Part shown: positions 1 to 64,000 of the stretch, piece after piece | Numbering within the stretch: position 1 is the stretch's first letter | How the letters are laid out: the number at the start of each line of letters is the position of its first letter | Source of the DNA: Arthrobacter stackebrandtii | Lineage (GTDB): Bacteria > Actinomycetota > Actinomycetes > Actinomycetales > Micrococcaceae | Reading direction: 5' to 3' | Assembly (NCBI RefSeq): GCF_017876675.1 | Contig: NZ_JAGIOI010000001.1 | Span: 1,488,001 to 1,552,000, forward strand | Length of the DNA stretch: 64,000 nt | Notes under the pieces: generated by a model | The model's input: only the letters and a program-made list of their open reading frames with translations | Databases searched by the model: none | What the model was told of the DNA's origin: nothing | Made by a program: the position numbers and the translations under genes

Positions 1-313
1 CGAAGCCTGCGCCGGGTTCGTCCGCCGTCCCGTCCAAGGCCAGCAAGGCCGGACCCCGGAGTCCGTCGCTGGCAATGGCGAGGAGGTCCTGGTCCGTCAG
101 CGCGGCGCATTCATCGGGAAGGCACGGCATGGGTTCCTCGGCCTTCACACGCATGGCATAGAACTCGTCAAAGCGCCGTTCCTGCTCGGCCTGCAGGATG
201 TTGTTGCGGGCGCTCGTGTACATCACGACACCGGTCACCACCACGCACACCACCGCGATGAGGGCGCAGGCGATGGCCAGCCTCCCGCCGAGCCCGGACA
301 GAAAGCGGCGCAT
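1..313 (-). CDS. sensor histidine kinase, N-terminal part (runs off window)
   Basis: The start codon at 313 overlaps the stop of the response-regulator gene (ATGA), so the two are translationally coupled. About 104 residues are visible. A short basic N-terminus is followed by one strongly hydrophobic segment (about residues 11-31) and then the beginning of an extracytoplasmic region. No HAMP or kinase domain lies inside the window. The histidine-kinase call is inferred from the single N-terminal membrane segment and from the position immediately downstream of an OmpR-type regulator, the standard two-component arrangement. The ligand cannot be deduced. Confidence 0.75.
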   Translation of the reverse strand, partial: MRRFLSGLGGRLAIACALIAVVCVVVTGVVMYTSARNNILQAEQERRFDEFYAMRVKAEEPMPCLPDECAALTDQDLLAIASDGLRGPALLALDGTADEPGAGF

Positions 314-1005
314 CAGTCGCCGTCGAATCTGTAGCCAAATCCGCGGACTGTGGCAATGATCTTCGGCTGGGCGGGCTCGTCCTCAATCTTGCTGCGCAGC
401 CGCTGGATGCAGGCATCCACTATGCGGGACTCGTTCAGGTAGTCGGTGCCCCAGACCTCACGCAGCAACTGCACCCGGCTGCGCACCTGCCCGCGGTGGT
501 TGGACAGTTCGAGCAGCAGGCGGGTTTCGGTGGCCGTCAGCGGCACAGTTTCGCCGTTTTTCGTGGTGACCAGCGACTTCCGGTCCAGCACAAGCGTGCC
601 GCTGGCCGCCACGTCGCCGCCGCCCACCGGCGCCGCAGGTAGGGAGGAGCGGCGCAGCAGGGCGCGGATCCGCGCGTCGAGCAAGTAGGGCTCAACCGGC
701 TTGACCACGTAGTCATCCGCCCCGGATTCCAGGCCAAGCACGACGTCGGCATCGTCACCGCGCGCTGTCATCATGATGATCGGAATGGTGGACACCTCAC
801 GGATCCGGCGGCACACCTCACGCCCGTCAAGGTCCGGCAGCATGAGGTCCAGGACCACCAGCTCGGGTGCGGGGTCGGCGGTGGCCAGGGATACGCCGTC
901 GTGCCCCAGGAAAACGCCGTGGACACTGTGGCCGCGCTGCGCCAGGGCCAGGCGGAAGGCCGCGTTGATGTCGGGGTCGTCTTCCACCAGCAGGATTCTG
1001 GCCAT
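313..1005 (-). CDS. OmpR/PhoB-family response regulator
   Basis: 230 aa. The receiver domain occupies about residues 1-115, with the acidic pair D9/D10, phosphoacceptor D53, T80 and K102 all in place. A winged-helix DNA-binding domain follows (about 130-228) and ends in the usual RGFGYRF signature. The longest open frame extends upstream to 1146, but the receiver domain begins MARILLVEDD at 1005, so that ATG is chosen. It is coupled to the downstream kinase gene. It diverges from the carboxypeptidase lipoprotein gene about 160 bp away, which may be a target. This is inference from position only. Confidence 0.92.
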   Translation of the reverse strand: MARILLVEDDPDINAAFRLALAQRGHSVHGVFLGHDGVSLATADPAPELVVLDLMLPDLDGREVCRRIREVSTIPIIMMTARGDDADVVLGLESGADDYVVKPVEPYLLDARIRALLRRSSLPAAPVGGGDVAASGTLVLDRKSLVTTKNGETVPLTATETRLLLELSNHRGQVRSRVQLLREVWGTDYLNESRIVDACIQRLRSKIEDEPAQPKIIATVRGFGYRFDGD

Positions 1006-1166
1006 GCAGTCCGCCTCCAAAGCAGTCGATTCCGGCGGGTGCCGCTCACTCCATGGTAGGCGTGGTTTTGCCGCACCAACGCGGGAAATGGTCCGCCGCC
1101 ACAACTGTGACACGTTGGTGACACTGGCCGGAAGCAGCCCGGACATTCCCTTCCTAGCTTTGAATC

Positions 1167-2084
1167 ATGCAAACATTCACCCAACGATTCATGGTCCTGC
1201 TGACCGCCGCGCTGCTGGCCCTGACCACCGCCGTCACCGGCTGTGCGGCACTGGACCTCAGCCGGCCGGCTGCGCCGCCAACAACGGCCTTGGAGGTGGA
1301 GTGGCCCTCCGCAGACAGCAGCCTGGTCCTGCTGTCCGGCGGAACGCCCGAGGTAAACCATCCCGACGGCAAGCCCCGCCCCACGGCCAGCACGGCGAAG
1401 CTGATCACCACGTTGACGGTGCTGGCGAAGCATCCGCTCGCGGCCGGGCAGCAGGGGCCGTCCCTGGCCCTGGATGCAGGGGATGTGGAGCGCTACGAAC
1501 GCACCGTCGCGGAAGGCGGAAGCTCCCTGCTGGTCCACGACGGGATGGTCATGACCCAGTACGCCATGCTTGAGGCGATGCTGCTGCCGTCGGCCAACAA
1601 TGTGGCGGATTCCATGGCGCTGTGGGCCTTTGGCTCCATGGAGGCGTACCGTGCAGCGGCCACCGAACTGGTGCGGTCGCTGGGCATGGACTCCACCACC
1701 ATTGGCAGCGATGCCAGCGGCTTCTCACCCACCACCACCAGCACGGCCGGCGACCTGGCACTGCTGGCCCGAGCCGCCATGGGCGAACCCGTCATTGCTG
1801 AAATCGCAGCTCAGGCATCAGCAGTGATTCCCGGATACGGCCCGGTGCACAACACGAACACCCTGCTGGGAACCTCCGGGATCGTGGGGCTGAAGACGGG
1901 AACCAGTCCGCAGGCCGGCGGCGTGTTCATGTTCGCCGCCCAGGTTTCGCTCAAGGGTGTGCCGACCATGGTGGTAGGCGCTGTCATGGGGGCTGGAAAG
2001 TCCTCCACCACGGCCATGGAAGCGGCCCGGCGGCTGCTGGACTCCGTCGGCGGGTCCGTCGCACCCGTGGGGCAGCACCAGTGA
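1167..2084 (+). CDS. D-alanyl-D-alanine carboxypeptidase (peptidase S11), lipoprotein
   Basis: 305 aa. A signal peptide ends in a lipobox-like VTGC with the candidate lipidated cysteine at residue 26, so the enzyme is probably anchored on the outer face of the membrane. The three penicillin-binding active-site motifs are present in order: STAK (75-78, nucleophile S75), SAN (142-144) and KTG (243-245). Family members remove the terminal D-Ala from peptidoglycan pentapeptides. The gene overlaps the next one by four bases (GTGA). Its divergent orientation from the two-component genes suggests possible envelope-stress control. The C-terminal membrane helix typical of DacA-type enzymes is absent, consistent with lipid anchoring. 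Confidence 0.9.
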   Translation: MQTFTQRFMVLLTAALLALTTAVTGCAALDLSRPAAPPTTALEVEWPSADSSLVLLSGGTPEVNHPDGKPRPTASTAKLITTLTVLAKHPLAAGQQGPSLALDAGDVERYERTVAEGGSSLLVHDGMVMTQYAMLEAMLLPSANNVADSMALWAFGSMEAYRAAATELVRSLGMDSTTIGSDASGFSPTTTSTAGDLALLARAAMGEPVIAEIAAQASAVIPGYGPVHNTNTLLGTSGIVGLKTGTSPQAGGVFMFAAQVSLKGVPTMVVGAVMGAGKSSTTAMEAARRLLDSVGGSVAPVGQHQ

Positions 2085-2599
2085 CGGAGCGGTCAGGGGC
2101 ATTGGCTGTCACCGTGTTCCTTGGCACCGCCGCCGTCCTTGCCGGCGCCATTGCGGCCGTTGCCGGAATCGGCCTGAACTCGGCAGCCTCGAAGATCCTC
2201 CCCGCTCCGCCTCCCGCCTGTCCCACCGCGGGCATCGAAGCGGCACCCTTGGCTGGATTGTCGGTCAAGATTCACAATGCCGCACACGTGGAAGGGCTGG
2301 CGGCCGGCATGGCCACGCGGCTCAAGGCCCACGGCATCACCGTGGAGTCGGTGGGCAACAGGGATGCTCCCGAGCTGGCTGCGTCCGGGGCCGATGTCGT
2401 CATCACTGCCCCCTCCGGGAATCTCGCCCCGGCCATGGCCCTCCAGGGCTTGTTTCCCCGGTCTGTGTTTCTGCTGGAAGACGGCGAAGCCGGCACCAGC
2501 CTCTACCTCACATCCGAGAAGCCTGCCATGGCGGACGCACCGGTGGGCGGAATGGGCACGCTGCGCTGCTCGGTCGGCACTCCAGCACCGACGCCCTGA
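2081..2599 (+). CDS. LytR C-terminal-domain-like secreted or membrane protein
   Basis: 172 aa, GTG start overlapping the stop of the carboxypeptidase gene, so the pair is co-translated. One N-terminal hydrophobic segment (about residues 8-32) is followed by a domain beginning near residue 58 (LSVKIHNAAHVEGLA). This fits the LytR_C pattern of a beta-strand, an N(A/G)-x-x-x-G-L-A turn and an alternating alpha/beta domain. Its partner suggests a cell-wall role. The domain's exact biochemical function is not established. The family call is from memory of the pattern and is moderate. Confidence 0.6.
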   Translation: MTERSGALAVTVFLGTAAVLAGAIAAVAGIGLNSAASKILPAPPPACPTAGIEAAPLAGLSVKIHNAAHVEGLAAGMATRLKAHGITVESVGNRDAPELAASGADVVITAPSGNLAPAMALQGLFPRSVFLLEDGEAGTSLYLTSEKPAMADAPVGGMGTLRCSVGTPAPTP

Positions 2600-2758
2600 G
2601 CACCGGCACGGAGCGCGGAGGCGCCGCAGAGTGGGCGCCGCGGGCGATGGACCCGACCGGAAGCGGAAAGACCCCTACCTGGCCGAATATCCCCGGATTC
2701 CCGGCACCTCAAAGCGTGATCGCTGCGGTACTTGCACTAAATCCAAGAACAGCAAAAT

Positions 2759-2801
2759 CCCCGCACGTCGCGGCAGCTCAAGTGCTGCCGGTCGTGCGGG
2801 G
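2759..2801 (-). terminator. rho-independent terminator of the DUF3073 gene
   Basis: Outer stem CCCCGCACG / CGTGCGGGG (2759-2767 with 2793-2801) and inner stem CGGCAGC / GCTGCCG (2771-2777 with 2784-2790). On the minus strand it is followed by GATTTTGCTG, a short T-run. It lies about 30 bp past the minus-strand gene's stop codon. Confidence 0.75.
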
Positions 2802-2832
2802 TTGCTGCGTTTGGTGCTCGAGTGGGAACTAC

Positions 2833-3063
2833 CTAGCCGATTCGGCGGGAGTCCACATCGTCGTCGTCCTCAAACTGATCCGCATACTTGTCTTCGTACG
2901 CCGAATAGTCCGGCTCAGCCGGTACATCGCTGTGATGGCTCGAAGTTCGCCGAGATGCTCCACCGAGCTCTCGCTGCAGAGCGGAATAATCAGTGTTCGG
3001 GGAGTAGTACTTGATGTCCCGAGCCTGCTTGGTTGCCTTCGCCTTTTGACGGCCGCGCCCCAT
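2833..3063 (-). CDS. DUF3073 family protein
   Basis: 76 aa. It begins MGRGRQKAKATKQARDIKYY, the highly conserved opening of the actinobacterial DUF3073 family, and has an acidic Asp/Glu-rich C-terminus. The open frame extends upstream to 3138, but the conserved family start is the ATG at 3063. The protein is small, very basic at the N-terminus and acidic at the C-terminus, with no membrane segment. Function is unknown. It is monocistronic, with its own terminator. Confidence 0.88.
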   Translation of the reverse strand: MGRGRQKAKATKQARDIKYYSPNTDYSALQRELGGASRRTSSHHSDVPAEPDYSAYEDKYADQFEDDDDVDSRRIG

Positions 3064-3387
3064 GGCGTGACCCCCTTTTACACTTGGACCGGAGGTGGTC
3101 GCTCGGGCTAAGAGCGAGGCTCCGGAATATTCGGTCAATTTGTCGTACTCCTAGATTACATTAGTTCTGCCGCGATCGTGTCCCCTTTGTGCCGTTCTGC
3201 CCTCAGCCAAACGCGGGGAAAGGGCGGCGGGACGCGCGTTATTCGGTAGAGTCACGTATATGGCGAGCATTTCGGCGCTCGAAACGCGTGCCACAGGATG
3301 CCGCAAAGTGTCACTAAACACCCTCAGAACCCCATCAAACGCATTGGATCTTGCGCTTAAGGCAGTGCATCACGGAAGGTTGGTCCC
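3064..3387. other. non-coding divergent promoter region
   Basis: 324 bp between the divergent DUF3073 and membrane-protein genes. No reading frame with actinobacterial codon bias is apparent and base composition is lower in GC than the flanking genes, as expected for promoters. I could not assign -35/-10 elements with confidence. Confidence 0.5.
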
Positions 3388-4854
3388 ATGAACGAGAGCA
3401 GCAAAGCCAACGATCATGGCATCCCCGAAGAGCCCGCCGAGGCCACCGTCCCCGATCCCGTGGAGCCGGAAATCAGCACCCCCAGCCTTGGCGAAGCCGA
3501 GATCAGCGAGGATGTGGCCGAGTCGGTGGACCTGAAATCCGCAGAAGCGGAGGCCGCAGCGGTTGAGCATGAGGCGGAAATGGCCGCCCTGGCGGTGTCG
3601 TCAGATGCGGAGACGTTCGACGGCGGGGCTGCCGCGACTGCCGCCGCCGAGGCCGCGGAGGCTGCCGCTTCCGGCACCCCGATCGAGGTCAGTGAAAGTG
3701 CGGACGTTGCGGCGGGACCTGGCACAGATGCGAGCGTCCCGGCACCAGCACCAGCACCTGATGAAACCAGGGCTGAGGCACCGGCTGGTGATGCCCAGGA
3801 CAGCGGGACCCCGGCCGCGCCGGCAACAGCGGCAGGCGGGGAATCCGCCGTCGGACCTGAAGGTGAAGCATCAGCATCGATACCTCCGACCGGGCCCGTG
3901 CACATTGGTCCCGGCATCGACGACGGCCACGGCTGGCGCCGTCCCGAGGCCCGCTGGGAGCAGTCAGGCACTCCGTGGACACCCAAGGGCGACCAGTGGC
4001 AGTCGCCTTCGCAGATTTCCCGCAACGCGGCCGATGCCGCAGAGGCGGCTGCAGCGGCCGGTGGCGGCGTTGAGGGCCCCGCGGTTCCGGCAGCCGACAC
4101 CCCGGAGCCCGTGGTTTATCCGGCCGGCACGGTTCCGCCCGGTTCCGCCGACGGCCGTGGCACCGCAGCGTCCGGGCCAGACGCGGATGGCGCTCCCGTC
4201 GTTGAAACCAACTCGAGGAAGCTGCTGACAGTGGCCGCAATCGTCATTGTTGGGCTGGGTTTGCTGATCGCCTTCATCATGCTGCTCGTGGGCCTGTTCA
4301 ACGGCGGCGACAACGCTGCATCCACAGGCGCGGCCGCGGCCAGCATCCAGCAAAGTGCCACGGTGTCGGCCCAGGCCAGTGCGTCCGTGACAGCATCGAC
4401 GGCAGCCACTCCGGCCGCCACCGCCGCCTCGGCGGCAGCGTCAGCCAAGCCAACTGCGACGCCCAGCGCCACGGCTGCGGGCAACACTGCCCTGATCGTT
4501 GCGAATGTGTCGCCGCTGGACTGGATGGCAGGCGACTGCCTGAAGGACTTCAAGGACACCTCCACCGCCGCCGACGTGGTCCGGTGCAGCACGCCGCACA
4601 ACGCCCAGCTCGTGGCCACTTTCTACTACGGCGTTGACGAGGCCTTCCCTGGCGTGGCCGAGCTCAAGGCCAAGGCCGCCCAAGTGTGCAAGGGCGTGCA
4701 GTACACCTCGGAAGCAGCGGCACTGACCACCCTGAAGCAGACCACGGCCTACCCGACGGAGACAACGTGGACCGAGAAGGATGACCGCCGGGTCGACTGC
4801 ATGGTGCATGACTCTCGTGGCGGAAACAAGCTGGACACCACGCTGACCCAGTAA
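3388..4854 (+). CDS. Ala/Glu-rich single-pass membrane protein with septum-formation-like C-terminal domain
   Basis: 488 aa. About 270 residues of low-complexity, Ala/Glu/Pro-rich sequence come first and are probably disordered and cytoplasmic. One transmembrane helix follows (about residues 277-302), then an Ala/Ser/Thr-rich linker. The C-terminal domain is about 120 residues and contains four cysteines (DWMAGDCLKDF, VVRCSTPHNAQ, AAQVCKGVQY, RRVDCMVHD). The Cys spacing and the SxPHxAQ(L/V) motif resemble the actinobacterial Septum_form domain. A GGAAGG ribosome-binding site lies about 9 bp before the ATG. The exact role is unknown; extracytoplasmic disulfides are likely. Confidence 0.7.
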   Translation: MNESSKANDHGIPEEPAEATVPDPVEPEISTPSLGEAEISEDVAESVDLKSAEAEAAAVEHEAEMAALAVSSDAETFDGGAAATAAAEAAEAAASGTPIEVSESADVAAGPGTDASVPAPAPAPDETRAEAPAGDAQDSGTPAAPATAAGGESAVGPEGEASASIPPTGPVHIGPGIDDGHGWRRPEARWEQSGTPWTPKGDQWQSPSQISRNAADAAEAAAAAGGGVEGPAVPAADTPEPVVYPAGTVPPGSADGRGTAASGPDADGAPVVETNSRKLLTVAAIVIVGLGLLIAFIMLLVGLFNGGDNAASTGAAAASIQQSATVSAQASASVTASTAATPAATAASAAASAKPTATPSATAAGNTALIVANVSPLDWMAGDCLKDFKDTSTAADVVRCSTPHNAQLVATFYYGVDEAFPGVAELKAKAAQVCKGVQYTSEAAALTTLKQTTAYPTETTWTEKDDRRVDCMVHDSRGGNKLDTTLTQ

Positions 4855-4890
4855 CCCGGGCGGCATCGCTTGTGCCGCACCTCCCGACGC

Positions 4891-4931
4891 AAAAAAGCTT
4901 GGACCCTGCAGTGCAGGGTCCAAGCTTTTTT
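4891..4931. terminator. bidirectional terminator, perfect palindrome
   Basis: Two perfect 20-bp arms (4891-4910 and 4912-4931) flank a single central base and begin and end with A6 and T6. Either strand therefore gives a GC-containing stem plus a U-run. It serves both the plus-strand membrane-protein gene (ends 4854) and clpB (ends 4949). Confidence 0.92.
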
Positions 4932-4948
4932 GTGCACAGGCGTCCGGA

Positions 4949-7564
<2,616 letters not shown>

Positions 7565-7602
7565 GAGAGATCCTTTCGTTGATGGGCGACTCACTATTCG
7601 TA

Positions 7603-7627
7603 AAGTTGAGTCTACTACGCTCAACTT
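7603..7627. promoter_or_regulatory. HAIR element (HspR operator) of clpB
   Basis: Inverted repeat AAGTTGAGT-N7-GCTCAACTT, matching the HspR consensus CTTGAGT-N7-ACTCAAG with an extended dyad. It sits 39 bp upstream of the clpB start. The same dyad occurs twice upstream of dnaK at 63.2 kb, and hspR itself is in the window. Confidence 0.9.
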
Positions 7628-7676
7628 CGAGTTGGGGGATCTTATTCCCGATATTTTTCCGTGGGCGAAATTGCTG

Positions 7677-7707
7677 TTGACATTGACGCAGCGTCAACCT
7701 TTAGAGT
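7677..7707 (+). promoter_or_regulatory. MerR-type promoter with 15-bp operator; probable leaderless transcript
   Basis: -35 TTGACA (7677-7682) and -10 TAGAGT (7702-7707) are separated by 19 bp, the over-long spacing typical of MerR-activated promoters. The spacer contains a perfect palindrome TTGACGC-A-GCGTCAA (7683-7697). Transcription would start about 7 bp past the -10, at or next to the ATG at 7715, which implies a leaderless mRNA and autoregulation. Confidence 0.75.
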
Positions 7708-7714
7708 TTCTGAC

Positions 7715-8494
7715 ATGAGCACCAATGAGGCCCCGACCGACTGGTCGATCCAGGAAATTGCCGCACTTGCAGGAACCACCAGCCGGACATTGCGCCACTA
7801 CGGAACGATCGGGCTGCTGCAGCCAAGCCGGATTGCCAGCAACGGGTACCGGCACTACAACCAGGGCGCACTGGTGAGGCTGCAGCGAATTCTGCTGCTG
7901 CGCGAACTCGGACTCGGACTGCCGGCCATCGCCGAGGTGCTGGCGCAGGAAGGTTCGGCGGCAGCGGCATTGCGCACCCACGTTGCATTGCTGCGGGGCG
8001 AACAGGAACGGCTGTCGCGGCTCATCGCGTCAGTTGAAAAGACCATTGCAGCAGAGGCTGCGGGAGAGGAAATCATGGCAAAGGACATGCTGGACGGTTT
8101 TAACCACACCGTTCACAAGGAAGAAGTGGAGCAGCGCTGGGGCAAGGAAGCCTATGCCCGCAGCGACGCATGGTGGAAGGGGAAGAAGCCTGCCGAACAG
8201 GCAGAGTGGAAGAACCTCGTTGCGGCGCTGAACGCGGACTGGATTGCCGCATTGGCCAGTGGCACCACGGCCGACTCCGCAGTGGCACAGAACCTGGCGC
8301 GGCGGCACGTTGAGTGGCTGGCATCGGTTCCGGGAACGCCAGCAGCAACTCCGGGCGGCGATATTCGCAGCTATGTGCTGGGGTTGGGCGAAATGTACGT
8401 TGCCGATGAGCGCTTTGCCGCGAACTACGGCGGCCTTGAGGGCGCCAAGTTCGTTCGCGACACCCTGCGCCTGTACGCGGAGCGGGAGCTGTAG
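7715..8494 (+). CDS. TipA-like MerR regulator with TipAS ligand-binding domain
   Basis: 259 aa. The N-terminal MerR helix-turn-helix (about residues 8-80) includes the TSRTLRHYGTIGLL recognition segment. A coiled-coil dimerisation helix follows (about 85-120). The C-terminal globular domain begins near residue 125 and resembles TipAS, which in TipAL binds thiopeptides and other small molecules and triggers transcription. The start at 7715 is preferred over an upstream ATG (7661) because the promoter -10 box ends at 7707. It diverges from clpB. It is probably a drug-responsive autoregulator; the ligand is unknown. Confidence 0.85.
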   Translation: MSTNEAPTDWSIQEIAALAGTTSRTLRHYGTIGLLQPSRIASNGYRHYNQGALVRLQRILLLRELGLGLPAIAEVLAQEGSAAAALRTHVALLRGEQERLSRLIASVEKTIAAEAAGEEIMAKDMLDGFNHTVHKEEVEQRWGKEAYARSDAWWKGKKPAEQAEWKNLVAALNADWIAALASGTTADSAVAQNLARRHVEWLASVPGTPAATPGGDIRSYVLGLGEMYVADERFAANYGGLEGAKFVRDTLRLYAEREL

Positions 8495-8537
8495 AACCGC
8501 CCGAACCCGACAGGCCGGCCGCGTGCTTGGGCGCCAA

Positions 8538-8592
8538 AAAGTAAAGCAACCTTGACATTACCCTGGTGACAATGTCAAGGTTGCTTTACTTT
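8538..8592. promoter_or_regulatory. 22-bp perfect inverted repeat, probable operator of the XRE/membrane pair
   Basis: Arms at 8538-8559 and 8571-8592 are perfectly complementary with an 11-nt centre. They contain AAAGTAAAGCAACC and its mirror and two TTGACA-like hexamers (8552-8557 and its complement). The stem is AT-rich, unlike the GC-rich terminators elsewhere in the window. It lies 22 bp before the downstream gene's ATG, so an operator for the small XRE regulator is favoured over a terminator. Confidence 0.6.
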
Positions 8593-8613
8593 ATTGGAGC
8601 ATCGGAGTTGAGC

Positions 8614-9024
8614 ATGAAGAAACAAGTCATCAGCGTCCTCGCCATCGCACTTGCAGCGCTGGCCATCCTGCTGGGGTGGGCAAACGCCGTCGAACCGCCC
8701 CTGGACTTGGCGCCGCGCATCCTCGCCGGAACCGTCGTTTTTGCGACAGGGCCGACGGTCATGTTCCTGAAGAGGCGCCACCAGGCGCGGACGCTGGAGC
8801 AGACCGAGGGCAGCTTCGAGAAGGAGATGTCCACACGAGCCCAGTCGGCGGCCTACGTTGACACCCTGGTGATACTGGTGGCAGCCCTGGCGGCGGTGGT
8901 GATTTTCGCCGACTCAGCATTCGCTTCATTCTCCCTGCTGGCTGCCATCTCTCTTGCCATTGCCTCATTCTGGTTCCGCTACCACCGCGCACAACGCGCC
9001 CTTCTTGCGGAAGAACCTGCGTGA
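8614..9024 (+). CDS. small membrane protein, four predicted helices
   Basis: 136 aa. Hydrophobic segments lie at about residues 5-21, 29-48, 80-100 and 104-122. A charged cytoplasmic loop (KRRHQARTLEQTEGSFEKEM) lies between helices 2 and 3. The ATG at 8614 gives a start just before the first helix and has a purine-rich GGAGTTGAGC upstream. The open frame reaches back to 8566, inside the inverted repeat. It overlaps the following XRE gene by four bases. Membrane protein plus small Cro-type regulator is a recurrent bacterial pair. The role of the membrane protein is unknown. Confidence 0.75.
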   Translation: MKKQVISVLAIALAALAILLGWANAVEPPLDLAPRILAGTVVFATGPTVMFLKRRHQARTLEQTEGSFEKEMSTRAQSAAYVDTLVILVAALAAVVIFADSAFASFSLLAAISLAIASFWFRYHRAQRALLAEEPA

Positions 9025-9230
9025 AGAACCAGATTGCCGAATCACGGAAGTCCGCCGGCTGGTCGCAGGAACAATTAGCCTCCGCCCTGGGGGTCTCGCG
9101 CCAGACGGTCATTGCCCTGGAACGCGGTAAGTACAACCCGAGCCTCCCACTGGCCTTCCGGCTGGCTCGGACTTTTGAGACCACCATCGAAGACCTGTTC
9201 ATTTTCAGCGAGGAAAACCAGGACGAGTAG
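9021..9230 (+). CDS. small XRE/Cro-type transcriptional regulator
   Basis: 69 aa, essentially one helix-turn-helix domain: KSAGWSQEQLASALGVSRQTV (about residues 10-30), then the ALERGKYNPSLPLAFRLA segment, ending in an acidic tail. GTG start overlapping the previous stop (GTGA). Related to the YozG/HTH_3 single-domain class, usually encoded beside a small membrane protein and repressing its own operon. The perfect inverted repeat at 8538-8592 is the obvious candidate operator. Confidence 0.9.
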   Translation: MKNQIAESRKSAGWSQEQLASALGVSRQTVIALERGKYNPSLPLAFRLARTFETTIEDLFIFSEENQDE

Positions 9231-9244
9231 CTTTCGTCCCGGGT

Positions 9245-9440
9245 TTGGCTGGGCATGGCCGTCTTGTGTTGGTTCGATTCCATCGACGCTGTGGGGGTGA
9301 TCCATCCGACGCGGCCGTCGGGGTTTGGTTGGGGTGTCCAGCCGCGCAGGGTGATGTGTTGGCGTTCGGGTTCGTTGATGGTGCGGCGTTGGCCGTTTTT
9401 GTTTTTGTCGTCTTTGAGGTGGCGCATGCGGTGGTGGGGT
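9245..9440 (-). pseudogene. decayed C-terminal fragment of a DUF222-type HNH endonuclease
   Basis: A minus-strand frame encodes HHRMRHLKDDKN, then RGWTPQPNPDGRVGWITPT. This matches, from memory, the pattern after the HNH motif in actinobacterial DUF222 endonucleases (C-x-x-HHR..KH...W....PDG...W.TPTG). The catalytic domain and DUF222 region are missing and there is no proper start. These genes are high-copy, intron-like mobile elements in Micrococcaceae, so this is a likely relic of insertion or deletion. Confidence 0.5.
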
Positions 9441-9728
9441 TTCGTAGGCGGGGGCGAGCCATGGCCAACTTCACCACCCAAAACCAGCACCAACTCGTTG
9501 CTGCCCAACCAAAAAGAACCGTACCAACTGTCCCAGATCCTTGACACACCTCACTCCGGACTGACCTTACGACGATTAGACTTGCAACAGATACTCCTAA
9601 AACACTGTCTCAAATCACCATACGGGCGCACTAATTGTCGCGATGTCATTATGCTGTATCAGCAGATCCAAGCTTGCCATCGTTGTAATAAACGCCTGAT
9701 CTTCGGACATCGATTTGAGGAACGATAA
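9441..9728. other. gene-poor, lower-GC stretch
   Basis: The right half (about 9550-9728) is clearly AT-richer than the surrounding genes. No confident gene. A 25-codon frame ending at 9728 encodes CHRC and FGHRF motifs, but it is too short to call. Confidence 0.4.
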
Positions 9729-9899
9729 GTGAACGCGCCGCACGCCATCAAGGACCTCTACAGGAACGGACAACGGCGGCACCTCCACGCCCAAGACGGC
9801 AGTCACATCTACTTCAAGTGCGGACATCGGATCGAGATCGAGCGCAGTACGGAAAACCGATACTGTCCCTGCTTTCAGCTGCAGGTCACCTACAGCTGA
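9729..9899 (+). CDS. possible small zinc-ribbon-like protein
   Basis: 56 codons from GTG, with GAGGAA 7-8 bp upstream as a credible ribosome-binding site. The product contains HIYFKCGHRIEIE followed by RYCPCFQLQ. The CGH...CPC arrangement could bind one zinc. It starts one base past the stop of an upstream frame that encodes CHRC, so the two might be fragments of one small metal-binding protein. I do not recognise a family. It lies in the lower-GC patch at the start of the proposed island. Confidence 0.35.
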   Translation: MNAPHAIKDLYRNGQRRHLHAQDGSHIYFKCGHRIEIERSTENRYCPCFQLQVTYS

Positions 9900-9994
9900 T
9901 TCGTCCCTGAATGCCAGCGCCATAGAAACAACCGAGTCTCGCTTCACCTGGTGGGGCCTTGGCTCGAATCGGGCCGACGGCCCGGAGTAAGGGA

Positions 9995-11467
9995 TCAGGC
10001 TCCAGACTTCACCGGTTTCTTGAGTAACAATCCCACGGCCACGGCTGTGAGCAGGCACAGGCCCGCATTCACCCAAATGGCTGTGGTGACGCCGCTGAGG
10101 ACTGCATCGGCCTGGTTGTTTCCGATGGCCAGAATCTGGGCGGTGAAGATGGCGCTCATGATCGGGATACCCATCGTGATGCCGATCTGCTGGCTCATAG
10201 TGGCAAGGCCGGTAGCCAGGCCCTGCTCATCCTCAGGAAGACCGGAGGTGGCGGTGACCATGAAACCGACGATCACGACAAGGTTGGCAACTCCACCGAG
10301 GAATGTGGCAACCAGCACCAGGCCAATGGATGCCGGGTCCGTGCTGAGGAGTACGAGGGCCCCAGTGGCGATCGCCTGGACAATAAATCCGTAGACGATG
10401 GTCTTCTTGTTGCCGATCCGTCCGATGACCTTGGGTCCGAGGATGCCACCGAGTACGGTGCCGAGGCCCAGCACTGCGAAGGCCAGACCGGCACCAAGCG
10501 GGGTGTAGCCAAGGACCTGCTGCAAGTAAAGGGTCAGCAAGAACACCAGGGATGTTTCGGTGACGAAAGCAAGGATGCCGGCGATGTTGCCCCACGCGAC
10601 CGTGGAGCGCTTCAAGATCTCCAGCGGCACCAGCGGTGAGGTTGCCCGTCGTTCGACGGCGACGAAGGCAACAAAGAGCACGACGGTTGCCGCCATGGAA
10701 CCCAGAGTAAGGGGGTTGGTCCAGGAATGCTCGGCCGCGTTCGTCAAACCGAAGACAAGTGCCAGAAGGCCGAGGGTAACGGTAATGGCGCCCGGGACGT
10801 CCAGTTTCAACTTCGTGGTGGGCTTGCTCTCGGCAAGGACGACGGGGGCGATGATGAGCACTGCGATAGCTACGGGTACGTTGATGAAGAACGCCCACCG
10901 CCAGCTCAACAGGTCCGTCAGGAGTCCGCCGAGAATAGCGCCGGTCGTGAAGCCCGCGGCCATCAGTGACCCGTTTAGGCCGAGGGCCTTGTCGCGCAAC
11001 GGGCCTTCCGGGAAGGACGCCAGCAGCAACGACAGTGCAGCAGGAACGACAATGGCCGTAGCAATGCCTTGGCCGACGCGGGCGATAAGCAACAAAGCCG
11101 GGTCCGACGCCAGGCCGCCGGCTAGCGACGCTGCCCCAAGCAGGGCCATGCCGATGATGAACATCTTGCGGCGCCCGGCAATGTCGGCGACACGTCCGAA
11201 CAGCAACGTCAGTCCCGCGGCGCACAGTGCGAATGACGTCGCAATCCACTGGAGGTTCTCCAAGCTGAAGCCGACATCGGTGCCGATGGCTGGGAGAGCT
11301 ACGTTGAGGATGGAGAAGTCCACGGCAAGCGTGAAGCTCGCCGCCAGCAGGACAATCAGTGCCAGTCGCTGCCGGCCCGTCATGCGTCCCACCGGCGCAC
11401 TCGTTGGTATGGCTTCGATCGAGGGTGGGACGCCGGGTCCTGTGGTGACATCCGGTTGGGTGGTCAT
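9995..11467 (-). CDS. MFS drug transporter, DHA2 (EmrB/QacA) family
   Basis: 490 aa with about 14 hydrophobic helices, the DHA2 topology. The motif after helix 2 is LFGRVADIAGRRKMFIIG (G-x-x-x-D-x-x-G-R-R/K). A motif C-like G-x-x-x-G-P/G stretch follows in helix 5. The start ATG at 11467 has AAGGATCACCGTA upstream, a good ribosome-binding site; the open frame extends to 11554 without one. Proton-driven export of cationic or hydrophobic drugs is the family role. It diverges from an MmyB-type regulator, with direct repeats in the shared promoter. Confidence 0.9.
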   Translation of the reverse strand: MTTQPDVTTGPGVPPSIEAIPTSAPVGRMTGRQRLALIVLLAASFTLAVDFSILNVALPAIGTDVGFSLENLQWIATSFALCAAGLTLLFGRVADIAGRRKMFIIGMALLGAASLAGGLASDPALLLIARVGQGIATAIVVPAALSLLLASFPEGPLRDKALGLNGSLMAAGFTTGAILGGLLTDLLSWRWAFFINVPVAIAVLIIAPVVLAESKPTTKLKLDVPGAITVTLGLLALVFGLTNAAEHSWTNPLTLGSMAATVVLFVAFVAVERRATSPLVPLEILKRSTVAWGNIAGILAFVTETSLVFLLTLYLQQVLGYTPLGAGLAFAVLGLGTVLGGILGPKVIGRIGNKKTIVYGFIVQAIATGALVLLSTDPASIGLVLVATFLGGVANLVVIVGFMVTATSGLPEDEQGLATGLATMSQQIGITMGIPIMSAIFTAQILAIGNNQADAVLSGVTTAIWVNAGLCLLTAVAVGLLLKKPVKSGA

Positions 11468-11622
11468 TACGGTGATCCTTCTCTGGAGGGTGTAGCCGCC
11501 CATGGCGGCATCTTCACAATCTCCACAGTCACGGAATTCCCGGGGATCAACCACACCCCCTCTTGCCTACCCCTGAGAGTAACAGGCGGAATGCTGCCTA
11601 CCCTGCTTCGGTGCCGTTGTCT

Positions 11623-11648
11623 TATCACAAGTACATATCACAAGTACG
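11623..11648. promoter_or_regulatory. tandem 13-bp repeats, candidate operator between efflux pump and regulator
   Basis: TATCACAAGTACA immediately followed by TATCACAAGTACG (11623-11635, 11636-11648), then TATATGTG. The repeats lie in the 256-bp gap between the divergent MFS and XRE genes, about 155 bp from the pump start and 76 bp from the regulator start. Confidence 0.55.
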
Positions 11649-11723
11649 TATATGTGTCTTGACGTTTAGCGTGTCACTGGCAGGGACAGGACATAGACGG
11701 AGAAGACCGGCAGAATGGGGCGC

Positions 11724-12605
11724 ATGAGTAATCTAAGTGAACTTGGGGAGTTCCTTCGTGTCCGAAGAGCTGCCTTACAGCCAGAAGACGTCGGCCTTCT
11801 GAACTACGGCATCCGCCGGGTACCCGGCCTCCGCCGGGAAGAGCTTGCCATGCTTGCCGGAGTCAGCAACACCTACTACACCCGGCTGGAGCAGGGACAA
11901 AGCAACAACGCCTCCGAGGCGGTCATCGATGCCATCGCCCGAGCCCTGAACCTGAACACCGACGAACGCGCGCACCTGTTCAACCTGGCCCGGCCAGGCA
12001 GAACCAAACGGCGGACGCTGACTAAGCCCGATAAGGTACGGCCAGGCACGTTGCGGCTAATCCAGTCAATGTCCAACACACCCGCCGTCGTCTTGGGACG
12101 TCGCAGCGAAGTACTGGCCTGGAACCGGATTGGTCACCGACTCGTCGCTGGTCACTTGGACTTCACTGCCCCGGAAACGCCTACGACGCGGCCTAACATG
12201 ACGCAGCTGCTATTCCTGGACCGTCACACGCGTGAGTTGTACACGCGATGGCTTGAGGAAGCCACACGCGCGGTGTCATCGCTACGGCTGGTAGCGGGCC
12301 GCTCCACCGATGACCCGGCACTCGCTGCGCTGGTCGGTGAACTGACCATGAACAGCGAAGAATTCGCGAACCTGTGGGCACGGCACCCGGTGGAGAACTG
12401 CATGTCGGGGCTGAAGTACATGCACCACCCGGAGGTAGGCGATTTGGTACTGAATTTCGAGGTCCTGACGCCGCCCGATGAATCAGGCCACCGGATCCTC
12501 ATGTACACCGCTGATCCTGGGACACCCGCGATCGAAGCACTGCAGTTGCTCACTTCCAGCGACGCTGGTGTGGCCAGCGAAGCCCAACACCTCGCCGCCA
12601 AGTAG
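11724..12605 (+). CDS. XRE-family regulator with MmyB-like ligand-binding domain
   Basis: 293 aa. The N-terminal HTH_31 helix-turn-helix includes GIRRVPGLRREELAMLAGVS and TYYTRLEQGQ (about residues 23-60). A C-terminal PAS-like MmyB domain follows (about 100-280) with VLAWNRIGHRL and WARHPVENCMSG, the family's characteristic segments. Members often bind lipids or small hydrophobic ligands and regulate adjacent transporters or oxidoreductases. An in-frame ATG three codons earlier (11715) is also possible. Probable regulator of the divergent DHA2 pump. Confidence 0.88.
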   Translation: MSNLSELGEFLRVRRAALQPEDVGLLNYGIRRVPGLRREELAMLAGVSNTYYTRLEQGQSNNASEAVIDAIARALNLNTDERAHLFNLARPGRTKRRTLTKPDKVRPGTLRLIQSMSNTPAVVLGRRSEVLAWNRIGHRLVAGHLDFTAPETPTTRPNMTQLLFLDRHTRELYTRWLEEATRAVSSLRLVAGRSTDDPALAALVGELTMNSEEFANLWARHPVENCMSGLKYMHHPEVGDLVLNFEVLTPPDESGHRILMYTADPGTPAIEALQLLTSSDAGVASEAQHLAAK

Positions 12606-12659
12606 CCGAGGCGCTCCCCCGCCCCTTGCGGTCTCGGTGCTAGGAAGGGCTCCAGGGTC

Positions 12660-12701
12660 AAACTGCCCGCCGACCAACCAATTTGGGTCGGCGGGCAGTT
12701 T
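12660..12701. terminator. terminator after the MmyB-type regulator
   Basis: Perfect 16-bp arms AAACTGCCCGCCGACC / GGTCGGCGGGCAGTTT (12660-12675, 12686-12701) with a 10-nt loop and A/T ends, 55 bp past the stop. Probably works in both directions. Confidence 0.88.
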
Positions 12702-13532
12702 GTGTGTTCCCCTGTATCAGGACAGCTCGTCAGCCGATACATAGGAGGGACAGACAAGATCACTGCACACCAGGTGGCATGGCCCAAAGGACGTAGTGAA
12801 ACCCCTGATGACGTGCGTCGTGCGGGGGCCGAACTGTCCAAAATCTTTGCCTCGATCGACGTGTTCTACGTTGACGGAGCCATCAAGCTGCGGGGTGTCG
12901 AAGAGCGTTCTTCGTTGGGAGGCGACGACAAAAAGACCGTTCCTTTCCCTCTCTCGCACGCCGTGTCGCGCCATCTCTTGGTCTCCATTGACCATTTCCA
13001 TTCCCTGCGGGCATCCCTTCAACTCGCCAATGCGTTGAATACCTATGCCCCCTTCACCTTGCTGCGGGGCAGCCTCGAGGGCGCTACCAATGCCCTGTGG
13101 TTGCTGAAACCCGAACAACGCAATGAGCGGATCACCCGCCATGTACTGGCCTGCCTGGCCGAAGAACCCCCGGCGGAGCCTCGGGGTGATTCGATGGAAT
13201 CGCTCATCGTGCAGTATGGACTCGACCGTTCCAGGGTTCTGGGCGGGATTCCTTCGTTTGGTTCCATCGCCATGACCGAAGACAAGGAGATATGGTGTAA
13301 GGGCGACAATATCGGCGAGCTAGGCTGGCGGATGTGAAGTGGACTGGCTCACGGGCGGGAATGGGCAACCTTGCATGTGCCGCATCGGCAGTTCTTGCGT
13401 GAAGTCGCTATGCGCGTCTCGGAGGTCCGGCTCATGACGGGAATGAGCGACATCGCTGTAATGGCGCAGCTCGCTTACACCATGTTGACGGAGGCGGTGG
13501 CTTTGTTTTCGACCGGTTCAAGCCCCCAATAA
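12702..13532 (+). pseudogene. hypothetical protein gene interrupted by an in-frame TGA
   Basis: One reading frame runs from the end of the terminator to TAA at 13530-13532, broken only by TGA at 13335-13337 (codon 212). After the stop the frame continues coherently: SGLAHGREWATLHVPHRQFL and about 65 codons in all with normal codon use. A single-base nonsense change is therefore more likely than a natural end. The true start is unclear: AGGAGGG at 12742-12748 is a strong ribosome-binding site but no ATG/GTG follows at proper spacing. A GTG lies at about 12772. The product is helical (residues about 80-140) and has no family I recognise. Confidence 0.6.
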
Positions 13533-13540
13533 TGACAGCG

Positions 13541-13643
13541 TAAAAAGAAGGCCCGATCGTGATGTGAACTGCTCCCCGCAAGTCAGAACTGAATTCTCAG
13601 TCCAACTTTCGGGGAGCAGTTCAATGGATCGGACCTTCTTTTA
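13541..13643. repeat. about 103-bp imperfect palindrome, fold-back or MITE-like element
   Basis: The outer arms TAAAAAGAAGGCCCGATC and GATCGGACCTTCTTTTA enclose TGAACTGCTCCCCG and its exact complement. The inner arms resemble the ends of IS3-family elements (TGAACTGC(C/T)CCCC-A-AAGTTGGAC). No transposase lies between them. It could also act as a bidirectional terminator for the flanking convergent genes, since both ends are A/T-rich. Confidence 0.65.
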
Positions 13644-13652
13644 CTTACTTCC

Positions 13653-14840
13653 TTAACTCACTGTAATGGTGGCCTGAGCCGGTTCTGGCTGAACTGGTTT
13701 GGGTCGGGGCCGGGCCCACCGGTCCATGACGGGCTTCTCCACCAAGGCGTACAGGGCCCATCCACCCAACAGCGTCGCCACGAAGAACCCAGCTACCACC
13801 AACCAGGCGACAGGTGTCGTGTACACCTCGTTGCCAAGCAGGATGCGGCCGTAGAAGATCACCACGCCCTGGCACAGGTAGAAGCCGAAGGAGATGTTCC
13901 CCAACCAGACCATGGGTTTGGATCCGAGGAAGCCAGTTCGCCCGGCAATGTCTCGGGTCGCCACGGTGCAGATGGTCGCCGCGACAGGGATGATGGTGGC
14001 CACGTTGAAGGAGTACACGAACGGGACAACCATCGCTGCGGCATATCCGGCGACGCACAGGACGAGGATGTGCCACAGCTTCAAAGGAACCCAGCGCCCG
14101 GACAGGACGATCCGGGCCAAGATAGAGCCAAGAATGAATTCGATCAGACGGGCGGGCGGAAAGATATACCCGAACCAGAACTGCGCCTCGGAGATCGGCG
14201 TCAGGGCCGAAACAGGTGTTGCGGGGATCAGGTAGGTGGTGACCAGTTGAACGGCGATCATCGCAGCGACCATGATCCACACCCAAGCCCAGAGCCGGGT
14301 GCCGGGAATCTTCCGGATGGGGACCATCAGCAGCGGGAACAGCATGTAGAAGAGCAGTTCGCTGTTCAGGGTCCATGACGGTGGGTTCACCGCTACGTAG
14401 ACGGCGGCGTCAGGGATGAACGAGTTCACCAGGAATAGGTTGCTGATCCAGCCAAGCGGTGGGTTGATGGCGGCTGCGAACAGGATCATCGACAGCACCC
14501 ACATGACCAAATGGTTGGGGAAGATCTTCAGTAGCCGGCGGCGCCAGAATTGTCGCTTCGGTTCGCCGGGTTTGGATGCCCAAGCCAGCAGGAAACCGCT
14601 CAGGACGAAGAAGAATGAGACACCGACGTACCCTGCCTTACTGACCAGCCATTCCAGGGTGGATCCGAGCTCCGCATCTGCAAACGGATTGATGGGGTCG
14701 TTGGGCGGGATGGGTGAGTTGGACAAGGTGATGTGGAAGAAAAACACCAGCAGCGCGGCGAAGAACCGCAGCCCGGTCAGGGAGGGCAATTTACTGAGGC
14801 GGGGACGGGCGGTGGTAGCTTCGGGGACTGGGGCGGTCAT
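13653..14840 (-). CDS. acyltransferase 3 family membrane protein (OafA-like)
   Basis: 395 aa with about 10 hydrophobic helices. It opens with LPSLTGLRFFAALLVFFFHI, which carries the family's R-x-x-A-x-x-x-V-x-x-x-H signature, followed by YVGVSFFFVLSGFLLAW. Such enzymes O-acylate sugars, peptidoglycan or macrolides at the membrane. It is the last gene of the left cluster operon and its ATG overlaps the upstream stop by four bases. In context it would decorate a sugar-containing product or envelope glycan; the acceptor is unknown. Confidence 0.88.
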   Translation of the reverse strand: MTAPVPEATTARPRLSKLPSLTGLRFFAALLVFFFHITLSNSPIPPNDPINPFADAELGSTLEWLVSKAGYVGVSFFFVLSGFLLAWASKPGEPKRQFWRRRLLKIFPNHLVMWVLSMILFAAAINPPLGWISNLFLVNSFIPDAAVYVAVNPPSWTLNSELLFYMLFPLLMVPIRKIPGTRLWAWVWIMVAAMIAVQLVTTYLIPATPVSALTPISEAQFWFGYIFPPARLIEFILGSILARIVLSGRWVPLKLWHILVLCVAGYAAAMVVPFVYSFNVATIIPVAATICTVATRDIAGRTGFLGSKPMVWLGNISFGFYLCQGVVIFYGRILLGNEVYTTPVAWLVVAGFFVATLLGGWALYALVEKPVMDRWARPRPKPVQPEPAQATITVS

Positions 14841-16534
14841 GAGGCACTGCCTGTCGGGAGTTCGATGCCGAGGCTGTGGGTGAAGTAGTTGGTTGGATCC
14901 CAGCTGGCCTTGGCGCGTTGGAGCCGGGGGTAGTTTCCCTTGAAATAGAGGGTCTGCCAGCCAACACCTGAGCTGTTGTGATCGGAGTTGGCTACATCGA
15001 CGTCCGGGTAGTTGATGTAGCAGCCATCCAGTTGATCTCCGGGGACGGGGACGCCGCCGGTGTTTTTGAACATGCCTTCGTAGGTTTCCCGCTCCCAGCG
15101 AAGGTAGAAGTCGTCGTCGGCGGCTTCCGGCCAGAATGTTTGGAGGCAGAATTTGAAGGCCGACTGCCGTTGGGCGTTGGCTGTGGCATCCTGGGCGACG
15201 GCGTTGACCTGGCCGCCGAAGGAGAACAGGACCAGCATGGTGTTCGGGTTGGTGAAGTCGGGCCGGGTCATCTGGCGGTAGAGTACCGCGATCTGGTCAT
15301 CGGTGAACTTCTGGTTCAGGTATGCCGATTTGTGGGCGCCGCGGCTGGTGGGGTTGGTGATGACCGGATTGTCGGTCCCCACCAGGCGGGTCGCTTGCAG
15401 CCATGGGATTTCCCGGGTCTTGAAAAACTCCGGCATAGCCGGGATTTCCCCGTTGGGCTTCTCCACGGGTTCGGCGGTGATGGCGACCCCGTCAAGGACG
15501 GCCGCCACATAGCGTTCCATGACGCCCTTGGCGTCCGGGGATGCTGCGTCTATCTGAGTGAACATTCCCAGACTTCCGTGGGCCTTGGAACTGACGTTGA
15601 ACAGGCTGCTCAGATGCGATTCCGGGGTGCCAGGTTGGCGGTACTTTTCGTGCCATGCTCCGAAGTTGGTCATGAGGCGCCGGAACGATGTTTCGTCCAG
15701 TTGGTCCCAAGGGAGGGAGATGGCGCTCACCAGCACGGTGGAGGGGGCTTTGACGAGTTGTTCGGAAGGGTTCTTTCCTTGGGCGCCCGGGGACCGGAAC
15801 CAGTATTTGGTGACGATGCCCCAGTTCCCGCCGCCCCCGCCGGTGTGCGCCCACCACAGGTCACCGAGCTCGCCTTTGTCGTCCCGTGTTGCTGTGACGG
15901 TGCGGACTCTACGGCGGGCGTCCACGGTCACAACTTCAACGGCGTAGAGGTGGTCCACGACCAGTCCGTGTGAGCGTGACAGCAGGCCGTAGCCGCCGCC
16001 GGCGATGTGGCCGCCGGCACCGACGCTGTAGCAGATACCTCCTGGAACTGTGACGCCCCAGTTCTTGTAGAGGGTTTCGTAGACGTTCATCAGTCGCGCG
16101 CCGGGCTCCACCGCGAAGGCGCCCATCTTTTTGTCGTAGTAGACCGCGTTCATCGGGGACACGTCGAGGATGACCTGGACGGATGGGTTGCAGACGAAAT
16201 CAGCGAAGCAGTGCCCGCCGCTTCGTACAGAGACTTTCTTTCCGGTGCGCACCGCTTCTCGGACCGCGGCCTCGGCGTCCTTTGTGCTCGTGATGAGCCG
16301 GACGTAATCCGGGTTGGAGACGAAGCGCTGGTTGTTGCCCGTCATCAGGTCCATGTAACGGGAGTCCCCGGATTTGATGACGGAGCCGTCAGGGACAACG
16401 GCCGAACCGGAGGCCGCATGGGCTTCCGGGGCGTTGGCTGTCCCGATGGCGGCCAATGAAGCTGCCGCGAGAGTGCCTACTGAGCCAGCCATGAAAAACC
16501 TACGGCCGACACCGTTCTTTTCGGTGGTCGTCAT
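14837..16534 (-). CDS. Tat-exported BBE-type FAD-linked oxidase
   Basis: 565 aa. The N-terminus has a twin-arginine motif (GVGRRFFMAGS) and a hydrophobic stretch ending near AHAASG, so export of the folded flavoprotein is expected. A FAD_binding_4 domain follows (about residues 65-250). Both covalent FAD anchors of the berberine-bridge/GOOX class are visible: the His of VRSGGHC and the Cys of PGGICYSVGAGGHIAGGG. The BBE C-terminal motif WDPTNYFTHSLGI is present. Relatives oxidise oligosaccharides, hexoses or alkaloids with O2. Overlaps both neighbours by ATGA junctions. Confidence 0.9.
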   Translation of the reverse strand: MTTTEKNGVGRRFFMAGSVGTLAAASLAAIGTANAPEAHAASGSAVVPDGSVIKSGDSRYMDLMTGNNQRFVSNPDYVRLITSTKDAEAAVREAVRTGKKVSVRSGGHCFADFVCNPSVQVILDVSPMNAVYYDKKMGAFAVEPGARLMNVYETLYKNWGVTVPGGICYSVGAGGHIAGGGYGLLSRSHGLVVDHLYAVEVVTVDARRRVRTVTATRDDKGELGDLWWAHTGGGGGNWGIVTKYWFRSPGAQGKNPSEQLVKAPSTVLVSAISLPWDQLDETSFRRLMTNFGAWHEKYRQPGTPESHLSSLFNVSSKAHGSLGMFTQIDAASPDAKGVMERYVAAVLDGVAITAEPVEKPNGEIPAMPEFFKTREIPWLQATRLVGTDNPVITNPTSRGAHKSAYLNQKFTDDQIAVLYRQMTRPDFTNPNTMLVLFSFGGQVNAVAQDATANAQRQSAFKFCLQTFWPEAADDDFYLRWERETYEGMFKNTGGVPVPGDQLDGCYINYPDVDVANSDHNSSGVGWQTLYFKGNYPRLQRAKASWDPTNYFTHSLGIELPTGSAS

Positions 16535-17805
16535 GAGTTGGCTCCTTCACGTTGGACGGTGTTGTTCGGGTGCAGGGTGATTTCGGCTCGGGGAGCAACG
16601 AAGTAGTGCTGGACCGAGTAGGAAATGGTCGCGAAGTCTTCCACACCGCGGCCGGTAAAGTCCCCGGCGACAATCCGAGCGATGGACTCCCCGGAGACCT
16701 TCCATTTCAAGAACAAACCCTTGGCCAGGTCAACGGCCTTGTAGTAATATGCGCCTTGCCACGGTTCGGGACCTCGCAGTCCGATGAGAAATTCGTCGTC
16801 GCCGTCACCGTCGAAGTCACGGCACATGACGGTGTGGCCGGGCCCTTCGCCGTTCTCGTTTGGGTCCCCGTAAATATCGAGCAGGTGCCGGGTCCAGCCG
16901 GTAGCTTGGGTGTCTCCGCCGCTGCGAACATACACTGCCACGGTGTTGCCGTGGAAGGGTTCGATGGCAGCGACGTAGGCCAGCGGGTCTTCGCCCACCC
17001 GTCCGCCGTCGACGTCACCACTGCCTTTAAAGGTTGTTTTCTCGAACTGGCTTTCCTCGCCGTCGCCGATATGCTCCCACGCCCAAGCGAGGTTGTCCTG
17101 GTCGTAGTAGAGCCAGGTGATACCTTCATCGGAGGCCATGAGGATCGAATCCAACGGTGACCCGGGGATGAGTCCACCCTTTTTCGCGACGCCGTGGATC
17201 ATGCGGAAGTCCGAATCACTGATGAGTTCCTTATCCCATTCGGCGCGGGGGTCATTGGTGGGGGTGAACAGCACCACGGGCAGGACTGCGTGGACGTCTT
17301 CGACGGCGACGATGGGGAATCCGATGATCTGGACTTTGTCGGTGCGGGTGAAATGGCCGACCCGCAGGCGGTGCATGCCGATGGCACGCCCTACGTAATG
17401 CCTTTTCCAGTTCTCGGTGGTTTCAGACGGGTTGCCGGGGTTTTCGAGCCAGTCGATCTTTCCGCCTTCAGGATCGGCGTGGTGGATGGTGCCGCCGGGA
17501 CCGTACAGCTGGTAGCAGACGACCAGGTCGGTGGTCCCGTCACCGGTGATGTCACCGAAGTCCATGCCGACGGGTTCCTTGATTTTGTCGAGCACAAGCT
17601 TCTTTTCCCAAGTGGGGTTCTTGTACCAGTAGATTTCTCCAACTTTGAGGCCGTAGCCGACCAGGTCGGGTTTGCCGTCCCCGTCGATGTCAGCGGCTTC
17701 GAGCCAGTACCCATCGCGGAGGAAGTCCGTCACGGTTTCGGTGCCGAACACTGGTTCGGTGACATCCACCGATGGTGTGGTTTTGGGCAGTGCCGGGGAG
17801 GTCAT
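16531..17805 (-). CDS. VCBS/FG-GAP beta-propeller protein, aldos-2-ulose dehydratase-like
   Basis: 424 aa without a signal peptide. Repeated Ca-binding-type loops are visible: DIDGDGKPDLVGYG, DITGDGTTDLVV, DFDGDGDDEFLIG and DFTGRGVEDFATIS, as in seven-bladed FG-GAP propellers. Other conserved-looking segments are YGPGGTIHHAD, GKIDWLENPG, HYVGRAIGMHRL and FRMIHG. From memory these resemble the propeller domain of fungal aldos-2-ulose (pyranosone) dehydratase, a Zn/Mg enzyme acting on glucosone and 1,5-anhydrofructose. Here the propeller would be a separate polypeptide. The domain class is sure; the dehydratase relation is a hypothesis. Confidence 0.7.
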   Translation of the reverse strand: MTSPALPKTTPSVDVTEPVFGTETVTDFLRDGYWLEAADIDGDGKPDLVGYGLKVGEIYWYKNPTWEKKLVLDKIKEPVGMDFGDITGDGTTDLVVCYQLYGPGGTIHHADPEGGKIDWLENPGNPSETTENWKRHYVGRAIGMHRLRVGHFTRTDKVQIIGFPIVAVEDVHAVLPVVLFTPTNDPRAEWDKELISDSDFRMIHGVAKKGGLIPGSPLDSILMASDEGITWLYYDQDNLAWAWEHIGDGEESQFEKTTFKGSGDVDGGRVGEDPLAYVAAIEPFHGNTVAVYVRSGGDTQATGWTRHLLDIYGDPNENGEGPGHTVMCRDFDGDGDDEFLIGLRGPEPWQGAYYYKAVDLAKGLFLKWKVSGESIARIVAGDFTGRGVEDFATISYSVQHYFVAPRAEITLHPNNTVQREGANS

Positions 17806-19034
17806 GAGTAAGCCTTTCGTGTCAGTTCGGTTGCATGTGGTACCGTTTCCGGCGTGCCGGACGGCCCGGTGGGTTGGTTTCGACGCAGCAGCAGCGATGC
17901 CGTGCCCATGAGGGCGACAGCGGTGACGGCCAGGGCTGCGCCCACCCAGATGGGGGAGGCCAGGCCGAGCCCTGCTGCGATAGTGGTACCGCCGAGGTAG
18001 GCGCCGATGGCGTTGCCGAGGTTGAACGCGGAGATGTTGACGCCGGAGGCCAGCGTTGGGGCCTTGTGGGCGAACGACAGGACGCGTGTCTGCATTCCGG
18101 GCACTGCGGCGAACCCGACGGCGCCGAGGAGGAACAACGTCACGGCCGAGCCTGCGGGGCTGTGGACGGTGAGAGTGAACGCCGACAGCACAATGGTCAG
18201 GGCCGACAGCAGGACAAGCAAGGATTTATCTAGGTTCCCATCTGCGGTTTTTCCGCCGATGATGTTTCCGGTGAAGAGGCCGGCGCCGAAGATCACCAGC
18301 ATCCATGCGACGGCGTCCGGCGGCAACCCGGCCAGTGATGTCAGCATGGGCGCGATATAGGTGAACGCGCCGAACATGGCTCCGAAGCCGAAGACTGTGA
18401 CCAGGATGGACAGCCACACCTGACCGGATGTGAAAGCTCCGAGTTCCCGGCGGAGCTGGCCGGGGCCGCGTTCGGCTGCGTCCTTTGCCGGGACGTAGGC
18501 GATCAGCCCGGCCAAGGCGATGACCCCGACGATGGTGATGGCCCAGAACGTGGAACGCCAGCCCAATTGCTGGCCCAGGAATGTCCCCAACGGGACGCCG
18601 AGGACATTCGCGATGGTCAGCCCGGCGAACATGACCGAGATTGCCCTGGCCTTACGGTCTGAGGCAACCAGGTTCGAGGCCAGCACGGCACCGATTCCGA
18701 AGAATGCTCCGTGGCAGAGGGCGGCAACCACCCTGCCGAAAAACATGGTGGCGTAATCCCCTGAGACCGCCGAGAGAAGGTTTCCGACGATGAAGAGCAC
18801 CATCAGCGCGCACAGGACTGTCTTGGGGCGGAGGGCCGCCGTCGCTGCAGTCACCACGACGCCACCGACGGCGACACTGAGCGCGTAGCCGGAAACCAGG
18901 TGCCCGGCAACTGGGATGCTGACAGCGAAGTCCGCGGCTACCTCCGGCAGCAGACCCAGGATGACAAACTCGGTCAGGCCGATGCCGAACCCTCCTACTG
19001 CGAGGGCAAGCAGGCCCAACGGCATCCTGGTCAT
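17802..19034 (-). CDS. MFS exporter, DHA1 family (AraJ/Cml-like)
   Basis: 410 aa with about 12 hydrophobic helices. It begins LGLLALAVGGFGIGLTEFVILGLLPEVAADF, a typical DHA1 helix 1 with the T-E-F motif of the AraJ/NepI/chloramphenicol-resistance group. The central loop (AAERGPGQLRRELGA) separates two six-helix halves. Members export arabinose, purine ribosides, chloramphenicol or related small polar molecules. Start and stop overlap both neighbours by four bases. In the cluster it is the natural exporter of the product. Confidence 0.87.
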   Translation of the reverse strand: MTRMPLGLLALAVGGFGIGLTEFVILGLLPEVAADFAVSIPVAGHLVSGYALSVAVGGVVVTAATAALRPKTVLCALMVLFIVGNLLSAVSGDYATMFFGRVVAALCHGAFFGIGAVLASNLVASDRKARAISVMFAGLTIANVLGVPLGTFLGQQLGWRSTFWAITIVGVIALAGLIAYVPAKDAAERGPGQLRRELGAFTSGQVWLSILVTVFGFGAMFGAFTYIAPMLTSLAGLPPDAVAWMLVIFGAGLFTGNIIGGKTADGNLDKSLLVLLSALTIVLSAFTLTVHSPAGSAVTLFLLGAVGFAAVPGMQTRVLSFAHKAPTLASGVNISAFNLGNAIGAYLGGTTIAAGLGLASPIWVGAALAVTAVALMGTASLLLRRNQPTGPSGTPETVPHATELTRKAYS

Positions 19035-20212
19035 GCCGCTGATCGTGCTGTAGCAGGCACGAAATCTGCGCCCGGAACGAAGGGCATTGCGGCCGGGCCC
19101 ATCCGGAAATAGTGTGCGACGGCGGCGATGGTGCGTTCGGTGGCTTTGCCGTCACCGTAGGGGTTGATTGCGGTCGCCATCTCCATGTAGGCATTCGGAT
19201 CATCGAGCAGGCGTTCGACTTCGTGGACGATTTGGCCACGGTTGCGGCTGACCAGACGCGAACTGCCGGTCAGGATCGATTCGCTGCGTTCGGTGATTTC
19301 CCGTAGCACCAGGGTGGGTTTCCCCAAGGCGGGGCCTTCTTCTTCGGCTCCTGAGCTGTCTGAGAGGATCAGGTCGCTGCGCTGGAGCAGCTTGCAGAAA
19401 CTCAAGTACGGAAGCGGGTCAACCATGTCCACGTTGGGAATCCCAGCCAGGGCAGGGACCATGACTTCACGGACTTTCGGGTTCAAGTGCAGCGGGACGA
19501 CGATGCGCGCATCCTCCCGACGCCGGGCTATGTCGGCCAATGCTGCAGCGATCTCCCTCATCGGCCGGCCGTGGCTTTCACGCCGGTGGGTGGTGGACAA
19601 GATCACTTTGCGGGGATCATCGTCCAGATCCGCCAGGGCCGGTTCCCCGTACCCGCCAAGGTTGTTCATTCCCCATTGCAGCGCATCGACGATGGTGTTC
19701 CCGGTGACAACGATCGAATGTTCCCGGACTCCTTCGCGGATCAGGTTGGCACTGTTGCCCGGGGTCGGGGCCAGATGCAGGGCCGCGATCTGCGCCACGA
19801 GCTTCCGGTTCACTTCTTCAGGGAACGGCGAGTTGTTGTTGCCGCTCCGGAGACCGGCTTCGACGTGAATGATGGGGACGGAGCGGTGCAATGCTGCCAG
19901 TGCACCGGCGAGTGTGGTAGCCGTGTCTCCATGGACCATGACGGCATCCAGGCCTTCCATATGATCTCCGGCGCACAGCCCCTCAAGAATCCGGTGGGTC
20001 ACTTGTGAGAGGGTCTGTTGTTCTTTCATGATGCGCAGTTCAACGTCAGGGGTGATGCCGAACTCCTCCAGCGTGCTGTCAAGCATTTCGCGGTGCTGGC
20101 CGGTGGAAATCAGGACCGGGCGGAACCTGGAGTCCTGGATCAGGGCGTGGATGATGGGGGCGAACTTCACAGCTTCGGGGCGTGTACCGAAGACGATTCC
20201 AATGGTTTTCAT
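19031..20212 (-). CDS. wecB: UDP-N-acetylglucosamine 2-epimerase (non-hydrolysing)
   Basis: 393 aa, usual length for the family (about 375-390). It opens MKTIGIVFGTRPEAVKFAP with the diagnostic GTRPEAIK-type motif. Other expected segments are HGDTATTLAGALAA, HVEAGLRSG, TTHRRES and SDSSGAEEEGP. It interconverts UDP-GlcNAc and UDP-ManNAc in the cytosol, with UDP-GlcNAc also acting as allosteric activator. AGAGAGAAGCC precedes the ATG. Because it lies in the left cluster operon, it probably supplies an amino-sugar nucleotide to this pathway; a role in teichoic-acid linkage synthesis is the alternative. Confidence 0.94.
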   Translation of the reverse strand: MKTIGIVFGTRPEAVKFAPIIHALIQDSRFRPVLISTGQHREMLDSTLEEFGITPDVELRIMKEQQTLSQVTHRILEGLCAGDHMEGLDAVMVHGDTATTLAGALAALHRSVPIIHVEAGLRSGNNNSPFPEEVNRKLVAQIAALHLAPTPGNSANLIREGVREHSIVVTGNTIVDALQWGMNNLGGYGEPALADLDDDPRKVILSTTHRRESHGRPMREIAAALADIARRREDARIVVPLHLNPKVREVMVPALAGIPNVDMVDPLPYLSFCKLLQRSDLILSDSSGAEEEGPALGKPTLVLREITERSESILTGSSRLVSRNRGQIVHEVERLLDDPNAYMEMATAINPYGDGKATERTIAAVAHYFRMGPAAMPFVPGADFVPATARSAA

Positions 20213-20241
20213 GGCTTCTCTCTTGAAAATGGGCGAAAAGG

Positions 20242-20265
20242 ACCTGCCGGTTGTGACCGGCAGGT
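20242..20265 (-). terminator. intercistronic hairpin upstream of wecB
   Basis: Perfect 10-bp arms ACCTGCCGGT / ACCGGCAGGT with a 4-nt loop. On the minus strand it is followed by CCTTTTCG. It lies between the cupin-like gene and wecB, so it may terminate part of the transcripts or stabilise an mRNA end. Confidence 0.6.
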
Positions 20266-20279
20266 GTGGAACGGAGTGA

Positions 20280-20969
20280 TTAGCTGAGGTGGTATTCCAA
20301 AGCGAGCCAGATACAGTCTGTGTCGGCCCGGTATTGGTGCCACGGGTAGACGAACGTACCCTCTCGTTCCAGACAGAACGGCACAGGGTTGGTGTTGCCG
20401 GGGCTCAACTGCTGGTCCTCATACAAGGTGGCATGCTCCGGTGACGTGAATTTCTGCATATGGCCGAGCCCGGCAATCTGGGTATGGACCTCAATGAAGT
20501 CATGCCGGTTGTGAATTCCGCAGTCTGTTCCTGCGGGGCTGAACCACAAGTTTGCCTTCACGGCGAACGACTTTTCTCCCGGTTCGAGACCGGGCTGGCG
20601 GAGCACAACGGCGGGATCCAGTTGGACTGTGCCGATGGTGTGCTGCGCCGAACGGAGAAGGACCGGATGTCCGGGTCGGCCACCATAAAAGTCGACCCAG
20701 CCGAGATCCCTGGCGATTTGTTCAGCGTTCGGGATCGTCTCCAGAGAGAGTACGGCGAGCAGAGCTCCCGTGATGGTGCCGCCGTAAAGGACAGTGGAGC
20801 TGAAGGTAGGCAATGCCGATGACTGTCCGTGACCTACCAACGCGTCGCTACTTGCGAGGTTCACTACGACGACTGGTCCTGCAACCTCGTATTGCTGCAC
20901 GTCTCGCAGCACAAGAGCATGAGCCAGTTGGCTGCTAAAGGGCAGTTCTTCCAATAGGACAGTTTCCAC
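20280..20969 (-). CDS. cupin-like protein of the cluster, function unknown
   Basis: 229 aa. A GTG at 20969 follows GGAGGTAATT with ideal spacing and is preferred over the TTG at 20981. The C-terminal third carries His/Glu clusters of cupin type: CGIHNRHDFIEVHTQIAG, GNTNPVPFC and YPWHQYRADTDCIWLALEYH. From memory these resemble the cupin part of aldos-2-ulose dehydratase, whose propeller part would be encoded at 16531-17805. First gene of the left operon. No signal peptide. The family call is tentative; it could equally be an unrelated sugar-binding or isomerase cupin. Confidence 0.5.
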   Translation of the reverse strand: METVLLEELPFSSQLAHALVLRDVQQYEVAGPVVVVNLASSDALVGHGQSSALPTFSSTVLYGGTITGALLAVLSLETIPNAEQIARDLGWVDFYGGRPGHPVLLRSAQHTIGTVQLDPAVVLRQPGLEPGEKSFAVKANLWFSPAGTDCGIHNRHDFIEVHTQIAGLGHMQKFTSPEHATLYEDQQLSPGNTNPVPFCLEREGTFVYPWHQYRADTDCIWLALEYHLS

Positions 20970-21085
20970 AATTACCTCCAAGGTTCATCACTCAATCTTC
21001 GTGTGCTTACGGAGCGGCACAAAGAAGTGGGACGGTGCGAAACCTTCGATAGGCCACCACGCTGTCCCACTAGAGCAAGTATTGG

Positions 21086-21127
21086 CAGTGCCAGGCAAAG
21101 TTATCCACCCCCTGTCAGTGCTAGGCA
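21086..21127. promoter_or_regulatory. 12-bp direct repeats in the divergent cluster promoter
   Basis: CAGTGCCAGGCA (21086-21097) and CAGTGCTAGGCA (21116-21127) differ by one base and are exactly 30 bp apart. They lie in the 203-bp gap between the two divergent operons of the cluster. Candidate binding site for a shared regulator, which is not encoded in the cluster itself. Confidence 0.45.
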
Positions 21128-21172
21128 GAACAGGGACAGGCGCGGGTCGGCTCTGGAGTGAAGGATGAAAGC

Positions 21173-22018
21173 ATGACTTCAGATACTTCTGCACGGCCCG
21201 GGGCCGCGTACCGCCGCGAAAATCGGCCGAGTGTCCCCTGGACGGACATGTTTGTGCAGGGCGCGGACGGTAAGGACATCCGGGTGCGCGTTTATGAACC
21301 CGCAGCCCGCCCGTCCGTAACATTGGTCTGGGCCCACGGCGGCAGCTGGACCCGGGGTTCGATCGAAGGCTGGCACGAAGCGTGCGCCGCTTTGGCATCC
21401 CTTGGCACGGCTCGGATCGTCAGCGTGGGCTATCGGCTTGCACCCCGATGGCTGCACCCGACCGCCGTCATGGACATCGCTGCAGCAACCCTTTGGGCAC
21501 AGAAGAACTACTCTCACTCAATCTTCATCGGCGGTGACAGCGCCGGTGGAACCCTGGCCGCTGGCGTCGCCCTCTGGTTCCGGGACAACGGGCTCGACCT
21601 AGACGGGCAAATCCTTGCCTACCCGCCGTTGGATCCCGAATGCACCGCAGACTCCTACAGGGAATCCAGATCTTTCCCGCCCCGTTCACTGCTGCTCGAT
21701 GCGTGGGGCGAGTACGTCGGCTCGGACACGGAGCTTCGCGGACGGCTGTACCTTTCACCGCTGCACGCCGGCAAACTCTCCGGGCTCTGTCCGGTCTCGC
21801 TCATTGTTGGCTCCACTGACCCGGTGCGCGACGACGTCGAACATTTCGTGAAGCGTCTGGCAGCATCTTCGGTTCCTGTCGAACTGGAGATAAGCCCGGC
21901 TGTCGCTCACGGACACTTTCTGGACAGTTCACCGACGAACCCGGTTCACCGGTGGATCCACACCCGCTTGAGCAATCCGGACCAACCACCCGCTACGACA
22001 GATGGAGAAACGAAATGA
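21173..22018 (+). CDS. alpha/beta hydrolase, hormone-sensitive-lipase-like
   Basis: 281 aa. The oxyanion-hole HGG motif (WAHGGSWTRG, about residue 52), nucleophile elbow GGDSAGG (about 119-125), an acid in GSTDPVRDD and catalytic His in VAHGHFLDS form a complete HSL-family triad. It hydrolyses small esters or acyl groups and is cytosolic. ATG at 21173 has AGGA 7 bp upstream; the longer frame from 21158 lacks one. First gene of the right operon, overlapping the next gene by four bases. Possibly removes an acyl group added to the pathway product. Confidence 0.88.
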   Translation: MTSDTSARPGAAYRRENRPSVPWTDMFVQGADGKDIRVRVYEPAARPSVTLVWAHGGSWTRGSIEGWHEACAALASLGTARIVSVGYRLAPRWLHPTAVMDIAAATLWAQKNYSHSIFIGGDSAGGTLAAGVALWFRDNGLDLDGQILAYPPLDPECTADSYRESRSFPPRSLLLDAWGEYVGSDTELRGRLYLSPLHAGKLSGLCPVSLIVGSTDPVRDDVEHFVKRLAASSVPVELEISPAVAHGHFLDSSPTNPVHRWIHTRLSNPDQPPATTDGETK

Positions 22019-22536
22019 GCACGATAACCAGCCCGGACGCTGCCTACACCAAGGCGTTGCTGCGGCACTTCTCCGACCTCCGCGACGGAACACACGGAGA
22101 AGCCGTAAGCCGACAGGACAAAGAAGACCTGTTCCGTGCCGCAGCTGACCTGTTGGAACCGTACGCACGCCAAGCCCTCAACGAAGTAAACGAGGTGCTC
22201 ATGCTAGGTCAAGGAACTGTGGAATCATCCGGGATTGGCCGCTCGCCAGACACCGGCCTGATCTACTCCTGGACGCTCGGATGGGCCGAACAGCGCGCTG
22301 CTGGCATCCCTCCAATTACCATTCATGCCTACTACGGCCGTGGATTCCATCACCCACATCTGAGGGGCGGGACGGTCAAGGAATGGCCGTTGAATGTTTT
22401 CACCCCCGAACAAGCAGCGCAGGAGTTGCCCATCCTTCGAGCCATAGCCTCCGCCGAAATCCACAACCTCGTCTTCCTGTCCGACTTCACCATCGTGCCC
22501 TCATCCAAGCCCGGCACCACCACCTCGACACGATGA
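22015..22536 (+). CDS. conserved-looking protein of unknown function
   Basis: 173 aa. No membrane segment or signal. An N-terminal helical half is followed by a His-rich segment HAYYGRGFHHPHLRGGTVKEWPLNVF (about residues 103-128) that could bind a metal, and FLSDFTIVPS near the end. ATG overlaps the hydrolase stop (ATGA), and its own stop overlaps the next ATG. It is therefore made together with the hydrolase and the flavin enzyme. I do not recognise a family. Confidence 0.75.
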   Translation: MSTITSPDAAYTKALLRHFSDLRDGTHGEAVSRQDKEDLFRAAADLLEPYARQALNEVNEVLMLGQGTVESSGIGRSPDTGLIYSWTLGWAEQRAAGIPPITIHAYYGRGFHHPHLRGGTVKEWPLNVFTPEQAAQELPILRAIASAEIHNLVFLSDFTIVPSSKPGTTTSTR

Positions 22537-23522
22537 GACTCTCAATCCTGGACCAATCCCCCATCGCTACAGGCAAAAGCAAAGCCGAGGCACTGCGCGA
22601 AACCATCGCCTTGGCCCGCGCGGCCGAGGAAGAGGGCTACCACCGTTTCTGGCTCGCCGAACACCACGACTCCCCCGGCTTTGCCGGCACCACCCCTTCG
22701 CTGATGGCACTGGCCGTTTTGGAGGCAACCACCATGATCACCGTCGGCTCCGGCGGCGTCTTGCTGGGCCTGCACGAACCCTGGCAGGTTGCCGAAGCCT
22801 TCGAGATCCTTGCAGCCCTCCATCCCGGCCGGGTGAACCTCGGCGTCGGCCGAGCAGGGAGCGGTGGGACAGGCACCTTCAACGAAAAGGTCATCGAACT
22901 GCAAGCCCGTCTCGGCCTGGTGCCCGGAACGAGAGAGCGGGAGGACCTGGATATTTGGTTGCTGGGGGCCGGCACCGGCTCAGCGCCTCTTGCCGCCGCC
23001 ACCGGATCAGGCTATGCCCACGCCCACTTCCTCAACACCGGAAGCGCCAGGACCGCACTTGCCCACTACCGGAAGAATTTTCAGGCCGGTACGGTGCGTC
23101 GCGAACCCGAAACCCTTCTCGCGGTCCGCGTCATTGCCGCCACCACCGACGCTCAGGCACATGAACTCGCGAACCCGGTCCGGCTCTGGAGGGCACGAAA
23201 AGACCTGGGCCGGGACGAACCCTTCCCGGTCAGCACCAACCCTGCGAACTGGTCCTCCGAGGAAATCCGCCGTAGTGAAAACACCGAAGCCCGTCTGATC
23301 GTGGGGGCCGCGGACGACATCGCACTCCAGCTCTCAGACCTGGCCGATGAACTGGACGTCGAAGAACTGATGATCAGTACCCCAGTGCCGCGACTGGTGG
23401 ACCGCATCAACTCCAACCGACTCCTCGCCCGTGCCGTGGCCCGGCTGTTCCCGGCAGACGAGAGCGCCATCGCAGGAAAGGACAAACCAAAGAATGCATC
23501 CCCTCGTTTCAGCCATTCATGA
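22533..23522 (+). CDS. LLM-class flavin-dependent oxidoreductase
   Basis: 329 aa. It begins MRLSILDQSPIATGKS, the standard start of the MsnO8/YceB-like subgroup of luciferase-like monooxygenases. FWLAEHHDSPGFAGTTPSL, VGSGGVLL and PGRVNLGVGRAGSGG follow, with the His pair and glycine loop that hold FMN. Such enzymes use FMNH2 and O2 to oxidise aldehydes, ketones or small heterocycles. Coupled to the upstream gene by ATGA and overlaps the next by 29 bp. In the cluster it is a second oxidative enzyme beside the exported flavoprotein. Confidence 0.9.
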   Translation: MRLSILDQSPIATGKSKAEALRETIALARAAEEEGYHRFWLAEHHDSPGFAGTTPSLMALAVLEATTMITVGSGGVLLGLHEPWQVAEAFEILAALHPGRVNLGVGRAGSGGTGTFNEKVIELQARLGLVPGTREREDLDIWLLGAGTGSAPLAAATGSGYAHAHFLNTGSARTALAHYRKNFQAGTVRREPETLLAVRVIAATTDAQAHELANPVRLWRARKDLGRDEPFPVSTNPANWSSEEIRRSENTEARLIVGAADDIALQLSDLADELDVEELMISTPVPRLVDRINSNRLLARAVARLFPADESAIAGKDKPKNASPRFSHS

Positions 23523-24372
23523 CCTTGCCAGGCACGACCCGGGCAAAGCTTCCCTTCGGTGGAAATGCAATGACTTCCCTTACGCAGCGGTAGACAGACA
23601 GATCAACACCCTCGCCCTAGCGATGCAGCTCAAAGGAGTACGGGCTGGTGAGATTGTTGCCTTCGAAGCCTCCTCTGGCCCGGATTCCGTCGTCTCAATG
23701 GCAGCGCTCTGGGCGCTCGGAGCCGCCGGGTTTCCAATCCGGTCAGTTGCTGGGGGACCTTTGCCCGCCCATGCGGTCCTTGCGGGGGCCACCGGATTTC
23801 TCCACCCCGAAGGCAATTACATCAAATCCGCCGCGCCCGGGCACGAACCACCTGTCCCCGCTTCATTGTGGCTGCACACCGGAATTGGAACCCGGGCGAC
23901 AGTCGTAGACCACCATCACTTCAACGAGGTGCTGGAAGGGGCTGAAAAGAAGTTCAGCCTCTCATCCCGAACGGTGCTTGGACTAACAGACATCGCGCAG
24001 CCCGGCTCGATGCTCGACCTGTGGGCGGTTCTGGCCGCCGGCGGAACAGTCGACCTCCTCAACGACTACGAAACACTGCCAAGCGATTGTCTGCTGCAAC
24101 ACCTACGCGAGACAGGAGCGGACCTACTCATTGCCCATCCAGCACTTCCTGAACGGCTCAGCGACACCCCCGGTGCCGTGTTCACACAGTTCCGCGACGT
24201 AGTGGTTCTCGAAGGCTTCGACCTCCAATCCCGCACCACACTTGCGAACGCCTTCCCGTGCTCCATCTTCCACCTGTGGGACTCCTCAACCGATATTGAG
24301 GGCATGTCTGATGACTCACCCTCTGACTTTGTCGACGGTACTAACTACAAAATTAAGGACCCTCATGCGTAA
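23494..24372 (+). CDS. AMP-binding (ANL) enzyme-like protein, shortened and lacking core motifs
   Basis: 292 aa, against about 500 for functional ANL enzymes. The N-terminal fold matches: YAAVDRQINTLALAMQLKGVRAGEIVAFEA, then a segment like the SMAALWALGAAGFPI helix. However, the P-loop (TSGTTG-type) is replaced by WLHTGIGTRATVVDHHHF, the aromatic-TE motif by HLWDSSTDIEG, and the C-terminal domain with its catalytic lysine is absent. It starts inside the upstream gene with GGAAAGGAC upstream of the ATG. It may be a non-catalytic binding protein or a decayed ligase, but expression signals are intact. Confidence 0.6.
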   Translation: MHPLVSAIHDLARHDPGKASLRWKCNDFPYAAVDRQINTLALAMQLKGVRAGEIVAFEASSGPDSVVSMAALWALGAAGFPIRSVAGGPLPAHAVLAGATGFLHPEGNYIKSAAPGHEPPVPASLWLHTGIGTRATVVDHHHFNEVLEGAEKKFSLSSRTVLGLTDIAQPGSMLDLWAVLAAGGTVDLLNDYETLPSDCLLQHLRETGADLLIAHPALPERLSDTPGAVFTQFRDVVVLEGFDLQSRTTLANAFPCSIFHLWDSSTDIEGMSDDSPSDFVDGTNYKIKDPHA

Positions 24373-25261
24373 AGCAGTTATTCCAGCGGCCGGTCTCGGA
24401 ACACGATTCCTTCCAGCAACCAAAGCCATGCCGAAAGAAATGCTCCCTGTCGTGGACAAGCCCGCAATCCAGTACGTCGTAGAAGAAGCAGTCAGGGCAG
24501 GGCTGACCGACGTCGTTATGATCACCGGACGTAACAAACGTGCCCTGGAAGATCACTTCGACCGTGAGCCCTTCCTTGAACAAATCCTTGAGTCCAAGGG
24601 CGATCTTGCTAAGCTGGCCGCCGTCCAAGAATCCTCGTCACTGGTCGATCTGCACTACCTGCGCCAAGGCGACCCGAAAGGCCTAGGGCATGCCGTCCTG
24701 CGGGCCCGGGCTCATGTCGGCAATGAACCTTTCGCTGTACTCCTCGGGGATGACCTCATTGACGAGCAAGACAGTATCCTCGACGACATGGCCCGTGTCC
24801 AGGAGCTCACCGGCGGCTCGGTGGTGGCGCTGATGGAGGTCGAGCCGGAACAGATCAGTGTCTACGGTTGCGCCGATGTTGTCTCCAGCGAGGTTGACGG
24901 GTCTCTCAGGATCCGTGGCCTCGTTGAAAAACCCGAGCCCATCCATGCTCCCTCGAACCTCGCCATCATCGGCCGCTACGTCCTGCACCCGCGCATCTTT
25001 GATGTCCTGGATCAAACCCCGCCAGGGCGTGGAGGGGAAATTCAGCTAACGGATGCCCTGCAAACCCTGGCAGTCTCCGAAGGTGAGGGCTCCGGCGTGT
25101 ACGGCGTGATCTTCAGAGGCCGCCGCTTCGACACCGGCGACAAGCTGAGCTACCTCAAAGCCGTGATGACGGTCGCCTTGGAACGCGGGGACACAGGCCC
25201 CGCGCTACGGGAATGGCTCGAAGAAGTAAGGACCCCGGCCCGACAGTCCGCAGATGCTTGA
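24365..25261 (+). CDS. galU: UTP-glucose-1-phosphate uridylyltransferase
   Basis: 298 aa. The nucleotidyltransferase signature AVIPAAGLGTRFLPATKAMPKEMLPV opens the protein. DKPAIQYVVEEA, LRQGDPKGLGHAVL, VLLGDDL and GLVEKP follow in the order found in GalU. It makes UDP-glucose from UTP and glucose-1-phosphate. It overlaps the previous gene and ends the right operon, so with WecB it suggests that a nucleotide sugar is a precursor of the cluster's product. A second, housekeeping copy may exist elsewhere in the genome. Confidence 0.94.
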   Translation: MRKAVIPAAGLGTRFLPATKAMPKEMLPVVDKPAIQYVVEEAVRAGLTDVVMITGRNKRALEDHFDREPFLEQILESKGDLAKLAAVQESSSLVDLHYLRQGDPKGLGHAVLRARAHVGNEPFAVLLGDDLIDEQDSILDDMARVQELTGGSVVALMEVEPEQISVYGCADVVSSEVDGSLRIRGLVEKPEPIHAPSNLAIIGRYVLHPRIFDVLDQTPPGRGGEIQLTDALQTLAVSEGEGSGVYGVIFRGRRFDTGDKLSYLKAVMTVALERGDTGPALREWLEEVRTPARQSADA

Positions 25262-25432
25262 CCAGTGACCGACAGAAGGACGGAAAGGCCCAGGCTAGTC
25301 GCCAAATGGACACGAACCCAGCAAGATACTAGGCACTTAGAGAAGTCAGCACGGCCAAAGCTACTTCTCCGAAGCAGTCGCCTGAACGCAGAATGGTCAC
25401 ACATGTCTTGTTGCCTCATTTAGAAACCCCCG
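25262..25432. other. non-coding boundary between galU and transposase fragments
   Basis: No gene and no clear terminator seen. The stretch is the junction between the cluster and decayed insertion sequences. Confidence 0.5.
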
Positions 25433-25981
25433 CTAACCCTTGTGGTTCCACCGGGTGTTGACGGGTGGTTTGGCCGGCGGGATTTTCTTGGCCAGGGAAA
25501 GCTTTTCCAGCTCGCCGGCCAGGCGGAGGATCTCGCATTGAAGGTGGGCCGGTTTGATCCTTTTGAAAGCGGCGTTCATGGTGATAGCCGGCCGTTTGCG
25601 CATTGTTGGGTGTTTGATGGCGCGTTGGTGCGGGGTCGCTGGAACGTCGTAGCGGTTGATGACCTTGGCCCCGTAGCGCAGCTTGGAAACCAGTTCTTGC
25701 TGGGGCAGCAGGTAGTTCGTGAAGACCCGGTCCAGATCCCAAATCTCGTTGAGCGTGGCCAGCTCCGCCGGGGTGTCATAGCGCAGGTACCCGATCACTT
25801 CGCGGACCCTGGCCCAGTTCTTTTGCACCACATGGGGGCTATCATTTTTGTTGTACGGCCGAGACCGGGTGAACGTGATCTTGTGTTCTTCGCAATACCT
25901 GAAGAGGTGGTCGTTGATGAACTCACTTCCGTTGTCCGAGTCAATCCCGATGATCGGGAACGGAAATACGACCATCACCAT
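25433..25981 (-). mobile_element. 3' fragment of an integrase-core (rve) transposase
   Basis: The minus-strand frame carries IIGIDSDNGSEFINDHLF (second Asp of the DDE triad with the D-N-G-x-E-F context), RSRPYNKNDSPHVVQKNW (third acidic position altered: SPHVVQ where VEQ is usual) and RVFTNYLLPQQELVSK. This is the C-terminal half of a DDE transposase of the IS481-like/unclassified actinobacterial type. The N-terminal DNA-binding part and first Asp are missing, so it cannot transpose. The break at about 25981 coincides with the end of an IS3-like remnant. Confidence 0.75.
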
Positions 25982-26019
25982 CCGCAGGGTGTCAAGCCCC
26001 GGGTTTGGTGGAGGGTTTG

Positions 26020-26170
26020 TTAGACCCGTTCCATCGATTTGATGGCGGGCAGGTTTGCGTAGTAGTTGGTCTCTGCTTCCACGGGTGGGATGTATCCGAT
26101 TTCTCCGTGGAGGCGCCGGTGGTCGTACCAGTCGACGTATTCAGCGACGGCTATTTCGAGGTCGTTGATG
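26020..26170 (-). mobile_element. C-terminal remnant of an IS3-family OrfB transposase
   Basis: About 50 codons read DLEIAVAEYVDWYDHRRLHG and IGYIPPVEAETNYYA. This is the end of IS3-group OrfB proteins (Y/W-x-x-W-Y/F-N-x-x-R-x-H, then P-x-E). Upstream sequence in the same frame is unrelated. It abuts the rve-type fragment, indicating insertion of one IS into another followed by deletion. Confidence 0.75.
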
Positions 26171-26460
26171 CCGGTCCCAACAACAGGAAGGGCGATCCCG
26201 GCCAGAAGCCCAGCCACACCCAATCGTGTGGCATCGCCCCGGTCCTCCGGGAACTGCTCCGGAATGCCCATGCACCCATTTCACCCCGCACGTTCGAGCC
26301 GCAAAATAGTTTCTAGAACAAACCTACCATTAATGGATCAGCACCCCGCCCGCACCCGCGATGCGGTGCCGCCGCATTGGGAGCGGCGGGCTACTCGAGG
26401 GGAAGTTCAAAAGCACCCTGCATGGCCTCAAGAACGGTCCATGCGACCGGCTGGGCAACC

Positions 26461-27813
26461 TTACGAAAATGAAAACAAGGGAGGGAAGACCAGTACGACA
26501 ACAGCAGCCCAAACCCCGTAAACCGGCAAGTAGCTTGTCTGCCATCGTTCAACGACGGCAAACGGTCGCCTGCCGCGCAGGAAGGCGACAGCCAACCATG
26601 CAGCCCAGACCAGGTGGATCAGCAGCAGAATGTTCAACCCCAGCGCAGCAGTCCTGTTCGGACTGTATCCAAATTCGGCGATGCGGGTGAGCATTGCCGT
26701 CAACATCACGGCATTCACACCAAGCGCAGCGAGCACCAGGACCAGCTGCAGGCCATCAAACAAGCCGGGAGGGGCCAGCGAGTCGCGGGCGGAAATCGAA
26801 TAGAGCAGCAGACAGAGAACCAACACAAGAATGGCATTCATAAGTATCAGCAGGTTGCGGTCCGCATCCACTAGGCCGCCAGCGGTTGCGAGAACAGGCA
26901 ACAGCGCCAACAACATGGCAGCCGTCAAAGGCGTAAATACGCGGGTAAGGACGGGTGCAATATTTTCAACGACCTGCTGCTTGGCCTCAACAAGCCAACC
27001 CGCAACGACGACTGCGCCGGGCACCGCGAACGGGAGGATCCACTCCTCCATGACTGACTCGAAGTCGATGCCAATGATCTGCAGGGTGGCCAGCGTAAGC
27101 CCAATCAGGACTGCGCCGCCCAGCGCCAGGAGCGTGAAGTAAATGGCAAACTCTCCGGTAAACCGAACGAAGTCCATCCGCCGCCTGCCAGATCGCCAGC
27201 GCCCGCCGACATAGGCCACCCCCACCAGGAGCCACAGCACCACCACGGAGTGGAGTGCGGCAAGCATGGCTGTGGAGCCCCCGGGCACAAACGGGTACAG
27301 GTTGAGCGTGGCCGCCAAGACGACGACGGGGATCACGAGTGCCGCCACCACCCGGATGGACACTCGGCGCTTCCACGCAAAATAGCCCGCCAGGAAGGGG
27401 AGGGTGAGCAGCCCGACGTTGCGCGCGAGCGCCTCACCGTCGCCGATCAGCGCCAGGCCAACCTTGACAGCCACTCCCGCCCCGACGGCGAGCGCCAATA
27501 CCACCGCCAGTTCGCGCCAGGGCGGCGCCCCAGCACCATCGGATCCGTCGGGCAGAAGGACCAACTGCTTCCACAGCCTGTCGGAGTGTTCCCGGGCAAA
27601 CTCGCGGGACACGGCGTCCAGGTTGCCCAGGCGCTTAATGGCAACAAGGAATGCTTCCTCGTCATCGAGGCCACTTGCCTGCCGTTCGGCAATCTGCTCG
27701 CGCAGGTGGTCTTCGAGTTCGTCAACATCCACCGGGGAGATCGCCTGGTTGCGCTGGATATATCCGCGCCACCTGTCGATCTGCGCCTCAAGTTCGTCGT
27801 GCGAAACCTCCAT
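26461..27813 (-). CDS. HAAS/permease-prefix-domain multi-pass membrane protein
   Basis: 450 aa. The N-terminal 80 residues form a helical HAAS (DUF1700-like) domain: ELEAQIDRWRGYIQRNQAIS, DVDELEDHLREQI and EEAFLVAIKRLG. About 10-11 hydrophobic helices follow. The ATG overlaps the stop of the PadR gene. PadR plus HAAS-domain membrane protein is a common regulatory pair in Gram-positives, where the HAAS domain is thought to help control or anchor the partner. Substrate or activity is unknown. Confidence 0.85.
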   Translation of the reverse strand: MEVSHDELEAQIDRWRGYIQRNQAISPVDVDELEDHLREQIAERQASGLDDEEAFLVAIKRLGNLDAVSREFAREHSDRLWKQLVLLPDGSDGAGAPPWRELAVVLALAVGAGVAVKVGLALIGDGEALARNVGLLTLPFLAGYFAWKRRVSIRVVAALVIPVVVLAATLNLYPFVPGGSTAMLAALHSVVVLWLLVGVAYVGGRWRSGRRRMDFVRFTGEFAIYFTLLALGGAVLIGLTLATLQIIGIDFESVMEEWILPFAVPGAVVVAGWLVEAKQQVVENIAPVLTRVFTPLTAAMLLALLPVLATAGGLVDADRNLLILMNAILVLVLCLLLYSISARDSLAPPGLFDGLQLVLVLAALGVNAVMLTAMLTRIAEFGYSPNRTAALGLNILLLIHLVWAAWLAVAFLRGRRPFAVVERWQTSYLPVYGVWAAVVVLVFPPLFSFS

Positions 27814-28175
27814 CACGCCCAACCTTCCACCGCGGCAGGGAATCGTGGCGTATTTTGCCACACCTGTCGCAACGCGCCTGAGACGACCGCCCACTGTTGC
27901 TGTCGGTCGGCGAGCGCTTCCCTCCCAGCCTGCGTGATGGCGTAGTGCTTGCGCCGGCGCCCGGCGTCGGAAGTGCCCCAGGATGAGGACACGTAGCCGA
28001 GCCGCTCGAGGCGGTGAAGCAGGGGGTAGAGCATTCCGTCGGTCCACTGCATGCCACCGCCGGAGAGCTCACCGACCCTCTTGAGGATGGCATAGCCATA
28101 CAGGTCCCCATCCATCAGGATGCCCAGCACCAGCGGGGTGGCGGAAGCCGCCACCAGGTCCTTGTCAATGCGCAT
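27813..28175 (-). CDS. PadR-family transcriptional regulator
   Basis: 120 aa. The winged helix-turn-helix is of PadR type: LVLGILMDGDLYGYAILKRV, then QWTDGMLYPLLHRLERLGYVSS and RRRKHYAITQAGREAL. The ATG at 28175 follows GGGAG by 5 bp and is preferred over 28187. Such regulators usually repress their own operon and respond to small molecules or cell-envelope stress. Co-translated with the HAAS membrane protein. Confidence 0.93.
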   Translation of the reverse strand: MRIDKDLVAASATPLVLGILMDGDLYGYAILKRVGELSGGGMQWTDGMLYPLLHRLERLGYVSSSWGTSDAGRRRKHYAITQAGREALADRQQQWAVVSGALRQVWQNTPRFPAAVEGWA

Positions 28176-28466
28176 GCCAACTCCCATACATAGAACTGAA
28201 GGGTATTAAACATAGCAGCTCTAGGTATGAAAGCAGAGAGTGGGCATAACTCTTTTGGGCCGGCAGGCAGGCAAGGGGCCGCCGCTGCAAGCCACCCCTG
28301 GAACCGGCCGGCCTGCATTGGCAGCCATCCAACCGTGGCCATGAAGCCTAAAACCATCGACATCGAAGTTCGGGGCCTTGAAGCTACGCCCCTTCTTCAC
28401 CGAACCCGGCCTGACAGCCGCGGCCGGGGAGGGGCCAGGCACCGACCTGGTGCGTAAACTTGGGCC

Positions 28467-29351
28467 ATGATCTTCATCGATCCGCCATTTTGGCCGGCGC
28501 ACGGCACGGTGTTCTCGCACCTGATCTCCGACATCTCAGTCGAAGAGCTCCACTCCTTCGCTGCCGCCAACGGCGTGGCTGAACGCGCATTCGACCTGGA
28601 TCACTACGACGTCCCGGCGCGGATCTACCAGGACCTCATTGACGCAGGGGCAACACCCATTACCGGCAAGGAACTGGCACGCACGCTGGTGGCGTCGGGC
28701 CTGCGCATCAAGGCCAAGTACCGGGTCAAGTCCGTGTCCAGCGTCCTCGAACGGCGCTGGAATGCACTCATGCCCGAGCATCCAAGGCTGGGCGCGGAAC
28801 TGCTCGAACGATGGAACGAACCACACCGCCACTACCACTCCGCCACCCATCTGCTCGCAGTACTGGAAGCACTGGATGCCCTGACCGACCGCCAAACAAC
28901 CCTGCCAGTGGCACTGGCAGCCTGGTTCCACGACGCCGTCTACAACGGCACAGCCGCAGACGAAGAAGACTCAGCCATTTTGGCACAAGTGCGCTTAAAC
29001 AAACTTGTACCCCCAGACGAGTCCGACGAGGTCGCCCGCCTTGTGCGCCTGACCGCCACACACTCCCCCTCAGCCCGGGACGACGCCGGACACCTCCTTT
29101 GCGATGCCGACCTCGCCATCCTCGGCGGCGGGCCGGACGCATACTCCCGTTACACCGCCGGTATCCGGAAGGACTATGCCCACGTGTCGGAGCCAGACTT
29201 TGCCAAGGGAAGGGCCGCCGTCGTGCGTCAATTGCTGGCGCTGGAACCAATGTTCCACACGGCCAGGGGCAGGGAATTGTGGGCTGCCCGGTCGCGGGAG
29301 AATCTCAACCGGGAGCTCGAGTCGCTTCTGGCCGGTTTGACCTCAAGCTAA
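28467..29351 (+). CDS. DUF4031-HD domain fusion protein
   Basis: 294 aa. The first about 85 residues match DUF4031 (MIFIDPPFWPAHGTVFSHL, HYDVPARIYQDLIDAGATPI). The rest is an HD-type hydrolase-like domain with HRHYHSATHLLAVLEAL, LAAWFHDAVY (the HD pair) and LLCDADLAILG. His/Asp ligands for a divalent metal are therefore complete. Its substrate is not known; HD proteins of this shape include phosphohydrolases. Stand-alone DUF4031 is common in actinobacteria, and the fusion suggests the two halves act on one substrate. Confidence 0.8.
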   Translation: MIFIDPPFWPAHGTVFSHLISDISVEELHSFAAANGVAERAFDLDHYDVPARIYQDLIDAGATPITGKELARTLVASGLRIKAKYRVKSVSSVLERRWNALMPEHPRLGAELLERWNEPHRHYHSATHLLAVLEALDALTDRQTTLPVALAAWFHDAVYNGTAADEEDSAILAQVRLNKLVPPDESDEVARLVRLTATHSPSARDDAGHLLCDADLAILGGGPDAYSRYTAGIRKDYAHVSEPDFAKGRAAVVRQLLALEPMFHTARGRELWAARSRENLNRELESLLAGLTSS

Positions 29352-29416
29352 CTGCAGCTAGTTTCATGGGGCTGACAGCGCGGCAAGCCCGCATCCCCCG
29401 GAAAGGCACTGCAACT

Positions 29417-30124
29417 ATGAGAATTCTAAGCGCATCAATCACCGTCCACGACGTCGCGGAAGCAGCACGGTTCTACCGCAACATCCTCCTGCTGCCGGTC
29501 GAGGAATCCCCCAACGGGGCGGTGGTCACGATCGGCGCCAGCCGGCTGGTCATGAGCGCCGGCGAGAGGTTCGACGGCGCACATCACCTGGCGTTTGGCA
29601 TCCCGCCGTCGGATTTTGGGCCGGCCCATGAATGGCTGGCGCAGCGCGTCCCCCTGCTCCGTTCAGGGGGCTCGGAGGTCATTCTCGGCTCGGACGAATG
29701 GAGCTCGAGATCGCTGTATTTCGAGGGCCCCGAAGGCATCATCCTGGAGCTCATCGCGCGCGACGCCGATGCTGCCGCAGCTTCCAGCGTCACCGCAGCG
29801 TCCGCTCGGTCCACCGCTTCAGGGACGGGCGGAAATCCGCGCATGCTGTCCATCAGCGAGGTGGGCATTGGCGTGGCCGATGTGCTGGGCGCCGTGGCGA
29901 AAGTGTCGCGCGAGCTGGCCATTCCCGTGTTTTACGACCTTTCCGGCACCTTTGCATCGATGGGCAGCCACGACGGACTGCTGATCCTTGTGCACGAGGA
30001 CCGCATCTGGTTCCCCACAGCCTCATCGCGCCCGGCGCACGGGCCGCTGGCCGTCGAGATTGAATCGCCCGCGGGAAATGCCCGGCTGCAGCTGGGTGCG
30101 GAGGCATCGGTGGCCGGCGGGTAG
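29417..30124 (+). CDS. VOC-family (glyoxalase-like) protein, two modules
   Basis: 235 aa. The first VOC module (about residues 1-115) begins ILSASITVHDVAEAARFYRN and ends with LYFEGPEGIILELIAR. A low-complexity Ala/Ser linker joins a second, more divergent module (about 140-230). Metal-binding residues of glyoxalase/dioxygenase VOC enzymes are only partly evident, the clearest being the Glu of LELIA. Substrate unknown. Monocistronic or loosely linked to the DUF4031-HD gene 65 bp upstream. Confidence 0.8.
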   Translation: MRILSASITVHDVAEAARFYRNILLLPVEESPNGAVVTIGASRLVMSAGERFDGAHHLAFGIPPSDFGPAHEWLAQRVPLLRSGGSEVILGSDEWSSRSLYFEGPEGIILELIARDADAAAASSVTAASARSTASGTGGNPRMLSISEVGIGVADVLGAVAKVSRELAIPVFYDLSGTFASMGSHDGLLILVHEDRIWFPTASSRPAHGPLAVEIESPAGNARLQLGAEASVAGG

Positions 30125-30261
30125 ATTCCGGCCGGACCATCGCGGCAGTTTCCCACGCTGCCGCCGGAACTTAGTTTATGGCACTGTTGCGCTACAAAGC
30201 GCAGTCGATTCATGGCCCGACCGTGCCATATAACGGCAGTGGCGGCCAGTAGGCTTTGGGC

Positions 30262-30711
30262 ATGAGCCTCAACGACCTCAGAAACGCGCCGGAATTTGCC
30301 GGTCTTCCCATCTGCGAATTCGCGTTCCCCGGGCCGCTGCGCGACCAGCTGGTGGCGGCAGTCCTGGACGGCTCCAAGACGTCCACCACCGCCACGCTCA
30401 TCGAGTTCGAGGTGGAGCAGGAAGAGCTGCCGCGCGCCGGCGAACGCGAAGTCGTGGTGGATTCCGGAGGCCGGGGCGTTGCCGTCATCGAAATGACGGA
30501 GGTCCGCTTCGCACGGCTGGCGGATGTCGACCTCCGCCATGCCATCGACGAGGGAGAAGGCTTCACCACTGTTGCCCAGTGGCGGTCCGGGCACGAGGAG
30601 TTCTGGCACTCCCCCGAAATGCGCGAAGCCATGAAGGACCCGGACTTTACGGTTGATGACAGCTCCATGCTGGTGCTGCAGCGATTTGTGGTCACGGCCC
30701 GGCTGCCGTAG
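30262..30711 (+). CDS. ASCH-domain protein
   Basis: 149 aa. The ASCH pattern is visible: FPGPLRDQLVAAVLDGSKTSTTATL (G-x-K-x-x-T/S), a beta-strand DSGGRGVAVIEMTEVRF, and GEGFTTVAQWRSGHEEFW near the end. ASCH folds resemble PUA RNA-binding domains and include a nucleotide hydrolase (YqfB). The cellular role is not determined. The start at ATG 30262 is chosen over TTG 30256. No operon partner. Confidence 0.85.
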   Translation: MSLNDLRNAPEFAGLPICEFAFPGPLRDQLVAAVLDGSKTSTTATLIEFEVEQEELPRAGEREVVVDSGGRGVAVIEMTEVRFARLADVDLRHAIDEGEGFTTVAQWRSGHEEFWHSPEMREAMKDPDFTVDDSSMLVLQRFVVTARLP

Positions 30712-30743
30712 CCGGCACCGCGCATCCGCCGTATGCTGGCGCC

Positions 30744-31040
30744 ATGGAGACTACGGGGACCGTCCGCCTTTGGAATGACGAAGAAGGTTGGGGTGTCATT
30801 GACTCTGACGCAACACCGGGCGGCAGCTGGGCCCACTACTCGGACGTCGCCATTGCCGGCTAAAGGACACTGCAGCCCGGACAGGCAGTCTCCTTTGAGT
30901 GGGAGGCCGCGACCCAGGACGGCTTCCGCTTCCGCGCAACCAGGGCGTGGCCTGCCGGAACCAAACCAACAGCGGCCGCACCCCCAACGCACGGCGGGGA
31001 CGCCTACAGTTCAGCACTGGAGATCACCTTCGACGACTGA
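30744..31040 (+). pseudogene. cold-shock-domain protein gene with in-frame TAA
   Basis: The frame from ATG 30744 reads TGTVRLWNDEEGWGVIDSDA and SWAHYSDVAIAG, a degenerate cold-shock domain (G-T-V-x-x-W-x-x-x-x-G-x-G-V/F-I). It hits TAA at 30861-30863 (codon 40), where relatives have Tyr (GYR-L-PGQ). The same frame then continues RTLQPGQAVSFEWEAATQDG and ends at TGA 31038-31040, completing a 98-codon protein. A TAC to TAA change explains it. Either a true nonsense mutation or a sequencing error. Confidence 0.75.
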
Positions 31041-31086
31041 GGGTTATCAGAAAACCCCAGCCGCCGCACCCGGATAACCTGAGTGC

Positions 31087-31746
31087 ATGGCTTCGAAGAA
31101 CACGCCCCGCGCACCCCGGCTCACACCTCTGGACCTGCATGACCTCGTGGACAACGAGGACGCCTTCTTCGGCCCCGGCGAAACATACGACGGCGAGCGC
31201 TTTGACCGCCCCGCCTTCGACGAAGCAAACCTGACCTCCACCGACTTCCTGGAGTGCGAACTCAACGGCCCCACCCTGAACGACGCCGAACTGCGCGGCG
31301 TGCGCTTCCGCGGCACCGCCATCAACGACAGCTTCGCCCCGATCATGAAAGGTCCGCGCACCAGCTGGCGGGACACGGAAATCACCTCTCCGCGCTGGGG
31401 TTCGGCTGAACTGTACGACAGCAGCTGGCAGTCGGTCCGGATCGACGGCGGCAAAATCGACTTCCTGAACCTGCGAGCCTCCAAGATCATCGACCTGCAG
31501 ATCAGCGATTGCATCATCGGCGAGCTGGACCTCGGCGGGGCCAACGTCACCCGGCTGGCATTGAAGAACTGCCGCATCGGAACCCTGGATTTCCAGCAGG
31601 CCACCTTGAAGGATGTGGACCTGCGCAGCACGGACTTCCGCACGCTCAACGGTGTGGGATCCATGGCCGGCGTGGTGGTTGACGACTACCAGCTGGGCCT
31701 GCTGGCACCCATTCTTGCCGCACACCTGGGCATCACCGTCGCCTGA
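31087..31746 (+). CDS. pentapeptide-repeat protein
   Basis: 219 aa. Several A(D/N)Lxx-type turns can be read: FDEANLTSTDFLECELNGPT, LNDAELRGVRFRGT, LDLGGANVTRLALKNC, LDFQQATLKDVDLRSTDFRT. They indicate a right-handed quadrilateral beta-helix. No membrane segment. Some members protect gyrase from quinolones, but most have unknown roles. Monocistronic. Confidence 0.85.
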   Translation: MASKNTPRAPRLTPLDLHDLVDNEDAFFGPGETYDGERFDRPAFDEANLTSTDFLECELNGPTLNDAELRGVRFRGTAINDSFAPIMKGPRTSWRDTEITSPRWGSAELYDSSWQSVRIDGGKIDFLNLRASKIIDLQISDCIIGELDLGGANVTRLALKNCRIGTLDFQQATLKDVDLRSTDFRTLNGVGSMAGVVVDDYQLGLLAPILAAHLGITVA

Positions 31747-31891
31747 GCGCACCGGCCGGCCGGCACCCTGCGGAAGGCAGCCCGCCCACCCAGGCGGCTG
31801 GGGCCGGAAGGCAGCAACCCAAGCCAGGCCCCGCCGTCGTGCGTGCCAGCAGCCGGCCAAGACCGCCCTGCAAGCCGCACAAACCCGCCAG

Positions 31892-32365
31892 CTAGCCAAC
31901 CAGCGAGACGCCCAGCGCCGCGGCGATTCCGAATCCGGTGCCCCAGATAATGATGGAGATGACCTGCCACAGGATCACGGCGTTCTTCGGCGCCCCGAAG
32001 GAGACCATGGCGGCGGAGGTGATCTGGCTCGGCAGGATGGCCTGGCCGCCCAGGCTGACGCCGGCGACGCCATATTTGTCGAACGCGCGGCGCAGCTTGG
32101 CCCGGCGCGGGGTGAGTTCCTTCGGCGCCCTGCCGGCGGTGGCCTTCGCCCGGACGCCGTGGGCGCCGAGCACGAAGATCAGCATGGAGATGATGTTGCC
32201 CGCTACGGCCGCCGCAATGGCCACCACCGGCCCCAGCCCAATCAGCACGCCAATGACCGAGCCAAAGTAGGACTCCACGAACGGGATGGCGGCCACCAGC
32301 ATCACGCCCAGCCACTGGAGGGCCCCGGGGAGGGTGGCGGCGAACTGCTGCAGGGATTCAATCAT
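31892..32365 (-). CDS. small multidrug-efflux-like membrane protein
   Basis: 157 aa with about four hydrophobic helices. It begins MIESLQQFAATLPGALQWLG, then IPFVESYFGSVIGVLIGL and GNIISMLIFVLGAHGVR. After a basic loop comes FDKYGVAGVSLGGQAILPSQITS, the pattern of actinobacterial small multidrug efflux proteins. ATG 32380 is an alternative start five codons earlier; neither has a strong ribosome-binding site. Function inferred from family naming only. Confidence 0.7.
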   Translation of the reverse strand: MIESLQQFAATLPGALQWLGVMLVAAIPFVESYFGSVIGVLIGLGPVVAIAAAVAGNIISMLIFVLGAHGVRAKATAGRAPKELTPRRAKLRRAFDKYGVAGVSLGGQAILPSQITSAAMVSFGAPKNAVILWQVISIIIWGTGFGIAAALGVSLVG

Positions 32366-32510
32366 GACGGCTGCTTTCATCGGTGGAAACGTTGATGGTT
32401 CAATCCTTTCCCGCCCCCGCGCCCGCGCCCAGTGCCGCCGCGTCACCACTTCCCCGGGCACTTTTGCACGGCCCGGCCATGACAAATGTCATTGGCCTAA
32501 ACTGAAGCGC

Positions 32511-33728
32511 ATGCCCACCCCTGAGATCCCGCAGCCGCACGCCGCCCTGGGCCGCAATGTGCGCACCACCTGGACGTACACGCTGGGATCCATTGTGTTC
32601 ATCCTCATTGTCCTGGACGCCACGCTGCTCAGCATTGCCGTGGAGTCCTTCAATGCCATGCACGACGCCGTTTCCGGCCTTTTGATTCTTTTCCTCCTCG
32701 CCGCCGTGGCCACCCAGGTGCGCTACGCGTGGTTCCTCCGGGTGGGGCTGGGCGGCGGGCTTCCGGCGGTCGGGTGGACCCTGGCGCTGCTGGTGCCGGC
32801 TGCTGCAGTGTGGGTGCTGGGGCTGTTCCTGCCATCCGGTGCACTGGTGTGGACGGTTCCCGTGTGGCTGGGGGTGTGCCTCCTGGCGTGCCTGCTGCCC
32901 AGACGGCCGCGATGGGCGGTGCTGGGTGCCGGTCTGGCGTCGGCCCTGCTTTTCGCCTTGCTGTACGGGGTGGTTCACGGCGCGTCGGTCCTGGTGCCGG
33001 ACAACCCCGGCACGCTCATGCTGGTGGTGTATGCGGCGGGCATGCCGCCGATGCTGCTGAGCGCCCTGTGGTTCTGGCGGGTGGTGGTGGAGCTGGACCG
33101 GAGCCGGCTGCTGGGCGTCGAACTGGCCGTGGCGCAGGAGAGGCTGCGTTTTGCCGCGGACCTTCACGACATCCAGGGCCACCACCTGCAGGTGATCGCG
33201 CTGAAGTCCGAGCTCGCGGAGCGGCTGCTTCCCGTCAATCCAGACGCGGCGCTGGCCAACATCCGCGAAACGAGGCTCATTGCCAAGCAGGCGCTGGAGG
33301 AAACCCGGACGCTGGTGTCGGGGTACCGGGAGACGTCGCTGGGCGACGAGCTGGAGAATGCCCGCGAGGTGCTTGCTGCCGCCGGTGCCGACTGCGAGCT
33401 GGTGCTTGGGTCGGTTCCCGCCGACCCTGCCACCCACAAGGCACTGGCCATGACGGTGCGTGAGGCCACCACCAACATCCTGCGGCACAGCGATGCCACA
33501 GCCGCCGCCATCACGCTGGCCGCCGCACCCGGGGCGCCCGGATCACCAGGGGCAACCGTGCTGACCATCAGCAACAACGGGGTGCAGTCGCCTCATTCCG
33601 GCAGCGGCACCGGGCTGCTGGGGCTGCGCGAACGCATCGAAGCTTTGGGCGGAACCCTTGAAACCACATTGGACAACGGCCGCTTTGAACTGCAGGCCCG
33701 GGTCCCCGGCAGCCCCATTCCCCAGTAA
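32511..33728 (+). CDS. DesK/NarX-type sensor histidine kinase
   Basis: 405 aa. About six hydrophobic helices form an N-terminal membrane sensor (about residues 20-190). The HisKA_3 domain follows with phosphoacceptor His in FAADLHDIQGHHLQVIALK, and a GHKL ATPase domain with N-box VREATTNILRHS and G-box GTGLLGLRERIEALGG. It autophosphorylates and passes phosphate to the NarL-type regulator 11 bp downstream. The membrane-embedded sensor resembles DesK (membrane thickness or fluidity), but the stimulus cannot be inferred. Confidence 0.9.
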   Translation: MPTPEIPQPHAALGRNVRTTWTYTLGSIVFILIVLDATLLSIAVESFNAMHDAVSGLLILFLLAAVATQVRYAWFLRVGLGGGLPAVGWTLALLVPAAAVWVLGLFLPSGALVWTVPVWLGVCLLACLLPRRPRWAVLGAGLASALLFALLYGVVHGASVLVPDNPGTLMLVVYAAGMPPMLLSALWFWRVVVELDRSRLLGVELAVAQERLRFAADLHDIQGHHLQVIALKSELAERLLPVNPDAALANIRETRLIAKQALEETRTLVSGYRETSLGDELENAREVLAAAGADCELVLGSVPADPATHKALAMTVREATTNILRHSDATAAAITLAAAPGAPGSPGATVLTISNNGVQSPHSGSGTGLLGLRERIEALGGTLETTLDNGRFELQARVPGSPIPQ

Positions 33729-33739
33729 GGAACACCATC

Positions 33740-34366
33740 ATGACTGAGCCTGCACAGGCCCGCCGCATCCGGCTGCTGATTGCCGACGACGAACATCTCA
33801 TCCGGGGTGCCCTGGAGGCGCTCCTGGGGCTCGAACCTGACATCGAGGTGGTGGCCAGCGCGGACAACGGCGTGACCGCGGCTGAACTGGCCGCCGCCAC
33901 CCAACCGGACATCTGCCTGCTGGATTTGGAAATGCCGCAGGCCGACGGCCTCGAGGCGGCCGCGAAGATCCTTGCCACCGTGAACACGCGGGTCATCATC
34001 GTCACCCGCCACGCGCGGCCCGGTGTGCTGCGGCGCGCGCTGGCGTCGAAGGTCTCCGGTTTCGTGCCGAAGTCCACGCCGGCCCAGGAGCTGGCGCACG
34101 TGATCCGCGACGTGGCGGCCGGCAAGCGCTACATCGATCCGGACATCGCCGCTGCCGCCTTGACGGCCGAGCGCTGCCCGCTCACGGACCGTGAACTGGA
34201 CGCCCTGCGCGTCAGCCGTTCCACCACCAGCGTCGCGCAGATAGCGCAGGCCATGCACCTGGCGCCCGGCACAGTCCGCAACTACCTCTCCTCCGCCATG
34301 ATGAAACTCAACGCCGCCTCACGCCACGAGGCCGCCGACAGGGCGTGGCAGCAGGGCTGGATCTAG
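33740..34366 (+). CDS. NarL/FixJ-family response regulator
   Basis: 208 aa. The receiver domain has LLIADDEHLIRGAL, phosphoacceptor D62 (DICLLDLEMPQADG) and an FVPKSTPAQEL lysine. The C-terminal LuxR-type HTH follows, with LTDRELDALRVSRSTTSVAQIAQAMHLAPGTVRNYLSSAMMKLNA. Partner of the upstream kinase, in the same operon. It also resembles DesR in layout. Target genes unknown. Confidence 0.93.
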   Translation: MTEPAQARRIRLLIADDEHLIRGALEALLGLEPDIEVVASADNGVTAAELAAATQPDICLLDLEMPQADGLEAAAKILATVNTRVIIVTRHARPGVLRRALASKVSGFVPKSTPAQELAHVIRDVAAGKRYIDPDIAAAALTAERCPLTDRELDALRVSRSTTSVAQIAQAMHLAPGTVRNYLSSAMMKLNAASRHEAADRAWQQGWI

Positions 34367-34564
34367 GCGGAGGGCCGCCCAAACCTTCACCCGGCCACCT
34401 GCACGAGGCGCTGGAACCTTGCCTGCCCTGAAGGACTGCCAGCGAACTGCCAGCCGGGCCCCCCTTGCCCCGCCCGCACATTTGCAGGAGCATTTTCATG
34501 AATCCACCCGCCAGAAACCCTCCCTCACGGAGCGGCCCGGCATCCACGCGGAAGCAGGAACACC

Positions 34565-35548
<984 letters not shown>

Positions 35549-35591
35549 GCGGACCCTGGATGCGGCCGGGCATCCGGCTAAACTTACACAG

Positions 35592-37274
35592 GTGATGACA
35601 CGTCCTACCTCTTCTGTCCATGTACTTGCCCGACGCGGAGTCGCCGACCACCGCCAGTACCGCATCCCGGCCCTGGCCGTGTCCACGCAAGGCACCATCC
35701 TGGCCGCCTACGACGGGCGCCCCAACCTGGACGACCTGCCCAACCCCATTGACCTGCTCCTGCGCCGCAGCACAGACAACGGCGCCACCTGGGGCCCGCA
35801 GCAGACCGTCCGCACCGGCACCGGCCTGGACGGCTACGGCGACCCCTCACTCCTGGTCGACACCCACACTGGTCGCATCTTCATGTTCCATGCTGCCGGC
35901 ACGCACGCCGGATTCTTCGAGGCCGTCCCCGGCCTGGCTGACGAAGACGCCATCCAGCACGCCGACCTCAGCTTCTCCGACGACGACGGCGCCACCTGGT
36001 CCCACCGCCGCCTCACAGCCATGCTCAAAACAGAAGGTGTCACGGGGCTGTTCGCCGCCGCAGGCGCCGGAATCCAAATCCACACGGGCCCGTTCGCCGG
36101 CCGCCTCGTCCAGCAGTTCGTGCTGCTCCACGACGGCGAGATCAAGGCCGCCAGCGCCTACAGCGACGACCACGGCGAGAGCTGGACCTTGGGCGCGTTC
36201 ATCCCCGGCGCCAACGAAAACAAGGTCGTCTGCCTGGCGGACGGCAGCCTGCTCATGCACTCGCGCGCCACCCCGCACCGCCTCACGGCGAACTCATCCG
36301 ACGGCGGCCAGACCTGGTCGCCCGCGCAGCCGCACATGGAGCTGCCCGACCCCAGCGACAACGGCTCCGTCGCCCGCTTCGACGGCCTGCCGAACGTCAC
36401 CGCACTGGCCACCCCGGAAACCGACAACTGGCTCATCGCCACCCACAACCACGACCCCCTCCTGCGCCGCAACACCCTCCTGAAGCTTTCGCAGGACAAC
36501 GGCGCCAGCTGGCCCTTCGCCGTCGTGCTCTGCGGCGGCAGCTCGCAGTATTCAACTGCCGCCCGCCTGCCCGACGGCCGCATCGGCGTCCTGTACGAGC
36601 GCCAGGGCTACCGGGACATCGTGTTTGCCGCCCTCGATCCGCAGGAACTGTTCGCCTCCCCCGCCGCTTCCCTGACGCACGACGCCGGAACCTCCTTCGC
36701 GGGCGGCGTCGCCTTCGATGTGGTGTTGCGTTCCATAACGCCCGGCCGGCCCGCCGTGTGGGAAAGCGTGGGCGAGAGCTTTGTGCTCACCCAGACCGAC
36801 GGCGACTGGGACCCCGCGGCATGGAAGGAAGTGGGCCAGGGCTACTCCGAGGACGCCCCGCAGGTGCTTTCCAACAGGGAGTCCCAGGACCTGAACTACG
36901 GCGCGGTGGTGCCCGGGTACAAGGCCGGCGACGTGCTGGCCTTTGCCGGGCGCATCGAGAACCGCGGCGGCGAGCCCGTGCGGGCCGGGGTGTTGCAGGG
37001 CGGCGAATCAACGGAACTGCCAGGTGCCGCGCATGCCGGCACGGTGGAACTGCTGGCCCTGGAACTGCTGGCTCCGGGCACGGTGCGCGGATTCAATGCG
37101 AACTACACCGTGACGGAGGCGGATGTTGCTGCAGGCCGGGCGTCGGTGGAATTCAGCCTGCTCATGGGCGAGAAGGAAGGTTCCAAACGGGCGGCAGATG
37201 CTGGCGAACCTGCCGGCGGCGCGCGCCGGCTGTTCAGCTTCGACACGGCAACGGGTGACATCACCGAATCCTGA
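35592..37274 (+). CDS. sialidase (neuraminidase)-like glycosyl hydrolase without signal peptide
   Basis: 560 aa. YRIPALAVSTQG supplies the R-I-P motif of GH33. Five Asp-box repeats S-x-D-x-G-x-(T/S)-W are readable (STDNGATW, SDDDGATW, SDDHGESW, SSDGGQTW, SQDNGASW), so the six-bladed propeller is complete. YERQGYRDIVFA fits the catalytic Glu/Tyr region. The C-terminal about 180 residues form an extra beta-sandwich-like domain. There is no signal peptide, unusual for a sialidase, so substrate and location are uncertain. GTG 35592 and ATG 35595 are equivalent starts. Confidence 0.85.
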   Translation: MMTRPTSSVHVLARRGVADHRQYRIPALAVSTQGTILAAYDGRPNLDDLPNPIDLLLRRSTDNGATWGPQQTVRTGTGLDGYGDPSLLVDTHTGRIFMFHAAGTHAGFFEAVPGLADEDAIQHADLSFSDDDGATWSHRRLTAMLKTEGVTGLFAAAGAGIQIHTGPFAGRLVQQFVLLHDGEIKAASAYSDDHGESWTLGAFIPGANENKVVCLADGSLLMHSRATPHRLTANSSDGGQTWSPAQPHMELPDPSDNGSVARFDGLPNVTALATPETDNWLIATHNHDPLLRRNTLLKLSQDNGASWPFAVVLCGGSSQYSTAARLPDGRIGVLYERQGYRDIVFAALDPQELFASPAASLTHDAGTSFAGGVAFDVVLRSITPGRPAVWESVGESFVLTQTDGDWDPAAWKEVGQGYSEDAPQVLSNRESQDLNYGAVVPGYKAGDVLAFAGRIENRGGEPVRAGVLQGGESTELPGAAHAGTVELLALELLAPGTVRGFNANYTVTEADVAAGRASVEFSLLMGEKEGSKRAADAGEPAGGARRLFSFDTATGDITES

Positions 37275-37279
37275 CGCCA

Positions 37280-37461
37280 TCGCACCATTGGCCGGTTTCT
37301 TCAAGACCCTGTCGCACCATTGGCCGGTTTCTTCAAGACCCTGTCGCACCATGGGCCGGGTGCGGTGCTCCGGACAGCAGGGGTTTGAGCCGGAGATCCC
37401 CAAGAACTTGCCATTGCTGCGACAGCGTCCGGGAGAAAGCCGCCAATGCTGCGACAGCGTC
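37280..37461. repeat. 32-bp repeat units in inverted arrays between convergent genes
   Basis: Unit TCGCACCATTGGCCGG... occurs at 37280-37311 and 37312-37343 (identical) and partially at 37344-37359. On the opposite strand, ATTGCTGCGACAGCGTC (37413-37429) and AATGCTGCGACAGCGTC (37445-37461) are diverged inverted copies, also 32 bp apart. The two halves can pair into a long hairpin. The last copy overlaps the stop codon of the minus-strand gene. Confidence 0.8.
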
Positions 37462-37975
37462 AGTTGGGGGACGGGGGTTGCTTGTCCCCAAAATCCTCCA
37501 GGGCCTTGGCGATGGACTGGTTGGCGTCGGCTGCCTTGTGCACCGCGCGCAGCGTTTCCGCCGTGACGTTGAAACCGGCCACGCGCGCCTGGAGCTGGGT
37601 CAGTGCGGCGATCAGCATGGTTTCCTGCTCGGCGAGGGCGTCACGCTGGGAGACCAGGTCGGCCAGCTGCCCCTCCATGATGAGATGCCGGCCCATGGCT
37701 GTTTGGACCGACTCCTCATCTCCATCGTCCCGGGACTTTTCCGCCAGTGCCGCCAGGGCATCCAGCGCCTTTTGGAGGTCGGCGGCCTGCAGGTCCAGCC
37801 GCTGGCGGCTCACGGAAACATCGGCAACGCCGCGGCGCATCTTTTGCACCGCGGCCTGCTGCTTCAGCTGCGCATCAGCCAGGGTGAGCTGGCCGTCCCG
37901 GGAGGCTCCGCCGTCGAGCTTCCCTGCACTCCTGCCGGCACCGAAGAACGCGGCGATCCGGGCGAACAGGCTCAT
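37460..37975 (-). CDS. coiled-coil protein, weakly PspA-like
   Basis: 171 aa, almost entirely helical with heptad-like spacing (LADAQLKQQAAVQKMRRGVA, LQAADLQKALDALAALAEKS, GQLADLVSQRDALAEQETML). An amphipathic-looking N-terminus MSLFARIAAFFGAG could touch the membrane, as in PspA/IM30. No catalytic motif. It lies 6 bp downstream of a gene for a single-pass membrane coiled-coil protein, so the two probably form one membrane-associated complex. The PspA relation is inferred from shape, not from sequence motifs. Confidence 0.6.
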   Translation of the reverse strand: MSLFARIAAFFGAGRSAGKLDGGASRDGQLTLADAQLKQQAAVQKMRRGVADVSVSRQRLDLQAADLQKALDALAALAEKSRDDGDEESVQTAMGRHLIMEGQLADLVSQRDALAEQETMLIAALTQLQARVAGFNVTAETLRAVHKAADANQSIAKALEDFGDKQPPSPN

Positions 37976-37981
37976 GGGGGC

Positions 37982-38560
37982 CTACTGGTCGTTGCCGAGG
38001 TCGGTGTAGGTCTTGGACCAGTTCTTGAGCATGGTGGCCTCGATTTCGAGGGAGCGCGTGAGGTCCTGCAGGTCGGAGTCTCCCGCAGGGGCGGCGGCGC
38101 TGGCCAGGGCCTTGCGCACGCCGGTGGCGGTCTGCGTGATCTGCTCCACCTGGCCGGCAAGGTTCTTGGCGTAGACACCCTGGATGGCCAGATCCGGCTC
38201 CTGCTGGGCGACCAGAAGCTGGTGTTCCATGACGGTGCCGGCCTGCTCCAGCGTGGCGAAGATTGAGGGCAGCTTGCCGGTGTATTGGCCGGTTCCCTCG
38301 GCAACGTCCAGGGAACGGCGGGTGGCTTCCAGGGATTCCTGCAGCGACACGCGTTGCCGGAGGATCTCGCCGACGGGGCCGGACGTGGATTCGGCCCGCA
38401 CCTTCAGGGCGCTGCGCTTGGCGGACTCGTACTTGGGCTTGCCCTTCTTGACCAGGCCCAGGACGCCGCGGGACAGCATGACGCCCCCGGTGACGATGGC
38501 AACCACAACCAGGGCGATGACCACCAGTATGACAATGAAAACGACGGTCCAAAGGTCCAT
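37982..38560 (-). CDS. single-pass membrane protein with helical cytoplasmic domain
   Basis: 192 aa. One N-terminal transmembrane helix (about residues 4-28) is followed by a basic stretch (VKKGKPKYESAKRSALKVR) and a long helical region up to the C-terminus. The topology suggests N-out or short N-tail, with the helical part in the cytoplasm. First gene of a two-gene unit with the coiled-coil protein. No recognised family. Confidence 0.65.
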   Translation of the reverse strand: MDLWTVVFIVILVVIALVVVAIVTGGVMLSRGVLGLVKKGKPKYESAKRSALKVRAESTSGPVGEILRQRVSLQESLEATRRSLDVAEGTGQYTGKLPSIFATLEQAGTVMEHQLLVAQQEPDLAIQGVYAKNLAGQVEQITQTATGVRKALASAAAPAGDSDLQDLTRSLEIEATMLKNWSKTYTDLGNDQ

Positions 38561-38712
38561 GGGTGATAGCTTTCCTGCCGTTGCGAACTAATGCCGATGC
38601 AGTTCAGCCTAGCACCGGAAACTCCGCGTTTTTCGGCTCCGGCGGGCGGTTTCAGGGTTAAGGCAGGGGCATCCCTGAGGTGTTTGTCGGCGGCGCAGGG
38701 CAGAATGTAAAA

Positions 38713-39114
38713 ATGAAGACAATCTTAAACATCATCTGGCTGCTGTTTGGCGGCCTGTGGCTGGCTCTGGGTTACGTCCTGGCCGGAATCCTGTGCTGCA
38801 TCCTCATCATCACGATCCCGTGGGGCATCGCCTCGTTCCGCATTGCCGGCTACGCATTGTGGCCGTTTGGGCGCACCGTCATTGAAAAGCCGGGCGGCTC
38901 GGGCGTGGCCAGCGTCCTGGGCAATGTCATTTGGATCCTGGTGGCCGGGATTTGGATTGTCATCGGGCACATCACCACCGCCATTGCCATGGCGATCACC
39001 ATCATCGGCATCCCGCTGGCCATCGCCAACCTGAAGATGATCCCGGTTTCCCTCATGCCCCTGGGCAAGGAGATTGTCTCCACCAACCAGCCCTTCGTTT
39101 CCACGTACAGGTGA
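38713..39114 (+). CDS. YccF-family inner membrane protein (DUF307)
   Basis: 133 aa. Two YccF repeats, each a hydrophobic helix pair: LNIIWLLFGGLWLALGYVLAG with IITIPWGIASFRIAGYALWPFG, then LGNVIWILVAGIWIVIGHITT with ITIIGIPLAIANLKMIPVSLMPLG. The IPWG/IPLA-x-A-N/F motifs are diagnostic. Function not known. ATG at 38713 lies just before the first helix; the longer frame from 38680 adds unconserved residues. Confidence 0.92.
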   Translation: MKTILNIIWLLFGGLWLALGYVLAGILCCILIITIPWGIASFRIAGYALWPFGRTVIEKPGGSGVASVLGNVIWILVAGIWIVIGHITTAIAMAITIIGIPLAIANLKMIPVSLMPLGKEIVSTNQPFVSTYR

Positions 39115-39216
39115 CGGACGCGCACCGCGGCATGGTCCCGGCACCGCAGGCTCCGGCCCCGGCTCCCCGGGCCGCCCTCGCATCGGGCACCCAGCAATGC
39201 CGCGTAAGCTTGAGCC

Positions 39217-39450
39217 ATGCGCAATAAGACCGATTGGCTTGACATCCTCGTCAACTTCGCCAGCTTTGCCGCCATGATCATGGTTCTGACATTCGTCCGC
39301 GTCGGCCTGCCCCTGAAGATCGTGCTGGCCTTCGCCGTTTCCCTGGCCATTTCCGGCGGCTGGTCGTACTACAAGCGCAAGCTCCGCCGCCGGCCCAGCG
39401 ACCTCAAGCGCCTGCACGTTTACAGCGAGAAGAACGCGGACGAGCAGTAG
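39217..39450 (+). CDS. small two-helix membrane protein (DUF4229-like)
   Basis: 77 aa. Two hydrophobic helices (about residues 12-28 and 32-50) are followed by a strongly basic tail YYKRKLRRRPSDLKRLH. This layout matches small actinobacterial DUF4229 proteins. Its stop overlaps the GTG of the HutD-like gene by one base, so they are co-translated. Function unknown. Confidence 0.65.
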   Translation: MRNKTDWLDILVNFASFAAMIMVLTFVRVGLPLKIVLAFAVSLAISGGWSYYKRKLRRRPSDLKRLHVYSEKNADEQ

Positions 39451-40055
39451 TGCAGATCATCCGCCACGCCCCGCTGAAGGACGTCCAGTGGCCCTGCGGC
39501 ACGGCCCGCCACATCGCCGCCGGCCCCGATGCCGCAAATTGGGACTGGCGCGTGAGCATGGCAAGCCTGGCCAAGGCCGGCCCGCTCACACCCATGCCGG
39601 GGAAGGACCGGATCCTCATCGTGGCCGAGGGTGAACTGATCGCCCTGGCCGTCGACGGCGCCGAACAGGCCCTGGAAAAATTCCGGCCCTTCCGCTTCTC
39701 CGGCGACGCCGACACCACCGCAACGCTGCCCACCGGCGCCCTGAAGTGCCTGAGCCTGACCACCCGGCGCGGCGCGTTTAAGGGGTTCGCGGCCATCATT
39801 GAGCTTTCCAAGAAGCGTCCGCACCCAGTCTTTGCGGACCAGTTCGCCGTGCTGCTGCAGGGTTCCGCCACGGTTTCCCCGGCATTGGCGGACGACGGCG
39901 GGGCCTCCTCGGGCGGCTCCGGCACCGATGCGCCGGGAACCCAGGCCACGGTCCCCGAGGTGCTGGGCAAGTTCGACACTGTTGTTGGCGCCGACGACGC
40001 GCCGGAAATTTCCGGCCGCGGCTTCCTTGCAGTGTTGAGCATCGACCCCGCCTGA
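39450..40055 (+). CDS. HutD/Ves family protein
   Basis: 201 aa. It has the bicupin-like HutD pattern: WPCGTARHIAAGPDAANWDWRVSMASLAKAGPLTPMPGKDRILIVAEG, then FRFSGDADTTATLPTGALKCLSLTTRRG. HutD proteins are linked to histidine utilisation or nutrient sensing, but the biochemical role is unproven, and no hut genes are visible here. GTG start overlapping the previous stop. Confidence 0.85.
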   Translation: MQIIRHAPLKDVQWPCGTARHIAAGPDAANWDWRVSMASLAKAGPLTPMPGKDRILIVAEGELIALAVDGAEQALEKFRPFRFSGDADTTATLPTGALKCLSLTTRRGAFKGFAAIIELSKKRPHPVFADQFAVLLQGSATVSPALADDGGASSGGSGTDAPGTQATVPEVLGKFDTVVGADDAPEISGRGFLAVLSIDPA

Positions 40056-40097
40056 CCGCCCGCACCACCCACTGGCCGCACCTGTTTGAGAGGTCCC

Positions 40098-40934
40098 GTG
40101 CAAACCCTTAACTACACCGAAGTCGACGTCTTCTCCGACGAGCCGTACCGGGGGAACGCCCTGGCGGTGGTCCACGGGGCCGACAGCCTGTCCACGGAGC
40201 AGATGCAGCAGTTCGCGAACTGGACCAACCTGTCCGAGACCACTTTTCTGTTGGCACCCACCGTGCCGGAAGCCGACTACCGCGTCCGCATTTTCACGGC
40301 AAGCGAAGAGTTCCCGTTTGCCGGGCATCCAACGCTGGGCTCGGCGAAGGCCTGGCTCGACGCCGGCGGCACGGTGCGTCCAGACGGAACGGTGGTGCAG
40401 GAATGCGCCGCCGGTCTGGTCCGGATCCGTGTTTCGGGGGAACTGCTGGCGTTTGAGGCGCCGCCGCTGACGCGCTATGAAGCCGTGGCCGCAGATGTCG
40501 TGGACCGGATTGCCCGCGTGTTGGAGGTTCCCCGGAATCACATCCTGGATGCTTCATGGCTGGTCAACGGGCCCCGCTGGATCGGCGTGCGCCTGGCATC
40601 GGCGGAGGCTGTGCTGGCGCTGCGTCCGGACCCGGCGGCGCTGGGCAACCTGGAAATCGGCGTCGTGGGCCCCTGTCCCGCCGGCGCGCAGACCCAGTTT
40701 GAAGTGCGGGCCTTCTGCGGCGGGGACGCCGTGTGGGAGGACCCCGTGACCGGGAGCCTGAACGCCGGCCTCGCCCGATGGCTTGTGGGCACGGGCATCG
40801 CTCCCCCGCAATACGTCGCCTCCCAGGGCACCGTGTTGGGCCGCCTGGGCCGGGTGCACATCAAGGCGGACGACGGCGCCATCTGGGTGGGCGGGCATGT
40901 AACCCCGTGCGTGGCGGGCACGGTGCGGCTCTAG
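40098..40934 (+). CDS. PhzF-family isomerase/epimerase
   Basis: 278 aa. VDVFSDEPYRGNALAVV is the diagnostic start (V-D-V/A-F-x-x-x-x-x-x-G-N-x-x-A-V-V), with the general base Glu in LSETTFLL. The FPFAGHPTLGSA motif and the second-half repeat WEDPVTGSLNAGLARWLV follow. PhzF enzymes isomerise or epimerise small acids; only some act in phenazine synthesis and no phz genes are here. GTG at 40098 follows GAGAGG closely and is preferred to TTG 40086. Confidence 0.92.
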   Translation: MQTLNYTEVDVFSDEPYRGNALAVVHGADSLSTEQMQQFANWTNLSETTFLLAPTVPEADYRVRIFTASEEFPFAGHPTLGSAKAWLDAGGTVRPDGTVVQECAAGLVRIRVSGELLAFEAPPLTRYEAVAADVVDRIARVLEVPRNHILDASWLVNGPRWIGVRLASAEAVLALRPDPAALGNLEIGVVGPCPAGAQTQFEVRAFCGGDAVWEDPVTGSLNAGLARWLVGTGIAPPQYVASQGTVLGRLGRVHIKADDGAIWVGGHVTPCVAGTVRL

Positions 40935-40966
40935 CCTGGGCTGCCGGCCGCTGCCGGCCCGGGTTT
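40935..40966 (+). terminator. probable terminator of the phzF-like gene
   Basis: GC-rich hairpin CCTGGGCTGCCGGC / GCCGGCCCGGG starting at the stop codon, followed by TTTTGG. Confidence 0.65.
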
Positions 40967-40991
40967 TGGACCTGGTCACGCCGGCACGACG

Positions 40992-41198
40992 TCAGAAATG
41001 CTGCGGTTCGCGCTCCCATTCAACCCGCACATTGACCCCGCCCACCGAGGTGTGTTCAATATGCGTCTTGATGTCGCCCGGCTTGGCACCCATGTCGGCG
41101 ATCTTTTGCCGGTAGCCCTGGACCAGGACCTCAAGGCTCTCCTCGGTCCACTCCCCGGGGCGCAACTTGGTTGAAATCTCCACATCGTTGGCACTCAT
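40992..41198 (-). CDS. small hypothetical protein
   Basis: 68 aa starting MSANDVEISTKLRPGEWTEE at 41198; the frame extends to 41237 without conserved-looking residues. It is a small alpha/beta protein with a terminal beta-strand VNVRVEWERE. It has no membrane segment and no family I recognise. Monocistronic, convergent with the phzF-like gene. Confidence 0.6.
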   Translation of the reverse strand: MSANDVEISTKLRPGEWTEESLEVLVQGYRQKIADMGAKPGDIKTHIEHTSVGGVNVRVEWEREPQHF

Positions 41199-41302
41199 GA
41201 CAACTACTCCCACTCCACAAGATCCGTTGCTGATCATTAAAAGGTAGGACCCCGGCGGCGGTCAGGCAAGGGAAACGGGCACCAATTCGTCAGTCCCGGC
41301 GC

Positions 41303-41983
41303 CTACCCCAGAAGGCGCCGCTCATAGGCGAAGGCGACCAGTTGCAGACGGGTGCGCAGGCCAAACTTGTCCAGCACGCTGCGCAGGTGCGTCTTGACCG
41401 TGGCCTCGGAGACGAACAGGCTGCCGGCGATCTCGGCATTGGCCAGCCCCTTGGCCGCCAGCAGGAAGATGTCACGTTCACGAGGCGACAGTGGTGCCAG
41501 GATGGAGAGGTCGGGAACCTCCTGCGGATACGTCCTGGCGGCATGCAGGAACAGGTCCTGAACGGATCCGGGCGCAATGACGGAATAGCCTGCATGAACC
41601 GTGCGGATGGCCGAGAGCAGGAATTCAGGCTCCGCACTTTTGAGCAAATATCCGCTGGCCCCGGCCCGGACCGCTTCCACCACGGCCTGGTCTCGGTTGA
41701 AGGTGGTCAGTGCGATGATGCGCGGTTTGTCGATGCCCGCAGCTGCCGCCGCTTCGGAAATGCTGCGGGTGGCGGCAACGCCATCCATTACCGGCATGCG
41801 CACATCCATGAGCATGATGTCCGGTTGAGCGCTGGCAGCCAGGGCCACCGCTTCCTCGCCATTGGAAGCCTCCCCGGCAAACACCATGTCCTTCTGGCTC
41901 TCGACCATCATGCGGATGCCTGCACGGAATAGGTCCTGGTCGTCAACGAGCGCCACGGAGATGGCGGAACCAGGGTTACCCAC
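41303..41983 (-). CDS. NarL/FixJ-family response regulator
   Basis: 226 aa. Receiver: VALVDDQDLFRAGIRMM, phosphoacceptor D60 (DIMLMDVRMPVMDG), GASGYLLKSAEPE. C-terminal LuxR HTH: LSPRERDIFLLAAKGLANAEIAGSLFVSEATVKTHLRSVLDKFGLR. A GTG start at 41983 with GGAAGTAGTC upstream. It overlaps the end of the histidine kinase gene by 8 bp, so it is co-translated. The set matches actinobacterial LiaSR/VraSR-like systems in layout; the target is unknown. Confidence 0.92.
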   Translation of the reverse strand: MGNPGSAISVALVDDQDLFRAGIRMMVESQKDMVFAGEASNGEEAVALAASAQPDIMLMDVRMPVMDGVAATRSISEAAAAAGIDKPRIIALTTFNRDQAVVEAVRAGASGYLLKSAEPEFLLSAIRTVHAGYSVIAPGSVQDLFLHAARTYPQEVPDLSILAPLSPRERDIFLLAAKGLANAEIAGSLFVSEATVKTHLRSVLDKFGLRTRLQLVAFAYERRLLG

Positions 41984-43316
41984 TGTGACTACTTCCCGCC
42001 GCGGCAGGCTCCAACGCGCCCTGCAGCAGTGCCAGCCCAGTGCCGGGGGCGCGGCCTGCAGTGTCCGTGGCACCGCCGTCGGACGAGCTCTGGGTCAACC
42101 CATAAGGGAGGAAAACCGTTACACGGAAATGCTTGCCGTCCATGCCGGCGCTCATCCATCCGCCCGCCATGTGGGCACGTTCGCGCATGCCTGCGATGCC
42201 GCGCCCCTGTCGGGGAACCCCCGGTTGCGTGGGCGGGGATTCCGGCAGGTCCGAGGAAATGTGCAGTGTCAGGCCCGGGCCGCTCCAGTCAAAATGCACC
42301 GCGACAGCATTGCCGCGGCCACCGTGCCTGAGCGCATTGGTGAGACATTCCTGAACGATCCGGAACACGGCAACCTGCGCACCTGCGGTCAGGTCAACCG
42401 GGATTCCGGACTCACTGCGAGTGATCTTCAGGCTGCTCTGCTGCATCCGCTCGATCAACGGTTGGACGTCACTGAGATTTGGCTGGGGTGCGGCCGTGCT
42501 GCCGGTGCCCACACCTTCAATGACCCGCTGGGCGTCCACCAGCGCGTTCCTGGCCGCTCGGGAAATGTTCTCCAGTGCCGTGGCAACGTGACCGGGCTGG
42601 TCTTCGCTGAGGTAGCGGGCACCGTCGGCCTGCGCGGCAATGACCGCCAGGGAGTGCGCCAGGACGTCATGGAGATCCCGGGAGATTCGGGTCCTCTCCT
42701 GTTCAACCACCAGGTCGGCTTCCGCCCGCGCCAAGGTTTCCTCCACCAAGGTGCGGTCTTGGAACAAGCCCAAACGCTCCTCATACAGCGAAAGCGTGCG
42801 TCCCGCCGCAGCAAAACCTGTCCCGATCAGGAGCAGGAGCGCCAGAAGCTGCCAACCGTACATTCGCAGCATGGCAAAGTCCCCCATGTTGTTGAAGTAC
42901 CAGCCAACACCGCCACCGTACCGCCACGACAGCATGAGAACGGTCATGAGCGCCGCAAAGATGGCGTTGCAGGCCACCGAGACAACGCGTTCACGGCGGT
43001 CACCGGTCCACTGGATAAAGGCCATTGCCATGAATGAACCAAGATACATCGGCCAATAATTGGACTCCATGGGTGGTATCACGCCCAGCAACTGCCCCAC
43101 CAGGAGAGCGCCGACAAGGCCCAGCGATACGTACGGCTGCCACGTGGCCACGGCGATTGCGCACGCCACCAGGAACAGCGGCCAGAGGCCGGCCCACTGA
43201 AGCAGGTCAGGCCACGGACCCATGCGACCGGCTTCGCCAACCATCCACAGGACCACGAATACCACGGCGGCGAGCGGGGCACCCCAAGTTCGCAGCACCT
43301 TCATCAAATTTTCCAT
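41976..43316 (-). CDS. sensor histidine kinase (HisKA_3 type)
   Basis: 446 aa. Start at MENLMKVLRTWGAPL (43316), just before the first hydrophobic helix. About six helices form an N-terminal membrane region (about residues 10-165). The HisKA_3 phosphoacceptor lies in RISRDLHDVLAHSLAVIAAQ. The ATPase domain has VQECLTNALRHG (N-box) and GRGIAGMRERAHMAGG (G-box). A Gly/Ala-rich tail of about 40 residues follows. It partners the downstream NarL-type regulator. Stimulus unknown. Confidence 0.92.
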   Translation of the reverse strand: MENLMKVLRTWGAPLAAVVFVVLWMVGEAGRMGPWPDLLQWAGLWPLFLVACAIAVATWQPYVSLGLVGALLVGQLLGVIPPMESNYWPMYLGSFMAMAFIQWTGDRRERVVSVACNAIFAALMTVLMLSWRYGGGVGWYFNNMGDFAMLRMYGWQLLALLLLIGTGFAAAGRTLSLYEERLGLFQDRTLVEETLARAEADLVVEQERTRISRDLHDVLAHSLAVIAAQADGARYLSEDQPGHVATALENISRAARNALVDAQRVIEGVGTGSTAAPQPNLSDVQPLIERMQQSSLKITRSESGIPVDLTAGAQVAVFRIVQECLTNALRHGGRGNAVAVHFDWSGPGLTLHISSDLPESPPTQPGVPRQGRGIAGMRERAHMAGGWMSAGMDGKHFRVTVFLPYGLTQSSSDGGATDTAGRAPGTGLALLQGALEPAAAGSSHSG

Positions 43317-43499
43317 GCCTGCAACACTAGCCATGCCCAATGGATGTGACGCCGGGTTTGGGGCTTCCCGGGCCGAGTTCCACCCAAAAGCCAGAAGGTT
43401 CAGCCTTTGGGCCAGCCGCGGGCAGGCGTTCGGCCGGCAGGTGCCGCGGCGGCGCGAGGCGCGCACCGCCGTCGCGCATCAGCATGTTAAACAAAAATG
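43317..43499. other. intergenic, no gene seen
   Basis: High-GC spacer between the divergently placed kinase start and the helicase terminator. No credible frame. Probably holds the kinase promoter. Confidence 0.4.
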
Positions 43500-43557
43500 C
43501 CCGCAAGGAACGGCGGCAGTCCCCGAAAATTCGTGGACATCCGCCGTTCCATGCGGG
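43500..43557 (-). terminator. extended terminator hairpin of the DEAD-box helicase gene
   Basis: Outer arms CCCGCAAGGAACGGCGG / CCGCCGTTCCATGCGGG (43500-43516, 43541-43557). A nested stem GTCCCCGAA / TTCGTGGAC lies inside (about 43519-43538). On the minus strand it is followed by TTTTTGTTTAAC. It lies 17 bp past the helicase stop. Confidence 0.8.
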
Positions 43558-43573
43558 TCAGTTTTGGCAGGGT

Positions 43574-45259
43574 CTAGCGGCCGCGGCGCTGGTTTGAGGC
43601 CGGGGCCGAGGCGCGGCGTGATCCGCCGGAACGGGCCGGGCGGGACTGGCCGCCGCCGTTGGCGTTGTAGCTGCCGCCGGAGGTGCCGCCGGTGTTCGAG
43701 GACCAGACGGCGCCGGAGCCGCTGCGTGAGCCGGCACCTTCCGACGATCCTTCGCGGGAGCCGCCCTGGCGGGTGCGGCGGCCGCGTGCCACGTCGCCGT
43801 CGCGGGCCGGGCGGCCCTCGCCGGAACGTGCAGGACGGCCGGGACCGCCTGCACGCGGGGCCTGCGCGATGCCCTCGCGGCGCTCGGAACGGTTGCCCGC
43901 CGAGCCTTCGCGTGAACCGCCTTCGGAAGCGACGCGTCCACGTCCGCCGCGGCCGCCACGGCCGCCGGCTGTGGGGGCTGCGCCGGAGCGGGCGCGCTTG
44001 CGCTGGGCGTTGGCGCCGGTGGAGGTGCCGCCACCTTCAGCCGGGCGCTTGGCTGCGAGCAGTGCTGCCCGGGTGCGCGGGTCAACCTTGTCTGCAATCT
44101 CACCGACGAGGTCGGCGATCAGGGGTGAGGACGTGGTGACGCGCTCGAAGTTCACGTTGACGCCGGCGGCGCGCATGAGCTTCTTGACGTCGCCCTGCTG
44201 CTCGGGGAGCGTCAGGGTGACCACAACACCGTCGGAGCCGGCACGGGCCGTACGGCCTGAGCGGTGCAGGTATGCCTTGTGCTCTGTCGGCGGGTCAACG
44301 TGGATGACCAGCTCGATGTCGTCAACGTGCACGCCGCGGGCGGCAACGTCGGTGGCGACCAGGACGCGCACGTCGCCGGAAGCGAACTCGGCCAGGTTCC
44401 GGTCGCGGGCGTTCTGCGACAGGTTGCCGTGCAGGTCGACGGCGGGGATGCCGGCGTCGGTCAGGGTCTTGGCCAGCTTGCGGGCGTGGTGCTTGGTGCG
44501 CATGAACAGGATGCGGCGGCCGGCACCGGAGGCCAGCTCGGTGATGACCTGCTTCTTCACGGTCTGGTCGTTGACCACCAGGACGTGGTGCTCCATGGTG
44601 GATACCGCGGCCTTGGGCTCGTCCACCGAGTGGGTGAGCTGGTTGGAGAGGTAGCGCTGGACGATCTTGTCCACGCCGTTGTCCAGGGTTGCGGAGAACA
44701 GCATGCGCTGCCCCTGCGTGGGTGTGGTGTCCAGCAGGCGCTTGACCACGGGCAGGAAGCCGAGGTCAGCCATGTGGTCGGCCTCGTCCAGGACGGTGAT
44801 CTCAACGCTTTCCAGCGACACAATGCGCTGCTTCATGAGGTCTTCGAGGCGGCCGGGGCAGGCGATGACAATGTCGACGCCGGCGCGCAGCGCCTTTTCC
44901 TGGCGGGCCTGTGAGACACCGCCGTAGATGACGGTGGTGTTCAGGCCCATGGCCTTGGCGAGGGGCTCAATTGTGTTGTTCAGCTGGGTCGCCAGCTCGC
45001 GCGTCGGGGCAAGAACCAGTCCCATGGGGCGGCCGGGCTTGCGGAAGTACGGTGCTTCGCGCTCGGCCAGGCGGGCCACGAGCGGGATGGCGAAGGCAAT
45101 GGTCTTGCCCGAGCCGGTGCGGCCGCGGCCCAGCACGTCGCGGCCTGCCAATGTGTCCGGCAGGGTCTTGACCTGGATGGGGAATGCTTCCTCAATGCCG
45201 TTTCCGGCGAGCGAAGCAACAATTTCCTTGGGCGCACCAAGGGCAGCAAAAGTCGTCAT
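43574..45259 (-). CDS. DEAD-box ATP-dependent RNA helicase
   Basis: 561 aa. Q-motif region AALGAPKEIVASLAGNGIEEAFPIQ, Walker A GRGRTGSGKT, PTRELA, VLDEADHMADLGF (DEAD), LFSATL, and helicase motif VI HRSGRTARAG. The C-terminal about 140 residues are low-complexity and RGG/Ser-rich, as in RNA-binding tails of cold-shock helicases. ATG 45259 is the conserved start; the longer frame to 45331 is not. Roles are ribosome assembly or mRNA remodelling, often cold-induced. The start faces a 670-bp gap containing a periodic repeat array. Confidence 0.95.
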   Translation of the reverse strand: MTTFAALGAPKEIVASLAGNGIEEAFPIQVKTLPDTLAGRDVLGRGRTGSGKTIAFAIPLVARLAEREAPYFRKPGRPMGLVLAPTRELATQLNNTIEPLAKAMGLNTTVIYGGVSQARQEKALRAGVDIVIACPGRLEDLMKQRIVSLESVEITVLDEADHMADLGFLPVVKRLLDTTPTQGQRMLFSATLDNGVDKIVQRYLSNQLTHSVDEPKAAVSTMEHHVLVVNDQTVKKQVITELASGAGRRILFMRTKHHARKLAKTLTDAGIPAVDLHGNLSQNARDRNLAEFASGDVRVLVATDVAARGVHVDDIELVIHVDPPTEHKAYLHRSGRTARAGSDGVVVTLTLPEQQGDVKKLMRAAGVNVNFERVTTSSPLIADLVGEIADKVDPRTRAALLAAKRPAEGGGTSTGANAQRKRARSGAAPTAGGRGGRGGRGRVASEGGSREGSAGNRSERREGIAQAPRAGGPGRPARSGEGRPARDGDVARGRRTRQGGSREGSSEGAGSRSGSGAVWSSNTGGTSGGSYNANGGGQSRPARSGGSRRASAPASNQRRGR

Positions 45260-45660
45260 GTAAAGAGAAAATCTTTCGTAAGGCGGTTCAACGTCCCACG
45301 GGCAGTTTTGACCGCGGGTTCGCCGATTCAATGCCAGAGCCAGTCAACCGCGAGCGCCAAAGGGCAATTTCAGTGCGGGACAAGATGCATGCGTTCATCG
45401 ACGCAGAATGCGCAGGATGCACATTAAGTAAGGCAATTCTAACAGCCTTACGACGCCGGACCCCTCCTTGGTGCCGCATCTCACCATCCGCTCCGGGTCG
45501 CCGGGGCGGATGGCACAGCCGGGGCGGGCAGGAAAAGTGCCGACAGCTGGGCAAAACCCGGCCGACAGGTCGGGGCAGGGCACGGCGACGGTGGGCAACG
45601 CACGGCCGGCGTGATTCACTCTTCGAGCCAGCAGGCTATGCGTGCAGCTCGTGCTTCGAT
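45260..45660. other. upstream region of the helicase gene, non-coding
   Basis: About 400 bp without a credible gene. The section near 45400-45450 is AT-richer (TTAAGTAAGGCAATTCTAAC) and is a likely promoter region of the helicase gene, with a long untranslated leader possible, as is common in cold-shock helicases. Confidence 0.4.
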
Positions 45661-45834
45661 GTTGAAACAGCAGCACCTGCGATCGCCCAACTTCAAACAG
45701 CGGCTCTTGCGGCAATCCCAGCGGCAAACCAGCGATTTCATCGCGATTTTCATCGCAGGTGCTGCAGTTTCAACTGCGGCAGTCGCATGTACTGCGGTTT
45801 CAACCGTGGAAATCGCAAGAGCTGCTGTTTCAAC
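45661..45834. repeat. 30-bp-period repeat array with inverted halves
   Basis: Three direct 23-bp units start at 45752, 45782 and 45812 (ATCGCAGGTGCTGCAGTTTC..., GTCGCATGTACTGCGGTTTC..., ATCGCAAGAGCTGCTGTTTC...), each separated by exactly 7 bp. Two opposite-strand units start at 45661 and 45691 (GTTGAAACAGCAGCACCTGC..., CTTCAAACAGCGGCTCTTGC...), also 30 bp apart. The centre (45731-45756) carries CGATTTCATCG repeats. The halves are complementary and could form a long cruciform or RNA hairpin. Confidence 0.85.
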
Positions 45835-45929
45835 GCACCTGTCCACCCCGAAATCGTGTCATCTGCCGACTCAGCGGGAGCAAGCCCAATCGGCGCTTCC
45901 CGGGGCCCGTCCGAACCCCGGTACCCTTA

Positions 45930-46892
45930 ATGGTGATGAGTGAAACCCCAGCTTCCGCACCCGAATCCGCAGAATCCGCTGCAACCACCGCGCCGGCGGC
46001 AACGGACACCGCCACCGCAGGCAACACCGCCGAGGAGCGCGCACCGCGCACGGAGGACGGCACCGCCCGCCCCATCACCCCGGGGACGCAGGCCGCCGAA
46101 GGGACCTACCGCCGCCAGACGGTCTCATTCGTGCGACGCGGCACCCGCCTGCAGGGCAAGCGGCAGAAGGCCTGGGACGAGCACTCCGCACACCTGGCCG
46201 TTGACGTGCCGCGCCACATTGCAGACACCTCCGTGCACCCCGAATACGTCTTTGATGCCGCGGCGGAGTTCGGCCGCACGGCGCCGGTCGTCGTCGAGAT
46301 TGGTTCCGGCCTGGGCGACGCCGTCATCCACGCCGCCATGGAAAACCCGGACAAGGATTTCCTCGCCGTGGAGGTCTACACGCCAGGCCTGGCCCAGACC
46401 ATCCAGAAGATCGTCGCCAACAACATCACCAACGTCCGGGTGGTGCAGGCAAACGCCCCCGAGGTCCTGAGCAGCATGCTCCCGGCCGGATCCGTCAGCG
46501 AGGTGTGGGTGTTCTTCCCGGACCCGTGGCACAAAACCAAGCACAACAAGCGCCGCATGGTGAAGGACGCGTTCGCCCCGCTCGTGGCCCGCGTCCTGGA
46601 GCCCGGCGGCACCTGGCGCCTGGCCACCGACTGGTCCGCCTACGCGGAGCAGATGCTGGAGGTGGGCAACGCTTCGGAGGACTTCACCAACATTTACGAC
46701 GGCGAACGCACCGGTGCCGAGAGCCCCCTCACCGAGGCGCGGCTCAGCGGAGTTGACTGCGAACAGAGCGATGAAGCGGACGAGGCAGGAGGCTGGGCCC
46801 CGCGCTTTGACGGGCGCGTCCTGACCAGCTTTGAGGGCAAGGCCCACAAGGCCGGCCGGGTCATCTTCGACCTCGCCTTCCGCAAAAACTAG
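45930..46892 (+). CDS. trmB: tRNA (guanine-46-N7-)-methyltransferase
   Basis: 320 aa, longer than the usual about 220-240 because of an Ala/Thr-rich N-terminal extension of about 60 residues. The SAM-binding motif VVEIGSGLGDAVIHAA and the TrmB signature VFFPDPWHKTKHNKRR are intact, followed by LEPGGTWRLATDW. It methylates G46 in the tRNA variable loop. ATG 45930, GTG 45933 and ATG 45936 are all possible starts, none with a strong ribosome-binding site, so the N-terminus is uncertain. Confidence 0.93.
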   Translation: MVMSETPASAPESAESAATTAPAATDTATAGNTAEERAPRTEDGTARPITPGTQAAEGTYRRQTVSFVRRGTRLQGKRQKAWDEHSAHLAVDVPRHIADTSVHPEYVFDAAAEFGRTAPVVVEIGSGLGDAVIHAAMENPDKDFLAVEVYTPGLAQTIQKIVANNITNVRVVQANAPEVLSSMLPAGSVSEVWVFFPDPWHKTKHNKRRMVKDAFAPLVARVLEPGGTWRLATDWSAYAEQMLEVGNASEDFTNIYDGERTGAESPLTEARLSGVDCEQSDEADEAGGWAPRFDGRVLTSFEGKAHKAGRVIFDLAFRKN

Positions 46893-46982
46893 CCAGCGGC
46901 GGAGCCGGGGCGGGCAGTGGCGGCCCCTCCGCCCCGGCGGACGGCAGTTCAACCTGCGTCAGCAGGTGCCTTGGCCCCCGGG

Positions 46983-47029
46983 AATACGTGTAGGCCCCCA
47001 AATTCGAGATTTGGGGGCCTACACGTATT
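46983..47029. terminator. terminator of trmB
   Basis: Perfect 21-bp arms (46983-47003 and 47009-47029) with loop TCGAG, core AGGCCCCCAAAT / ATTTGGGGGCCT. The A/T-rich tail is short. Confidence 0.85.
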
Positions 47030-47103
47030 TCCGGCGCCATTCTGCACCGCCTGGGGCCGCCCCACCAGGCCAGCTGCCACCGGCGCAGCTCGAAGCAAAT
47101 TCA

Positions 47104-47138
47104 GCGTAACAATCAATTTTTCGCGCGTAACATTCGAT
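47104..47138 (+). promoter_or_regulatory. direct repeats upstream of narG, candidate activator site
   Basis: GCGTAACAATCAAT (47104-47117) and GCGTAACATTCGAT (47125-47138) are 21 bp apart, two helical turns. They lie about 130-160 bp before the narG ATG in an AT-rich promoter region. A nitrate- or oxygen-responsive activator would be a logical binder; none is encoded in the operon. Confidence 0.5.
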
Positions 47139-47265
47139 GAGACCATTGACACATTCCTCCTCGCCTGCGCAAAAGTCGCATATTTTAGGCAAGAATTAGA
47201 TCACCCTTATGTTGACTATTTGACCGGTCGTAGAAAACGCCTGCGATGCACCATATGGTGGTGCC

Positions 47266-50200
47266 ATGACTGCCGAAACTTATGTCGCTGGGGTCGATGG
47301 CCCGGCGTCGGACGCGATGTTGAAATTGGGGCGTTTCTTCACCAAATGGGATGAAACCGACGATGGCCGGGCGGTGTTCCGAGAGGGCGGACGTGCCGGG
47401 GACATCTTCTACCGCGACCGGTGGAGCCACGACAAGGTGGTGCGCTCAACCCACGGCGTGAACTGCACGGGCTCCTGTTCCTGGAAGGTGTACGTCAAGG
47501 ACGGCATCATCACCTGGGAATCCCAGCAGACCGACTACCCGTCCGTGGGCCCGGACAGTCCCGAGTATGAACCCCGCGGCTGCCCCCGCGGCGCCGCGTT
47601 CTCGTGGTACACCTACTCCCCCACCCGCGTCCGCTTCCCCTACGCCCGCGGCGTCCTCGTGGAGATGTACCGCGAGGCCAAGGAACGCCTCAAGGACCCC
47701 GTCCTCGCGTTCGCCGAGGTCTCCACGGACCCCGAAAAGCGGCGCAGGTACCAAAACGCCCGCGGCAAGGGCGGCCTGGTCCGCACCTCCTGGGCAGAAG
47801 CGCTGGAAATTGCCGCCGCTGCCCACGTGAACACCATCAAGACGTACGGCCCCGACCGCGTCTCCGGCTTCTCGCCCATCCCGGCCATGTCCATGGTCAG
47901 CCACGCGATCGGCACCCGCTTCGTGCAGCTCATCGGCGGCGTCATGACCTCCTTCTACGACTGGTACGCGGACCTTCCCGTCGCCAGCCCGCAGGTGTTC
48001 GGCGACCAGACCGACGTCCCGGAGTCCGGCGACTGGTGGGATGCCACGTACCTGATGATGTGGGGCTCCAACGTCCCCGTCACACGCACCCCTGACGCGC
48101 ACTGGATGGCCGAGGTCCGCTACCGCGGCACGAAGGTCATCGCCATCAGCCCCGACTATGCGGACAACACCAAGTTCGCCGACGAATGGCTCCCCGCCCA
48201 GGCCGGCACCGACGCCGCCCTCGCCATGGGCATGGGCCACGTGACGCTCAAGGAATTCTTCGTTGACCGCCAGGTCCCGTTCTTCCAGGACTACGTCCGC
48301 CAGTTCACCGACCTGCCTTTCCTGGTCCGTCTCGAGAAGCACGACGGCGGAGCTTACGTTCCCGGGAAATTCCTCACCGCCGCGTTCGTCCCCGGCCAGG
48401 AAAACCTCGAAGACGCCGAGTTCAAGACCATGCTCTTCGACAAGGTCACCGGCGAGGCAATCGTCCCCAACGGCACCATGGGCCACCGCTACTCCAAGAC
48501 GGGCGAAGGCAAGTGGAACCTTGATTTGACGGGCATCGAGCCGGCACTGAGCCTGGACGAGGTCACCGGCGAATCCGTGGAGATCCTGCTCCCCTGCTTC
48601 GAGGACCCCGAAGGCGCCGGCACCATCATGCACCGCGGCGTGCCCGCGAAGATGGTGGGCGGCCACCTGGTCACCACGGTCTACGACCTCATGCTCGCCC
48701 AGTACGGCGTGGGCCGGCCGGGCCTGCCCGGCACCTGGGCCAAGGACTACAACGACGTTTCCGTCCCCTACACCCCGGCCTGGCAGGAGGAGATCACATC
48801 CGTCCCGGCCCAGGCCTGCATCCGCGTGGCCCGCGAGTTCGCCCGCAACGCCGAACAGTCCAAGGGCCGCTCCATGATCATCATGGGCGCCGGCATCTGC
48901 CAGTGGTTCCACGGCGACACCACCTACCGCGCCATCCTGGCCCTGGTCATGCTGACGGGCTGCATGGGCCGCAACGGCGGCGGCTGGGCCCACTACGTGG
49001 GCCAGGAAAAGTGCCGCCCCATCACCGGCTGGGTATCCCTGGCCAATGGCCTGGACTGGTCGCGCCCGCCCCGGACCATGATCGGCACCGGCTACTGGTA
49101 CATGCACACCGACCAGTGGCGCCAGGACGGCTACTCGGCCGACGCGCTAAAGTCGCCGCTGTCCACGGGCAACCTGGACGGCATGCACACGGCCGACGCC
49201 CTGGCACAGTCCGTGCGCCTGGGCTGGATGCCCTTCTACCCGCAATTCGACTCCAACCCCCTTGACCTCGCGGACAAGGCCATCGCGGCAGTGGCAGCCG
49301 GGGAAGCCCCGGATGAGAAGACCTGGATTGCCCAGTCGCTCATGAACCGCACCGTCAACCCCGCCATCGAGGACATCGACGCCCCGGAAAACTGGCCGCG
49401 CACCCTGGTGCTGTGGCGCTCCAACCTGTTCGGCTCCTCCGCCAAGGGCAACGAGTACTTCCTGCGGAACCTGCTGGGCACACACAACAATGTCATGGGC
49501 CAGGACAGCCACGAATCGCTCAAGCCGCAGGACGTGAAATGGCATGAGGAGGGCCCGGAAGGAAAGCTGGACTTCCTGATGTCCGCCGACTTCCGCATGA
49601 CCAGCACCACCCTGCTCTCCGACGTCGTGTTCCCGGCCGCCACCTGGTACGAGAAGCACGACCTCTCCTCCACCGACATGCACCCGTTCGTCCACGCCTT
49701 CACCCCGGCCATCGACCCGCCGTGGGAAACCAAGACGGACTTTGAGCTGTTCACCGCACTGGCCGAGGAACTCTCACGCCAGTCGGCGAAACACCTGGGC
49801 ACCCGCAAGGACCTGGTCAGCGTCCCGCTGATCCACGACACCGTGGGCCAGATCGCCCAGCCCGGCGGCGTGGTCCGCGACTGGCGCAAGGAGGGAATCG
49901 ACGGCGTCCCCGGCCAAAACATGCCGAACTTCACTGTTGTGGAGCGGGACTACACGGCCATCGCCCACAAGCTCACCGCCGTCGGACCCCTGGCAGACAA
50001 GCTCGGCTTCACCGTCAAGGACATCACCTACAAGCTGGACACGGCCCTGGCCCACCTGGGCAAGGTGAACGGCGTCATGATGGGCGGCGCCGCGCACGGC
50101 CGCCCGGCCATCGACACCGACGCGAAAATGGCCGAGGCCATCCTGACGTTCTCCGGCACCACCAACGGCCAGCTCGCCGTGGCCGGGTTCAAGGAAATGG

Positions 50201-50979
50201 AACGGAAGACGGGCATGAAGCTCGTTGACCTGGCCGAGGGCAGCGAGGAAAAGCACATCTCCTTCGCCATGACCCAGGCCGGGCCGCAGCCCGTCATCAC
50301 CTCGCCTGAATGGTCCGGCTCGGAGACGGGCGGGCGCCGCTACGCACCGTTCACGCAGAACATCGAGCGGCTCAAGCCCTTCCACACGCTGACCGGGCGC
50401 ATGCACTTCTTCCTTGACCACGACTGGATGATCGACATTGGCGAAATGCTGCCGATCTTCCGCCCGCCACTGGACATGCACCGGCTGTTCGGGGAACCAA
50501 AGCTGGGCCCCAACGGAGACAAGGAAATTGTGGTGCGCTACCTGACACCGCACTCCAAGTGGTCCATCCACTCCGAATACCAGGACAACCTGCTGATGCT
50601 TTCCCTCTCCCGTGGCGGTCCCACCGTTTGGATGAGCCCGCAGGACGCCGGGTCAATCAATGTCAAGGACAACGAATGGGTTGAGTGCGTCAACGCCAAC
50701 GGCGTGTTTGTGGGGCGGGCCGTGGTCAGCCACCGGATGCCCGAAGGCGTGGCGTACATCTACCACGCACAGGAACGCACCATCGACGTGCCGAAGTCGG
50801 AGGCCACAGGCCGCCGCGGCGGCATCCACAACTCCGTCACGAGGCTGCTGGTCAAGCCCAGCCACCTCATTGGCGGGTACGCGCAGCTGACGTACGCGTT
50901 CAATTATCTTGGCCCCACAGGAAACCAGCGGGACAACGTTTCCACCATCCGTCGCCGTTCCCAGGAGGTGCAGTACTAA
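47266..50979 (+). CDS. narG: respiratory nitrate reductase alpha subunit
   Basis: 1237 aa, close to the family norm of about 1240. Cytoplasm-facing catalytic subunit that reduces nitrate to nitrite at Mo-bis-MGD. The H-x3-C-x3-C motif for the FS0 [4Fe-4S] cluster (STHGVNCTGSCSW, about residues 63-75) is present; YTYSPTRVRFPYARG, the molybdopterin-binding regions and the C-terminal molydopterin dinucleotide domain follow. Translational coupling to narH (TAATG). An AT-rich leader with 21-bp-spaced direct repeats precedes it. Confidence 0.98.
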   Translation: MTAETYVAGVDGPASDAMLKLGRFFTKWDETDDGRAVFREGGRAGDIFYRDRWSHDKVVRSTHGVNCTGSCSWKVYVKDGIITWESQQTDYPSVGPDSPEYEPRGCPRGAAFSWYTYSPTRVRFPYARGVLVEMYREAKERLKDPVLAFAEVSTDPEKRRRYQNARGKGGLVRTSWAEALEIAAAAHVNTIKTYGPDRVSGFSPIPAMSMVSHAIGTRFVQLIGGVMTSFYDWYADLPVASPQVFGDQTDVPESGDWWDATYLMMWGSNVPVTRTPDAHWMAEVRYRGTKVIAISPDYADNTKFADEWLPAQAGTDAALAMGMGHVTLKEFFVDRQVPFFQDYVRQFTDLPFLVRLEKHDGGAYVPGKFLTAAFVPGQENLEDAEFKTMLFDKVTGEAIVPNGTMGHRYSKTGEGKWNLDLTGIEPALSLDEVTGESVEILLPCFEDPEGAGTIMHRGVPAKMVGGHLVTTVYDLMLAQYGVGRPGLPGTWAKDYNDVSVPYTPAWQEEITSVPAQACIRVAREFARNAEQSKGRSMIIMGAGICQWFHGDTTYRAILALVMLTGCMGRNGGGWAHYVGQEKCRPITGWVSLANGLDWSRPPRTMIGTGYWYMHTDQWRQDGYSADALKSPLSTGNLDGMHTADALAQSVRLGWMPFYPQFDSNPLDLADKAIAAVAAGEAPDEKTWIAQSLMNRTVNPAIEDIDAPENWPRTLVLWRSNLFGSSAKGNEYFLRNLLGTHNNVMGQDSHESLKPQDVKWHEEGPEGKLDFLMSADFRMTSTTLLSDVVFPAATWYEKHDLSSTDMHPFVHAFTPAIDPPWETKTDFELFTALAEELSRQSAKHLGTRKDLVSVPLIHDTVGQIAQPGGVVRDWRKEGIDGVPGQNMPNFTVVERDYTAIAHKLTAVGPLADKLGFTVKDITYKLDTALAHLGKVNGVMMGGAAHGRPAIDTDAKMAEAILTFSGTTNGQLAVAGFKEMERKTGMKLVDLAEGSEEKHISFAMTQAGPQPVITSPEWSGSETGGRRYAPFTQNIERLKPFHTLTGRMHFFLDHDWMIDIGEMLPIFRPPLDMHRLFGEPKLGPNGDKEIVVRYLTPHSKWSIHSEYQDNLLMLSLSRGGPTVWMSPQDAGSINVKDNEWVECVNANGVFVGRAVVSHRMPEGVAYIYHAQERTIDVPKSEATGRRGGIHNSVTRLLVKPSHLIGGYAQLTYAFNYLGPTGNQRDNVSTIRRRSQEVQY

Positions 50980-52697
50980 TGCGTGTTATGGCTCAAATGG
51001 GCATGGTCATGAACTTGGACAAGTGCATTGGCTGCCACACGTGCTCCGTCACGTGCAAGCAGGCATGGACCAACCGCGCAGGCGTTGAATACGTCTGGTT
51101 CAACAACGTGGAAACCCGCCCCGGGCAGGGTTATCCGCGCCGCTACGAGGACCAGGAGAAGTGGAAGGGCGGCTGGGAGCTGAACAAGCGCGGCCGCCTG
51201 AAACTCAAGGCCGGCGGTCGCGTGAAGAAGCTGTTCGGCCTCTTCGCCAGCCCCCTCCAGCCCGAGCTCAAGGACTACTACGAGCCCTGGACCTACGACT
51301 ACAAGACCCTGGTTGACGCCCCGCTGGGCGACGACTTCCCGGTGGCCCGGCCCAAGTCCCTCATCACGGGCAAGGACACGAAGATCGAGTGGAGCGCCAA
51401 CTGGGACGACGACCTGGGCGGCACCTCGGAGATGGGCCACCTGGACCCGATCGTGGAGAAGGTGCGCCGCGAGTCCGAGGACAAGATCAAGTTCGAGTTC
51501 GAGCAGACGTTCATGTTCTACCTGCCGCGCATCTGCGAGCACTGCCTGAACCCTTCCTGCATGGCATCCTGCCCCTCCGGCGCCATTTACAAGCGCGTCG
51601 AGGACGGCATTGTGCTGGTGGACCAGGACCAGTGCCGCGGCTGGCGCCAGTGCATGACCGGCTGCCCGTACAAGAAGATCTACTTCAACCACAAGACCGG
51701 CAAGGCCGAGAAGTGCACGTTCTGCTACCCGCGCATCGAGGTGGGCCTGCCCACCGTGTGCTCGGAAACCTGTGTGGGCCGGCTGCGGTACCTGGGGCTT
51801 TTCCTGTACGACGCCGATGCCGTCACCGCTGCTGCCTCGGTCACGGATCCGCAGGATCTGTACCAGTCGCAGATGGATGTGCTGCTGGACCCCAACGATC
51901 CCGCCGTCATCAAGGCCGCCCGTGAACAGGGCATCCAGGAGGACTGGATCGAGGCTGCGCAGAAGTCGCCCGTGTACGCACTGACCAAGGTGTACAAGGT
52001 GGCCCTGCCGCTGCACCCGGAATACCGCACCATGCCCATGGTCTGGTACATCCCGCCGCTGTCCCCCGTGGTGGACCTGCTCCGCGACCAGGGCCACGAC
52101 GCCGAGGACAAGGACGTATTGTTCGGCGCCATTGACGCCCTGCGCATCCCGGTGGAGTACCTGGCCGAGCTGTTCACGGCCGGCGACACCGGTCTCGTGA
52201 CGGAGGTGCTGCAAAAGCTGGCGGCCATGCGTGCCTACATGCGCGGCATTTCCCTGGGCAACGACCCCGACGAGTCCATCCCCGCCGCCGTGGGCATGGA
52301 CGGCGCCACCATGTATGAGATGTACCGGCTCATGGCCATCGCCAAGTACGACGAACGCTACGTGATCCCCAAGGCCCACGCCGAGCAGGCCCACGACCTG
52401 GAGGAAATGGGCTGCTCGCTGGACTTCGAGGGCGGCCCCGGCATGGACTCCATGGGCATGTCGCCCTTCGGCGAGGCCAGCGGACGCCCCACACCGGTGG
52501 CCCTGGAAACCTTCAACGCGCTCAAGGACCGCCAGACCTCCGACTCGGTGGCCGGGCCGGACACGCTGCGCGGCCGCGTGAACCTGCTCAACTGGGACGG
52601 CAACGGCGCACCCTCCGGGCTGTTCCCGCAGCAGCACCCCACCGAGCCGCCCGCGGACGACCTTGAAGGTGCTGTCGAAGGCGGTGGCGGATCATGA
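50979..52697 (+). CDS. narH: respiratory nitrate reductase beta subunit
   Basis: 572 aa. Four cysteine clusters are visible: CIGCHTCSVTCKQ, CEHCLNPSCMASCPSG, CRGWRQCMTGCPYKK (Trp in place of one Cys, the known [3Fe-4S] site) and CTFCYPRIEVGLPTVCSETC. It carries electrons from NarI to NarG. The ATG at 50979 shares a base with the narG stop and follows CAGGAGGTGC. It has a longer C-terminus than the E. coli protein. Confidence 0.98.
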   Translation: MRVMAQMGMVMNLDKCIGCHTCSVTCKQAWTNRAGVEYVWFNNVETRPGQGYPRRYEDQEKWKGGWELNKRGRLKLKAGGRVKKLFGLFASPLQPELKDYYEPWTYDYKTLVDAPLGDDFPVARPKSLITGKDTKIEWSANWDDDLGGTSEMGHLDPIVEKVRRESEDKIKFEFEQTFMFYLPRICEHCLNPSCMASCPSGAIYKRVEDGIVLVDQDQCRGWRQCMTGCPYKKIYFNHKTGKAEKCTFCYPRIEVGLPTVCSETCVGRLRYLGLFLYDADAVTAAASVTDPQDLYQSQMDVLLDPNDPAVIKAAREQGIQEDWIEAAQKSPVYALTKVYKVALPLHPEYRTMPMVWYIPPLSPVVDLLRDQGHDAEDKDVLFGAIDALRIPVEYLAELFTAGDTGLVTEVLQKLAAMRAYMRGISLGNDPDESIPAAVGMDGATMYEMYRLMAIAKYDERYVIPKAHAEQAHDLEEMGCSLDFEGGPGMDSMGMSPFGEASGRPTPVALETFNALKDRQTSDSVAGPDTLRGRVNLLNWDGNGAPSGLFPQQHPTEPPADDLEGAVEGGGGS

Positions 52698-53323
52698 CCG
52701 GGGCCGGCAAAAAGGACCGGGTGACGTTCCTGGCCGCCGCGTGGTGCCTGTCCTACCCGGATGCCGAACTCGTGGGCCGCGTGCCCTTGATGCGCGCCGC
52801 CCTCGGCGAGTTTCCGGGCGCAAGCCGGCCCTTCGCCGTCGTGCTTGACCAGTTGGAGGGCACGGACCTGATGTCGCTCCAGGCCCAATACGTGCAGGAA
52901 TTCGACCTGGGCAAGCGGCACGCGCTGCACCTGTCCTACTGGACGGACGGGGACACCCGGCGGCGCGGGGAGGTGCTGGGCGCGTTCAAGAAGGTGTACC
53001 GCGGGCAGGACACGCTGGTGGACACGCGCGGTGAACTGCCCGACTTCCTGCCCATGGTGCTGGAGTACTCGGCCACCGTGGACATGGCAACGGGCAAGGA
53101 ACTGCTGGTGCAGTACCGGCCCAGCCTGGAGCTGATCAAGTTTGGCCTGCTGCGCGACAATCTGCCGCACAGCGACATTGTGCAGGCCATTTGCAACACC
53201 CTGCCGGGCGCCTCCCCGGAAGACGAACAGGCCGTGATGAAGATGGCGGGCTACGGCCCGCCCACCGAATCCGTGGGCCTTGACCCCTATGATCCCCGTT
53301 TGCTGCCCATGAGAGGGGCCTGA
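52694..53323 (+). CDS. narJ: nitrate reductase assembly chaperone
   Basis: 209 aa, all-helical NarJ/TorD-type fold. DRVTFLAAAWCLSYPD, LQAQYVQEFDLGKRHALHLSYW and PDFLPMVLEYSAT fit the family. It helps insert the Mo cofactor in NarG before membrane docking and is not part of the final enzyme. ATG overlaps the narH stop (ATGA). It ends 4 bp before narI. Confidence 0.95.
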   Translation: MTGAGKKDRVTFLAAAWCLSYPDAELVGRVPLMRAALGEFPGASRPFAVVLDQLEGTDLMSLQAQYVQEFDLGKRHALHLSYWTDGDTRRRGEVLGAFKKVYRGQDTLVDTRGELPDFLPMVLEYSATVDMATGKELLVQYRPSLELIKFGLLRDNLPHSDIVQAICNTLPGASPEDEQAVMKMAGYGPPTESVGLDPYDPRLLPMRGA

Positions 53324-53327
53324 CGCA

Positions 53328-54074
53328 ATGAACATCTTCCTCTGGGGCGTGCTCCCCTACATCATGGTGGTCATCCTGGTGGGCGGCTCGATCTGGCGCT
53401 ACAAATACGACCAGTTCGGCTGGACCACGCGCTCCTCGCAGCTGTATGAATCGAAGTTGCTGCGGATCGGTTCGCCCGTCTTCCACTTTGGCCTGCTGGC
53501 CGTGATTGCGGGCCACGTCTTTGGTCTGCTGATCCCGAAGACGTGGACCGAGGCCGTGGGCATGACGGAGAACATCTACCACTTCAACGCACTGTTTGTG
53601 GGCACGATTGCGGGCGTGGGCACGCTGGGCGGCATTGTGCTGCTGATCTACCGGCGCCGCAAGACAGGGCCCGTGTTCATGGCGACCACGAAGAACGACA
53701 AGCTCATGTACGTGGTGCTGGTGGCGGCCATCGTGTTCGGCCTGTGGACCACACTGGCCAGCGTGTTCTGGCCAGTGCATGACATGACGTACCGGGACAC
53801 CGTCTCGCCCTGGTTCCGCTCGCTGTTCATCTTCCAGCCGGACATTGGGGCCATGGCCATGGCGCCCACCTCGTTCCACATCCACACGCTCGTGGGCATG
53901 CTGCTGTTCATGGTGTGGCCGTTCACCAGACTGGTGCACGCGTTCACCGCGCCCATGCACTACCTGTTCCGGCCGTACATTGTGTACCGCTCACGGGACA
54001 AGGGCGCCAGCGTCGCACCCCGCGACGGCTGGTCCGAGGTGGGCACGCACGACCGCGACACCAGCAAGCGCTAA
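53328..54074 (+). CDS. narI: respiratory nitrate reductase gamma subunit (cytochrome b)
   Basis: 248 aa, five transmembrane helices. Heme-b His ligands are available in FHFGLLAVIAGHVFGL and TSFHIHTLVGMLLF. It oxidises menaquinol at the outer face and feeds electrons to NarH. Completes the narGHJI set in canonical order. A basic C-terminal tail follows the last helix. Confidence 0.97.
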   Translation: MNIFLWGVLPYIMVVILVGGSIWRYKYDQFGWTTRSSQLYESKLLRIGSPVFHFGLLAVIAGHVFGLLIPKTWTEAVGMTENIYHFNALFVGTIAGVGTLGGIVLLIYRRRKTGPVFMATTKNDKLMYVVLVAAIVFGLWTTLASVFWPVHDMTYRDTVSPWFRSLFIFQPDIGAMAMAPTSFHIHTLVGMLLFMVWPFTRLVHAFTAPMHYLFRPYIVYRSRDKGASVAPRDGWSEVGTHDRDTSKR

Positions 54075-54114
54075 CCCTTCCACGATTTCTCATACCGGAC
54101 AGCAGGAGAGAGAC

Positions 54115-55350
54115 ATGGCAACACCCACAGCCACCAACCCGCCGGCCCTCAAGGGGCAGGCCCTGAACCTTACGCTGGCGACCGCCGCCTCGGTGGTCGG
54201 GTTCTGGGCCTGGAACATCATTGCAACACTGAGCACGCACTACGCCAACAACATGGAACTGTCCGCCGGAACCATGGGCATCCTGGTGGCCATGCCCATC
54301 TTCGTGGGCTCACTGGGCCGCATCGTCGTGGGCACCATGACGGACAGGTTTGGCGGCCGGGCGCTGTTCACCTTTGTTCTCGTGGCCACCATACCCACAG
54401 TGCTGCTGGTTGCGTTGGGAGGGGCACTCAACTCCTTTGCCATAGTGCTCATCGCCGGCTTCCTGCTGGGTGTGGCGGGCACGGTCTTTGCCGTGGGCAT
54501 CCCGTTTGTCAGCGCCTGGTACCCGCCGGCCCGCCGCGGCTTTGCCACCGGCGTGTTTGGTGCCGGCATGGGCGGAACGGCCCTGGCCGCATTCCTGAAC
54601 CCTCGCCTGGTGAAGTCCATTGGCTATGTGCCCACGCACCTGCTGATAGCCGGAATCCTGGCCGTCATGGCCGTGCTGGTCTGGGTCTTCATGAAGAACG
54701 CGCCCGGTTGGGAACCCAACAAGGCACCCGTCATGCCGAAACTCATCGACGCCTCCAAGCTGGCCGTGACCTGGAAGATGTGCTTTCTGTACGCCGTGGT
54801 CTTTGGTGGTTTCGTCTCCTTCGCCACCTACCTGCCCACGTACCTGCGCGATGTGTACGCCTTTGATCCCAGCGCTGCCGGAGCCCGGACCGCCGGCTTC
54901 GCCTTGGCCGCCGTGATCGCCCGGCCCATTGGCGGCGTCATTGCGGACAAGATCGGCTCCAAGCCCGTGGTCATTGCATCCCTGGTGGGCGTTGCCATCC
55001 TTGGCTTCTTCGTGGCGCTGGAACCGGCCGCCGACGTCCAGGCCGGCCCCGTCTTCATCGCCCTCGCCGCGGCCCTGGGCCTGGGCACCGGCGGCGTGTT
55101 CGCCTGGGTGGGCACGCTGTCCCCGGACGGCAAGGTCGGCACCATCAGCGGCATTGTCAGTGCCGCAGGCGGCCTGGGCGGCTACTTCCCGCCGCTGGTC
55201 ATGGGCTGGACCTACAACCCCGACGCCGAAAACTACAAGTACGCCATTGGCCTCTCACTGCTGGTGGTGACGGCCATCGTGGCGCTGCTCTTCACCTTGT
55301 TCTTCGTGAAGGATCCGGCGAAGAAGAAGTTGGAACCCGCCGTGAAATAG
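54115..55350 (+). CDS. narK: nitrate/nitrite transporter, NarK/NasA-type MFS
   Basis: 411 aa with about 12 helices. It begins MATPTATNPPALKGQALNLTLATAASVVGFWAWNII. The first-half signature GRIVVGTMTDRFGGRALF and nitrate-signature glycine-rich segments (e.g. GGVFAWVGTLSPDGKVGTISG, second half) are visible. Position directly after narI and an AGGAGAG ribosome-binding site 6 bp before ATG indicate co-expression. It probably imports nitrate and exchanges nitrite. Only one NarK domain is present. Confidence 0.92.
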   Translation: MATPTATNPPALKGQALNLTLATAASVVGFWAWNIIATLSTHYANNMELSAGTMGILVAMPIFVGSLGRIVVGTMTDRFGGRALFTFVLVATIPTVLLVALGGALNSFAIVLIAGFLLGVAGTVFAVGIPFVSAWYPPARRGFATGVFGAGMGGTALAAFLNPRLVKSIGYVPTHLLIAGILAVMAVLVWVFMKNAPGWEPNKAPVMPKLIDASKLAVTWKMCFLYAVVFGGFVSFATYLPTYLRDVYAFDPSAAGARTAGFALAAVIARPIGGVIADKIGSKPVVIASLVGVAILGFFVALEPAADVQAGPVFIALAAALGLGTGGVFAWVGTLSPDGKVGTISGIVSAAGGLGGYFPPLVMGWTYNPDAENYKYAIGLSLLVVTAIVALLFTLFFVKDPAKKKLEPAVK

Positions 55351-55394
55351 CCACTTCGCCGAGCAGGGGCCCATCACTGCACCGGCTGGGCACA

Positions 55395-55437
55395 ACGACG
55401 GCGGCGGGCTGGACACATTCCAGCCCGCCGCCGTCGT
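55395..55437. terminator. terminator at the end of the nar operon
   Basis: Perfect 19-bp GC-rich arms (ACGACGGCGGCGGGCTGGA and its complement) with a 5-nt loop, 44 bp after narK. Followed by TCGTTCTTCC; the T-tract is weak. Confidence 0.8.
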
Positions 55438-55590
55438 CGTTCTTCCTGGCGGAGGCCGGCAAGCTGCCGAATTTGCCACCGGAACGTGCCGCAGAACCAC
55501 CAAGCCCACCACGCCCGCAAATACTGCGTAGGATTGATAGATGTGGTTCGCACACTTGCGCCACTCCCAACCGACAGGTGGAAAAGTTCT

Positions 55591-59013
<3,423 letters not shown>

Positions 59014-59038
59014 CACCAAAGCCCTGTTAAAAACAGAT

Positions 59039-59087
59039 AACGCCGTTGTTGGACCCAACCCAGTGGGATCGGTCCAACAACGGCGTT
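59039..59087. terminator. bidirectional terminator between SNF2 and hspR
   Basis: Perfect 17-bp arms AACGCCGTTGTTGGACC / GGTCCAACAACGGCGTT with a 15-nt loop, between two convergent genes (stops at 59013 and 59106). Confidence 0.85.
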
Positions 59088-59105
59088 GTCGATATTGCTT
59101 GGCGG

Positions 59106-59546
59106 TCAGCGCTGCGGGCGCCAGACCACCATGGCCTGGCTGCGGGGGCGGGGGCGCTGGCCCCGGGCCAGTGCAACAATGTCCCCGCCTGCCAACCCGG
59201 CGGCGAACACGCGGCTGTTGGGGCGCAGCGCCCGCGACTGGCCCTCCGCCGTGACGGCTTCCAGCTGCTCGCTGAGTTCAAGCACCCTGGCACGCAGCGC
59301 CTCGACCTGGTTCTCCAGCTCCATGATGCGCTTGATGCCTTCCAGGGACACCCCGGCCTGGGAGAGTCGCTGCACCTCCCGGAGCATGTCGACGTCGTGC
59401 TGCGAGTACCGCCGCGCGCGTCCGGGGGCACGGCTGGGCTTGACGATGCCGAGACGGTCATATTGGCGAAGGGTCTGCGGGTGCATGTCCGCCAGCTCCG
59501 CGGCCACGGAAATCACAAAAATGGGCGCGTACGGATCAATTTGCAT
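59106..59546 (-). CDS. hspR: heat-shock repressor HspR (MerR family)
   Basis: 146 aa. The MerR winged helix-turn-helix is evident: FVISVAAELADMHPQTLRQYDRLGIVKPSRA, then RRYSQHDVDMLREVQRLSQAGVSLEGIKRIME and a leucine-rich coiled coil (VEALRARVLELSEQLEAV). HspR binds HAIR sites with DnaK as co-repressor. ATG at 59546 with AAGGG upstream; the longer frame to 59591 is not conserved. Last gene of the dnaK operon, so the repressor is itself HAIR-controlled. Confidence 0.96.
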   Translation of the reverse strand: MQIDPYAPIFVISVAAELADMHPQTLRQYDRLGIVKPSRAPGRARRYSQHDVDMLREVQRLSQAGVSLEGIKRIMELENQVEALRARVLELSEQLEAVTAEGQSRALRPNSRVFAAGLAGGDIVALARGQRPRPRSQAMVVWRPQR

Positions 59547-59599
59547 CGCAATTCCCTTCCTCAACAGTGCTTCTTTGTCCCCCCTGGCCATTCCCCCGG

Positions 59600-59629
59600 T
59601 GTCCCGGCCGGTCCGGGCCGGCCGGGACA
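59600..59629 (-). terminator. intercistronic hairpin between dnaJ and hspR
   Basis: Perfect 12-bp arms TGTCCCGGCCGG / CCGGCCGGGACA with a 6-nt loop, directly after the dnaJ stop. No T-tract, so a partial terminator or mRNA-stability element. Confidence 0.65.
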
Positions 59630-59633
59630 GTTG

Positions 59634-60620
59634 CTACAGTTTTGCCTTGTCCTTCAAGGCTGCGCGCGGATCGCCGTCGGCTGTCGCCTCGGCGAACGCA
59701 CGGACGGCATCCTCGGCTTCCTTGCTGAGCTTCTGCGGCACGGCCACGTCGATCGTGACGAGCAGGTCGCCGTCGCCCTTCTTGGTCTTGACGCCGGCAC
59801 CCTTGACGCGCAAGGTCCGGCCCGACGGCGTGCCCGCCGGAACACGGACCCTCACCGTGTCGCCGGTGAGGGTTGGGACGCTGATGTCGGCTCCCAGCGC
59901 GGCCTCCGGGAAGGTGACCGGAACGTGGATGCGGATGTTGTTGCCGTCGCGGACAAAGAAGTCGTGCGGCTTGACGTTGACGGTGACCATGAGGTCGCCG
60001 GGGCCGGCCGCACCCTGCTGGCCCTTGCCCTTGACGCGCACCTTCTGGCCGTCCTTGATGCCCGCCGGGATGCGCACGTCAATGACCTCGCCGTTGGGCT
60101 CGCGCAGGCCGATCTTGGTGCCGTTGATGGATCCGGCAAAGGAAATCGAGGTGCTCGCCGTGCGGTCCGCACCCTTGGTGGGCGTGGGCTGGAATCCGCC
60201 CCCGCCGAATCCGCCGCCGCCGCCGAACAGGTCGGCAAATTCCGGCGGCAGGCCTGAGCCGCCAAATCCACCGCCGCCACCACGCGAGCCGCGCCCGCCG
60301 CCGCCGAACAGGTCTCCGAAGACGTCTTCAAAGCCGCCGCCTCCGCCGCCGTGGCCGCTGCCAGGTGCGCTGAACCGCGCACCTCCGCCCATGGCCCTGA
60401 TGGCGTCATACTGTTCACGGTCTTCCTTGCTGGACAGCACTGAATACGCTTCGGAGACGTCCTTGAAAGTCTTTTCCGCCTGGGCATCACCGGAGTTGGT
60501 ATCCGGGTGATACTTGCGGGCCAGTTTTCGGTAGGCCTTCTTGATGTCGGCCTCCGATGCATCTTTGGACACACCGAGGATTTTGTAGAAGTCTTTTTCA
60601 ACCCAGTCCTGACTTGCCAA
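59634..60620 (-). CDS. dnaJ: DnaJ-type co-chaperone lacking the zinc-finger domain
   Basis: 328 aa. The J-domain has the HPD motif ([11 protein letters not shown], about residues 36-46). A long Gly/Phe-rich segment follows (about 90-150). Then come two C-terminal substrate-binding domains, but no C-x-x-C-x-G-x-G zinc repeats, so it is a type II/CbpA-like J-protein. It stimulates DnaK ATPase. Third gene of the heat-shock operon, with hairpins on both sides. Some annotators would name this gene cbpA. Confidence 0.93.
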
Positions 60621-60657
60621 GACGCCTCCTTTCTAAAAGTTTGTGGGGAACTGCTGT

Positions 60658-60698
60658 GTTCCGGCGGCCGGGCCATTGCTGGGTCCGGCCGCCGGAAC
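60658..60698 (-). terminator. intercistronic hairpin between grpE and dnaJ
   Basis: Perfect 14-bp arms GTTCCGGCGGCCGG / CCGGCCGCCGGAAC with a 13-nt loop. Candidate attenuator that lowers dnaJ-hspR expression relative to dnaK-grpE. Confidence 0.65.
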
Positions 60699-60710
60699 AG
60701 GTGAAACAGT

Positions 60711-61280
60711 TTATGCTTCGGGCACTGCCACGATCACCTGTGCGGCGCGCAGGATGCGTTCGCCGGACTTGTAACCGTTGCGCAGGACCTGGCTGACCGT
60801 GTCGATTTCAACATCGGCGCCGGGCTGCTGGATGAGGGCCTCGTGCACCGTCGGGTCGAAGGGCACGCCGACTTCGGCGATGCGCTCCAGGCCGTAGGTG
60901 GTGAGCGTGGTTTCCAGCTTGGCGGCGATGGCTGCGAACGGACCGTCCTCAAGGTCGCCGTGGGCGCGGGCCGCGTCGATGTCGTCCATGACCGGCAGGA
61001 GTGCGTTCAGCACACCGATCACGGCCATCTGTCCGGCAACGGCCCGGTCGCGCTCAACGCGCTTGCGGTAGTTGACGTACTCGGCCTGCAGGCGCAGGAG
61101 GTCGTTCTTCAGCTCGATCGCCACATCGGACTCCGCACCCTGTGCCACGGATTCCTCGGCCGGAACCTCAACACCGTTGAGGATGTCCTCGGCCTGTGAG
61201 AGGGCATCGCCCTCTGCGCCGGCCGGGGTGCCGGCGGCTTCGCCGTCCGGCACCTCTTCGGGGTTTACGGATTCAGACAT
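60711..61280 (-). CDS. grpE: nucleotide exchange factor GrpE
   Basis: 189 aa. An acidic N-terminal region comes first. A long helix follows with LLRLQAEYVNYRKRVERDR, and the GrpE beta-domain has VPFDPTVHEALIQQ and VSQVLRNGYKSGERILRAAQV. It releases ADP from DnaK. It begins 2 bp after dnaK. Confidence 0.97.
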   Translation of the reverse strand: MSESVNPEEVPDGEAAGTPAGAEGDALSQAEDILNGVEVPAEESVAQGAESDVAIELKNDLLRLQAEYVNYRKRVERDRAVAGQMAVIGVLNALLPVMDDIDAARAHGDLEDGPFAAIAAKLETTLTTYGLERIAEVGVPFDPTVHEALIQQPGADVEIDTVSQVLRNGYKSGERILRAAQVIVAVPEA

Positions 61281-61282
61281 AG

Positions 61283-63160
<1,878 letters not shown>

Positions 63161-63215
63161 TCATGAGCCGCTGCCTGAACAGTTCCGCCCGAGTGGCGGT
63201 TCGCTCAACCAGCGG

Positions 63216-63238
63216 TATTGAGCGTTCTGCACTCAACT
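63216..63238. promoter_or_regulatory. HAIR element 1 of dnaK (promoter-overlapping)
   Basis: TTGAGC-N7-ACTCAA (63218-63236) overlaps the -10 hexamer, so HspR binding would block RNA polymerase. Confidence 0.85.
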
Positions 63239-63264
63239 TTACTCAGACTCGCTTCCATGTCAAG
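63236..63264 (-). promoter_or_regulatory. sigma-70 promoter of the dnaK operon
   Basis: On the minus strand, -35 TTGACA (63259-63264) and -10 TAAAGT (63236-63241) are separated by 17 bp. The promoter is sandwiched between the two HAIR elements. Confidence 0.75.
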
Positions 63265-63266
63265 CC

Positions 63267-63291
63267 AAGTTGAGCGCAGTTCACTCAACTT
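63267..63291. promoter_or_regulatory. HAIR element 2 of dnaK
   Basis: AAGTTGAGC-N7-ACTCAACTT, nearly identical to the clpB element and just upstream of the -35. Confidence 0.9.
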
Positions 63292-63429
63292 TCACTTTCG
63301 GTGAACAAGCACGACGCCGGATGGCCGCTTTTTGTGCCCCGCGCCACCTTTGCGCGGGGCTCCTGGGGGACGGACGGGCGTGGTTTGGCGCACGCCCGGG
63401 CGCGCGGCAGGAGTTTCTTGCCCCCACCC

Positions 63430-63500
63430 GGAAAATGATCCCGATGCCGCTTTCTGATGCAGAAATCCCGGGATCAGAAAGCGGGATCGGGATCATTTCC
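63430..63500. repeat. 71-bp imperfect palindrome upstream of dnaK
   Basis: GGAAAATGATCCCGAT and ATCGGGATCATTTCC form the outer arms, CCGCTTTCTGAT and ATCAGAAAGCGG the inner arms, with a short CCCGGG-containing centre. Both ends are A/T-rich. It lies in the non-coding gap between dnaK and the methyltransferase. Confidence 0.8.
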
Positions 63501-63513
63501 AGCCACCGGGCCC

Positions 63514-63556
63514 GGCGGATGCGGCCAAATTGTGGGACGTTCTGGCCGCATCCGCC
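63514..63556. terminator. 14-bp stem-loop upstream of the methyltransferase
   Basis: Arms GGCGGATGCGGCCA (63514-63527) and TGGCCGCATCCGCC (63543-63556) with a 15-nt loop, 24 bp before the ATG at 63580. With no gene upstream on the plus strand, it may regulate the methyltransferase mRNA or act as an insulator. Confidence 0.55.
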
Positions 63557-63579
63557 CAGACGGGCGTACGCTCCCAGTT

Positions 63580-64000
63580 ATGAACGAGCAATCCAGCACA
63601 TGGCCACAATCCAGCCACGGGCAGCCGGAAGAGCGCGGCGACGTCTACACGCACGGCCACCACGAGAGCGTGCTGCGGTCGCACGCTTCGCGGACGGCGG
63701 CGAACTCGGCGGCCTACCTGGTTCCGCACCTCACACATGGGCTCAGTGTCCTGGATGTGGGCTCCGGCCCCGGCACCATCACGGCGGATTTCGCCCGCCT
63801 TGTGGCACCCGGACCGGTGCTGGGCCTCGACCGGGCACCTGAAGTGGTGGCGGCGGCCGAGTCGCTGGCCGCCGAACAACATCTGTCCAACCTCAGCTTC
63901 GACACGGGAGACATCTACAGCCTCGACTTCCCTGATGACAGCTTCGATGTGGTCCACGCCCACCAAGTCCTGCAGCACCTGACGGACCCCGTGGCCGCCC
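63580..64000 (+). CDS. SAM-dependent methyltransferase, N-terminal part (runs off window)
   Basis: 140 residues are visible. The class I motif VLDVGSGPGTITADFARL and an acidic residue after motif II (GLDRAPEVVAAAE) bind SAM. Then DTGDIYSLDFPDDSFDVVHAHQVLQHL gives motifs III-IV of a UbiE/Methyltransf_11-type enzyme. Substrate unknown. The open frame on the plus strand is consistent to the window end. Confidence 0.9.
   Translation, partial: MNEQSSTWPQSSHGQPEERGDVYTHGHHESVLRSHASRTAANSAAYLVPHLTHGLSVLDVGSGPGTITADFARLVAPGPVLGLDRAPEVVAAAESLAAEQHLSNLSFDTGDIYSLDFPDDSFDVVHAHQVLQHLTDPVAA

Follow-up and report, generated by a model that had tools for sequence, protein, structure and literature searches.

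An apparently mobile actinobacterial gene cluster with a predicted split AUDH-like pair that seems to make a small secreted compound from an activated sugar

What do the genes packed between positions 13653 and 25261 of the window, a 64,000-nucleotide stretch of the Arthrobacter stackebrandtii genome, make, and do they all work together? The initial annotation described two divergent operons with eleven genes, joined at nearly every junction by ATGA-type overlaps, and took them for one co-produced set, a putative cluster for a sugar-derived metabolite. All eleven genes are indeed open frames on the strands given there. The junctions are less uniform than claimed: in the left operon, four out of five are 4-base ATGA-type overlaps, the cupin and WecB genes being separated by a 67-base gap, while in the right operon two out of four are 4-base overlaps and the remaining two overlap by 29 and 8 bases (in sum, 6/9 are ATGA-type and 8/9 overlap in some way). 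The cluster extends to the left past 13653, where an XRE/MmyB-type transcription regulator with a ligand-binding domain (11724-12605, plus strand; Pfam MLTR_LBD, 3e-52) and a DHA2-type MFS exporter, MFS2 (9995-11467, minus strand; Pfam MFS_1, 3e-57), also belong to it; both had been missed, as they lie outside the coordinates first given. The gene at 12702-13337 was rejected as a cluster member, being present in only 1/12 loci. The right border is marked by a transposase remnant (integrase core; 25433-25981, minus strand; Pfam rve 4e-4, below cut-off), which is outside the pathway.

A search with the propeller alone retrieved at least 12 loci in five genera, a lower bound from one scan of the genome collection, the true range being larger. 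The cupin, WecB, propeller, FAD oxidase and acyltransferase genes follow one another in that order in all 12, so the set did not come together by chance. Two Streptomyces plasmids additionally carry these genes in another order. The cluster is present in 1/23 genomes of the genus and 5/395 of the family (own genome included). Since the window, L009 and L020, and likewise L015 and L017, are near-copies, the 12 loci are not 12 independent events. In a crude flank comparison, which picked the longest frames, sharing beyond the cluster was seen, among the matches listed, only between L015 and L017 (Cryobacterium) and between the two Streptomyces plasmids; the other sharing listed consists of wrong-frame picks inside the cluster. 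The neighbourhood is conserved beyond vertical descent. The cluster seems to be horizontally mobile and scattered among actinobacteria, and to make a small secreted compound from an activated sugar. As had been stated, it is a compact, conserved sugar-related set with exporters and an oxidase bearing a Tat-type N-terminus and without a PKS/NRPS core, and no description of this set appeared among the open-licence papers listed in literature searches.

The most informative fact on the chemistry, overlooked by the initial annotation, is that the left operon is predicted to encode a split AUDH-like pair, because its propeller matches AUDH and the sole Pfam family of its cupin protein is AUDH_Cupin. 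AUDH, aldos-2-ulose dehydratase/isomerase, belongs to the anhydrofructose/microthecin and cortalcerone pathways of fungi that produce sugar-derived antibiotics; it has an N-terminal propeller and cupins in one chain and a lectin domain at the C-terminus. The protein previously called a VCBS propeller (16531-17805, minus strand) is a propeller, more exactly one of the AUDH type: it matches PF22301 (AUDH_beta_propeller) above cut-off (6e-54), Phanerochaete chrysosporium AUDH (4a7k) is its sole PDB match at E<=1 in the sequence search (8.8e-70) and the sole match of its family profile at E<=0.001 (8.9e-90), and the homology runs along residues 10-430 of the AUDH chain. The "cupin-like" assignment at 20280-20981 (minus strand; start uncertain, TTG as listed) also stands, with a weak family match: AUDH_Cupin (PF18637) is the sole Pfam match at E<=1 for the window protein (0.0043, below the curated cut-off) and for 14/14 aligned members (7e-6 at best). 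The AlphaFold2 model of the cupin protein (pLDDT 81) matched two-cupin proteins in Foldseek at E 2e-7, yet with TM-scores of at most 0.35; the protein probably carries two cupin domains. AUDH was absent among the best 50 of 1551 fold matches to this model, and the sequence search of the PDB returned nothing meaningful, neither AUDH nor the 4a7k cupin part. Whereas AUDH is a single 900-residue chain, the propeller and cupin are separate genes in all 15 loci having both, and its lectin domain has no counterpart among Pfam matches of the window proteins. Glucan lyase and pyranose oxidase of the fungal pathways are absent among the cluster genes, which instead include WecB and a BBE oxidase.

Relatives of the cupin protein are located in alphaproteobacterial sugar loci, where GMC oxidoreductases are annotated in 4/5 and a Gfo/Idh/MocA enzyme lies close by in 2/5; one further locus has vaguer-named genes at the corresponding places. 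The one reductase tested from a cupin-relative locus had only two PDB matches at <=1e-20, both to 1,5-anhydro-D-fructose reductase. The presence of such a gene near these relatives recalls rhizobial 1,5-anhydrofructose catabolism, as described in the available part of PMC12441222; in contrast to the cluster, the rhizobial cupin loci, which look catabolic, have an ABC sugar importer and, within the stretches read, no propeller, WecB or BBE oxidase. The alphaproteobacterial cupins had no Pfam match at E<=0.01 in 4/4 scanned. A propeller relative in Persicobacter sits directly before a glycogen debranching enzyme gene and downstream of a GMC sugar-dehydrogenase-like gene, with two genes between.

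The FAD oxidase (14837-16534, minus strand; BBE family, bicovalent type; Pfam FAD_binding_4 and BBE) is, as judged by homology, nearest to antibiotic-tailoring oxidases and is predicted to be of a secreted type. Its PDB relatives include TamL (8e-151), AknOx, the putative hexose oxidase 2wdw, CrmK and GilR, as well as an N-acetyl-D-hexosamine oxidase (2e-72). The motifs SGGHC and GGICYSVG, which we take to be the His and Cys FAD anchors, and an N-terminal RR, presumably part of a Tat signal, are found in 14/15 copies; in L019 the gene is broken and partly inverted, or misassembled. With TamL, AknOx, CrmK and GilR the cluster oxidase shares homology over nearly the whole length and both anchor motifs, but it differs from them by the Tat-like N-terminus and by quite different partner genes. 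A membrane acyltransferase (Acyl_transf_3; 13653-14840, minus strand; PF01757, 6e-31) is present in 12/12 loci, in L016 as two frames (or an assembly error). The DHA1-type exporter (Cmx/CmrA/AraJ-like; 17802-19034, minus strand; NCBIfam cmx_cmrA 2e-100, below cut-off) is present in 10/12 loci, L015 and L017 being those without it. MFS2, whose best NCBIfam matches are LmrA/EmrB (below cut-off), is present in 11/12.

The divergent WecB (UDP-sugar 2-epimerase family; 19031-20212, minus strand) matches TIGR00236 at 1e-120 and 403 bits, the cut-off being 210. The nucleotide-sugar genes are second copies, as had been claimed: the other WecB in the genome is 49% identical, and the other GalU 72%. The cluster WecBs share with WecB epimerases, including KasQ of kasugamycin, the family, use in a natural-product cluster and the catalytic Asp/Glu/Glu/His and allosteric Gln-His residues, invariant in 15/15. 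They differ by an altered phosphate loop and a separate clade. The phosphate-binding motif is SSG in 15/15 cluster copies and SGG in 32/32 references; G287S and A293G occur in 15/15 versus 0/32; the loop SGGxQEEA is changed to SSGAEEEG in 13/15 and to SSGSQEEG in two (identical) Streptomyces copies; and the proline following the substrate-binding arginine is replaced by S, C or Q. The references comprise 29 loci minus L031 (left out since selection required a literal GTRPE start), the second WecB of the genome and three PDB sequences. In the tree, the 15 cluster copies, partly near-copies, form one clade with support 100/100; given long-branch warnings for the KasQ, E. coli and Vibrio rows, conclusions are drawn only from the unity of this clade and the branching within it.

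The right operon begins with an HSL-type alpha/beta hydrolase (chloramphenicol-hydrolase/LipP1-like; 21173-22018, plus strand, as are the following four; Pfam Abhydrolase_3, 6e-43; NCBIfam LipP1 and CHL_hydrolase, both below cut-off). It is followed by UNK (22015-22536), a conserved protein of unknown family with no Pfam match at E<=1, no NCBIfam match at E<=0.01 and nothing meaningful in the PDB; its AlphaFold2 model, built with 7 sequences, was discarded (mean pLDDT 54). Next come an MsnO8-family LLM flavin enzyme (22533-23522; TIGR03558 5e-83, above cut-off), the "AMP-binding-like" gene (23494-24372) and GalU (24365-25261; TIGR01099, above cut-off). What was called AMP-binding-like is a partial, 292-aa homologue found in 3/12 loci; it matches the AMP-binding family (4e-10) in two short stretches, the better at residues 13-84, is the least conserved, fast-diverging gene (40-67% identity) and is probably not a working adenylating enzyme. 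GalU is present in 2/12 loci, and galU also lies near the Streptomyces clusters.

The idea that both operons make the product together is not supported. The hydrolase, UNK and LLM genes stand beside the core in 6/12 loci (the L016 contig starts immediately upstream of the cupin gene), UNK is found in 8/13 core-bearing genomes and not found in 5/13, and a Deinococcus plasmid carries the regulator (55% identity), MFS2 (66%, as in the two Streptomyces plasmid loci), the DHA1 exporter (60%), the hydrolase, UNK and the LLM enzyme together, with no biosynthetic gene within the 14.5 kb read. The right operon is thus separable from the core, and the two operons do not always occur together. For the same reasons, the hydrolase, UNK and LLM enzyme are probably a self-resistance or detoxification module. 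UNK adjoins a hydrolase in 10/11 loci read; in the exception, Nonomuraea L070, no hydrolase or LLM enzyme of the cluster kind lies within 7 kb, which we counted against the overall model proposed below.

From gene content, conservation, homologies, shared sites and module separability we infer, at roughly even odds, a mobile cluster that makes a small, secreted metabolite from a sugar, with a split AUDH-like enzyme and a separable protection module; the reactions, their order, substrate and product, regulator binding and the protective role are proposed as follows. UDP-hexose would be supplied by GalU, where present, or by housekeeping metabolism. The variant WecB would eliminate UDP and leave a glycal. 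With UDP-glucose as the substrate, this would be 2-hydroxyglucal (the enol form of 1,5-anhydrofructose); with UDP-GlcNAc, it would be 2-acetamidoglucal. The propeller and cupin may then dehydrate or isomerise the glycal, yielding an ascopyrone/microthecin-type enone or dihydropyranone. The product would be carried out by the MFS pumps, oxidised at a ring alcohol outside the cell by the Tat-exported FAD oxidase and acylated by the membrane acyltransferase, while the hydrolase, UNK and LLM enzyme would shield the producing cell from product that re-enters, through deacylation or reduction. That WecB is a UDP-glucose (or UDP-GlcNAc) lyase, setting the glycal free rather than adding UDP back, and the split AUDH leads to a pyranone antibiotic finished outside by the secreted oxidase is a more tentative proposal, rather doubtful in this specific form. 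Since the genome contains one GH31-family match (model positions 207-328, outside the window), a glucan lyase is another possible source of anhydrofructose. According to the available part of PMC8869731, the WecB-type KasQ releases 2-acetamidoglucal and UDP, a point in favour of the pathway; it binds UDP-glucose yet produced no 2-hydroxyglucal from it, which was counted against the pathway, as were the GH31-family match, the below-cut-off AUDH_Cupin match of the window protein, the absence of AUDH from the PDB sequence matches of the cupin and from the best 50 of its 1551 fold matches, the alphaproteobacterial cupins without a Pfam match, the catabolic-looking rhizobial loci without a propeller and the scarcity of GalU.

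WecB could also be a normal epimerase yielding UDP-ManNAc/ManNAc, with the AUDH-like pair acting on an oxidised amino sugar and no anhydrofructose chemistry. The separate clade and altered phosphate loop speak against this possible but doubtful reading, although WecB scores far above the TIGR00236 cut-off and keeps its catalytic and allosteric residues. Likewise, the N-acetyl-D-hexosamine oxidase among the oxidase's relatives fits an amino sugar, but the oxidase looks exported, whereas inspection of the propeller and cupin by eye revealed no export signal. The use of a WecB in an antibiotic cluster has a precedent in KasQ (PMC8869731, available part); against the amino-sugar reading, no further common gene, e.g., a glycosyltransferase, appears among the flank-comparison matches listed (crude picks).

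The location of cupin relatives in alphaproteobacterial sugar-uptake loci, and the resemblance of the hydrolase and pumps to resistance genes (matches below cut-off), would suit a cluster that breaks down an environmental anhydrosugar or antibiotic instead of making one. We consider this unlikely: the core has no conserved sugar importer, the resistance-like genes are found without the core in Deinococcus, and production agrees better with the presence of two exporters, an acyltransferase, an oxidase of exported type and second-copy nucleotide-sugar genes. It is very improbable that WecB, GalU and the acyltransferase decorate a wall polymer. WecB, GalU and Acyl_transf_3 are frequent in surface-glycan loci, but no glycosyltransferase, flippase or polymerase is among the genes common to the 12 loci (flanks: matches listed), and AUDH and TamL-type enzymes work on small molecules.

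If the proposed pathway is true, bacteria would have a route from nucleotide sugars into anhydrofructose chemistry that does without glycoside lyases, and the cluster would be a small-molecule cluster of a new type, lacking any classical core enzyme. Glycoside lyases are known to produce 1,5-anhydrofructose, and glycosidases form it as a by-product. According to the available part of a recent review (PMC12441222), the pathway by which E. coli makes this compound is undefined; a glycal-releasing WecB-type enzyme would provide such a pathway. The cluster would define a family of sugar-derived metabolites likely missed by core-enzyme-based detectors, and the portable protection module could mark producers and resistant neighbours.

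The regulator is present in 10/12 loci; the L010 contig ends before it and MFS2, and none was seen in L016. A scan for sigma-70 promoters was uninformative (2 found versus 3.4 expected). An MmyB-type (MLTR) regulator adjoining an MFS exporter is a general pattern, and here, too, the pair is divergent, with a palindrome between; in the cluster, a related site additionally precedes the biosynthetic operon. Between the regulator and MFS2, the palindromic operator-like site CGTGTCACTGGCAGGGACAGG (11670-11690) has 1 mismatch to the consensus CCTGTCACTGNCAGKGACAGG drawn from these loci themselves and is the window's best match to it, and CCTAGCACTGACAGGGGGTGGAT (21103-21125, minus strand), before the cupin operon, is the best place for the promoter consensus (2 mismatches). 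The MmyB-type regulator may govern both transcription units through these related palindromic operators. Apart from these two sites, no place in the 4.43 Mb genome comes within 1 mismatch of the 16-base core, and the palindromic site is also present in the Deinococcus gap.

All eleven genes named in the initial annotation, which had arranged them in two divergent operons, were found, and on the strands claimed. The tight coupling ascribed to them was seen at most junctions, since six of the nine intra-operon junctions are 4-base overlaps and two more overlap by 29 and 8 bases, but the cupin and WecB genes are separated by a 67-base gap. Conservation was assessed on 12 loci retrieved by a single scan of a genome collection with the propeller protein as the query; these loci come from Arthrobacter, Promicromonospora, Antribacter, Curtobacterium and Cryobacterium. 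In all 12, the cupin, WecB, propeller, FAD oxidase and acyltransferase genes (the core) follow one another in the order claimed, while the DHA1 exporter is present in 10, the regulator (11724-12605, plus strand, in the window) in 10 and the DHA2 exporter (9995-11467, minus strand) in 11 loci. Two core genes are damaged, or else misassembled: the oxidase gene of the Antribacter gilvus locus L019 is broken, with a part inverted (11203-12380), and the acyltransferase gene of the Cryobacterium sp. MLB-32 locus L016 is split over two frames (6586-7736).

The cluster is thus real and conserved, and it is also mobile. In the WecB tree, Curtobacterium, a member of Microbacteriaceae, groups with two Promicromonosporaceae (100/99) and apart from Cryobacterium, which also belongs to Microbacteriaceae; it follows that the cassette moves. 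Among the matches listed, flanking genes are shared only between two close Cryobacterium loci and between two Streptomyces plasmids. In the window, G+C content is 0.59-0.63 at about 8 to 28 kb versus 0.63-0.69 elsewhere, and a transposase remnant lies immediately to the right of GalU. The cassette is rare. Counting the window's own genome each time, the cluster was found in one of 23 genomes of the genus, a propeller match in five of 395 genomes of the family (one spanning just 79 residues), and, at the level of the phylum, the Pfam family PF22301 in three of 396 genomes (two exceeding the cut-off) and a cupin profile match in one of 396. The same genes, differently ordered, occur on two linear plasmids of Streptomyces, where galU, an SDR gene, a sigma factor gene and one annotated as streptomycin biosynthesis regulator accompany them. 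No such cluster was named among the matches listed by searches of open-licence papers, a limit that makes this absence a weak one.

What may be said of the chemistry of the cluster is constrained by homology. The VCBS protein is a propeller of the type found in the fungal aldos-2-ulose dehydratase (AUDH), matching PF22301 (AUDH_beta_propeller) at 6e-54. The AUDH entry 4a7k is its sole relative in the PDB, with E values of 8.8e-70 for one sequence and 8.9e-90 for a 12-sequence profile, over 402 profile positions. For the cupin-like protein the sole Pfam match is AUDH_Cupin (0.0043, under the cut-off), and the same family is the sole match at E<=1 for all 14 alignment members, the window's included (best 7e-6), which would tie this protein to AUDH weakly but consistently. 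Foldseek matched an AlphaFold2 model of the cupin, built from 13 sequences (pLDDT 81), to proteins with two cupin domains, among them BacB and oxalate decarboxylase, at E values of 2e-7 and up, though at TM-scores no higher than 0.35; 4a7k was not among the 50 matches listed of 1551. Residues His157, His160, Glu164, His166 and His215 are invariant in 11 aligned sequences, five of them alphaproteobacterial, a set that would fit a metal cupin. The structure of AUDH was reportedly the subject of a 2012 paper. The enzyme is mentioned in PMC8023676, PMC11650716 and PMC4795551.

The WecB proteins of the cluster form one clade (100/100); in 120 genomes of the family, the nearer WecBs (65 matches at E<=1e-98, not counting that of the window) show 45-50% identity and the rest are more distant. 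Residues Lys16, Asp96, Glu118, Glu132, His209, Ser286, Glu291, Glu292, Glu308 and Arg309 are constant in all 15 cluster copies. In the phosphate loop, Gly287 is replaced by Ser and Ala293 by Gly in 15/15 cluster copies versus 0/32 references, and 13 of the 15 have Glu in place of Gln290. Pro310, present in 31/32 references, is Ser, Cys or Gln in every cluster copy. According to PMC8869731, the WecB-type enzyme KasQ of kasugamycin biosynthesis contacts the phosphates through Ser286/Gly287, has Glu291/Arg309 as a proposed acid dyad, yields 2-acetamidoglucal and UDP, and made no 2-hydroxyglucal, which was tested for, when given UDP-glucose. A second enzyme (PMC10622841) served to cross-check these active-site roles.

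Two substrates were weighed for the WecB variant. UDP-GlcNAc is favored by WecB ancestry, and UDP-glucose by GalU, since the window's GalU is a second genome copy (72% identity to the other) and galU also lies close to the Streptomyces clusters. AUDH chemistry requires a 2-ketone, and because this would be available from the enol by tautomerisation, we lean towards UDP-glucose. As described in PMC12441222, the enol of 1,5-anhydrofructose is 2-hydroxyglucal, and fungi convert 1,5-anhydrofructose to ascopyrone and microthecin.

Relatives of the cupin were found on 28 plasmids, 26 of them non-Streptomyces and mostly rhizobial, with 38-42% identity among the 18 non-Streptomyces matches listed. Sugar isomerase-like and sugar-transporter genes accompany the cupin in all five annotated loci, GMC oxidoreductases in four, and a Gfo/Idh/MocA enzyme lies one gene off in two; the fifth locus, from Rhizobium etli, has genes named 'putative dehydrogenase' and 'putative oxidoreductase' at the corresponding places. 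A sixth locus carries no annotation. The one Gfo/Idh/MocA enzyme examined, from Rhizobium sophoriradicis, bears a modest likeness to 1,5-anhydro-D-fructose reductase, its sole PDB match at <=1e-20 (2glx, 1e-34; 4koa, 1e-32). None of the four alphaproteobacterial cupins scanned had a Pfam match at E<=0.01, and no propeller was present within the stretch read of these loci. These alphaproteobacterial sugar loci (L061-L065, about 9970-13600) possibly serve a type of anhydrosugar or ketosugar catabolism that has yet to be described. A Persicobacter plasmid (L023, 8423-17941) encodes a propeller relative; upstream of it are a GMC dehydrogenase-like gene (6a2u, 1e-60), a gene for a ferritin-like protein and a third gene, and a glycogen debranching enzyme gene follows it.

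Both of the oxidase motifs that we take to be FAD anchors are present, together with a twin arginine close to the N-terminus, in 14 of 15 oxidase copies; the role of the twin arginine is likewise presumed. Among proteins of solved structure, the cluster oxidase is closest to TamL (8e-151), AknOx, a putative hexose oxidase, CrmK and GilR, followed by an N-acetyl-D-hexosamine oxidase. The Streptomyces sp. NBC_01022 plasmid (L067, 11004-14480) encodes a further FAD oxidase, sharing 49% identity with that of the cluster, next to an FAD monooxygenase and a gene for hept-6-ulosonate synthase; these may belong to another biosynthetic cluster.

The two operons had been read as one pathway; we replace this reading with a biosynthetic module and a probable protection module. 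Six genes of the latter lie inside 5.9 kb, with the same type of operator site, on the Deinococcus sp. QL22 plasmid NZ_CP097150.1 (L069, 2552-8433): the regulator (55% identity), DHA2 exporter (66%), hydrolase (46%), DHA1 exporter (60%), the conserved protein of unknown family encoded at 22015-22536 (plus strand) in the window, hereafter UNK (51%), and LLM enzyme (42%). No match to the cupin, WecB, propeller, oxidase or acyltransferase was found in the 14.5 kb read of this plasmid, and no record from Deinococcus came up when the plasmid collection was searched with these two proteins, the propeller and the cupin. On one Streptomyces plasmid the hydrolase-UNK-LLM trio lies about 55 kb away from the core, and UNK was not found in five of 13 core-bearing genomes, the completeness of which is not stated. 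From the distribution of these genes we infer that the pumps, esterase and flavin enzyme form a protection module, carried by some producers and acquirable by a non-producer. The hydrolase resembles chloramphenicol hydrolase and the DHA1 pump resembles Cmx/CmrA, both under curated cut-offs. UNK, which has no Pfam or NCBIfam match, stands beside an alpha/beta hydrolase in 10 and with the LLM enzyme in nine of the 11 loci read; a Nonomuraea locus (L070) has it without either, and in the Streptomyces locus L068 a transposase gene occupies the expected LLM position next to it.

The regulator is MmyB-like (PF17765, 3e-52). The gap between its gene and that of the DHA2 exporter contains a palindrome, CCTGTCACTGNCAGKGACAGG; the site found 5' of the cupin operon is related to it and ends in GTGGAT. 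Each site consensus, derived from these same loci, finds its best place in the window at its own promoter, with 1 and 2 mismatches versus a best of 5-6 in five random 64-kb sequences. The top two window places of the 23-base consensus are the two promoters; with the 21-base consensus the cupin site has 5 mismatches, no fewer than are found at two other window places or by chance. Genome-wide, the 16-base core sequence CCTRTCACTGNCAGKG occurs with <=1 mismatch at the two promoter places only, and with <=2 mismatches at 44 places (26 for the reversed pattern). Counting the window with the 12 loci, 11 of the 13 have it at <=1 mismatch 5' of the cupin (the exceptions are L011 and L016), and of the 11 with both regulator and exporter genes nine have it in the gap between the two (the exceptions are L015 and L017); L011 has one extra place elsewhere. 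No place below 3 mismatches exists in the Streptomyces loci, from which this regulator is absent, and the Deinococcus regulator-exporter gap contains the sequence at 1 mismatch. Between the regulator and the cupin operon, the window encodes an unknown protein (12702-13337) present in only one of the 12 loci. Close to the left border of the cluster, at 7661-8494, lies a gene for a MerR-type regulator with a TipAS antibiotic-recognition domain.
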